Origin: an uncultured Pseudomonadota bacterium
Lineage (GTDB): Bacteria; Desulfobacterota; BSN033; UBA1163
Direction of reading: 5' to 3'
Length of the DNA: 38,412 nucleotides
Assembly: GCA_937124575.1 (NCBI GenBank)
Contig: CAKZKY010000295.1
Span: 1 to 38,412, forward strand
Each line of letters opens with the position of its first letter. Position 1 is the stretch's first letter. The position numbers and the translations under genes are program-made. The notes beneath the pieces were generated by a model. The model was given only the letters and a program-made list of their open reading frames with translations. It did not search any database and was not told the origin of the DNA. Shown in pieces: positions 1-38,412 of the stretch.

Positions 1-27
1 CCCCTTGTGAAGGGTGAAAGAAATCGC

Positions 28-813
28 TCAATTTAGGTTAAGATAAGACTCCATCCATTTCAACCCATCTTCTGTCTTTCCCAAAGGAATATATTCACAG
101 CCGATCCATCCCTGATAACCTGCCTCATCCACGAAACGGAAGAGATTACTGAAGTTGATCTCTCCTGTTCCTGGCTCGTGACGACCTGGAACGTCCGCTA
201 ATTGAAGATGTTCGATCTTCGCAAGATTACTAAGAATGGTCTTCGTCAGATTTCCCTCCATGATCTGCATATGGTAGATATCGTATTGAAGATAGAGATT
301 GGAATGGCCAACCTCTTCAAACAATCGAAAGGCCTCCTTCGTATGGACCAGATAGAACCCGGGCATGTCCTGATCATTTAGGGGTTCGACCAAGAAGCGA
401 ATCCCCTCCTTCTCAAGGGCATTGGCCGCAAATCGGAGATTGTCAACTAAGGTCTTACGAACCTTCTCGGATGGAACTCCTTGAGGCGTCTTTCCTACCA
501 GACAGTTAATACGAGGACATCCCAATGCTTTGGCATATTCAATCGCCCTGCCCACTCCGTCCTGAAATTCTCCTTCTCGCCCCGGAATGCATGCAATCCC
601 TCGTTCCCCTGCTTGCCAGTCGCCTGCGGGAAGATTATGTAATACCTGGACAAGACCATATCGATTCAAACGTTCTACTAATTCCTCTTTGCTCCAACCG
701 TAGGGTAAGAGGTATTCGACTCCCTTAAACCCAACCTTTGCCGCCCGCTCAAAACGATCTAAAAAATCAACCTCATTGAACAGCATGGTCAGATTGGCAC
801 TAAATTTCGGCAT
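28..813 (-). CDS. hyi: hydroxypyruvate isomerase-like TIM-barrel protein
   Basis: This 261-residue protein belongs to the xylose isomerase-like TIM-barrel family (AP endonuclease 2 fold) and looks most like hydroxypyruvate isomerase, which interconverts hydroxypyruvate and tartronate semialdehyde in the cytosol; 2-oxo-tetronate isomerase is a close alternative. Visible family motifs are VEPLND with the first catalytic/metal glutamate, YDIYHMQ, HLQLADVPGRHEPGTGEI, and CEYIPLG with the second glutamate near the C-terminus. The length is normal for the family. The ATG at 813 follows GGAGGG at a 6-7 base distance. It stands alone, separated from ctpA by a spacer containing an inverted-repeat element, so no pathway partner is visible. 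Family assignment is secure; the exact substrate is inferred. Confidence 0.8.
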   Translation of the reverse strand: MPKFSANLTMLFNEVDFLDRFERAAKVGFKGVEYLLPYGWSKEELVERLNRYGLVQVLHNLPAGDWQAGERGIACIPGREGEFQDGVGRAIEYAKALGCPRINCLVGKTPQGVPSEKVRKTLVDNLRFAANALEKEGIRFLVEPLNDQDMPGFYLVHTKEAFRLFEEVGHSNLYLQYDIYHMQIMEGNLTKTILSNLAKIEHLQLADVPGRHEPGTGEINFSNLFRFVDEAGYQGWIGCEYIPLGKTEDGLKWMESYLNLN

Positions 814-860
814 AATCGCCCTCCGCTTGAATCGTCAAATTTCAAAATCGTTAAAAGAGA

Positions 861-1000
861 TAGGTTAAGGTTACGGTTACGGTGACGATGCCAGTATCGT
901 TCATAAAAGGTTAGGTTGATCGTCTTTTGACTATTTTCCTTAACCGTTACCGATAACCGAAACGGGCCTCGTTGCCCTTACCGTAAAACCTTATCTTCTA
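861..1000. repeat. intergenic inverted-repeat element, GGTTA/TTACGG type, copy A
   Basis: This fills the spacer between ctpA and hyi. The left arm contains GGTTAAGG, two TTACGG units and GATGCCAGT. The right arm, read on the other strand, contains AAGG, GGTAAGGGCAACGAGGCCCG and GGTAACGGTTAAGG. The arms are imperfectly complementary, and the same words recur in other spacers of this window near 16.6, 25.4 and 30.4 kb. No coding sequence is visible. Function is unknown. Confidence 0.5.
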
Positions 1001-1001
1001 A

Positions 1002-2327
1002 TTACCCCGATTTCTTCGTCGCAATATTTTTAAAGATTTCCCAACTCTTCAGAAGCTCAAGCGCTCGTTCTAACTGGTTATCAGCCGGTTTCTTTTCCTT
1101 CTCCTTTACCTCCACCTTTGGCTTTTCCTTCTCTTTTGTATCAATGAGATGACGCTCCAGATCCTTTTCTGAGGGTTGTTTCGGAAGTGTGGTCTTCTCC
1201 TCTTCGGTGATGGCGGGTTTGACAATGATATCAGGAACAATGCCTTTGGCCTGGATGCTCCGGCCACTTGGCGTGTAGTAGCGTGCTGTGGTGAGCCGCA
1301 GTCCTGAACCATCCTTCAGGGCGAAGATCGTCTGCACCGATCCCTTGCCAAAGGTCTGGGTTCCGAGGATGATTCCACGACCATGATCTTGAATAGCTCC
1401 AGCCACAATCTCCGCGCCACTTGCGCTTCCTCCATTGACCAGAACAACAAGAGGATAACGGGAGAGATTGTCATCCTGTGATTGGGCATTAAATTTCATC
1501 TTCTGTTCCTCTTTTCTTCCCTCGATGGAGACGATGATACCTGATTCAATGAATCGGTCCGCAATTTTGACCGCCTGATCCAGAAGACCGCCTGGGTTGT
1601 TCCGAAGGTCGAGGATAAGCCCCTTCAACCCGCCTTTGGTCTCATCCTCTAAGGCCTTGATGGCCTTCTGAAATTCAGCGTCCGTCTTCTCCTGGAACTG
1701 TGTGATCCGAACATATCCGTAATGTTTCTCCTGCAGTTCGTATCGAACACTCCGAACTGGAATCACATCGCGGATCAATGTAAACTCTCTGGGCTTAGGA
1801 AAACCCTCTCTCATGATGGTGAGGGTGACCTTCGAACCTTTGGGCCCTCTCATTCGTTTCACGCTCTCCAACAAAGTCAGGTTTTTTGTTGGCTCTCCAT
1901 CAATCCTGAGAATCTGATCTCCTGCTTGAATCCCTGCTCGAAACGCTGGTGTATCCTCGATGGGAGAGACCACGGTGAGCACGCCTTCTTTGATGGTGAT
2001 CTCTAAGCCCAACCCTTCGAACCGGCCCTTGGTCTCCTCCTGCATCTCCTTATACATTTGGGGTGGCAGAAAGGCCGAATGAGGATCCAGTGTCTCTAAC
2101 ATACCCTTGATTGCTCCATAGACCAAGTCCTTCGATTTGGTCTCCTCCACATACTCCTTCTGAAGAAGCCCAAGCACATCCGTAAATACCCTCAGGTCTT
2201 CATAGATGGGGTTGGAAAGGGCTGAGACCTTGTGAAAACGGCCCAAGCCCACAGTTACCCCTAAGATAAAAACCAGAAAGACCACTGAGATGATCTTTAA
2301 ATTTCTCATTCCTTTTCCGTATGACAT
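1002..2327 (-). CDS. ctpA: carboxyl-terminal processing protease (S41 family)
   Basis: This 441-residue periplasmic serine protease degrades or trims envelope proteins from their C-termini. An N-terminal hydrophobic segment (about residues 12-30) acts as signal or anchor. A PDZ domain follows (about 85-165), then the S41 catalytic domain with the SAS motif (catalytic Ser303) and FGKG (Lys328); the 25-residue spacing is that of the known Ser-Lys dyad. A Lys/Glu-rich tail of about 60 residues follows. I chose the ATG at 2327 because AAGGAGG lies 5 bases upstream; the ATG pair at 2348/2345 has a poorly spaced ribosome site. It follows the EnvC-like gene by about 140 bases, so it is probably the last gene of the ftsE-ftsX-envC unit, a common deltaproteobacterial arrangement. 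Confidence 0.92.
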   Translation of the reverse strand: MSYGKGMRNLKIISVVFLVFILGVTVGLGRFHKVSALSNPIYEDLRVFTDVLGLLQKEYVEETKSKDLVYGAIKGMLETLDPHSAFLPPQMYKEMQEETKGRFEGLGLEITIKEGVLTVVSPIEDTPAFRAGIQAGDQILRIDGEPTKNLTLLESVKRMRGPKGSKVTLTIMREGFPKPREFTLIRDVIPVRSVRYELQEKHYGYVRITQFQEKTDAEFQKAIKALEDETKGGLKGLILDLRNNPGGLLDQAVKIADRFIESGIIVSIEGRKEEQKMKFNAQSQDDNLSRYPLVVLVNGGSASGAEIVAGAIQDHGRGIILGTQTFGKGSVQTIFALKDGSGLRLTTARYYTPSGRSIQAKGIVPDIIVKPAITEEEKTTLPKQPSEKDLERHLIDTKEKEKPKVEVKEKEKKPADNQLERALELLKSWEIFKNIATKKSG

Positions 2328-2468
2328 ATCATCCTCCTTATTCATCATTTCCTTCTTGACTCATCTCTTTCTAAAAGCAAGCTCCCTAAGAAAGCCTTCG
2401 ATTTTCCAACGTGACAACTCACACCCCAATTGGGGCCAAGCTTCGCACAGAATAACGAACGAGGTTTT

Positions 2469-3647
2469 CTAATGGGATGAAGCCAATTTATCCGGTTGTG
2501 AAATCCAATCCATGGGGTCCTGCGCCTTTCCCTGAAGTCGAATCTCAAAGTAGAGAGAGGGCCCCTTCAGCGCTCCGGCACTCCCGACTAAACCGATCAC
2601 TTCTCCCTGGGTCACCTCATCCCCTGCTTTCTTCAGCAACTGGGAGCAGTATCCCGATACTGTAAAGACATGTTCTCCGTGATCAATGATCACAATATTG
2701 CCAAACCCTTTGAACCAATCGGCATAGAGGACTTTTCCGGGAAGGACCGCCCGAATCTCAGCCCCCATGGGCGCCTGGATCTCAATGCCGTTCTGACCTC
2801 TCTCTTTGAAAAACGAAAGGACCTTTCCATGGACCGGCGGGGTCAGCTTTCCTTTAAAATTTTCAGGTTTCGATTTTCCATAGGAGAGAAGGCTTTTCTC
2901 CCGCTCCAGTTTCTGTATTAGAGCCTGGAGATTTTTTGCCCTCTCCTCTAATTCCTGAATCAGTTTCTGATAAACCATCTTCTGGTTCTGAATCGAGCGG
3001 AGAAGAACCTGTTTCTCTTTTCGGATATCCTGAATCTCGACCTTCTTCTTCTCCACCTCCGCGATGTTTCGTTCCAAATGAGATTGATCCTGGGTCAGCT
3101 CCTCCTGGTATCGCTCCTTTAAAGCAACCTGATACTGGTAGGTCTGAACCAGACGGGCATCCGAGTCGAGAATGATCCTGAAATACTTATCCGTCTTCCA
3201 GAGATCTGGAAAGGACTGGGAAGTCAGAAGCAATGTCTCTGGAGGCGTTCTTCCCATCTTATAAAGAGCAGTCAATCTGGAATGGAGTTCTCCTCTGGTC
3301 CGCTCCAATCCAGCATTGAGCATGACGATCTGGCCTCTGGTTTGGCGGAGCCTCTCCCTGATCTGGGCAAGATGCCCTTCCAACTGTTTCAGTTCTCTCT
3401 CTTTTTTATAAAGTTCAGTCTCCAGGAAGTTAAGATTTTCCAGAATGGATGACTCTTTTCCTCGGATCTCTCTCTCTTTCTTCCGGGTGATGGAGATCTC
3501 TTTTTTAATCTCATTGATATCCTTCTTCTTCTGAGTGATATCTTTCTCGATCTGTTCTTTTCGACTAGCTTGAACCTCAGAAAAGGCAAGAGCCAGGATC
3601 AGTCCTGAAACGATCGCGATGATGAAAACATTCATTCCTCTTTTCAT
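2469..3647 (-). CDS. envC: EnvC-like murein hydrolase activator (degenerate LytM/M23 domain)
   Basis: The 392-residue protein starts with a signal peptide (hydrophobic residues 7-22, VQA-S cleavage region). A long charged coiled coil covers about residues 27-250, and a LytM/peptidase M23 domain about 270-385. EnvC binds FtsX from the periplasmic side and switches on cell-wall amidases during division. The zinc ligands of active M23 enzymes are replaced here: the HxxxD position reads NGIE, the HxH position reads YFE, and the YxH position reads GYC. The domain is therefore predicted to be non-hydrolytic, as in E. coli EnvC. It begins only seven bases after ftsX ends, supporting an FtsEX-EnvC module. 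Confidence 0.88.
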   Translation of the reverse strand: MKRGMNVFIIAIVSGLILALAFSEVQASRKEQIEKDITQKKKDINEIKKEISITRKKEREIRGKESSILENLNFLETELYKKERELKQLEGHLAQIRERLRQTRGQIVMLNAGLERTRGELHSRLTALYKMGRTPPETLLLTSQSFPDLWKTDKYFRIILDSDARLVQTYQYQVALKERYQEELTQDQSHLERNIAEVEKKKVEIQDIRKEKQVLLRSIQNQKMVYQKLIQELEERAKNLQALIQKLEREKSLLSYGKSKPENFKGKLTPPVHGKVLSFFKERGQNGIEIQAPMGAEIRAVLPGKVLYADWFKGFGNIVIIDHGEHVFTVSGYCSQLLKKAGDEVTQGEVIGLVGSAGALKGPSLYFEIRLQGKAQDPMDWISQPDKLASSH

Positions 3648-3654
3648 CGATCAC

Positions 3655-4557
3655 TCACCGGCTATACCTCAAAAACCTCATCGAGGCAACAAAACTGCCA
3701 AAAAGACTGAGGATCACCCCGCCTAACAGGACCCATGTGATCGTCTCCCAGGGTAGGAAGAGAATCGGAATACCTGCGATCCATCCCTTCAATAAAGGGG
3801 TGATCGTGGCAACGATAACCTGGTATAACAGGAAGAGAAGACCGATGGCCATCCCTGCTCCGAGGAGTCCTTGGATGAGTCCTTCCATATAAAACGGGAT
3901 CTGTATAAAGGCTGGATGGGCACCCATCATCTGCATGGCTTCAATCTCCTCCTTACGAGAAGCAATGGTGAGCTGAAGCGTATTAGAAACAATGAAGATG
4001 ATGGCCGCCAGAAGAAGCCCTCCCAAAATCCACTGAGTAAGTCGAACCAGGTGAACCAACACAGAGAAAGTTTCGATCCACTCCTGCCCATATTGGATCT
4101 CTTCAATCTGTGAAACTTGTTTCAGATAAGAGATCACCTCTCCTATCTTCGTCTGGCCCCAGTAATCTTTCTTCAACCGAATCTCGATCGATGGGGGAAG
4201 GACGGCTGGCTGAATACCCTCGAGAAGTTTCTTCTGGGCTCCCAACCTCTCCTCCATAAAAGCCATGGCATCGAAAGGAGAGATATAGTTGACCGTTTCC
4301 ACTCCATCGAGTTTCCGAATCTGTGCCAAAATCGATTCCACCTCACTCAGGGAAACCCCTCGCTTTAGATAGGCGATCACCTCGAACTTCTCTTCCCAGA
4401 TTCTCAAAAGAGAGGTTAGATTAAAAGCAACCAAGGAGAAGGATGAAAAGATCAGCAAAGAAATTCCAATGATGGCAATGGTGGTCAGATTAGGGAAGAG
4501 ATTTCCCTTCATATTGCGAAGGGCCCTTCTCATCGCATAACCTAAGAAAGAGAGCAT
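3655..4557 (-). CDS. ftsX: cell division ABC transporter permease FtsX
   Basis: FtsX is the membrane half of the FtsEX complex, which uses ATP hydrolysis to control peptidoglycan hydrolases at the septum. This 300-residue protein has the expected layout. A first transmembrane helix lies near residues 25-47, and an extracytoplasmic loop of about 120 residues follows, including the segment on membrane bending and DGVETVNYISPFDA. Three further helices form the FtsX permease domain at about 170-295, with the ASRKEEIEAMQMMGA coupling-loop motif. The start overlaps the end of ftsE by 16 bases, indicating translational coupling, and the EnvC-like gene follows by seven bases. Confidence 0.93.
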   Translation of the reverse strand: MLSFLGYAMRRALRNMKGNLFPNLTTIAIIGISLLIFSSFSLVAFNLTSLLRIWEEKFEVIAYLKRGVSLSEVESILAQIRKLDGVETVNYISPFDAMAFMEERLGAQKKLLEGIQPAVLPPSIEIRLKKDYWGQTKIGEVISYLKQVSQIEEIQYGQEWIETFSVLVHLVRLTQWILGGLLLAAIIFIVSNTLQLTIASRKEEIEAMQMMGAHPAFIQIPFYMEGLIQGLLGAGMAIGLLFLLYQVIVATITPLLKGWIAGIPILFLPWETITWVLLGGVILSLFGSFVASMRFLRYSR

Positions 4558-5243
4558 TCTATGGATTTCACCTCTTCGTTGCTTTCCGCCTCTCCTGCTT
4601 TCCCTCCCGAAAGAGAAATGACCCGATGATGAGGGTGGTGTTGAATCAATTGATTATCCTGAGTCGCAACGACAATCGTCGTCCCTCTTTGATGAAATTC
4701 AGTAAAGATCTCCATCACCCGAGCGGTCATCTCATCATCCAGAATGGAGGTGGGTTCATCTGCCAAAATTAAAGAAGGGTCCTTGACCAGGGCTCTGGCA
4801 ATGGTTACCCTCTGTTGCTCTCCAGCAGAAAGGGAGAGAATTGAATCTTTTTCCCGCTCCGCAAGCCCTATTTTTCCAAGAATCTCGGAAACCTTCTCCT
4901 TAATCTCTTTCAGCGGATGACCTGTGACCTCAAGTGCAAAAGCGAGATTTTCGCCCACGTTTCGATCTCTCAGAAGTTTAAAATCCGGCGAGATAATCCC
5001 CATCATCTTTCTCAGTTGATAGACTTTCTTAAATCCGGGCTGGGTGAGACGTATCCTGTTGACAATCACCTCTCCACTGGTTGGTTTTTCAGCGCCGAAA
5101 AGGATGCGTATAAGGGTACTCTTCCCCGAACCACTCCGACCCTCAATGAAAACAAACTCTCCTGTTGTCACCTCCAGGTCAAGATCTGAGAATACAGTGA
5201 TCTGATTAGGATAAGTCTTCGAGACAGAAAACATCTGTATCAT
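4542..5243 (-). CDS. ftsE: cell division ATP-binding protein FtsE
   Basis: This cytoplasmic ABC ATPase powers FtsX. Motifs are in order: Walker [10 protein letters not shown] (about residues 33-41), ABC signature LSAGEQQR, Walker [10 protein letters not shown], and the H-loop region with Gln (VVATQDN) where many ABC proteins have His. The reading frame extends upstream to a TTG at 5279, but the first ATG (5243, beginning [11 protein letters not shown]) matches the usual FtsE N-terminus and gives 233 residues, close to the normal length. The ribosome site in front of it is weak. It is first in the ftsE-ftsX-envC series and overlaps ftsX. Confidence 0.92.
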
Positions 5244-5349
5244 TAAGTCCAAACTAACACGAACCCCCTTTTTTTTCAAGAAAATTGCCTAGAGTGCGGG
5301 GTTTGGATTACGCTATCGTTTTGACCAGAGAAGGGCAAATCATCTTTCA

Positions 5350-5393
5350 TAAAAAATTGTTCCTAAAAATGCGATCGCTTTTTTAGGAACAAT
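5350..5393 (-). terminator. Rho-independent terminator after the crotonase gene
   Basis: A perfect 14-base inverted repeat (ATTGTTCCTAAAAA and its complement, 5356-5369 and 5380-5393) encloses a 10-base loop containing the palindrome GCGATCGC. On the minus strand the stem is followed by a run of T. It sits about 90 bases after the crotonase stop and upstream of ftsE, so it should end the FKBP-S1-crotonase transcript. Confidence 0.65.
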
Positions 5394-5480
5394 CTCAAGA
5401 GGGAAGTCAGTTTGGAGAGAATAAAGAAGGAAGAAAAGGCGGACCCTATTGCTTCTATAGGTCTTAGAAATGTCAACCCT

Positions 5481-6269
5481 TCATTTCCCTGAAAATACCG
5501 GTCTTCTCTTTTCAAGAAAGGCTTTGGCGGCTTCCTGGTGATCAGCCGTCTCTGACAGCAGCGATAATTGAGAAGAGATGTAGTCGAGGTGAGATCTTAA
5601 GTTACTGGTCTGAGCCTGGTAGATTGCCCGCTTCATCATCCGAATGGCAAGTGGAGGCTTGCTGGCGATCTTTTCGGCAAGCTTCATTGTCTCTTCCATG
5701 AGCCGCTCATGGGGAACAACTTGGTTGACCAGACCAATCTCCAAGGCCTCCTGCGGAGTGAGAACATCTCCGGTCAATAACAATTCCATTGCTTTTCCGA
5801 GCCCTACCAGCCTCGGCAGAAAATAGGCTCCTCCATCTCCGGGAACAAGCCCCAATAAAATATAAGACTCCGAAAGTTTTGCTTGGTCCGAGCAGACTCT
5901 GAGGTCGCACATCATGGCCATATCGAGGCCTGCACCCATGGCCGAACCATTGATGGCTGCAATCACAGGTTTGTCAAGGTCTTCGAGCGTCAGGGCAATC
6001 CGATGAACCCCCTCCCAGAGAAATCGCTTCATATCCCACATCCGAAGTTTTCCCTCTGCCATGTCCCGTATGTTTCCTCCGGAGCAGAAAGTATCGCCTT
6101 CACCAGTAACAATAATGACCCGAATATCAGAATCATCTCTGGCTTTCTCAAGAAACTGGTGCCAGAGCGTTAACATCTCATTACTAAAAGTATTCTTCAC
6201 CTCTGGTCGGTTCAGCCTGATAATGGCAATATGTCCTTGGGTTTGATAGAGGACATGGGGTTGGCTCAT
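5481..6269 (-). CDS. enoyl-CoA hydratase/isomerase (crotonase) family protein
   Basis: The 262-residue protein has the crotonase fold: the RLNRPEVKN start, the oxyanion-hole loop DTFCSGGNI, GSAMGAGLDMAMMCD, GLVPGDGGAYFLPRLVG, and a C-terminal EKRRPVFSGK. The two glutamates that act in classical enoyl-CoA hydratase are both changed: the CELAMM glutamate is Asp, and the PEI glutamate is Tyr in ESYILLG. The reaction may therefore differ from simple hydration, for example isomerisation or a reaction in alicyclic or aromatic acyl-CoA breakdown. I use the ATG at 6269 because GAAGGAG is six bases upstream. It begins 16 bases after the S1 gene stops, so the two are probably co-transcribed. The family is certain; the substrate is not known. 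Confidence 0.85.
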   Translation of the reverse strand: MSQPHVLYQTQGHIAIIRLNRPEVKNTFSNEMLTLWHQFLEKARDDSDIRVIIVTGEGDTFCSGGNIRDMAEGKLRMWDMKRFLWEGVHRIALTLEDLDKPVIAAINGSAMGAGLDMAMMCDLRVCSDQAKLSESYILLGLVPGDGGAYFLPRLVGLGKAMELLLTGDVLTPQEALEIGLVNQVVPHERLMEETMKLAEKIASKPPLAIRMMKRAIYQAQTSNLRSHLDYISSQLSLLSETADHQEAAKAFLEKRRPVFSGK

Positions 6270-6285
6270 CTTAATCTCCTTCAAT

Positions 6286-7761
6286 TCAGTCTTTCGTCTC
6301 TTTCTGTTTTAACTTCAGATTCTTAAACACATCGCCAAGAGTTCCAAGTTTTCCGCTCCGATCCTCCCTATGGAGAAACTTCTCATAATCCTCCCGATCC
6401 TCTCTCTCCTCCATCGTTCTCTGCGAGAGACGAATCTTCCCCTTCTCATCCATGGAGACAATCTCAACCTGAATCTCTTTCCCTCTGGGAAACCTCTTTT
6501 TAATATCTCCCTTTTCAGAGGATCTTAACTCCTCGCTTGGAAGCAGACCATTCACCTTTCCTCCAACCTGGGGAAGTCGCACAAAGAGGCCATAGGGCTT
6601 GACATCTTCAACAATCCCTTTGAGGACCTGTCCCACTTCAAGACGAGCCTGGCCCGACCCTTCCTCTTCGCTCATCTTTCTCTGAATGGCTGCCTCTTTA
6701 ATGGATAGCGAGATACGACGCGCTTCTCGGTCAATCCCCATGACCAGCACATCCACCCAATCCCCTTCTTTCAGAAATTAACCAGGATGGGAAATACGGT
6801 CATAACTGATCTCAGAGACGTGGACCAGGCCATCCACACCTGGAGCCACCTCCACAAAGGCTCCAAAGTCCGTAAGCCTCGAGACTTTTCCTCGAACGAT
6901 CTCTCCCTCGTCAAATCCGAGCCCTTTCTCCCAGGAATCTGGTTCAAGGGCTTTGATAGAAAGAGAAATTTTAGGTTTTCCCTCTTTATCCAGTTCGATC
7001 TTCAGGACTTTGACGTTCACCATCTGGCCTTGTTTTAAGACTTCAGACGGATGGTCTATTCTTCCATGAGAGACTTCAGAGATGTGAACCATTCCTTCCA
7101 CTCCGCCTAAATCTGCAAAAGCACCGAATTTGGTCAGCTTCGTCACCTTCCCTTCACATTCCAAATCTGGCTTCAGCCGTTCCAAAGTCTCTCTCGATCT
7201 CTTCTCCTGCTCCTCCTCAAGAAGCATGCGACGGGATACGATGATATTCCTTCCCTTCTCCTTGATCTCCATAATGCGAAAGAGGTAGCGGCCTCCAAGA
7301 TGGTCCTCTGGCTTCTCTGTAAAGATCAGGTCAATCTGGCTTAATGGACAGAAGGCGCGAAGACCTGAAAGGTCAATTTCAAAACCTCCTTTGACCACCG
7401 ACGAAACTCTCCCCTCCACAGGAATGAGATTCTCTTTTGCATCCAGCAGCAGATCAAGGGCATCTGTGCCTATAATTTTCATCCCTTTGGTCAGATGGAT
7501 GCCATCTTTTGTCGAAGCCACCCGCAACTCAACCTGATCTCCGGATTTAACGGTCAGATTCCCATTGTCATCTAAAAATTCGCCAATATCGACAGTCCCC
7601 TCGCTCTTCCCACCCAAATCCACAAAGATGGTGTCCTTGCCAATCTTTGCAACAATTCCGGATACTCGCTCCCCCGGACGAACTTTCCGGCTCGGAGTCT
7701 CAAAACTGGCTTTTAAAAGCTCCTCAAAACTGATCTCCTCATTCATCTCTCTTTCTGCCAT
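6286..7761 (-). pseudogene. rpsA: ribosomal protein S1-like gene with in-frame TAA in domain 4
   Basis: Read through, this is a 491-residue protein with five S1 RNA-binding domains (about residues 26-95, 107-177, 197-268, 283-352 and 377-450), the size of the compact S1 proteins that help mRNA onto the 30S subunit. Codon 328 (6778-6780) is TAA within domain 4, between SYDRISHPG and FLKEGDWVDVLV. The frame is intact on both sides, so this is a single-codon stop rather than a frameshift; Glu (GAA) or another charged residue is expected there. A restart is possible at GTG 6756, but it would produce a broken domain. An S1 gene is normally essential, so a sequence error, a duplicate gene elsewhere or readthrough must be considered. 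The ATG at 7761 has AAGGTGG upstream. Confidence 0.85.
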
Positions 7762-7820
7762 TATCGTCCACCTTCATTAATGAAAATCTCTAAATCGGAT
7801 TGCTCAGGAAATATGTTTTT

Positions 7821-8519
7821 CTATTTCTTCTCCTGGATGGAAATCAGCTCAACCTCGAAGATCAGTGTGGCGTTAGGGCCGATCTGAAGACCGGCTCCCT
7901 GCTCTCCGTAGGCCAGTGAAGACGGAATGAAGAGTTGCCACTTTGCTCCCTCTTCCATCAACTGAAGGGCTTCGGTCCACCCGGGAATCACTGCATTAAC
8001 CGGAAAGCTGGCCGGTTCCCCTCGCTTGTAAGAGCTATCAAATTCCGTTCCATCAATCAGTTTACCCCGGTAGTGCGTCGTGACCGTATCCGTAGCTTTT
8101 GGCTTCTTTCCGCTTCCCTTCTTAATGACTTTGTACTGAAGGCCACTCGGTAAAGTCACCACACCCTCTTTTTTCTTATTCGCCGCCAGGAAGGCCTCTC
8201 CTTCTTTCTTATTCTTCTCGCTCGTTTGTTTCATCCTCTCCTCCTGTTTGGCCTTCATCTCCTTCTGAAAGGCAGTAATCGTTTCGTTTGTCTCCTTCTC
8301 GGTTAATAAGGATTTATTGCCCGAGAGCGCATCCTTCAAACCCTGAAATAGGATTTCTGGATGGACCTCGACCCCCTGGTTTTTCAGGTTGGTGCCAATA
8401 TCCATCCCGATGAGATAGCTGATCCGATCTTTCTGAGTTTTTAAAGCAAGACTTCCTTGGCCACTCACCTGGCTCGCTAAAAAGAGAATCCCTAAAATCA
8501 TGATCCAATAGTATCTCAT
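7821..8519 (-). CDS. FKBP-type peptidyl-prolyl cis-trans isomerase, exported
   Basis: The 232-residue protein resembles FkpA/Mip. It has a signal peptide (hydrophobic residues 6-20, cleavage near VSG-Q), an N-terminal dimerisation domain of charged helices (about 24-115), and an FKBP domain (about 125-230). FKBP motifs seen are VTTHYRGKLIDGTEFDSS, VIPGWTEALQLM, and SSLAYGEQGAG followed by LIFEVELISI. It should fold proteins in the periplasm by proline isomerisation. The ATG at 8519 has GGAGG eight bases upstream. It is probably the first gene of a unit with S1 and the crotonase gene, from which it is separated by 59 bases. Confidence 0.9.
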   Translation of the reverse strand: MRYYWIMILGILFLASQVSGQGSLALKTQKDRISYLIGMDIGTNLKNQGVEVHPEILFQGLKDALSGNKSLLTEKETNETITAFQKEMKAKQEERMKQTSEKNKKEGEAFLAANKKKEGVVTLPSGLQYKVIKKGSGKKPKATDTVTTHYRGKLIDGTEFDSSYKRGEPASFPVNAVIPGWTEALQLMEEGAKWQLFIPSSLAYGEQGAGLQIGPNATLIFEVELISIQEKK

Positions 8520-8591
8520 GGAATTTTCCTCCCTTTCTTTCTCAATTGAGACAACTCATAAATTTCTCACCGGGACGATACATTTTCTTAA

Positions 8592-8621
8592 ATTGTAAAC
8601 GGATATCCTCGGCGATTGCAA
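8592..8621 (-). promoter_or_regulatory. candidate sigma-70 promoter for the FKBP-S1 unit
   Basis: On the minus strand TTGCAA (8616-8621) and TACAAT (8592-8597) are spaced by 18 bases, about 70 bases upstream of the FKBP start and immediately after the nuo terminator. The -10 is good and the -35 is imperfect. This rests on sequence similarity only. Confidence 0.3.
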
Positions 8622-8657
8622 AGAAAAAAAGAGCGTCCGGCTTTATCAGCCGACGCC
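8621..8657 (-). terminator. Rho-independent terminator of the nuo operon
   Basis: On the minus strand a GC-rich hairpin pairs GCGTC with GACGC and GGCT with AGCC, with one bulged G and a short A/T loop. A T-rich run (seven T in a row) follows. It lies about 35 bases after the nuoN stop, so it ends the long complex I transcript. Confidence 0.75.
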
Positions 8658-8690
8658 CTCCCATCTTTCTGAGCCGATCCTGCCTTCCAA

Positions 8691-10142
8691 TTACATCAAT
8701 CCTGCAATTGACTTCTGAGCAAAGGAGAGCACATTGGAGGGAAAGATTCCCATATAGAAGGTCCCGATCAGGGCAAGTATCAGAGCGATCACTGGCGCTG
8801 GTGAAAAGTCGAGACCCGTGATCTCCCGCTCCGATTCCCGGAAATACATGAACACGGTGACTCGCAGATAGTAATAGACGGAGATGGCACTATTGAGAAC
8901 GCCGAGAATGGCAAGCCAGTAATACTTTGCTTCCACAGCCGCACTGAAGACGTAGAGTTTAGCCATAAACCCACCCAGGGGCGGAATGCCCGCCATGGAG
9001 AGGAGGCAGATCGTCATCGAAGCGGCCAGAAGGGGATATTTGAAACCGACTCCGGCATAATCGGTGATCAGGGTGTTCTCTTCACCTTTTTTACCAAGCA
9101 GGATGACACAGGTGAATGCTCCCAGATTCATAAAAGCATAAGCCATGAGGTAAAAGAGCATGGCAGAAATTCCCAGTTTGTTGCCGGCAACAAAGGCAAC
9201 CAGAATATAGCCGGCATGGGCAATACTCGAATAGGCTAACATCCGTTTGATGTTGTTCTGGGAGATGGCAATGATATTTCCGACGGTCATGGTAGCCACA
9301 GCAATGAGCCACATGATCGAGGTCCAGTCTGGACGGAATTCTGGAAGCGCCATAAAAAAGACGCGGATTAAGGCTGCAAAACCTGCTGCCTTCACACCGG
9401 TTGCCATGAAGGCAGTGATGGATGTGGGAGCCCCCTCATAGACGTCAGGCGTCCACATATGGAATGGGACCGATGCGATTTTGAAACCAAAGCCGATCGT
9501 GAGCAGAGCCAAACTCAACAGAAGCATGGGAGAGTCAAGCAGTTTCTTATTGGCAATATAGGAAGCAATATCCTTGAGATAGAGAGAACCTGTAGCACCG
9601 TAAATCAAGGCAATGCCATACAAGAGAAAACCAGTAGCAAACGCACCCAGGAGGAAATATTTGAAGGCCGATTCCACGGAGCGTCGATCATCCCTCATCA
9701 TTCCTGCCAGGATATAAATGGCAATGGACATTGTCTCCAGTCCGAGGAAGATGATCAGCAGATGGGTCCCTCCTGTCATGAGCATCATCCCAAGTGCTGA
9801 GAAAAGGATGAGGGCATAATACTCTCCAAACGCAATCCCTTCCCTGGAGGCATACCCCATGGAGATCAGGACTGTCAGAAAAGCGATGATCAGGATCGTG
9901 ATCTTAAAGAAGATGGCAAACCCATCAGTGGTGAACATCCCTTCAAATCCTGTCTTGCCCGATCCGACCAGAGGAAGCGTATAGAAGAAGGCAATGACGA
10001 CACCGATCAGGCTAAGGATTCCGAGATATCCCTTTCTCTCCCCTTTGGGTGAAAAGACATCAACGAGAAGAACCAAAAACCCAAAGGCGGTGATGATGAT
10101 TTCTGGCGCAATGAGATAAAGATCAATTTCTGGCAGTTTCAT
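8691..10142 (-). CDS. nuoN: NADH-quinone oxidoreductase subunit N
   Basis: NuoN is one of three antiporter-like proton-translocating subunits of the complex I membrane arm. This 483-residue protein is almost wholly hydrophobic with about 14 helices. It keeps the conserved membrane glutamate in LGLETMSIAIYIL and the lysine-bearing FKIASVPFHMWTPDVYEGAP segment. It also shows AYSSIAHAGY and GIPPLGGFMAKLYVF. Length is normal. GGAGG lies seven bases before the ATG at 10142. It is the last gene of the operon, 112 bases after nuoM, with a terminator just beyond. Confidence 0.96.
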   Translation of the reverse strand: MKLPEIDLYLIAPEIIITAFGFLVLLVDVFSPKGERKGYLGILSLIGVVIAFFYTLPLVGSGKTGFEGMFTTDGFAIFFKITILIIAFLTVLISMGYASREGIAFGEYYALILFSALGMMLMTGGTHLLIIFLGLETMSIAIYILAGMMRDDRRSVESAFKYFLLGAFATGFLLYGIALIYGATGSLYLKDIASYIANKKLLDSPMLLLSLALLTIGFGFKIASVPFHMWTPDVYEGAPTSITAFMATGVKAAGFAALIRVFFMALPEFRPDWTSIMWLIAVATMTVGNIIAISQNNIKRMLAYSSIAHAGYILVAFVAGNKLGISAMLFYLMAYAFMNLGAFTCVILLGKKGEENTLITDYAGVGFKYPLLAASMTICLLSMAGIPPLGGFMAKLYVFSAAVEAKYYWLAILGVLNSAISVYYYLRVTVFMYFRESEREITGLDFSPAPVIALILALIGTFYMGIFPSNVLSFAQKSIAGLM

Positions 10143-10254
10143 CGAAAAGCCTCCAAATATATAAAGGAAAGTTCAGATGTCAAAATCCAAAAACCAAAGG
10201 AATGGCAAGGGTTAAAATGTCAATTTTTGAAATTTGAGATTCCCTTGAACTTTG
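10143..10254. repeat. intra-operon spacer with TGTCAAA-type imperfect inverted repeat
   Basis: The nuoM-nuoN spacer is AT-rich and carries related words on both arms: GTTCAGATGTCAAAATC on one side and, on the other strand, GAATGTCAAATGACAAAGTTC. No gene is visible. It is transcribed as part of the nuo mRNA. Confidence 0.35.
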
Positions 10255-11814
10255 TCATTTGACATTCTTACTTTCTATTTCCGCTACCATTTTCGTTGGA
10301 GCTGAAAAATCTGCTTTCATCTCCACTTTTGTCCTGAAGTCTTTCAGGAATTTCTCCACGCTTGCATCCATCTTGTTGAAGAAGAGCTTGGGGTAGATCC
10401 CCATAAGGAAGATCAGGGCGACCATAGGAATGAGCGTGATGACCTCCCGCGCATTGAGGTCCTTTAAACCCTCGTTCTTCGGATTGTTAATCTTTCCGAA
10501 CATCACCCGTTGAAACATCCAGAGCATATAGGCCGCACCCAGTATGACTCCGGTTGCCGCCAAAACACCATAGACGACATTGGATCGAAATGCTCCCAGG
10601 AGGATGAGAAACTCTCCCACGAATCCATTCGTTCCTGGAAGTCCGATGGAGGAAAGGGTGACAATCATAAAGAAGGTGGCAAAGACCGGCATCACCTTTG
10701 AGATGCCTCCAAAATCGGCGATCATCCGTGTGTGTCTCCGCTCATAGATCATTCCGACGATCAAGAAGAGCGATCCCGTGCTGATACCGTGGTTGAGCAT
10801 TTGATAGATCGAACCCTGAACGCCCTGTGTATTGAAGGCGAACATGCCTAACATGACGTAACCAAGATGGCTGACGCTCGAAAAGGCCACCAATCGTTTC
10901 AGGTCGGGTTGCATCATCGAGACCAGCGCTCCGTAAATGATTCCAATGAGCGCCAATACAGAGATCAAAGGCATCAGTTCGAGAGCCGCATTCGGGAATA
11001 GCGGAATGGCAAACCGGATGAATCCATAGGTTCCCATCTTGAGCAAGACGCCTGCCAGAATTACGCTTCCTGCAGTAGGCGCTTCGGTGTGGGCATCGGG
11101 CAACCAGGTATGGAATGGAAACATTGGCACCTTGATCGCAAAGGCCAGTGCAAAGGCTCCAAAGAGCCAGTATTGAGTGCCCAAAGGAATCCCCAGCTTA
11201 TAAAGCTCCATCACATCAAAGGTGGCCTTTCCAGTTGCCTTCGCATTGATGAAATAGAGCGCTAAAATGGCAACCAGCATGAGCACGCTTCCAGCCATGG
11301 TGAAGAGGAAGAACTTAATCGCTGCATAGATCCGCCTTGCCGGATTGCCCCAAACTCCAATGAGAAGGTACATCGGGATGAGCATCACTTCCCAGAAGAC
11401 ATAGAAGAGTACAAGGTCCAGCGCCACCAGTGCCCCAACCATTCCTGTCTCGAGAAAGAGGAAAGAGATCATATACTCTTTCACGCGGAAGGTGATCGCT
11501 GTCCAAGAACAGAGGATGCAGAGCACGGTCAAAAAGGTCGTCAGAAGCACGAGCAGAAGACTGATCCCATCGATCCCGAGTTTATAACTGATGCCATAGG
11601 CCTCGACCCACCACCAGTCCTCCATGAATTGCATGGCTGCCGAGGTGGAATCGAATTTAAAAAAGAGTGGCAGAGAAGCTATAAATTCAACCAGGGCAAA
11701 TGCCAGAGTTACCCTTCGGATCGTCTCCTCTTTCTTAATGAAGAGAAGTAGGATTGCACCGACCAGAGGGAAGAAGATGAGAAAGGATAGAATGGGAATT
11801 CCCAAGATGTCCAT
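10255..11814 (-). CDS. nuoM: NADH-quinone oxidoreductase subunit M
   Basis: NuoM is the middle antiporter-like subunit of complex I. The 519-residue product is highly hydrophobic. It keeps the key membrane glutamate in [20 protein letters not shown], the lysine segment [23 protein letters not shown], and [15 protein letters not shown] choose the ATG at 11814 (MDILGIP) because AAAGGAG lies eight bases upstream; the frame is open a further 14 codons but without a ribosome site. It follows nuoL by about 110 bases and precedes nuoN, the standard L-M-N order. Confidence 0.96.
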
Positions 11815-11924
11815 GGAATTAACTCCTTTTATTGAAACGACTATTGCGAATGACACCGAATAGGGCGAATGAGAAATTTATGAATATTCGTTTAATTCGT
11901 TCTCTTTCGTGTCATTCGGGTTAT

Positions 11925-13907
11925 TTAAAAGAATCCCCGGATGATATAGTAGATGACCAGGATCAGCCCTCCCAAAACGATGGAAAAGGCATAATTCTGA
12001 ACCAATCCTGTCTGCACCTTACGCATCACACCAGAGAGCCATCCGATCAAATAGGCAATTCCATTGACCGTTCCATCGATCACGAGATCATCGAAGCCCT
12101 TCCAGAGCCCCCTGCCAAGGTTTTTCAGAGAGTTGACAAAGAGCACCTGATAGAGTTCGTCCACATAATATTTATTCGAAACGAGTTGATAGAGCCCTCT
12201 CCATCTCTGCGCCAACATCTTAGGCAAGGCCGGATTTTTCAAATATAAGAAGTAAGCGATCCCGATCCCAATCAGGGCGATCACCACGGAGACAGCCATG
12301 AGCAGAAGCTCCAATGTCGCCGAGTGCTCTCCTCCAGCACCTGCTGCCCACGCCTCTTGGATCAGCGAAAAACTTGCATGGGCTTTGACAGGCGGCCCAT
12401 TGCCTACCACAGGTGCTAAAAATTCATGGATGTGATTGGCACCTCCTAAGACATGGGGAACACCCACATACCCTCCCACGATGGAGAGGAAAGCCAGAAC
12501 CATCAATGGGATTGTCATGATCTTTGGCGATTCATGGATATGGTGTGCCACATGATGGTCCACTCTTGATTCTCCAAAGAAGGCCATGAAGAGCGCCCGG
12601 AACATATAGAAGGCGGTCATGCCCGCAGCCACAGCAGCCACCAGCCAGAGCAGGAAATGGCCGCGTTGGCTGGAGAAGGCCATCCAGAGGATCTCATCCT
12701 TGCTGAAGAAGCCCGAAAGTCCGGGTATACCTGCAATCGCCAGGGTCGCAATGAAGAAGGTGACAAATGTGATGGGAATCTTCTTTCTCAATGCGCCCAT
12801 CTTCCGAATATCGAGCTCGCCGCTGAGCGCATGCATCACGCTCCCGGCGCCAAGAAAGAGGAGGCCTTTGAAGAAGGCATGGGTCATCAGGTGAAAGATC
12901 CCTGCGGCGTAAGCTCCCACACCGACTGCCAGAAACATATAACCCAACTGACTGATCGTCGAATAGGCCAGGATCTTCTTGATGTCGTACTGACAGAAGC
13001 CTATTGAGGCCGTAAAGATGGCGGTGGCACAGCCGACGATGGCAACCACGGCCATGGCAATGGGCGCCATGTTATAAAGGATGCTGCAACGGGCAACCAT
13101 GTAGACACCTGCTGTCACCATGGTGGCTGCATGGATCAGAGAGCTGACCGGTGTCGGACCCTCCATGGCATCGGGAAGCCAGACATAGAGAGGTATCTGT
13201 GCCGACTTTCCGCAGGCGCCGACAAAAAGCAGAAGCGCAATGGCCGTAGCGGTCGCCGTATCGAGTTTGCCGACATTGGCAAAGACCTCGGTAAAATCGA
13301 GCGTCCATATCCCATGCTGCCCTAAAGAGGTGAAGAGGAGAAACATCCCCAAGATGAAACCGAAATCACCAACCCGGTTGACGACAAAGGCCTTCTTTCC
13401 TGCATTGGATGCAGAATCCTTCTCATACCAGAAGCCAATCAGAAGATAGGAGCAGAGCCCAACGCCTTCCCACCCCACAAACATCAATAAGAAGTTGTTG
13501 GCCAGGACGAGGTTGAGCATCATGAAGACGAAGAGATTGAGATAAGTGAAATACCGGGTATAACCCGGATCATCATGCATGTATCCTACGGAGTAGATGT
13601 GAATGAAGAAGCTGACGCCAGTCACGACCAGGGCCATCAGGATGGAGAGGGGATCGATCTGATAACCGATCACGGTCTGAAAAGAACCAGAAACCACCCA
13701 GTCAAAGAGGACCTTTTCAAAGAGCCTTTCTCCAGGAGGTCTTTGGATCAGTTCAAAAAAGATGAGGATCGACGTGAGAAAGGAGAGTCCGATGGCCGAA
13801 GGGCCGACCACGCTGACCACACCCTTTCCCAGGCGCTTCCCTAAGAGCCCGTTGATCAAAAATCCGATAAATGGAAATAGAGGAATTAACCAAACATATT
13901 CAAGCAT
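11925..13907 (-). CDS. nuoL: NADH-quinone oxidoreductase subunit L
   Basis: NuoL is the distal antiporter-like subunit whose long lateral helix runs along the membrane arm of complex I. The 660-residue protein has the expected length. It contains FVGWEGVGLCSYLLIGFWYEK with the conserved glutamate, KSAQIPLYVWLPDAMEGPTPVSSLIHAATMVTAGVY, and AYSTISQLGYM. An amphipathic C-terminal region ends in a final membrane helix (about residues 640-658). The ATG at 13907 is preceded by AAAGGAG at six bases. It lies between nuoK and nuoM. Confidence 0.97.
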   Translation of the reverse strand: MLEYVWLIPLFPFIGFLINGLLGKRLGKGVVSVVGPSAIGLSFLTSILIFFELIQRPPGERLFEKVLFDWVVSGSFQTVIGYQIDPLSILMALVVTGVSFFIHIYSVGYMHDDPGYTRYFTYLNLFVFMMLNLVLANNFLLMFVGWEGVGLCSYLLIGFWYEKDSASNAGKKAFVVNRVGDFGFILGMFLLFTSLGQHGIWTLDFTEVFANVGKLDTATATAIALLLFVGACGKSAQIPLYVWLPDAMEGPTPVSSLIHAATMVTAGVYMVARCSILYNMAPIAMAVVAIVGCATAIFTASIGFCQYDIKKILAYSTISQLGYMFLAVGVGAYAAGIFHLMTHAFFKGLLFLGAGSVMHALSGELDIRKMGALRKKIPITFVTFFIATLAIAGIPGLSGFFSKDEILWMAFSSQRGHFLLWLVAAVAAGMTAFYMFRALFMAFFGESRVDHHVAHHIHESPKIMTIPLMVLAFLSIVGGYVGVPHVLGGANHIHEFLAPVVGNGPPVKAHASFSLIQEAWAAGAGGEHSATLELLLMAVSVVIALIGIGIAYFLYLKNPALPKMLAQRWRGLYQLVSNKYYVDELYQVLFVNSLKNLGRGLWKGFDDLVIDGTVNGIAYLIGWLSGVMRKVQTGLVQNYAFSIVLGGLILVIYYIIRGFF

Positions 13908-14004
13908 GTATTACTCCTTTTTGCAGTTCGGTGTTCGGAGTTCGTAATTCGGAGTTTAAAAACTTATTTTCTCCGAACTCCGAACTCATGGCTCCGAACT
14001 ATTT
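13908..14004. repeat. intra-operon spacer with TTCGGAG-type inverted repeat
   Basis: The nuoK-nuoL spacer contains several copies of GTTCGGAG and its complement (for example TTCGGAGTTCG on one arm and CGAACTCCGAACT on the other), able to form a long imperfect hairpin. No gene is visible. The 3' end near nuoL supplies its ribosome site. Confidence 0.45.
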
Positions 14005-14322
14005 TTACCATTTCAGTAAATTGACTTCATCCACATTGATCGTCTCTCTGGAACGATAGAGCATGACAAAGATGGCCAACCCGACTGCCGCCTCTGCAGC
14101 AGCTACGGCCATAACGAAGAAAGCAAAGATTACCCCGTCCACCGATTGGAGAAAACGGGAGAGCGTGATGAAGGTCAGATTGACCGCATTGAGCATCAAC
14201 TCAATACACATAAAGACGACGATCGCATTGCGACGGGTTAGCGCTCCGATCACACCGATCGTGAAGAGTATCCCGCTTAACATGAGATAGAGGGCAGGGG
14301 GAATGGTTGGTACGACCCACAT
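14005..14322 (-). CDS. nuoK: NADH-quinone oxidoreductase subunit K
   Basis: NuoK is a small membrane subunit of complex I with three helices and conserved glutamates in the proton path. This 105-residue protein has the hallmark [14 protein letters not shown] segment, carrying the first glutamate, and [17 protein letters not shown] with the second. The ATG at 14322 has AAGGAG eight or nine bases upstream; a TTG six bases earlier is too close to that site. It begins 12 bases after nuoJ ends. Confidence 0.95.
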
Positions 14323-14334
14323 ATTCAATTCTCC

Positions 14335-14862
14335 TTATGTCCTTTTCTTGCTTAAAATCACGGCGCCGATGATGGCGGCAACCAGAAGGATCGAGACGAT
14401 CTCAAAAGGAAAGAGATAGGTTGTAAAAAGACTCTCGCCTACCGTCTTCACGTTGGTACCCATCTTTTCAGGCGTATAGGAACCGGTCTGGCCGGTCGGC
14501 GACTTTGCCACAGCTACATAGAGGAGGCCTATGAGGAAAAGGACCGCCAGAAATCCTCCGATCACCTTGGAATAGACGATCTTCAGTTTCGAGCGAAGCT
14601 CTGTCTCCAGATCGAGGAGCATGATGACGAAGACGATGAGCATCACAATGGCTCCTGCATAGACGATGACCTGGATGATGGCAATAAATGGGTTGTGAAG
14701 CAGGATATAGAGCACAGCCACGCAGAGTAAGGTCAACACCATGAAGAGCGCGCTGTGAATCGGATTTTTTCGGGTGATGACCAGAATGGAGGCCACAATC
14801 GAGACAAAGGCCATCCCCATAAAGAGCAACCACTGAAAGAGGATCCCAAAATTTTCAGCCAT
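14335..14862 (-). CDS. nuoJ: NADH-quinone oxidoreductase subunit J
   Basis: NuoJ is a five-helix membrane subunit of complex I, next to NuoK and NuoH. The 175-residue product shows NPIHSALFMVLTLLCVAVLYILL and the very conserved IQVIVYAGAIVMLIVFVIMLL segment, which contains the pi-bulge helix that changes during turnover. A last helix (about 150-170) carries VSILLVAAIIGAVILSKK. GGAG lies seven bases upstream of the ATG. It lies between nuoI and nuoK in standard order. Confidence 0.95.
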   Translation of the reverse strand: MAENFGILFQWLLFMGMAFVSIVASILVITRKNPIHSALFMVLTLLCVAVLYILLHNPFIAIIQVIVYAGAIVMLIVFVIMLLDLETELRSKLKIVYSKVIGGFLAVLFLIGLLYVAVAKSPTGQTGSYTPEKMGTNVKTVGESLFTTYLFPFEIVSILLVAAIIGAVILSKKRT

Positions 14863-14977
14863 AGTCTGACTCCAAATGATTTACTGAAATCCCCCTTTGT
14901 CTCCCTTTTACAAAGAAGGAATCCCGCAAGACGCTGGACTCCTCCCTTTAGCAAAGGGAGGCTGAGAGAGATTTGGT
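14863..14977. repeat. intra-operon spacer with CCCTTT/AAAGGG inverted repeat
   Basis: The nuoI-nuoJ spacer carries CCCCCTTTGTCTCCCTTTTAC facing AGCAAAGGGAGG about 40 bases away, an imperfect inverted repeat. No gene is visible. Its role is unknown. Confidence 0.4.
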
Positions 14978-15391
14978 TTATGGATTATACTTCTTCTGAT
15001 CTAACAGCTTCTCCGTGTTCATGAGAAAGGGTGCCCTTTCCCGAGCCACCCATTCATAATTCTTTCCCACAAAGATGGCATTGACTGGACAGGCCTCTTC
15101 ACAATACCCGCAGAAGATGCACCTCAAGGCGTCCAGCTCATAGGTGAGGGGATAACGTCTTCCCTGTTCATTCTCTGCCGTCACAATCGAGATACACTGG
15201 GAAGGGCAGACCGCCATGCAGAGGCCACAGGCCACACACTTCAGCTGGCCCTTCTCATCCTTTTCAAAATACTGGATCCCCCTCCAGCGTTTTGCAGGAG
15301 GCACCTTCTGCTCGGGATACTGAATGGTAATCGGCCTGGAGAAGAACCGACCCAAAGTAAATGCCAAACCTTTAAGTAGTGGGACGATCAT
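14978..15391 (-). CDS. nuoI: NADH-quinone oxidoreductase subunit I (2x[4Fe-4S])
   Basis: NuoI is a peripheral-arm subunit holding clusters N6a and N6b, which pass electrons to N2 in NuoB. This 137-residue protein has an N-terminal amphipathic segment and two ferredoxin motifs, CVACGLCMAVCPSQC and CIFCGYCEEACPVNA (about residues 52-66 and 91-105). The second motif also supplies the return cysteine to the other cluster in the usual way. The ATG at 15391 has GGAAGGGG upstream. It is placed between nuoH and nuoJ as normal. Confidence 0.95.
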   Translation of the reverse strand: MIVPLLKGLAFTLGRFFSRPITIQYPEQKVPPAKRWRGIQYFEKDEKGQLKCVACGLCMAVCPSQCISIVTAENEQGRRYPLTYELDALRCIFCGYCEEACPVNAIFVGKNYEWVARERAPFLMNTEKLLDQKKYNP

Positions 15392-15469
15392 GTTTAACCC
15401 CTTCCTTTAACACTTCAATGAACGCTTACATATGAATTGCATGAAGAATCTTCTTATTCAAAGCAATTC

Positions 15470-16489
15470 CTATCCCTTCAATGAGACGACCAGCGCGGTG
15501 ATTAAAAGATTGATCAGCGCCAGCGGAAAGAGAATCTTCCACCCAAACTTCATAATCTGATCGTACCGCAACCTCGGAAAGGTCCCTCTCTGCCAGATGA
15601 AGAAGAAGCAGAAGATGAAGAGCTTACCGCAGAACCAGACGATCCCTGGAATAAAATCGAGCTGTGGCAGAGGAGCCTGCCATCCACCCCAGAAGAGCGT
15701 TACGGCCACCGCACCCATGGTGATCATATGGGCATATTCCGCCATGAAGAAGAGAGCAAACTTCATACTGCTATATTCGATATTAAACCCGCAGGCAAGC
15801 TCCGATTCGGACTCCGGCATATCAAATGGAGTCCGGTTGATCTCTGCGAGACCACAGATGATGTAGAGAATGAAAGCGACAGGTTGATACCAGATGTTCC
15901 AGTTCCAGAACCCGCCAGCCTGCTGGTTGATGATGTCCGTCAGCCTCAGGCTCTGCGAGAGAATAATCACACCGATAATGGTGATCCCAAGCGCCACCTC
16001 GTAACTGATCATCTGAGCGGCTGCACGAAGGGAACCGGTCAGCCCATACTTATTGCCTGAAGACCAGCCTCCGAGCACAATTCCAAATTCCCCCAGTGAG
16101 GCAACCCCGAAGATATAGAGAAGCCCAATATCGACATCTGCAATCCGGAGTTTGACCACCCAATCGGTTCCCGGAATTTTAAACTCATTTCCAAAGGGGA
16201 TGACTGCAAAGAGGGCAATGGCCGAGATGATGGCAATCATCGGTGAAAGAACAAAGACTGCTTTGTCTGCCTTACCAGGAACCAGATCTTCTTTGAAAAA
16301 AGCCTTAATGCCATCCGAGAAGGGCTGAAGGAGTCCAAACGGACCACACCGATTGGGACCAAAACGGATCTGGATGTGGCCCAAGACCTTCCGCTCTAAC
16401 CAGGTCAGATAGGCCACGGAGAGCATCAGACACGCAAAGACCACCACACACTTTACAATCGCCTCAATGAGAAGGTATAAGACCTGCAT
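15470..16489 (-). CDS. nuoH: NADH-quinone oxidoreductase subunit H
   Basis: NuoH forms the quinone tunnel at the junction of the membrane and peripheral arms. The 339-residue protein has eight or nine helices and the family signatures WLERKVLGHIQIRFGPNRCGP (residues about 30-50), FKEDLVP, the SGNKYGLTGSLRAAAQMISYE loop lining the quinone channel, and AEINRTPFDMPESESELACGFNIEYS. GAGGAG is seven bases before the ATG. It follows the NuoF/GltD fusion gene after a 250-base spacer. Confidence 0.96.
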   Translation of the reverse strand: MQVLYLLIEAIVKCVVVFACLMLSVAYLTWLERKVLGHIQIRFGPNRCGPFGLLQPFSDGIKAFFKEDLVPGKADKAVFVLSPMIAIISAIALFAVIPFGNEFKIPGTDWVVKLRIADVDIGLLYIFGVASLGEFGIVLGGWSSGNKYGLTGSLRAAAQMISYEVALGITIIGVIILSQSLRLTDIINQQAGGFWNWNIWYQPVAFILYIICGLAEINRTPFDMPESESELACGFNIEYSSMKFALFFMAEYAHMITMGAVAVTLFWGGWQAPLPQLDFIPGIVWFCGKLFIFCFFFIWQRGTFPRLRYDQIMKFGWKILFPLALINLLITALVVSLKG

Positions 16490-16739
16490 CCTGCTTCTCC
16501 TCTAAATCCTTTTTGTCAGATAATCCATGCCCATAGGGCACCCTGAAACCATGAGAACAATCTATGGGTATTGAATAAGGTTACGGCTACGAAGCCCGTT
16601 TCGTCGTTCGGTAACGATTACGGTTAAAAGAATGAAACACGGCAGACGTAGCTTTAAAGACGATACGGGCCCTGAACCTAATTGGTTTCAAGGCGGTCAT
16701 TGTTACCATCACCGTTAGACGAAATCCTGATTCCTAAAA
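16490..16739. repeat. 250-base intra-operon spacer with GGTTACGG-type element, copy B
   Basis: This is the longest spacer within the nuo operon. Words such as AATAAGGTTACGGCTACGAAGCCCGTTTCG, split over 16574-16603, and GGTAACGATTACGGTTAAAAG resemble the right arm of the element near 0.9 kb when read on the other strand. No coding sequence is seen. Only the last 20 bases before nuoH are recognisable as a ribosome site. Confidence 0.45.
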
Positions 16740-18692
16740 TTATACCGCAAACAACCCAACCCGAACGCACCTGAGACAGCGTTCTGCCTCCTTCTGTGCA
16801 ACCGGGATAGGAAATCCCTTCTCCACTTCGTCAAAAGTCCACTTTCTCGAATCGGGAGGAAGCATCTCCAGCATGGCCCGTTTCCTTCCGCCAGGAACAC
16901 CGATCCTCTCATCTCTATTGTAGACCTTGATCTTCTCCATCAGTGTCTCCAGACGTTCCTCCTCCGACTCTCTGACTTCCACCCCTCTGAGAAACGCATC
17001 AATTTTATCAGCCGCCCTTCTTCCGTGGGCCGCGGCGCGAACAAGGACATCCGGTCCAATCACACAATCGCCTCCGGAGAAAATCCCTTCTCGGTTCGTC
17101 TGGAAGGTTCCCTCTTTTACAGAGATCGTGGAACGTTTGGTCGTCTTCACTCCGTCTTTCTCATCAAGAAAGGAGAGGTCGATCGCCTGGCCAATGGCAG
17201 GGATGACGATATCCGCTTCGATGAAGAATTCCGATCCTTTGATCGGAACTGGTCTTCGCCTTCCGCTCTCGTCTGGTTCGCCGAGCTCCATCCGGATACA
17301 TTCCATCCCGACCACTTTTCCATCCTTCTCGACGATCCGTACTGGATTGCAGAGGTAGTGAAACTTCACGCCCTCCTCTTCGGCGTCGTGGATCTCCACC
17401 CGGTCCGCAGGCATCTCCTTCTTCGTCCGGCGATAGACCAGGTTCACATCGGGCTTGCCAATTCGGAAGGACGAACGAACACAGTCAATGGCCACATTGC
17501 CTCCACCCACAACCACCACCCTCTTTCCCTCGGGGTAGGGATCTCTTCCAAGATTGATTTCAAGGAGGTAGTAGACCCCTGGGATAAATCCTTTATATCC
17601 CTTGTCCTCTCCCTCCACACCCATGGGCGTATTGGTCTGGGCACCCACAGCAATATAGATGGCTTTAAAACCCTGCTCGAACATCTGGGAAAGGGTTATA
17701 TCCTTTCCCACCTGCGTGTTATATCGGATCTCAACCCCAAGCTGTTGAACCAGACCGGCCTCGTATCTCAATATCTCTCTCGGAAGCCTGTAGTCTGGAA
17801 TTCCAACAGCAGCCATGCCTCCGGGCTCGCCCAATCTCTCAAAAATCGTGACAGAGTAACCCTTCAAAGCCAGATAATAGGCACAGGTCAGCCCAGAGGG
17901 TCCAGCTCCGATGATCGCTACCTTTTCAGAACGGGCAGAGGTTTTAACCAGGTCGGGTTTGATCTCTCTTTCCAGTTCATAATCTGCCACAAATCGCTTG
18001 AGCCATTTGATGGAGACGCATTCGTCCACATTCTGACGTCTGCAATTGTCCTCACAGGGCCGAATGCAGACCCTTCCAAGCACACCTGCCAAACAGGTCG
18101 CCTCCCGTATGGTTGAAAGAGCCTCCAGATACCTGCCTTCCTTGATCAGCTCCACATAGTGGGTAATCGGAAGGTGGGAAGGACAGGCGCTCTCACAGGG
18201 AGCGGTTACCTTCACTTTGTACTCTTCACGCGGAATCCTCTTCTTGGACTGAATCGCTTCGATGAACTCTTCCCTGAAATATGCGATGGCATGGAGCACA
18301 GGCTTGGGTCCGGTCTGTCCAAGGTTACATTTCGAACTCCTTAAGATCATCTCGCCTAAGAACTTCAGCTGTTCCAGATCCCCCGCTCTTCCTTCTCCTC
18401 CCGCAATCCGGTTGAGAATCGATGACATAATTTGAGTTCCTACCCGACAGGGGGTGCACTTCCCGCACGATTCCTTCTGGACGGCTTCCATATAGGCACG
18501 AATCAGGTCAACGATATTGACTTCAGGATCCCGAACGGCAATCCCGTCCCAACCGATGAAGGCCTTGATCTTCTTCTCCTGATCGAATTCAAGGGGAAGA
18601 TTGAGATTGGAGATGGACTGTCTCTCTCCTTCGGGTTTCCCCCGATTATCCACAATTGCCCCACCCCAACTGCTAAAAAGGATATCTGTCAT
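16740..18692 (-). CDS. NuoF C-terminal domain fused to GltD-type FAD/NAD(P)H oxidoreductase (SfrB-like)
   Basis: The 650-residue protein has an unusual composite layout. Residues about 40-140 match the C-terminal [4Fe-4S] domain of NuoF (cluster N3), with Cys76, Cys79, Cys82 and Cys122. The FMN/NADH-binding part of NuoF is absent. Residues about 160-245 form the cysteine-rich helical domain of glutamate synthase small subunit and dihydropyrimidine dehydrogenase. A GltD-type FAD domain follows (GAGPSG at 262-267), then an NAD(P)H domain (GGGNVAIDCVR, then VYRRTKKEMPA, whose arginines favour NADPH). FSGGDCVIGPDVLVRAAAHGRRAAD closes the FAD site. This matches the plan of Geobacter SfrB. I use the ATG at 18692 because GAGGG lies six or seven bases upstream. 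Its place between nuoD and nuoH suggests it is the NAD(P)H module of this complex I. Confidence 0.88.
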   Translation of the reverse strand: MTDILFSSWGGAIVDNRGKPEGERQSISNLNLPLEFDQEKKIKAFIGWDGIAVRDPEVNIVDLIRAYMEAVQKESCGKCTPCRVGTQIMSSILNRIAGGEGRAGDLEQLKFLGEMILRSSKCNLGQTGPKPVLHAIAYFREEFIEAIQSKKRIPREEYKVKVTAPCESACPSHLPITHYVELIKEGRYLEALSTIREATCLAGVLGRVCIRPCEDNCRRQNVDECVSIKWLKRFVADYELEREIKPDLVKTSARSEKVAIIGAGPSGLTCAYYLALKGYSVTIFERLGEPGGMAAVGIPDYRLPREILRYEAGLVQQLGVEIRYNTQVGKDITLSQMFEQGFKAIYIAVGAQTNTPMGVEGEDKGYKGFIPGVYYLLEINLGRDPYPEGKRVVVVGGGNVAIDCVRSSFRIGKPDVNLVYRRTKKEMPADRVEIHDAEEEGVKFHYLCNPVRIVEKDGKVVGMECIRMELGEPDESGRRRPVPIKGSEFFIEADIVIPAIGQAIDLSFLDEKDGVKTTKRSTISVKEGTFQTNREGIFSGGDCVIGPDVLVRAAAHGRRAADKIDAFLRGVEVRESEEERLETLMEKIKVYNRDERIGVPGGRKRAMLEMLPPDSRKWTFDEVEKGFPIPVAQKEAERCLRCVRVGLFAV

Positions 18693-18872
18693 GTTAACCC
18701 TCATTTTCGAAAATCCGAAATCCGAATATCGGGCGTAGCGTCCTCTTAGGACCAATCCGAAACAAATTTTTAAATTCAAATCACCAAAATTTTTAAGATT
18801 CTCTTTCGTTTTGAATTTCGAAAATTTGAAATTGTTTCGACATTCGAATCTCGTGCTTCGAATTTATTCTTT
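18693..18872. repeat. intra-operon spacer with TTCGAA-type repeats
   Basis: The nuoD to NuoF/GltD spacer of 180 bases is full of TTCGAA, TTTCGGATT and their complements on both sides of a central AT-rich part, giving an imperfect long hairpin. No gene is visible. It also holds the ribosome site for the next gene. Confidence 0.45.
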
Positions 18873-20045
18873 TTACCGATCGATCTCACCCAACACAATA
18901 TCAATACTTCCGATGGTGGCGATGACATCGGCAATCAGACTTCCCTCAATCATCTTGGGAAGCGCGCTTAAGTTGAGGAAAGAGGGAGGTCGGATTCTCA
19001 TCCTCAAAGGTTTATTCGAACCATCGCTCACAAGATAGAAACCCAATTCCCCTTTGGCAGCTTCGACACTTGCATAGACTTCCCCTTTGGGTGGCTGGAA
19101 CCCTTCGGATGCAATCTTGAATTGCCGAATCAAAGAGGCGATATCGGTCAGGACCATCTCTTTGGGAGGCAGAACCACCCTGGGATCATCAGCGAGAATC
19201 GGGCCTTTGGGCAAACGGTCCAGGGCCTGTCTCACAATGGCATTTGACCACTCCATCTCCCTCAACCGGACATAGTACCGATCGTAGACATCGCCTACTG
19301 TCCCTGTGGGAATGTCGAATTCGAAATCCTCATAACTCGAATAGGGAAAAACTTTCCTCACATCCCACTTTACTCCGGATCCACGAAGCGTCGGCCCGGT
19401 CACACCCCAATTGATGGCATCTTCTTTCGAAATGATTCCCACTTCCTTGGTCCGTTTCAACCAGATCACATTCTTTGTCAGAAGCGTCTCATACTCCTTC
19501 ATGTGGCCTGGAAAGGCGTCAACAAAATCCTTGATCTTTTTGTCGATCCCTTCTGGAAGGTCTTTAGCAACCCCTCCGATTCTCAAATAGGTTGGGGTCA
19601 ATCTTCCGCCGGCCACCTCTTCGAAGATCCTGAGAATATCCTCCCTTTCACGGAAATTATAGAAGAGCAGGGTCATTGCGCCGATGTCGAGCGCATGGGT
19701 TCCAAGCCAGATGAGATGTGCCGCAAGCCTCTGGAGTTCAGCCATCATCACTCTCAGGTATTGAGCCCGTTTCGGGACCTCAATGCCAAGAAGTTTTTCA
19801 ACGGCCAGGACATAGGCCAGGTTATTCCCCATCGCATTGGTGTAATCTAACCGATCCGTGAGGGGAATGACCTGATGATAGGTTCTGGACTCAGCTAATT
19901 TCTCAACCCCCCGATGGAGGTGTCCGATGTGGGGAGTTGCTTTAACAATAATTTCTCCATCCAGTTCCAATACAAGCCTCAACACCCCATGTGTGGCCGG
20001 GTGCTGGGGACCCATATTGATGGTCATGAATCGTGTCTCTGCCAT
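18873..20045 (-). CDS. nuoD: NADH-quinone oxidoreductase subunit D
   Basis: NuoD, the 49-kDa subunit, helps form the quinone-binding site near cluster N2 and derives from the large subunit of [NiFe] hydrogenases. The 390-residue protein contains NMGPQHPATHGVLRLVLELDGE with the quinone-site histidine, HIGHLHRGVEKLAE, and RLDYTNAMGNN. A C-terminal segment ends in IASIGSIDIVLGEIDR, split here as DVIATIGSIDIVLGEIDR. I start it at ATG 20045 (MAETRF), one base after the nuoC stop and behind GAGG. Earlier in-frame starts would lie inside nuoC. Confidence 0.96.
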   Translation of the reverse strand: MAETRFMTINMGPQHPATHGVLRLVLELDGEIIVKATPHIGHLHRGVEKLAESRTYHQVIPLTDRLDYTNAMGNNLAYVLAVEKLLGIEVPKRAQYLRVMMAELQRLAAHLIWLGTHALDIGAMTLLFYNFREREDILRIFEEVAGGRLTPTYLRIGGVAKDLPEGIDKKIKDFVDAFPGHMKEYETLLTKNVIWLKRTKEVGIISKEDAINWGVTGPTLRGSGVKWDVRKVFPYSSYEDFEFDIPTGTVGDVYDRYYVRLREMEWSNAIVRQALDRLPKGPILADDPRVVLPPKEMVLTDIASLIRQFKIASEGFQPPKGEVYASVEAAKGELGFYLVSDGSNKPLRMRIRPPSFLNLSALPKMIEGSLIADVIATIGSIDIVLGEIDR

Positions 20046-20046
20046 T

Positions 20047-20535
20047 TCAGACCTCGGGGACAAAAGGTTTGTCAAAATCCGGTCCTTCGACCGGGAAATC
20101 TTTCCTCAGGGGGTGTCCTTCATAACCATCCCAGAGGAGGATTCTCCTCAAATCGGGATGATTCTCAAAGGTGATTCCATAAAGATCGTAAACCTCCCTC
20201 TCAAGCCAGTTCGCTGCCTTCCAGATCGATTCGACACTGGGCATCGACTCGCCCTCTCCGATCTTCGTCTTCAATCTCAATCGACTGTTCGATTTGAAGG
20301 AGTAGAGGAGATAGACCACTTCAAATCGGGGTACCTGTGGGAAATAGTCAACCCCGCAGAGATCGGTCAACATATGGTACTGGAGATCGGGTTCCGCATA
20401 GAGAAATCGACAAATCTCAAAGAGATCCTTCTTCGGTACCGTAATATTGACTTCACCCCGAAAGGTTGTCACCTCCAAGATCGAAGCGGGAAATTTTGCT
20501 TCCAACTTTTTAACTGCTGGATGAACTTCTGCCAT
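20047..20535 (-). CDS. nuoC: NADH-quinone oxidoreductase subunit C
   Basis: NuoC, the 30-kDa subunit, is a structural part of the peripheral arm next to NuoD. The 162-residue product carries the signature WLEREVYDLYGITFENHPDLRRILL (split over residues about 112-136) and ends with GHPLRKDFPVEG. It is a stand-alone NuoC, not fused to NuoD. It starts one base after the nuoB stop and ends one base before nuoD, so the B-C-D genes are tightly packed. Confidence 0.95.
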   Translation of the reverse strand: MAEVHPAVKKLEAKFPASILEVTTFRGEVNITVPKKDLFEICRFLYAEPDLQYHMLTDLCGVDYFPQVPRFEVVYLLYSFKSNSRLRLKTKIGEGESMPSVESIWKAANWLEREVYDLYGITFENHPDLRRILLWDGYEGHPLRKDFPVEGPDFDKPFVPEV

Positions 20536-20536
20536 A

Positions 20537-21058
20537 TCAATCTATCCTTTCCACAATCTCTTCTGGGATCAGCCGAACATTCTTTCGATCGGCAAGGGTT
20601 TCTGTCTCAATCTTCTTCTGGAGTTCAACGATTGCTGTAAGGAGTGTCTCTGGCCTCGGCGGACAGCCCGGTACATAGACATCTACTGGAATCATCTGAT
20701 CCACACCCTGAACCACATTGTAGGTCTTAAAAATTCCTCCTGAACAGGCGCAGGCCCCATAGGCAATGACCCACTTGGGTTCTGGCATCTGTTCATAGAT
20801 GCGTTTGACCATGGGCGCCATCTTCTTGGTCAGGGTGCCTGCCACAATCATCAGATCTGCCTGCCGTGGAGATGGCCTGAAGACCTCGGAACCAAATCGC
20901 GAAATATCCCACGTCGCCGAACTGGTGACGATCATCTCCAGCGCGCATCAGGCAAGACCGAAGGTGACCGGCCAGATCGAATACTTTCGGCCCCAGTTGA
21001 CCACTTTATCCAGTACAGGCATCAAGGGGGTTTTTTCAAGGTAGGTTTCTATTCCCAT
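20537..21058 (-). CDS. nuoB: NADH-quinone oxidoreductase subunit B with in-frame UGA at an N2-ligand position
   Basis: NuoB holds cluster N2, the last iron-sulfur centre before quinone. Read through, the 173-residue protein is a complete Nuo[18 protein letters not shown], then the N2 site, then [41 protein letters not shown] (Cys103) and VPGCPPRPE (Cys132). Codon 37 (20948-20950) is TGA, where NuoB proteins have the first Cys of the invariant tandem pair; Cys38 follows directly. The frame is continuous on both sides. The ATG at 21058 overlaps nuoA by 10 bases and has AAAGGAG at seven bases. An ATG at 20935 lies after the UGA but would lose the N2 pair. Selenocysteine, nonsense mutation and sequence error are all possible. 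Confidence 0.87.
20912..20930 (-). promoter_or_regulatory. possible SECIS-like hairpin downstream of the nuoB UGA
   Basis: On the minus strand CGTCACC-AGTTC-GGCGACG can form a seven-pair stem with one A-C mismatch and the loop AGUUC. It begins 17 bases after the UGA, and its loop begins 24 bases after, within the range known for bacterial SECIS elements; the loop holds a GU. A short stem like this can occur by chance, so it is only suggestive. Confidence 0.3.
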
Positions 21059-21405
21059 TCGAGTGCTCCTTTTTTCCAAATATAGATATAGGCAATGATC
21101 AAAATCCCAATAAATACGGCCATCGAAACAAAGCCAAACATCTTCAAATCTTTGAAGATGACGGCCCATGGATAGAGAAAGACGATTTCAATATCGAAGA
21201 TCAGAAAGAGCAAGGCAATGATATAGTATTTGATCGGGATCCTCCGAAAGGAAGAACCATAGGTCGTCATGCCACACTCGTAAGGTGCCTCTTTAAGCAG
21301 TGTCTGCTTTCTCTGGCCTAAGAGATAAGAGGCGAGAATGGCAAAGCAGGCAAAGATGACGGCTATGGCAAAATAGAAAAGGATGGGAAGATAATCCATT
21401 AACAT
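21049..21405 (-). CDS. nuoA: NADH-quinone oxidoreductase subunit A
   Basis: NuoA is a three-helix membrane subunit near the quinone entrance. The 118-residue protein shows KEAPYECGMTTYGSSFRRIPIKYY (split over residues about 38-61), the conserved loop with the cysteine that reports the active or deactive state, and ALLFLIFDIEIVFLYPWA with its acidic membrane residues. The ATG at 21405 has AGAGGG seven bases upstream. It follows fdhA by 88 bases on the same strand and overlaps nuoB by 10. Confidence 0.95.
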   Translation of the reverse strand: MLMDYLPILFYFAIAVIFACFAILASYLLGQRKQTLLKEAPYECGMTTYGSSFRRIPIKYYIIALLFLIFDIEIVFLYPWAVIFKDLKMFGFVSMAVFIGILIIAYIYIWKKGALEWE

Positions 21406-21493
21406 GATGATACCCTCTTATGAAAATTTTTTTGTGCCCTGTCGACCTATAAAATTGGCTCCGTCTCGTCAAGTGGGGCCAATCCTCTTCGTA

Positions 21494-24166
21494 CTATCCC
21501 CCATATTTCTCAACCCGCACGGTTGAATATTTAAGATCCGGGATCTTCGACTCTGGATCAAGCACCGTATTCGTAAGAAGATTGACCGGTGCCTCGCTAA
21601 AGTGAAACTTTGCAAAGACCACACCTCTTCCAACCCTATCGGTAACCTTCGCTTTTGAAATGAAATCGCCTCTACGGCTGACCACCCTTATCCGATCACC
21701 CTCTTTGATTCCAAGTTGGGTTGCATCGGATGGGTTTATTTCCACGAGGCTTTCAGGAGACATCTCGTTGAGAAGTCTGACTTTACGGGTCATACTGCCC
21801 GCATGATAATGGTAGTAGTCCCGACCTGTGCTTAAGATGAACGGATACTCCTGATCCGGAACCTCGGGTGGAGGAGTGAAATCCACCGGAACAAAGAGCC
21901 CTTTTCCTCGAACGATTTTGCCTCTATGAAGGATCGGTGTTCCGGGATGATCCTCCGTTGGGCACGGCCACTGCAGGCCACCAGATTCCAATCTGGCATA
22001 GGTGATGCCTGCGTACTGAGGCGTGACTTTCCGAATCTCTTCGAAGATGGCTTCAGGACCTTCATAATCCATGGAGTAACCCAATCTCCTCGAGATTTCA
22101 GAGATGATCTTCCAATCTGGCATCGCTCCTTTCGGTCCCTCGACAACCTTTCTCACCCTTTGAACCCTTCTCTCAGTGTTCACAAAGGTTCCGTCCTTCT
22201 CGAGGAAGCAGAGAGAGGGCAAGACAACGTGGGCCATCTGTCCGGTCTCTGTTAAAAAGATGTCCTGGACCACAAGAAGTTCCAGCCCAGCATAGGCCTT
22301 CTTAAGATGGGATAGGTCAGGATCTGTTACCATGGGATTTTCGCCCATGATGTAGAGGGCTTTGATCTTTCCATCCAGGGCCGCCTTGCTCATCTCCACG
22401 ACCGTCAAACCCGGCTTTCCTGAAAGAGAGACACCCCATTGGCTTTCGAATTTATCCTGCAACTCTCTTACGGCCACGCTCTGATATCCAGGATAGACCG
22501 TGGGCAGACAACCCATGTCACAGGCGCCCTGGACATTGTTCTGACCTCTCAGTGGGTTGACACCACTTCCGGGTCTTCCCACCTGACCGCAGAGAAGGGC
22601 CAGATTGGAAATCGCCTTTACCCCATCTGTTCCAGAAGAGTGTTGGGTAATGCCCATGCAGTAAAGAATGGCCGCATTTTTAGCGGAACCATATATCCGA
22701 GCGGCCTTAATCAACTTCTCTTTGGGAATGCCGGTCACTTGTTCCACAAACTCTGGCGTATACCGGGCGACCTTCTCTTTGACCGCTTCAAAGCCTTCTG
22801 TATTCTGTTCGATAAAGGATTTATTATAAAGGTTTTCTCTGATGATGATGTGGGCCAACCCATTTAACCAGGCAATATCATCTCCAGGCTTGGGTTGAAG
22901 CCAGAGGGTGGCTTCCTCAACCAGATCGATCTTTCTCGGATCAACGACAATGATCTTCGCCCCATTGAAACGGGAACGATGCCTCAAGAGCATCCCGATG
23001 ACCGGATGGGTCTCTGTGGTGTTGCTCCCGGTAACCAACAAGACATCGGCCTGCTGAAAATCAGCAAGAGAATTGGTCATGGCTCCAGAGCCGAGGGTGG
23101 TGGCCAGACCGACCACTGTACTGGAGTGTCAGAGACGGGCGCAATGGTCGATATTGTTCGTGCCGATGGCCGCCCTGATCAACTTCTGGAAGAGATAGTT
23201 CTCCTCGCATGTGGCGCGCGCCGAGGCGAGGCCAGCAATACTGTCAGGTCCATACTTCTCTTTAATGGCCTTGAGTTTGTCAGAGACAAAGCTTAAAGCT
23301 TCGTCCCAGCTCACCTCTCGGAATGAGCCATTTTCTCGGATCAGAGGCATGTGAAGTCGATCTGGGCTGTTCACAAATTCAAATCCGAACCGTCCTTTCA
23401 CGCAGAGCACGCCGTTATTGGTTCCGAGCCCTTCTTTGGTGGTAATCTTAAACACCCGGTTACCTACCGCGTTCACTTCCAGGGAACAACCCACTCCGCA
23501 ATAGCCGCATACTGTGGTCACCCTTTTAGCCTGCCACTTCCTTCCTTTGATGGGGCTCACATTTTCAGTCAACGCTCCCACAGGACAGGCTGCGAGACAT
23601 TCGCCGCAGGAGATACATCGTTCGGGTTTGATCGGCTCAACTCTGGCATTAAAACCGGTTCCCTGAAGATCGAGGACTTCTCTGCCAGCAATCTCTCGGC
23701 AGGCACGGATACAACGGCTGCAGAGGATGCAGCGATTGGGATGGTACTTGATCGCAGGTGTGGAATAGGTCTTGTACTCTTTGGCAGGTGTCTCCACCTG
23801 ATACTCGGCTTTTTGAATCCCATACTCATAAACATAATCCTGAAGATCGCATTCACCACCTTTATCACAGACCGGGCAATCAAGAGGGTGATTTACCAGC
23901 ATGAACTGGAGGACTTCTCTTCGAATCTCCCGAATCTTCGGGGTGTCGGTTTCGATCACCATGCCATCTGTGGCTGGAGTGTTACAAGCAGTGACAGGGT
24001 TTTCGAGATCTTTAACCTCAACCACACACATCCTGCAGAAACCTGTGGGAATAAGGCTCTCCATGTGGCACAGCGTTGGTATTCGGAAACCGTTCTGCTG
24101 AGCAATGCTCAGTATTGTAGCTCCCTCCTCCGCCTCAATAGCTCTGCCATTGATTGTAACTCTCAT
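21494..24166 (-). CDS. fdhA: selenocysteine-containing formate dehydrogenase alpha subunit (NuoG/FdhA type)
   Basis: Read through one UGA, this is an 890-residue molybdopterin oxidoreductase. Domains in order: [2Fe-2S] ferredoxin (residues 1-80), the NuoG His-Cys cluster motif HPLDCPVCDKGGEC, two [4Fe-4S] motifs (CILCSRCIRACR and CISCGECLAACP), a further [4Fe-4S] site CGYCGVGC, the bis-MGD catalytic domains, and the C-terminal dinucleotide-binding domain. UGA 346 (23129-23131) lies in CARL-U-HSSTV, the active-site context of E. coli FdhF. The Cys paralogue in this window reads CARLCHASTV. It oxidises formate or, in reverse, reduces CO2, and passes electrons to its clusters. AGGAG precedes the ATG at 24166. 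As first gene of the nuo operon it probably replaces NuoG. Confidence 0.92.
23100..23116 (-). promoter_or_regulatory. bacterial SECIS element of fdhA
   Basis: On the minus strand GTGGTC-GGTCT-GGCCAC forms a six-pair stem (one G-U) that starts 12 bases after the UGA. The word GGTCTG begins 18 bases after the UGA, the same word and spacing as in the E. coli fdhF SECIS, where the apical GU binds SelB. Confidence 0.8.
23129..23131 (-). other. UGA selenocysteine codon of fdhA
   Basis: TGA lies in frame between CARL and HSSTV at the position of the active-site Sec140 of E. coli FdhF. The reading frame continues for 544 codons beyond it with full family similarity. A SECIS-like hairpin follows. Confidence 0.9.
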
Positions 24167-24263
24167 TGCGATCTTCTCCTCTAAAAATGAAATGCCGCTT
24201 CAGGCATCATCTCGTTGCTATTTTTATTCAAAAGACTTTGTGAAATATTTAATTAGCCCATAT

Positions 24264-24292
24264 TCAATAGAACAACCAGTTAAATTTGTCAA
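24264..24292 (-). promoter_or_regulatory. candidate sigma-70 promoter of the fdhA-nuo operon
   Basis: On the minus strand a perfect TTGACA (24287-24292) is followed after 17 bases by TATTGA (24264-24269), about 100 bases upstream of the fdhA start. The -35 is perfect and the -10 partial. This is from sequence pattern alone. Confidence 0.45.
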
Positions 24293-24442
24293 GTAAAAAA
24301 ATGAGATTTTTTAAAAAAGCTATGGACATTAGATGAGAGCGATTTTTGAACTATTTCTAAACTTAATAACTTATTGAAAACAAAAGATAATTTGTGAAAT
24401 GAATAAGCCAAAAGGAGTCTATAGGGTCTTCGCTTTTAGATC

Positions 24443-24471
24443 TTGAAAAAAATTGCTTTTTTAAATATCCT
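24443..24471 (+). promoter_or_regulatory. candidate promoter of nfo
   Basis: TTGAAA (24443-24448) and TATCCT (24466-24471) are spaced by 17 bases, about 40 bases before the nfo start. The fit is reasonable in an AT-rich context, where chance matches are common. Confidence 0.3.
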
Positions 24472-24512
24472 TAATTTAAGCTTATCTGATTCCTTATAAA
24501 AGGGTGTCTAAG

Positions 24513-25352
24513 ATGCGATTCGGATTCCATATCTCCATTTCCGAAGGATTCTTAAGGGTCGTTGAAAAGGCCCAATTTCGGGGTTGTGAGACCATTCAAT
24601 TCTTCTCCAGAAATCCAAGAGGTTGGAAATACGATTCTCTCGATCAGGAAGAAGCGGAAAGATTCCGGCAATCGATTCAATCCTCCAACCTTTCTCCTCT
24701 CTTTCTCCATCTTCCCTATCTTCCCAATATCGCCTCAAAGAATTCAAAATTCTATAACCGCTCCATCGATTCAATCGTCATTGACCTCGAACGTGCAGAG
24801 CTACTGGGAGCTACCTATCTCATCATCCATATCGGTCACCGGATGGAGTCTTCAGAGGATGAAGCCATTGAGTCTGTGGCATGGGCCATCAATCAGGTAT
24901 TCGATCGGATGAAGAATTCTATCGTTCTTCTTCTCGAAAATACTGCTGGCCAAGGGACTGAGATCGGTTATGAATTGAATCAGATCGCAAAGATCATTGA
25001 AAGGGTTGGAGAAAGAGACCGGATTGGAATCTGTTTTGATACAGCCCATGCCTTTGAAGCAGGCTACGATCTTTCGAACAGAGATGGAATCGAGAGCACA
25101 CTCGAATCCTTCGATCGGATGATCGGTCTGAAAAAACTCCACCTCCTTCATCTGAACGATTCAAAGACTCCCCTCGGTTCGAAAAAAGACCGACACTGGC
25201 ACATCGGCGAAGGCTATATTGGATTGGAGGGATTCCGATACTTGATTAACCACCCTCTCTTGAACCACCTGCCCGGAATTATGGAGACTCCAAGAAAAGA
25301 CACCGTTGAAGATTTGAAAAATATGAAAGTGATGAGAAGTCTCGTCCAGTAG
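24513..25352 (+). CDS. nfo: deoxyribonuclease IV / AP endonuclease family protein
   Basis: The 279-residue TIM-barrel protein matches endonuclease IV, which cuts DNA 5' of abasic sites in base-excision repair. All metal-ligand motifs are present in order: FLHLPYLPN (His), IIHIGH (His), LLLENTAGQG (Glu), CFDTAHAFEAGYD (Asp and His), LHLNDSKTPLGSKKDRHWHIGEG (His, Asp, His; split over the C-terminal third), and the final METPR (Glu). I prefer the ATG at 24513, nine bases after AGGG, over the GTG at 24504, which lies directly on the possible ribosome site. It is transcribed away from the nuo operon and followed by a spacer with an inverted repeat. Confidence 0.9.
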   Translation: MRFGFHISISEGFLRVVEKAQFRGCETIQFFSRNPRGWKYDSLDQEEAERFRQSIQSSNLSPLFLHLPYLPNIASKNSKFYNRSIDSIVIDLERAELLGATYLIIHIGHRMESSEDEAIESVAWAINQVFDRMKNSIVLLLENTAGQGTEIGYELNQIAKIIERVGERDRIGICFDTAHAFEAGYDLSNRDGIESTLESFDRMIGLKKLHLLHLNDSKTPLGSKKDRHWHIGEGYIGLEGFRYLINHPLLNHLPGIMETPRKDTVEDLKNMKVMRSLVQ

Positions 25353-25368
25353 AGAAAATTACTTTACA

Positions 25369-25489
25369 GGTAAAAGGTTAAGAGGTCAGGGCTAAGAAGC
25401 CAGTTTGGCCAAAGGTAAATGGGTTAGGGCTAATGATTGAAAGCCGTTACCTTTACCTATAGACCAAACCGGCGTCCTAACCTTAACCA
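25369..25489. repeat. intergenic inverted-repeat element, GGTTA type, copy C
   Basis: The left arm has GGTTAAGAGGTCAGGGC, AAGCCAGTTTGG and AAAGGTAAATGGGTTAGG. The right arm, on the other strand, reads GGTTAAGGTTAGGACGCCGG, TTTGGTC and AGGTAAAGGTAACGG. The two arms pair imperfectly around a short centre. It lies between nfo and the radical SAM gene. Confidence 0.55.
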
Positions 25490-25513
25490 TATATTTATAT
25501 CCAACGTTAAGAC

Positions 25514-27034
25514 ATGCTCCTCATCCACCCTCCTGTGGTAAGACCTTGTGAACCTCCGGCAGGGATTGCCAGAATTTGTGGCGCCCTCAATCACTATGGA
25601 ATCCACTTCACTGTTCTGGAGGCAAATTTAGAAGGTCTCCTCGATCTCCTTAATTCTCAACCCTGCTCAGCGGACACCTGGACCTTACGGGCATTTCGTC
25701 ATCTTCTCCGCCATCTCAATTCCTTAAGAGATGGAGAGGCTTATAAAAAAGAGGGTCAATATCGCCGAGCCATCAACGATCTGAATCGACTTCTTAAGAT
25801 ATCCGGCATTTCCAATGGCGTCCGCTTGAGTCTGGTAAATTACGAACATGAAATGCTCACTCCGACAAGGAGCAGAGACCTCATACAGACGGCAAAACAT
25901 TTCGAGGAGAATCCCTTCTATCCCTATTTTAAAAAAAGGCTTGCTGGCCTTTTTAAAAAGTCCATGCCATCCCTGCTCGGCTTTTCGCTTAACTATTCAA
26001 GTCAGGCACTGACCACTTTTGCCATGATTGGCTTTCTTAAAAGGAATTACCCCGGAGTAAAAATCATTTTGGGCGGAGGGCTTGTGACTTCCTGGATGAG
26101 GAACCCGAATTGGAAAAATCCTTTTCAAGATTGGGTTGAACATCTTGTGGCAGGTCCCGGTGAAGTTCTCCTGCTTTCACTCCTCAATATCAAGGGGACC
26201 GGAAATATCCATTACAGGCCTCTTTATGACCCGTTTCCCTTGAAGGATTATTTCGCTCCTGGACTGATTCTCCCATACAGTGCTTCAAGCGGCTGTTACT
26301 GGAACCGATGTCTATTCTGCCCGGAGAGGGCTGAGGGAAACCCATATCATCCCATCCCTGAAGAAAAGGTGATGGATGATCTTCTCGCTCTCATCCATAA
26401 GCATCAGCCGGTCCTCATCCATCTCTTAGACAATGCGATCTCTCCGTCACTGATGAGAACCATTTCCCTACATCCCTTGGGAATCCCTTGGTATGGCTTT
26501 GCCAGAATCACCCGCCACCTGACAGACCTCGAATTCTGTCATGCCTTAAAACAATCAGGATGTGTGATGCTACAGCTTGGCTTAGAATCAGGAGATCAGA
26601 CCGTTCTCGATGCCTTACAAAAGGGAATCCAACTTGAAGAGGCTTCACTCACTTTGAAGAATCTAAAAAAGGCAGGGATTGCCACCTATCTCTATCTTCT
26701 TTTTGGAACTCCATCCGAAGGGTTGCCAGAAGCAAGAAGAACGCTGGAGTTTGTGGTGAAACACCATGAGAGCATTGATTTTTTGAACCTTTCCATCTTC
26801 AATATGCCAATCTATGGGCCGGAAGTCGAACAGATAGAGACAAGGGCCTTTTATGAAGGAGATCTTTCGCTTTATACAGGTTTTGATCATCCGAAGGGGT
26901 GGAGCCGTCCATTGGTCCGGCAATTCCTTGATAAAGAATTTAGACGACATCCCGCCATTACCCCCATTCTGAGGAGAGACCCACCTGTCTTCACCTCGAA
27001 TCACGCTCCGTTTTTCTCAGAAAAGACGCTTTAG
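25514..27034 (+). CDS. radical SAM protein with B12-binding-like N-terminal domain
   Basis: The 506-residue protein begins with LLIHPPVVRPCEPPAGIARI, typical of the B12-binding-like domain of this superfamily. A helical insertion covers about residues 50-150. The second half of the Rossmann-like domain (LLGFSLNYSSQ, then IILGGGLVTSWM) follows. The radical SAM domain starts near residue 255, with the cluster motif CYWNRCLFC; the spacing is CX4CX2C, not the canonical CX3CX2C. Later QLGLESGDQTVLDALQKGI and LYLLFGTPSE fit the Elp3/MiaB-like SAM barrel. No cobalamin-ligand DxHxxG motif is seen. The ATG at 25514 has no clear ribosome site. No neighbour suggests its substrate, so no function is assigned. 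Confidence 0.8.
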   Translation: MLLIHPPVVRPCEPPAGIARICGALNHYGIHFTVLEANLEGLLDLLNSQPCSADTWTLRAFRHLLRHLNSLRDGEAYKKEGQYRRAINDLNRLLKISGISNGVRLSLVNYEHEMLTPTRSRDLIQTAKHFEENPFYPYFKKRLAGLFKKSMPSLLGFSLNYSSQALTTFAMIGFLKRNYPGVKIILGGGLVTSWMRNPNWKNPFQDWVEHLVAGPGEVLLLSLLNIKGTGNIHYRPLYDPFPLKDYFAPGLILPYSASSGCYWNRCLFCPERAEGNPYHPIPEEKVMDDLLALIHKHQPVLIHLLDNAISPSLMRTISLHPLGIPWYGFARITRHLTDLEFCHALKQSGCVMLQLGLESGDQTVLDALQKGIQLEEASLTLKNLKKAGIATYLYLLFGTPSEGLPEARRTLEFVVKHHESIDFLNLSIFNMPIYGPEVEQIETRAFYEGDLSLYTGFDHPKGWSRPLVRQFLDKEFRRHPAITPILRRDPPVFTSNHAPFFSEKTL

Positions 27035-27073
27035 CTCACACCCCATCTCCAATCAATACAATTGAAATTCTCT

Positions 27074-28525
27074 TTAACTGATATTGAGAAGTCCCTTGAC
27101 CCGGTTGATTTTTGCTTCGATCTCTCCTTGGCGGCCAATCATGATGCGTTGTGCCATGGGCGAGCCCGCCCCATGCATCGACTCAATCAGATAGGCAACC
27201 GCACCCGCACCTGCCACCAAATTTTCAATCAAACGTAAGACCTTGATCCGGTCAACCACAGCAACACCTTGGGCGGCAGCCAAATACTTCTTAATGTAAG
27301 GCTCTGTCACGGGGTCTTCCATCTCTTTGGAAGATGGCAATGTCCCGATCAATCCTCCAGCAATATCGGTGGCCAGGCGCGCCAATTCGAAAGGAAAGCG
27401 GGTCACGTTAAGTTTGCAGACATTGGCCAAGAGCAGATCCACCTCATAGTTCCCGGCCTTCGTAGGATGTCCTAAGGCTGAGCAGGCAATGCCGCAAGCA
27501 AACATGGTTTCATTAAGATGAATCATTTCGACGATCTTATCTCGAATGTGGAAGGCATGCTCAACTCCATTCATCCGGGCGATCAGAGCGGTTGCTCCGA
27601 TGAGGACATCACCCACGCCTACCTTACATCCCCCATAACTCTGGCGGTGATAAGCGGCAAATCGCTCCACCAGCCTTCCGGATAGACCGACTTCTCCATT
27701 GAGAAAGATGCGCTCTTCGGGAACAAAGACATCCTCAAAGACTGCCATCACCTCCTGACCACCGAAGGTTGGATTCCCTGCATCAAATGATCCCAGACCT
27801 TCCAGCTTTCGGGTATCACTGGCTTGTCTTCCATAAATATACTTAACGCCTCTCGTATTCGTTGGAAGCGCAAAACAGATGGCCCAATCCTTCTCTTCCA
27901 AAGTCAGGTTGGTCGTAGGCATGACAATCATCTCATGGGAGTTAACCATACCCGTTTGGTGAAGCTTGGCCCCGCGCACCACCACGCCATCTCGCTTTCG
28001 CTCCACCACTCGCAGAAATAGATCCGGATCGGATTGGTCCTTGGGTCGTTTCGCCCGATCGCCCTTTGGATCGGTCATGGCCCCATCCACCACCAGATCT
28101 TCCTGCTGAATCCGGGACCAATATTTCCTGAAACGTGGATGGTAATTCGTGCCATGTTCCTGATCACATTCGTAGGTGACACTGAAGACCGCATTGGCCG
28201 CATCTAAACCTACGCACCGCTGGAAACAACATCCTGTCAGATTTCCGCAATGCCTCTGCATCATCACCTTCTTCACCAAGTCCTCCGCACTCTGATGGAG
28301 ATGGGTAAAACGATTGATCTCCTCCCCATTTAAAGAGGAACACGTTCGGAAAAGAGATCGTGTCTCATCACGATGGGCGCAATCGAAAGTGGCAGCCACG
28401 GCGCGAACCGATGGCGAGATCAAAGGATGCTCTGGTAGATCTTGCTCTCTCTTGCCCATCACATTGGCCTCTAAGCCCAGAGACTTGAGCGAAGCGATAT
28501 ACTCTTCCCCTTTTTTGAGTGCCAT
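27074..28525 (-). CDS. abfD: 4-hydroxybutyryl-CoA dehydratase / vinylacetyl-CoA isomerase family
   Basis: The 483-residue protein belongs to the 4-hydroxyphenylacetate 3-hydroxylase fold family of FAD proteins. It keeps all four [4Fe-4S] ligands of Clostridium aminobutyricum AbfD (Cys99, Cys103, His292, Cys299) at Cys100, Cys104, His293 and Cys300, a constant offset of one, so it is the dehydratase type rather than a monooxygenase. The reaction is dehydration of 4-hydroxybutyryl-CoA to crotonyl-CoA by a ketyl-radical route. The start at ATG 28525 follows AAGGAGG at seven bases; upstream in-frame ATGs fall in ettA or too near that site. It lies 22 bases after ettA, with no other 4-hydroxybutyrate gene nearby, so a related substrate is possible. 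Confidence 0.88.
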   Translation of the reverse strand: MALKKGEEYIASLKSLGLEANVMGKREQDLPEHPLISPSVRAVAATFDCAHRDETRSLFRTCSSLNGEEINRFTHLHQSAEDLVKKVMMQRHCGNLTGCCFQRCVGLDAANAVFSVTYECDQEHGTNYHPRFRKYWSRIQQEDLVVDGAMTDPKGDRAKRPKDQSDPDLFLRVVERKRDGVVVRGAKLHQTGMVNSHEMIVMPTTNLTLEEKDWAICFALPTNTRGVKYIYGRQASDTRKLEGLGSFDAGNPTFGGQEVMAVFEDVFVPEERIFLNGEVGLSGRLVERFAAYHRQSYGGCKVGVGDVLIGATALIARMNGVEHAFHIRDKIVEMIHLNETMFACGIACSALGHPTKAGNYEVDLLLANVCKLNVTRFPFELARLATDIAGGLIGTLPSSKEMEDPVTEPYIKKYLAAAQGVAVVDRIKVLRLIENLVAGAGAVAYLIESMHGAGSPMAQRIMIGRQGEIEAKINRVKGLLNIS

Positions 28526-28547
28526 CTCCATACCTCCTTTCCAGAAT

Positions 28548-30233
28548 CTATGACCTTGTGAGCTGGCGATACTTGATCCGATGCGGCTGATCTGCCTCCG
28601 CTCCAAGGCGACGCTTCCGGTCTGTTTCATAGTCTGAATAATTCCCTTCGAACCAGACCACCTTGCTCTCACCCTCAAACGCTAAAATATGGGTAGCGAT
28701 CCGATCGAGAAACCAGCGGTCATGACTGACTACGACGACCGTGCCACCAAAATTCTCCAGGGCCTGCTCCAGCGCCCGAAGCGTGTTCACATCGAGATCA
28801 TTCGTCGGTTCGTCAAGCAGAAGAACGTTCGCTCCCTCTTTGAGCATTCGTGCGAGGTGGACACGGTTACGCTCTCCGCCAGATAACATGCCCACCCTCT
28901 TCTGTTGATCCGTACCCGAGAAGTTGAACCGGGCGACATAGGCTCGTGAATTGATCTGTCGGTTTCCAAGCTGAATGGTATCCTTCTTCTCTGAAATCAC
29001 CTCCCAGATCGTCTGTTCCGGGTCGAGAATATCTCGGCTCTGATCCACATAGGCCATTTTCACCGTCTCCCCAACCCGTATGGTTCCAGAGTCAGGTTCT
29101 TCCTGGCCCGTGATAAGTCGAAGGAGTGTGGTCTTGCCTGCGCCATTGGGACCGATGATTCCGACGATCCCGCCCGGAGGCACTGAAAAGGTCAGATTCT
29201 CCATCAGAATCCTATCTCCATAGGTTTTAGTAACATTTCGGCACTCGATCACAACCTCTCCAAGCCGGGGGCCTGGTGGGATGTAGATTTCGAGCTCCTT
29301 AGCCAATCTCTCACTCTCTTTTCCAAGCAGGGCCTCATAGGAAGCGATTCGTGCTTTTGACTTGGCCCGCCTCCCCTTTGGCGTCATTCGAATCCACTCC
29401 AGTTCCCTCTGAAGCGTCTTCTGACGCTCACTCTCTGTCTTCTCCTCCTGCCTCAAACGATTCTCCTTCTGTTCAAGCCATGAAGAATAGTTCCCTTTCC
29501 ATGGAATGCCTTCTCCCCGATCCAGTTCCAGAATCCATCCTGCCACATTGTCCAGAAAGTAGCGATCATGGGTCACCGCAATGACCGTACCAGAATACCG
29601 TTTTAAATGCTGCTCAAGCCAGGCCACGGTCTCGGCATCGAGATGGTTGGTTGGTTCATCCAGAAGTAAAATGTCCGGCCTTCGGAGTAGAAGCCTGCAA
29701 AGTGCCACGCGCCTTCTTTCGCCACCCGAAAGGATTTTCACAGGCATCTCTCCTGGAGGACAGCGAAGCGCATCCATCGCCATCTCAAGGCGTGAATCAA
29801 GATCCCAGGCATTGAGCGCATCCAGTTTCTCCTGCACCTCGCCCTGTCGTTCGATCAGACGGTTCATCTCTTCATCTGAGAGAGGTTCTGAAAACTTCTC
29901 GCTGATCCGGTTAAATTCATTCAGTAGATCAACCGTCTCCTGGACTCCTTCCTCGACGATTTCGCGCACGGTTTTGGTCTCATCAAGCTTTGGTTCCTGT
30001 TCGAGAAAACCGATCGTGTAACCCGGCGTCAGGATCGTCTGCCCATTGAACTCTTTATCTTCGCCTGCGATGATTCGAAGTAAAGAACTTTTTCCTGATC
30101 CATTCAGGCCAATGACACCGATCTTGGCACCGTAAAAATAGGAGAGGGAGATATCTTTCAAGACTGGCTTTTTATCGTAGTACTTGTTCACCCTCATCAT
30201 AGTGTAAATGATCTTTTGTGATTCATCCGCCAT
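28548..30233 (-). CDS. ettA: energy-dependent translational throttle protein EttA (ABC-F)
   Basis: This 561-residue soluble ABC-F ATPase binds the ribosomal E site and gates the first peptide bond according to energy state. It has two ABC domains and no membrane part. The first has Walker A GLNGSGKSS, signature LSGGERRRVALCR and LLLDEPTNHLD. The linker is arginine-rich (RMTPKGRRAKSKARI), and the second domain has GPNGAGKTT, LSGGERNRVHLAR and LLLDEPTNDLD. The opening YTMMRVNKYYDKKPVLKDISLSYF, split at residues 10-33, and the toe-like insertion are typical of EttA among ABC-F types. AGGAGG lies 11 bases before the ATG, a little far. Confidence 0.93.
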   Translation of the reverse strand: MADESQKIIYTMMRVNKYYDKKPVLKDISLSYFYGAKIGVIGLNGSGKSSLLRIIAGEDKEFNGQTILTPGYTIGFLEQEPKLDETKTVREIVEEGVQETVDLLNEFNRISEKFSEPLSDEEMNRLIERQGEVQEKLDALNAWDLDSRLEMAMDALRCPPGEMPVKILSGGERRRVALCRLLLRRPDILLLDEPTNHLDAETVAWLEQHLKRYSGTVIAVTHDRYFLDNVAGWILELDRGEGIPWKGNYSSWLEQKENRLRQEEKTESERQKTLQRELEWIRMTPKGRRAKSKARIASYEALLGKESERLAKELEIYIPPGPRLGEVVIECRNVTKTYGDRILMENLTFSVPPGGIVGIIGPNGAGKTTLLRLITGQEEPDSGTIRVGETVKMAYVDQSRDILDPEQTIWEVISEKKDTIQLGNRQINSRAYVARFNFSGTDQQKRVGMLSGGERNRVHLARMLKEGANVLLLDEPTNDLDVNTLRALEQALENFGGTVVVVSHDRWFLDRIATHILAFEGESKVVWFEGNYSDYETDRKRRLGAEADQPHRIKYRQLTRS

Positions 30234-30291
30234 CTTGAGTGATACCTCCTGCTTTTATCAGTAATCCTTTAGAGGGATGAAAACTGTTATT

Positions 30292-30448
30292 TGGTCAAGG
30301 CTAAGGTAAGGGTGAGGATGCCGGTTTGGGCAAAGTAAATGGGTAAGGGAAATTGTTTCCGCCCGGGGTGGATCCGCCTATGGCGGAAAGACCAACCACC
30401 CAATCCATTATAACTAAACTGGCCTCTTTACCTTCACCTTTTGACCTT
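30292..30448. repeat. intergenic inverted-repeat element, GGTTA type, copy D
   Basis: The left arm has GGTCAAGGCTAAGGTAAGGG, GATGCCGGTTTGG and GTAAATGGGTAAGG. The right arm on the other strand has GGTCAAAAGGTGAAGGTAAAGAGGCCAGTTTAG, spanning about 30414-30446. A second small perfect hairpin, TCCGCC-TAT-GGCGGA, sits inside at 30373-30387. It lies between the nitroreductase gene and ettA. Confidence 0.55.
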
Positions 30449-30469
30449 CGGCTTCACTTTTTAAAATAA

Positions 30470-31351
30470 CTATCGCCACCTCACCTTAGGGGGTTGGCGT
30501 TGAACAAGGTTCGGATATTTGACGTCTGGGTAGCCAAGCCCCATCGCTGAGTAGCACCGATGATCTGCTGGAATACCCAGCCAGCGTTTGATCTTTGGTC
30601 CATGGTTTACTGCATTGACCAGAAACCCATTAAAACAGCACCCAAATCCTAAACTATGTGCCATTAAAGAACAGTGATACAGAGCCACCGAACAATTAAA
30701 GGCTGAAGAGCTGTCCCAGGATTCGGCATGGGTGATCATCACAACCGGCGCATGATAGAAGAGGCGATCCTCTCCCCGATTAAAAGCCTCACGGGCAACC
30801 CTCATTTTCGGAAGAGAATCCTTCAAATATTCGACCGTCTTCTTTCCTGCAACCAGAGAAAGTAAAAAACGGCTAAACCCTCCCTCCACTCTTGAAAAGA
30901 GCTTCTCATAAAATCGGATGGTCATCTGTCTTAAAGTTTCAATCTGATCTGGTGATCTCAGCACAATATAATGGACATTCTGGCTGTTTGTACCTGTTGG
31001 TCCATATCTTCCAGCATCAAGGATTTTTTTCAAAGTCTGCTCCGGAACCGGCTCAGAGGTGTATCTTCGCACCGAACGCCTCTCGCGTAAGAGAAGCTCC
31101 AACTCCTCCGGTGAAACAGCCGGAGTTTCCCCTCCCTTAGGATGTTTTTCCTGGAGCATCCCTTGATAGAGTATGGCTTCGCTTGGACAGACAGCAGCGC
31201 AATGACCACAACCAATGCACCATGCTCCTCGAACAACCTTGGCCATCTCCTCAGCCATCTCAAGCACGAAGCTCGGGCAAACCGCCACACACCGTTTACA
31301 GCCAATACATTTCTTTTCGATCACTTCTGGAGGGTTCGCTTCCCGTTTCAT
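30470..31351 (-). CDS. ferredoxin-nitroreductase fusion protein
   Basis: The 293-residue protein has two [4Fe-4S] motifs at its N-terminus, CIGCKRCVAVCP and CIGCGHCAAVCP (about residues 14-55), followed by an FMN nitroreductase domain (about 85-285) opening with RRSVRRYTSEPVPEQTL and containing ARYGPTGTNSQN and a late AMGLGYPD. Such proteins pass electrons from ferredoxin-like clusters to an FMN; substrates are varied and generally unknown. I start it at ATG 31351, where AAGGAG is nine bases upstream; a GTG at 31369 lies right next to its own purine run. It stands alone between tex and ettA, with repeat copy D downstream. Confidence 0.88.
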   Translation of the reverse strand: MKREANPPEVIEKKCIGCKRCVAVCPSFVLEMAEEMAKVVRGAWCIGCGHCAAVCPSEAILYQGMLQEKHPKGGETPAVSPEELELLLRERRSVRRYTSEPVPEQTLKKILDAGRYGPTGTNSQNVHYIVLRSPDQIETLRQMTIRFYEKLFSRVEGGFSRFLLSLVAGKKTVEYLKDSLPKMRVAREAFNRGEDRLFYHAPVVMITHAESWDSSSAFNCSVALYHCSLMAHSLGFGCCFNGFLVNAVNHGPKIKRWLGIPADHRCYSAMGLGYPDVKYPNLVQRQPPKVRWR

Positions 31352-31464
31352 CAATGAGTACTCCTTCACCTCTTAAGAAATTTGGTCAATGAAAATATAA
31401 CCAATCGATTGTTGTATGGATCCCCACGAGCGAAGCCCTTGGTCTTCTGCGAAGGTGGATAAAG

Positions 31465-33729
31465 TTATGGCCTTCTGTTTCTGAAGGCCTCGGCAAATGG
31501 ATTATTGGTGAACGTATTCTTCTGCTTTGGCCGGATCTCCTGTCTCTTCTCTTCCTTCCTTTTCTCCTTCCCTTTTGAAGCCCCATCGGAAACAGGCTGA
31601 CTACCCTTCATGGAAAGGGAAATCCGTCTCCTCTCGAGGTCCACTTCCAATACCGTCACCCATACCTTTTGATGAACCTTCACGACCTCTGCTGGATTTT
31701 TTATAAACCGGTTCGAAAGTTCACTGATATGCACCAGCCCATCTTGATGAACGCCAATGTCAACGAAGACGCCAAAGGCCGTAATATTTGTCACAATTCC
31801 TGGAAGCTTCATTCCAGGCCTGACATCCTCGATTTTTTCAACCCCATCGGCAAAATGGAAGGTTTCGAACTGCTCACGAGGATCGCGGCCAGGCTTGGCG
31901 AGCTCCGACAGAATATCGCTCAGCGTGGGAAGCCCCACCTTATCGGAGACGTACTGTTTCAGATCGATTCTCTCCCGAAGCTTCTCCTCACGCATCAGAT
32001 CCAGAACTGTGCAGCCCAGATCCCTGGCCATGGCATCCACAATGGGATAGCTCTCTGGATGGACAGCGCTTCGATCGAGCGGGTTTTCTCCGTCCCGGAT
32101 ACGTAAAAATCCAGCCGCCTGTTCAAAGGCCTTAGGTCCCAAGCGAGGGACCTGTTTCAATGCTTCCCTCGATCGAAATGGTCCATGCTGGTTCCGGTAC
32201 TCCACAATCCCTCTGGCAAGCTGAGGTCCTAAGCCCGAAACATAGCTCAGAAGCTGTTTGCTTGCCGTATTGACCTCAACACCCACATGGTTCACACAGC
32301 TTATCACGATGTCGTCGAGACTGTTTTTTAACGCACCCTGATCCACATCGTGTTGATATTGGCCAACGCCGATTGACTTTGGATCAATCTTAACCAGTTC
32401 TGCCAACGGGTCCATCAGCCTTCGTCCAATGGAAACAGCTCCGCGCACGGTTACATCCTGATCAGGGAATTCCTCCCTGGCTGCTTCAGAAGCTGAATAA
32501 ACGGAGGCTCCACTCTCGTTGACCATCACTAATTGTATCTCCTTAGAGAGATTAAGGCTCCTGATAAAGGCCTCTGTCTCCCTTCCACCTGTCCCATTCC
32601 CAACGGCAATGGCCTCTATGCTAAAACGTTCACATATCTCTCGGATCTTTGAACCGGCCTCTATGGCAGCCGATTCAGACTGGAGGGGATAGATGATTTC
32701 GTGATGCAGAAGTTTGCCCTGGCGATCGAGGCAGACCACTTTACACCCGGTCCGAAAACCAGGATCGATGGCAAGCACATTCTTCTGGCCAAGGGGCGGA
32801 GCAAGAAGTAGTTGTCGGAGGTTTTCCGCAAAGACCTTGATGGCCTCCTCATCTGCCCGCTTCTTAGTTGCCAGCCGTATCTCTGTCTCCATCGAAGAAG
32901 AAAGAAGTCTTTTATAACTGTCATGCACAGCCATCTTAACCTGTTCTGATGGAGGTCCTTCCCCTTTGACAAAAAGGGTTTCGAGAATGCTTAAGGCTTC
33001 CTCTTCGGGAGGTAAAACCCTTAAGGTAAGAAACCCCTCCTTGTCTCCTCGCCTCATGGCAAGAACCCTATGAGAGGGCGCAGTGCTAACCGGTTCTTCC
33101 CAGTCGAAATAATCTTTATACTTAATCCCTTCAGCCATTTTCTCAGGAATCACCTTTGATTTAAAAACGGCCTTCAAAAAATAGAAATCGCGCATCCTGG
33201 CACGGGCAGTCTGATCTTCATTGACCCACTCTGCAATGATGTCTCGTGCTCCTGCAAGAGCGTCATCGGCAGATTCAACCCTCTTCTCAGGATCAACGAA
33301 AGCCAATGCTTCAGCCATCGGATCCATCTCCTCCTGTTCAAAAAGGCGCTGGGCTAAGGGTTCGAGTCCCTTTTCTCTGGCAACGGTTGCCCGGGTCCTC
33401 CGTTTCGGCCGGTAAGGCAGATAGAGATCTTCGAGGACAACCATGGTCTCAGCCGCAAGGATCTTCTCCTTTAACCCATCCGGGAGCTGTCCCCGCTCCT
33501 CAAGAGATTTAAGAATCGCTTCTCGACGCTTATCTAATTCAGCAAGTTGATTCAGCCGATCTCGAATCGCTGTGATGGCAACCTCATCCAGAGAACCGGT
33601 GGCCTCTTTTCGGTATCGGGCAATAAAGGGAATGGTTGCCCCCTCATCCAAAAGTTCAGCGGTAGCCTGGACCTGTTGTGGGGTGAGACGGAGTTCCTGC
33701 GCAATCTTCTGAACATGTATCTGGCTCAT
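31465..33729 (-). CDS. tex: Tex-family RNA-binding transcription accessory protein
   Basis: The 754-residue cytoplasmic protein has the Tex/Spt6 plan: a helical N-terminal domain with LLDEGATIPFIARYRKEATGSLDE, and a YqgF/RuvC-like domain near residues 320-450 containing NVLAIDPGFRTGCK. Two helix-hairpin-helix motifs follow (for example LVKIDPKSIGVGQYQHDVDQ, then ASKQLLSYVSGLGPQLARGI). An S1 domain occupies about 640-710 (GMKLPGIVTNITAFGVFVDIG), and a basic tail ends the protein. It binds nucleic acid and affects transcription and stress survival in several bacteria. The start at ATG 33729 follows AAGGA at seven bases; the frame is open 36 codons further but without a ribosome site. Confidence 0.95.
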   Translation of the reverse strand: MSQIHVQKIAQELRLTPQQVQATAELLDEGATIPFIARYRKEATGSLDEVAITAIRDRLNQLAELDKRREAILKSLEERGQLPDGLKEKILAAETMVVLEDLYLPYRPKRRTRATVAREKGLEPLAQRLFEQEEMDPMAEALAFVDPEKRVESADDALAGARDIIAEWVNEDQTARARMRDFYFLKAVFKSKVIPEKMAEGIKYKDYFDWEEPVSTAPSHRVLAMRRGDKEGFLTLRVLPPEEEALSILETLFVKGEGPPSEQVKMAVHDSYKRLLSSSMETEIRLATKKRADEEAIKVFAENLRQLLLAPPLGQKNVLAIDPGFRTGCKVVCLDRQGKLLHHEIIYPLQSESAAIEAGSKIREICERFSIEAIAVGNGTGGRETEAFIRSLNLSKEIQLVMVNESGASVYSASEAAREEFPDQDVTVRGAVSIGRRLMDPLAELVKIDPKSIGVGQYQHDVDQGALKNSLDDIVISCVNHVGVEVNTASKQLLSYVSGLGPQLARGIVEYRNQHGPFRSREALKQVPRLGPKAFEQAAGFLRIRDGENPLDRSAVHPESYPIVDAMARDLGCTVLDLMREEKLRERIDLKQYVSDKVGLPTLSDILSELAKPGRDPREQFETFHFADGVEKIEDVRPGMKLPGIVTNITAFGVFVDIGVHQDGLVHISELSNRFIKNPAEVVKVHQKVWVTVLEVDLERRRISLSMKGSQPVSDGASKGKEKRKEEKRQEIRPKQKNTFTNNPFAEAFRNRRP

Positions 33730-33882
33730 AGCATATCCTTCAAAAGAAGTTAAATGAATCCCTTTTTCACAATGAACGAAAGGAATCGTAACAGAGTCTT
33801 GACCGAGGTTCAATGATGAGGGTGAGAAGTTATCCATTCTGTAAGTGTTCGAGACGAAAGCGGTCAGACACGTGGGGCTTAA

Positions 33883-35157
33883 TCAACTCCTTGGGTATCG
33901 ATGATGCCTTCTTTCCATGATTCCTAAGCCGCACAAAACAGCCACTGCCGCCGCCCCAGCCAGGAGGAGGAAGGCCAGCTGGTAGCTTCCGGTCTCATCA
34001 AAGATGACTCCACCGATGTAGGCCCAGAATCCTCCACCCAAGAAATGGATGGTGTTCACAAAACCGGTAAGAACGCCGATGGATCTCACTCCATAAAGTT
34101 TCCCAATCAGCATGGGAGTCAGTGGGGCAGTGATCAGATGGGTGAAGCCGAAGAGCCAGGCAAATAGGTAAAGGGAAGGGAGTGTCTTAAACTGAAGCAC
34201 CAGCAGGTAGAGAAAGAAACAGAGTACGAATGTCAGGACAATAGGGATCTTATTGCCTATCCGGTCAGCCACAGGCCCTGCCACCAGAACCCCTGCCAAG
34301 CTCATCAACCCATACCAGCCCAACATATTTCCTGCTGTCTGCGGCGAGACACCATAATCCGTTGCCAGGGGGATCAGGTGGGTGGTGGCAAAATAATCGC
34401 CTCCTCCGCAGATGAACATGATCACCACAAAGAGCCAGTAGGAGCGGGTCTTCATCGTCTGCTTCAAACCGAAATCCTCCTCGGTCACTAGAAAGAAAGG
34501 GTTCCCTTTTGTCTCCGTTTTTCCGATCTTCTCACCTTCCTGTCCCAAAGGTTTCAGCCCAAGGTGATGGGGATCTCCCCTGATCACAAAGAAAGCGATT
34601 AAAATATTGACGATCAGGATGACGATGCCAATGGAGAGGTACAATGCCCTCCATCCGTAACTCAAAGTAAAGAGGCTGAAGAGCGGTACAAGCGCAAAAT
34701 GGCCGAACGAATTTCCAGATAGGGCCAGGCTGATGGCCAGGCCGCGCTTTTTTTCAAACCACTTGCTCGTGACTGTGGCAATAAAGGGAACCGCTGTGCC
34801 CGCTATACCGATGGCGGCTAACACTCCGTAAGAGAGGAAGAACTGGCTGATGGATTGGATGGTTGATGTCAATGCAAATCCGGCCGATATAAAGAGGGAC
34901 GAGGCGATGATCACCCATTTGGGACCATAACGATCATAGAGTCTTCCAGTAAGGATGAGGGCGAAGGCAAAAACAACCATGTTCACGAAGAAGACAAGGG
35001 AGACCGCCCCCCGGCTCCATCCAAATTCTTCGAGCATGGGTTTGAACATGACCCCGAAAGCATACCGGGCGCCGGCGTTGAAAAAGAGAATGATGAATGA
35101 AGCAACAACAATATACCACCCATAGAATAGACGATCGTTTTCTAAGAACCTCTTCAT
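33883..35157 (-). CDS. MFS transporter, oxalate:formate antiporter/monocarboxylate family type
   Basis: The 424-residue protein has about 12 membrane helices with a central cytoplasmic loop (about residues 195-230). Family marks are FGVMFKPMLEEFGWSRGAVSL in the first periplasmic loop and helix 2, GRLYDRYGPKW in loop 2-3, and SKWFEKKRGLAISLALSGNSFG near helix 5, all typical of the monocarboxylate/OFA branch of the major facilitator superfamily. Likely cargo is a small carboxylate; its place directly downstream of a formate dehydrogenase-like gene (203 bases) makes formate or oxalate worth testing, but this is inference. The ATG at 35157 follows a GGAGGGAAGG stretch. Confidence 0.82.
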   Translation of the reverse strand: MKRFLENDRLFYGWYIVVASFIILFFNAGARYAFGVMFKPMLEEFGWSRGAVSLVFFVNMVVFAFALILTGRLYDRYGPKWVIIASSLFISAGFALTSTIQSISQFFLSYGVLAAIGIAGTAVPFIATVTSKWFEKKRGLAISLALSGNSFGHFALVPLFSLFTLSYGWRALYLSIGIVILIVNILIAFFVIRGDPHHLGLKPLGQEGEKIGKTETKGNPFFLVTEEDFGLKQTMKTRSYWLFVVIMFICGGGDYFATTHLIPLATDYGVSPQTAGNMLGWYGLMSLAGVLVAGPVADRIGNKIPIVLTFVLCFFLYLLVLQFKTLPSLYLFAWLFGFTHLITAPLTPMLIGKLYGVRSIGVLTGFVNTIHFLGGGFWAYIGGVIFDETGSYQLAFLLLAGAAAVAVLCGLGIMERRHHRYPRS

Positions 35158-35360
35158 CCTTTCAACCTTCCCTCCGCATTAGAGAACTCATCCGAAAACA
35201 ACACCAATCTACCTCTTCTTCCCGGTTTTCAATATTCATCAATATTGGGTAAGGAAGGATAATACCTTGGAGAAGGATTCGCAAGATAGACTCGGATAGG
35301 ACCAAGAACCTTTCCCCAGGTTAATAGGCAGTTCAAAACGAAAAGAGGGGCTGGAATTTT

Positions 35361-38306
35361 CTAAATCGTTGAAGCCTGTCTTTCTGAAATCTTCTCCTGT
35401 TTGAGACGGGTCTTGAGCCAGACCTGTAGCCGCTCTTCAAGTGGACCCACCCATTTCTCAATGGAGGCGATATCTCCCTCCACCAGGGCTTTCCGGTGTT
35501 CGGGGGTGAGGTCATAGGAGGCCAGCACCCCTGCGGGATTTTCTGCCAGGGCAGTGAGGAACTTATTATCCTCTGCTGCCCTTTCGAGCACGGTCAGAAT
35601 CGCTTTGATCGAAGAGACTTTGAATTCGGGAATCTTGGCCTGGGGATCGAAGGCTGGATTGGTGAGCCGGTTTGCTGGAGCCTCTCTCCAATGAAAAGCC
35701 ATGAAGGCCAGGCCTGGCCTGACCCGATCGGTCTTTTTGGCCTTGGTCTGAACCGCTCCCCTTCTAGAGCTGAGAGAGACCAAATCACCTTCTACGATTC
35801 CAAGTCGGCTTGCATCTTCAGGGTGGATCTCAACCTGGCTTTCCGGCACCAGTGTTTCAAGAACATGGGATCGGTGGCTCATGCTTCCAGTGTGCCAATG
35901 TTCAAGAATCCTCCCTGTGGTCAACAGCAGTGGATAAGCCGATGTTGGAAGTTCAGCAGGTGGCCGATCATGGACCATATGGAATCTGCCTCGACCTCGC
36001 GTGAATTGACCTCTATGCAGAATAGGGGTTCCGGGATGTCTTTTGTCCCAGCAGGGCCATTGGAGTCCACTCCGATTGAGACGATCATGCTTGATCCCCC
36101 CATATATCGGAGTAAGCCGCGAGACCTCATCCATGATCTCTGCACTCGAACGGTAGTCCATGGGATATCCCAACCGCTTGGAGATCTCGGCAATGATCTC
36201 CCAGTCGAGCTTCGCCTCACCCGGTGGATCAAGTGCTTTTCGAACGCGCTGGACACGACGTTCGGTATTGGTGAAGGTTCCATCTTTCTCTGCAAAACTG
36301 GCTGCTGGCAGAATCACATCCGCAAGCTGGGCCGTCTCTGTGAAAAAGATGTCCTGCACGACGAGAAACTCAAGCCTGCTCAACGCCTCTCTGGCATGGT
36401 CTAAATCGGGCTCGCTCAGCATGGGATTTTCTCCCATCACATAGAGCGCTTTCAGCTTCCCATCGTAAGAGGCTTGTATCATCTCTGTGATCGTAAGTCC
36501 GGGCTTTTCGCTCAACCTCCTTCCCCAGGCTTTCTCAAATTTCTCTCTGACTTGAGGATTGTCCACCCGCTGATATCCCGGGAAAAATACAGGTAAGGCA
36601 CCCATGTCGCAGGCACCCTGAACATTGTTCTGTCCTCGAAGGGGTGAAAAACCCGTTCCCTTTCTGCCCAAATTTCCGGTGAGCATGAGAAGGTTTGCAA
36701 TCGTCTTCACATTATCTGTTCCGGTCGTATGCTGTGTAATCCCCATGCCGTAAAGGACGATGGCCTTTTTCGCCCTTCCGAAAAGGAGTGCCGCTTGTCT
36801 GATCTTCCCTTTGGCAACTCCTGTTAGCGTTTCGACCGTTTTAAGATCATAGGGTTTCAGCGATTCGACAAAAGGCTCAAACTCTTCGCATCGCTCCGCA
36901 ATAAACCTTTGATCATAGAGGTTCTCTGCAAGGATCTCGTGCATCATTCCGTTAAGAAGCGCCACATCCGTTCCGGGCAGATGGTCGAGATGGACCTCTG
37001 CGATATCGCAAAGCTCAATTCGCCGTGGGTCTGCCACGATAAGCTTGGCTCCTCGATGTTTGACCGCCCGTCTGATCTTCCTTCCAATGATGGGATGGCA
37101 TTCCGTTGTATTTGAACCGATGACGAAAAATAGTTCGGCGTAATCAATATCCGAGATGGAATTGCTCATAGCTCCATCGCCAAAGGCGGCCAGAGCAGCT
37201 GCCACGGTAGAGGCATGGCAGAGACGGGCGCAATGATCCACATTGTTCGTGCCAATAACCGCTCTTGCAAATTTCTGAAAGACGTAATTCTCCTCATTGG
37301 TGCACTTGGCTGAGCTGAGAAGTCCGATGGAATCCGGTCCTGTTTGACGGAGGGTTTGAGAGATGGATTTTGCCATACGCTCCAGCGCTTCGTTCCAGCT
37401 CACTTCACGAAAGACCTTCTCAACATCAACCCCGCTCACATCTTTGGAAACCCCTTCTCTCCGTATTAAGGGCCGGGTCAGCCGATCTTTATGATGAACA
37501 AAGTCAAGGCCATAACGTCCTTTCACGCAGAGTTCTCCCCTGTTCACAGGGCTCCTCTCGTCGCCTCTCACCCTGACGATTCTGCCAGCTCGAACTCCCA
37601 GATGGATGGAACAACCCACCCCACAGTAGGGGCAGATCGTTTCGATCTCTCTTTCAGGTACGAGAAGGTGCTTGGGCACCAGGGCTCCGGTCGGACAATG
37701 CTCCACGCATTCGCCGCAACTCTGGCAGATGGATTGAGCGAGGGGTTTATTGCCAAAGGGGCGAATCATCGTCTCAAAACCCCGCTGGCAGAAATCGATG
37801 GCTCCAACGCCAACGATCTCATCGCACCTTCGTACACATTTTCCACAGAGGATGCACTTGTCCGGCTCAAAATCAAAGGCAGGGTTGGATCGATCCGGTG
37901 GTCTTTTCCGTGCTGTTCTCCTGAGCCGCTCAATCGATCTCTGATCCACACCCACATATCGGGCCACCTTAAGAAGTTCGCACTCTTCGCTCTTATTGCA
38001 GAGGAGGCATTCATACGGATGATTGGCAATCATCAGCTCCACCATCGTCCGCCTCATCCTATTGATCTCCTCAGTCTCTGTCTTAACCACCATGCCCTCC
38101 TGGGCTGGCGTGGTGCAGGAGGTGGGCAGCCCCCGCATTCCTTTGATCTCAACGATGCATAAACGGCAAGCCCCAAAGGGCAAAAGAGCAGGGTCGTAAC
38201 AGAGCGTGGGCACGTAACGGCCTGTCTTTCGAATTGCCTCAAGAACGGTTGAGCCTTCTGCAACAACCACTTCTTGACCATCAATGGTGAGCTTAATCTT
38301 CTTCAT
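35361..38306 (-). CDS. formate dehydrogenase alpha subunit-like protein, cysteine type, with C-terminal extension
   Basis: The 981-residue protein has the same plan as the selenocysteine FdhA of the nuo operon: [2Fe-2S] domain, His-Cys cluster motif (HPYECLLCNKSEEC), two [4Fe-4S] motifs (CILCGKCVRRCDE and CQSCGECVEHCP), CPYCGVGC, and the bis-MGD domains. The active-site residue is Cys363 (CARLCHASTV, codon at 37218-37220). It has about 70-90 extra residues at the C-terminus; a segment there (LAENPAGVLASYDLTPEHRK and on) resembles the small LigA-like helical domain, a tentative match. It likely oxidises formate or a related C1 substrate in the cytosol. GAGGAAACCG precedes the ATG at 38306. No NuoE/F-type partner is adjacent in the window. 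Confidence 0.88.
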   Translation of the reverse strand: MKKIKLTIDGQEVVVAEGSTVLEAIRKTGRYVPTLCYDPALLPFGACRLCIVEIKGMRGLPTSCTTPAQEGMVVKTETEEINRMRRTMVELMIANHPYECLLCNKSEECELLKVARYVGVDQRSIERLRRTARKRPPDRSNPAFDFEPDKCILCGKCVRRCDEIVGVGAIDFCQRGFETMIRPFGNKPLAQSICQSCGECVEHCPTGALVPKHLLVPEREIETICPYCGVGCSIHLGVRAGRIVRVRGDERSPVNRGELCVKGRYGLDFVHHKDRLTRPLIRREGVSKDVSGVDVEKVFREVSWNEALERMAKSISQTLRQTGPDSIGLLSSAKCTNEENYVFQKFARAVIGTNNVDHCARLCHASTVAAALAAFGDGAMSNSISDIDYAELFFVIGSNTTECHPIIGRKIRRAVKHRGAKLIVADPRRIELCDIAEVHLDHLPGTDVALLNGMMHEILAENLYDQRFIAERCEEFEPFVESLKPYDLKTVETLTGVAKGKIRQAALLFGRAKKAIVLYGMGITQHTTGTDNVKTIANLLMLTGNLGRKGTGFSPLRGQNNVQGACDMGALPVFFPGYQRVDNPQVREKFEKAWGRRLSEKPGLTITEMIQASYDGKLKALYVMGENPMLSEPDLDHAREALSRLEFLVVQDIFFTETAQLADVILPAASFAEKDGTFTNTERRVQRVRKALDPPGEAKLDWEIIAEISKRLGYPMDYRSSAEIMDEVSRLTPIYGGIKHDRLNRSGLQWPCWDKRHPGTPILHRGQFTRGRGRFHMVHDRPPAELPTSAYPLLLTTGRILEHWHTGSMSHRSHVLETLVPESQVEIHPEDASRLGIVEGDLVSLSSRRGAVQTKAKKTDRVRPGLAFMAFHWREAPANRLTNPAFDPQAKIPEFKVSSIKAILTVLERAAEDNKFLTALAENPAGVLASYDLTPEHRKALVEGDIASIEKWVGPLEERLQVWLKTRLKQEKISERQASTI

Positions 38307-38374
38307 CGGTTTCCTCTCTTCCTAGCCTTAGAGACTGTGTCTTAATCAGAAGAGACTATTTTCTCAAAAAGGGG

Positions 38375-38412
38375 AGAAGTGGTCAGGTGAAAGAGATTTA
38401 GAGCGGTTACCT
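38375..38412. repeat. partial GGTTA-type element at the window edge
   Basis: The last bases (GGTCAGGTGAAAGAG, then GCGGTTACC) resemble one arm of the element found at the other intergenic sites. The rest is outside the window, so the call is weak. Confidence 0.25.

Follow-up and report, generated by a model that had tools for sequence, protein, structure and literature searches.

The closest described relatives of the protein studied here, a short fusion that we call F'-GltD, are found in the StnABC/NfnABC complexes (StnABC of Sporomusa ovata, 8oh5; Caldicellulosiruptor, 9bov; Thermococcus sibiricus, 9n5u), which share with it a GltD unit with FAD and a lysine cluster ligand, as well as a NuoF-type N3 domain. 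In those complexes, however, GltD is fused to a NuoG-type subunit and NuoF keeps its FMN/NADH fold, whereas the locus described below joins GltD to a NuoF without FMN, inside a complex I operon. The 14-subunit NADH-type complex I has NuoABCDHIJKLMN, an N3-bearing NuoF domain, and NuoG-type clusters in common with this locus, which differs from it in that it shows no NuoE, no FMN-bearing NuoF, a GltD flavin, a selenocysteine (Sec) formate dehydrogenase (FDH) at the NuoG position, and a UGA codon in NuoB. The NAD-dependent formate dehydrogenase FdsABG of Rhodobacter capsulatus (6tg9) has an α subunit that matches residues 2 to 886 of the NuoG-position protein, FdhG, and a β subunit whose end resembles the N3 domain; in contrast to FdsABG, our locus has no FMN/NADH β subunit, and the complex I membrane arm is present. 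A GltD-type NADPH subunit with an FDH/NuoG-type partner, as here, is also described in the available text on SfrAB and on the NADPH-dependent FDH of M. thermoacetica (SfrB2, SfrA2, FdhF3; PMC13040438, PMC7483475), but these are soluble. Finally, long NuoF-GltD fusions (L044, L045, and L056) carry N3 and GltD in one chain as F'-GltD does, yet they keep the FMN/NADH fold and are not linked to nuo genes in the loci read. The pieces are thus known (StnC, NuoF, FdsA), while neither their combination in a complex I operon nor a Sec-containing NuoB was described in the open-access literature searched, as far as its available text goes.

Gene order and domain architecture of F'-GltD

The window, by which we mean the whole stretch of DNA analysed, is a single 38.4-kb contig (C295) of a 3.43-Mb MAG (529 contigs, 97% complete, 5% contamination). 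On its minus strand, an FDH/NuoG-type gene is followed by nuoA, nuoB, nuoC, nuoD, the F'-GltD gene, and nuoH, I, J, K, L, M, and N (Table 1), so that all of NuoA, B, C, D, H, I, J, K, L, M, and N are encoded in the window, NuoB being whole only with read-through of its TGA. Gaps of 180 and 250 bp separate F'-GltD from its neighbors, and the coding strand of the window has no other gene-sized open reading frame (ORF) from nuoD to nuoH, so that no NuoE is seen there. A promoter and terminator scan of the window came out near chance (10 found against 10.4 expected and 12 against 11.4), and no operon break can be argued from it; an Rfam search of the window at the gathering score returned no match.

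Table 1. Features of the complex I locus (positions in the window)
Feature	Position	Strand	Details and basis
FdhG, NuoG/FdsA-like formate dehydrogenase alpha subunit	21494..24166	-	890 aa, in-frame TGA (Sec346) at 23131-23129
NuoA	21049..21405	-	position and conserved order
NuoB	20537..21058	-	in-frame TGA 20950-20948; plain ORF calling shows only 20537..20935
SECIS-like hairpin after NuoB UGA	20901..20938	-	loop AGTTC, 25 nt downstream; comparative evidence
NuoC	20047..20535	-	position and conserved order
NuoD	18873..20075	-	TIGR01962 570 bits, cut-off 459
F'-GltD, NuoF C-terminal (N3) domain + Stn-type GltD module	16740..18692	-	650 aa; profiles, PDB matches, model, alignment
F'-GltD aa 1-162, NuoF-like N3 domain	18207..18692	-	ligands C76 C79 C82 C122
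F'-GltD aa 163-650	16740..18206	-	Fer4_20 (C166 C170 C209 C213 C217), K232, FAD + NAD(P) Rossmann folds, C639 C642
NuoH	15470..16489	-	position and conserved order
NuoI	14978..15391	-	TIGR01971 138 bits, cut-off 113
NuoJ	14335..14862	-	position and conserved order
NuoK	14005..14328	-	position and conserved order
NuoL	11925..13907	-	Pfam Proton_antipo_M + Proton_antipo_N
NuoM	10255..11856	-	Pfam
NuoN	8691..10142	-	Pfam

The F'-GltD ORF, with an ATG at 18692 and a TAA at 16742-16740, is correctly delimited. Pfam places NADH_4Fe-4S (PF10589) at residues 62 to 145 (E = 5e-27), Fer4_20 at 163 to 243 (E = 7e-21), and Pyr_redox_2 at 257 to 557 (E = 1e-30). PF01512, the FMN/NADH fold of NuoF, is not among the 12 Pfam families matched, and the ORF is too short to house this fold. 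In phmmer searches against the PDB, StnB/HydB chains of NuoF type match residues 18 to 163 with their C-terminal part, GltD-type chains match residues 140 to 647, and about 45 residues from the end of the NuoF flavin domain (residues 18 to 61) are retained as well. Structural matches of the whole model (Foldseek, VIA) covered the GltD part only, with NfnABC/StnC superposing on residues 161 to 650 (Z 36, rmsd 2.9 to 3.0 Å over 466 to 469 residues), and hence the N3 part was folded and searched separately. The AlphaFold model of residues 1 to 162 alone reached a pLDDT of 89.8, and all 50 matches listed for it are C-terminal halves of NuoF/HydB/StnB-type subunits (best Z 17.8). The first-pass annotation had described the protein as the iron-sulfur end of NuoF, with the four-cysteine N3-type site kept and the FMN/NADH fold missing, joined to a FAD/NAD(P)H module of GltD type. 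Pfam, phmmer, and the structure matches bear this out, and the gene does lie inside a complex I operon. The NCBIfam model NF009454 (PRK12814, putative NADPH-dependent glutamate synthase small subunit) scores 464.7 bits, under its equivalog cut-off of 916.

The same genome holds a second short NuoF-GltD fusion (contig C76, L021:10156-12108, minus strand; 45% identity) with no nuo genes, in a cluster that by our own reading of product names resembles corrinoid methyltransferase and activator genes. An ORF of GltD type on contig C6 (4345-5577, L013) contains a single in-frame TGA and is possibly another selenoprotein.

Conserved ligands and the choice of nucleotide

F'-GltD is a conserved protein and not a chance ORF: it recurs at E ≤ 1e-170 in 30 of 59 relatives, including all 17 genomes of the host's family. 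Among the 25 aligned F'-GltD rows, the four N3 cysteines are invariant (25/25), in keeping with the earlier suggestion that the retained NuoF part is a wiring piece. Equally invariant (25/25) are all seven cysteines of the GltD clusters (five in Fer4_20 and two C-terminal), K232, R302, YRR (residues 420 to 422), M427, and both nucleotide motifs, with P428 present in 24 of 25 rows. Seven cysteines and one lysine would be what two [4Fe-4S] clusters require.

In the phmmer PDB alignment, K232 falls on K170 of StnC, and the stretch YRRT..EMPA is likewise found in StnC. According to the available text of PMC10482914, StnC K170 ligates the cluster next to an NADPH-oxidising, non-bifurcating FAD, and NfnB has a glutamate at this place. 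By this rule, the glutamate of NfnB is absent from F'-GltD and the lysine is present in 25 of 25 rows, suggesting that the GltD module is of the StnC kind and feeds electrons one by one; the FMN-bearing NuoF-type StnB of a StnABC-type complex, on the other hand, is absent. Close relatives of F'-GltD are parts of bifurcating complexes, and one could imagine a Stn/Nfn-like flavin that splits electrons between ferredoxin and complex I. We regard such bifurcation as very improbable, since the FMN domain of StnB/HydB is missing, the window shows no NuoE, and K232 is the StnC-type lysine in place of the glutamate of NfnB, whose FAD bifurcates.

The nearest solved chains, StnC/NfnABC, are NADPH-linked, and StnC shares YRRT..EMPA with F'-GltD; for these reasons we consider NADPH the preferred nucleotide. 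The same complex might instead take NADH through its GltD module, the flavin fold having changed and the nucleotide not. Which nucleotide is used does not follow from the GltD fold by itself, and E. coli PreT is a GltD-fold enzyme that uses NADH; still, the NADPH-linked neighbors and the kept YRRT..EMPA stretch make this reading improbable.

Occurrence and origin of the short module

The relatives at 81 to 87% identity (among L023 to L034) come from MAGs of Deltaproteobacteria, Thermodesulfobacteriota, and Syntrophaceae, and further ones at 43 to 51% identity from Bacillota MAGs, Desulfacinum infernum, and others. In all 39 distinct nuo-linked loci with nuoD on the contig, F'-GltD is the very next gene after nuoD (44 loci read, less L127 and L128, which repeat L032 and L024, L146 and L147, which are not nuo-linked, and L026, which has no nuoD). 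Most nuo-linked loci then have a NuoG-type gene and nuoHIJKLMN, which puts F'-GltD at the place of nuoEFG; L106 has no G gene beside it. Whole-genome searches for nuo-linked F'-GltD and for the NuoB variant described below covered one phylum. Among 148 sampled genomes of this phylum, 49 have a match at E ≤ 1e-150, 41 of these in the short form, and 25 of the 41 within 6 kb of a NuoB match; with three more recognized by contig reading (G133, G160, and G158), F'-GltD sits inside nuo clusters in at least 28 of the 148. No nuo genes were seen at five other short-form loci read (G027, G036, G041, G060, and G127), and the locus reading left aside the short-form genomes G046, G067, G073, G083, G095, G098, G117, G144, and G159.

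In a careful tree of the GltD part (60 rows, root not inferred), the 40 short forms fall together (support 95/76; 98/93 for 38 of them), and the FMN-bearing long forms branch outside all of them. The 26 nuo-linked rows lie in a 29-row group (97/93) alongside three short forms without nuo genes. Short forms from Bacillota and Desulfacinum, which also have no nuo genes, fall outside the nuo clade. The position of both the short non-nuo forms and the long FMN forms favors recruitment of an already shortened module, and a single entry of such a module into complex I would be the simplest reading of this unrooted tree. The FMN fold had initially been called lost; its absence stands, but the tree speaks for recruitment over a loss inside complex I. 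The long fusions (about 1,050 aa) consist, by our own reading of the N terminus, of a thioredoxin-like domain followed by a complete NuoF and GltD in one chain.

The partner subunit at the NuoG position

All four residues of the Mo/W site are present in FdhG (K257, TGA346 for Sec, H347, and R540), the set of E. coli FdhF, and on these residues FdhG is assigned as a selenocysteine formate dehydrogenase at the NuoG position. It also carries the NuoG-type clusters N1b, N5, and N7 and two ferredoxin-type clusters, FdA and FdB, all named by their motifs. The idea of a simple swap from NADH to NADPH at the entrance of complex I does not survive this finding, as the partner at the NuoG position has an intact Sec formate dehydrogenase site. 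Nor is a NuoE seen. The window encodes a second NuoG-type FDH alpha subunit (35361-38306, minus strand; Cys for Sec, 48% identical to FdhG), which adjoins an MFS transporter gene and has no beta subunit beside it.

The FDH set is intact in 16 of the 35 nuo-linked G subunits examined (15 with Sec and one with Cys at position 346) and half lost in one (L138, which keeps Cys, Lys, and Arg and misses His). It is lost in the other 18, none of which has Sec/Cys plus His (0/18); Arg is gone in all 17 where the position is visible, a lone Cys is still aligned in L104, L123, L135, and L145, and a lone His in L102. The ligands of N1b, N5, FdA, and N7 are nevertheless kept in 35 of 35, and FdB is intact in 33 of 35 (L135 and L145 have one Asp for Cys); FdB is absent from the one canonical NuoG control (L129) but kept in FDH-dead G subunits.

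These counts bear on the possibility that complex I here has 11 subunits and receives its electrons from ferredoxin or some other carrier, F'-GltD and FdhG being a soluble NAD(P)-dependent formate dehydrogenase of their own that is only transcribed together with it. F'-GltD does adjoin a Sec FdhG without nuo genes in three loci (L040 from Desulfacinum infernum, L041, and L111); the two can thus act as an enzyme apart from complex I, which counts against an input role there. FdhG is a full-length match to FdsA of a soluble NAD-dependent FDH (6tg9_A), and an SfrB-type beta subunit is part of the NADPH-dependent Fdh of M. thermoacetica (available text of PMC13040438). In 18 of 35 nuo-linked loci, however, the G partner has no FDH set, and F'-GltD, G, and the cluster ligands are still kept in the nuo operon at the nuoEFG position despite this loss. 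We therefore consider a separate soluble enzyme unlikely. In those 18 loci, with the FDH set lost and F'-GltD constant, it should be the GltD input that matters.

In a tree of G subunits (47 rows, quick method with a long-branch warning, partial rows L109 and L144 dropped), the window's genus is represented by eight G subunits, which cluster with FDH-active ones of another family (f39, support 100) and apart from the FDH-dead G of the family to which the genus belongs. It appears from this tree that the FDH-dead G of the family was displaced in the window's genus by an FDH-active G of another lineage, set upstream of nuoA, which suggests that the two kinds of G are exchangeable parts of one machine. 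As no other G remains in the operon after this displacement, FdhG should serve as NuoG. In another genome whose complex I G subunit is FDH-dead, the region upstream of nuoA (L031:602-7023) encodes an HdrA-like protein with one in-frame TGA, an FlpD/MvhD with two, an Fe-S protein, and a Sec FdhA.

An in-frame UGA in NuoB

The in-frame TGA of NuoB sits exactly at the first of the tandem cysteines (motif GLA-U-CALEM), a position occupied by Cys in homologues. These tandem cysteines bind cluster N2. A whole-genome scan found the UGA-NuoB pattern in 35 of 395 genomes of the phylum, with the reversed control in none of those listed. Of 18 fetched, one was not NuoB, seven were F'-GltD clusters or a contig ending in nuoD (L193), and ten were nuo clusters without F'-GltD. 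The ten (L179 to L188) belong to families f30, f67, f75, and f80. Confinement of UGA-NuoB to F'-GltD clusters, as seen in 11 of 11 cases in the 148-genome sample, is refuted by these 10 of 18 loci.

The mean energy of the best SECIS-like hairpin is -11.2 kcal/mol for 33 distinct UGA sites and -4.2 for 20 Cys sites, after the range allowed for loop position and stem length had been widened following a first try (narrower range, 18 UGA and 11 Cys sites, two-sided p 0.0015). Family means are -11.0 for 10 UGA families and -3.6 for 14 Cys families (one-sided p 7e-5). At 18 UGA sites, three of five covariation measures of the hairpin exceed every one of 500 shuffles and the other two do not, a signal that kinship can also produce; at eight Cys sites the covariation does not stand out. 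Folding of single sequences gave no unusual stability for the UGA region of either NuoB (z 0.09) or FdhG (z -0.33). Four families (f1, f12, f26, and f44) hold both Sec and Cys NuoB, and on a NuoD tree (54 rows chosen partly for UGA; quick method with a long-branch warning) the Sec/Cys label needs 12 changes, at least seven of them forced by supported branches. The host genome has Sec machinery (two SelB over the cut-off and two tRNA-Sec over the gathering score), and the window's NuoB is its only NuoB match. Taken together, NuoB here is probably a selenoprotein, and from its position the Sec would ligate N2. The available text of a selenoproteome review of 2026 (PMC13188914) contains no occurrence of NuoB or PF01058, its entry "NADH:ubiquinone oxidoreductase" being PF02508, subunit E.

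Proposed electron input and its implications

Our preferred reading, to which we give a probability of roughly 60%, is that electrons enter a complex I without NuoE and without an FMN-bearing NuoF through F'-GltD as its input subunit, from NAD(P)H over the clusters to quinone. A nicotinamide nucleotide, most likely NADPH, would reduce the FAD of the GltD module, from where electrons would travel singly across the two [4Fe-4S] clusters (seven cysteines and Lys232) to the retained N3 or straight into the clusters at the NuoG position. The usual chain would then lead to N2 and quinone, with protons pumped by the membrane arm. The proximal cluster of FdhG (N7 position) would join the same wire and let formate enter there, giving the window's genus two cytosolic substrate sites, one for NAD(P)H and one for formate. 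Such a complex would likely be reversible, in that quinol and proton-motive force could yield NADPH or formate. The sequences show the domain make-up, the ligands, the conserved order of the genes, and the active-site residues of the FDH; from these we infer the use of NADPH over NADH, physical assembly, electron path, direction, and quinone as acceptor. In the host genome, CODH/ACS is present, dsrA has no match above the cut-off, MqnA/PF02621 has none, and MenA-like TIGR00751 has two, both below the cut-off. The NuoF N3 domain has eight matches there, six of them in ORFs of 597 to 685 aa on contigs other than the window's and C76; these NuoF-type ORFs could supply a classical input and speak against the preferred reading. 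So do the place of FdhG ahead of nuoA, the gaps on either side of F'-GltD, the 529 contigs and 5% contamination of the MAG, and, as regards quinone, the lack of MqnA and of MenA-like matches above the cut-off.

Judged by its sequence, F'-GltD would work like a complex I input module, yet by the comparisons with StnABC, NfnB, and complex I it belongs neither to the Stn family nor to the NADH-type 14-subunit complex I; it is probably a one-flavin NAD(P)H port, with NADPH the probable nucleotide, that feeds complex I via N3. More tentatively, and with somewhat less than even confidence, a complex I with an NADPH port (Stn-type GltD flavin), a formate port (Sec NuoG), and a Sec-ligated N2 could run both ways in energy-limited anaerobes.

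Which donor feeds electrons to an anaerobe's complex I that lacks NuoEFG is an open question according to the available text of PMC11238625, and a defined candidate donor module now lies in the operon itself, in the sampled genomes of one phylum counted above. If NADPH is used, the driving force per two electrons shifts by about 17 kJ/mol, by our own arithmetic from cell potentials of -280 and -370 mV (available text of PMC10482914). The presence of FDH-active and FDH-dead NuoG in one operon family is a natural record of the NuoG fold losing or changing a catalytic role, and Sec at N2, the quinone-reducing cluster, with its repeated switching between Sec and Cys, would amount to an experiment of nature on the step at which complex I couples.
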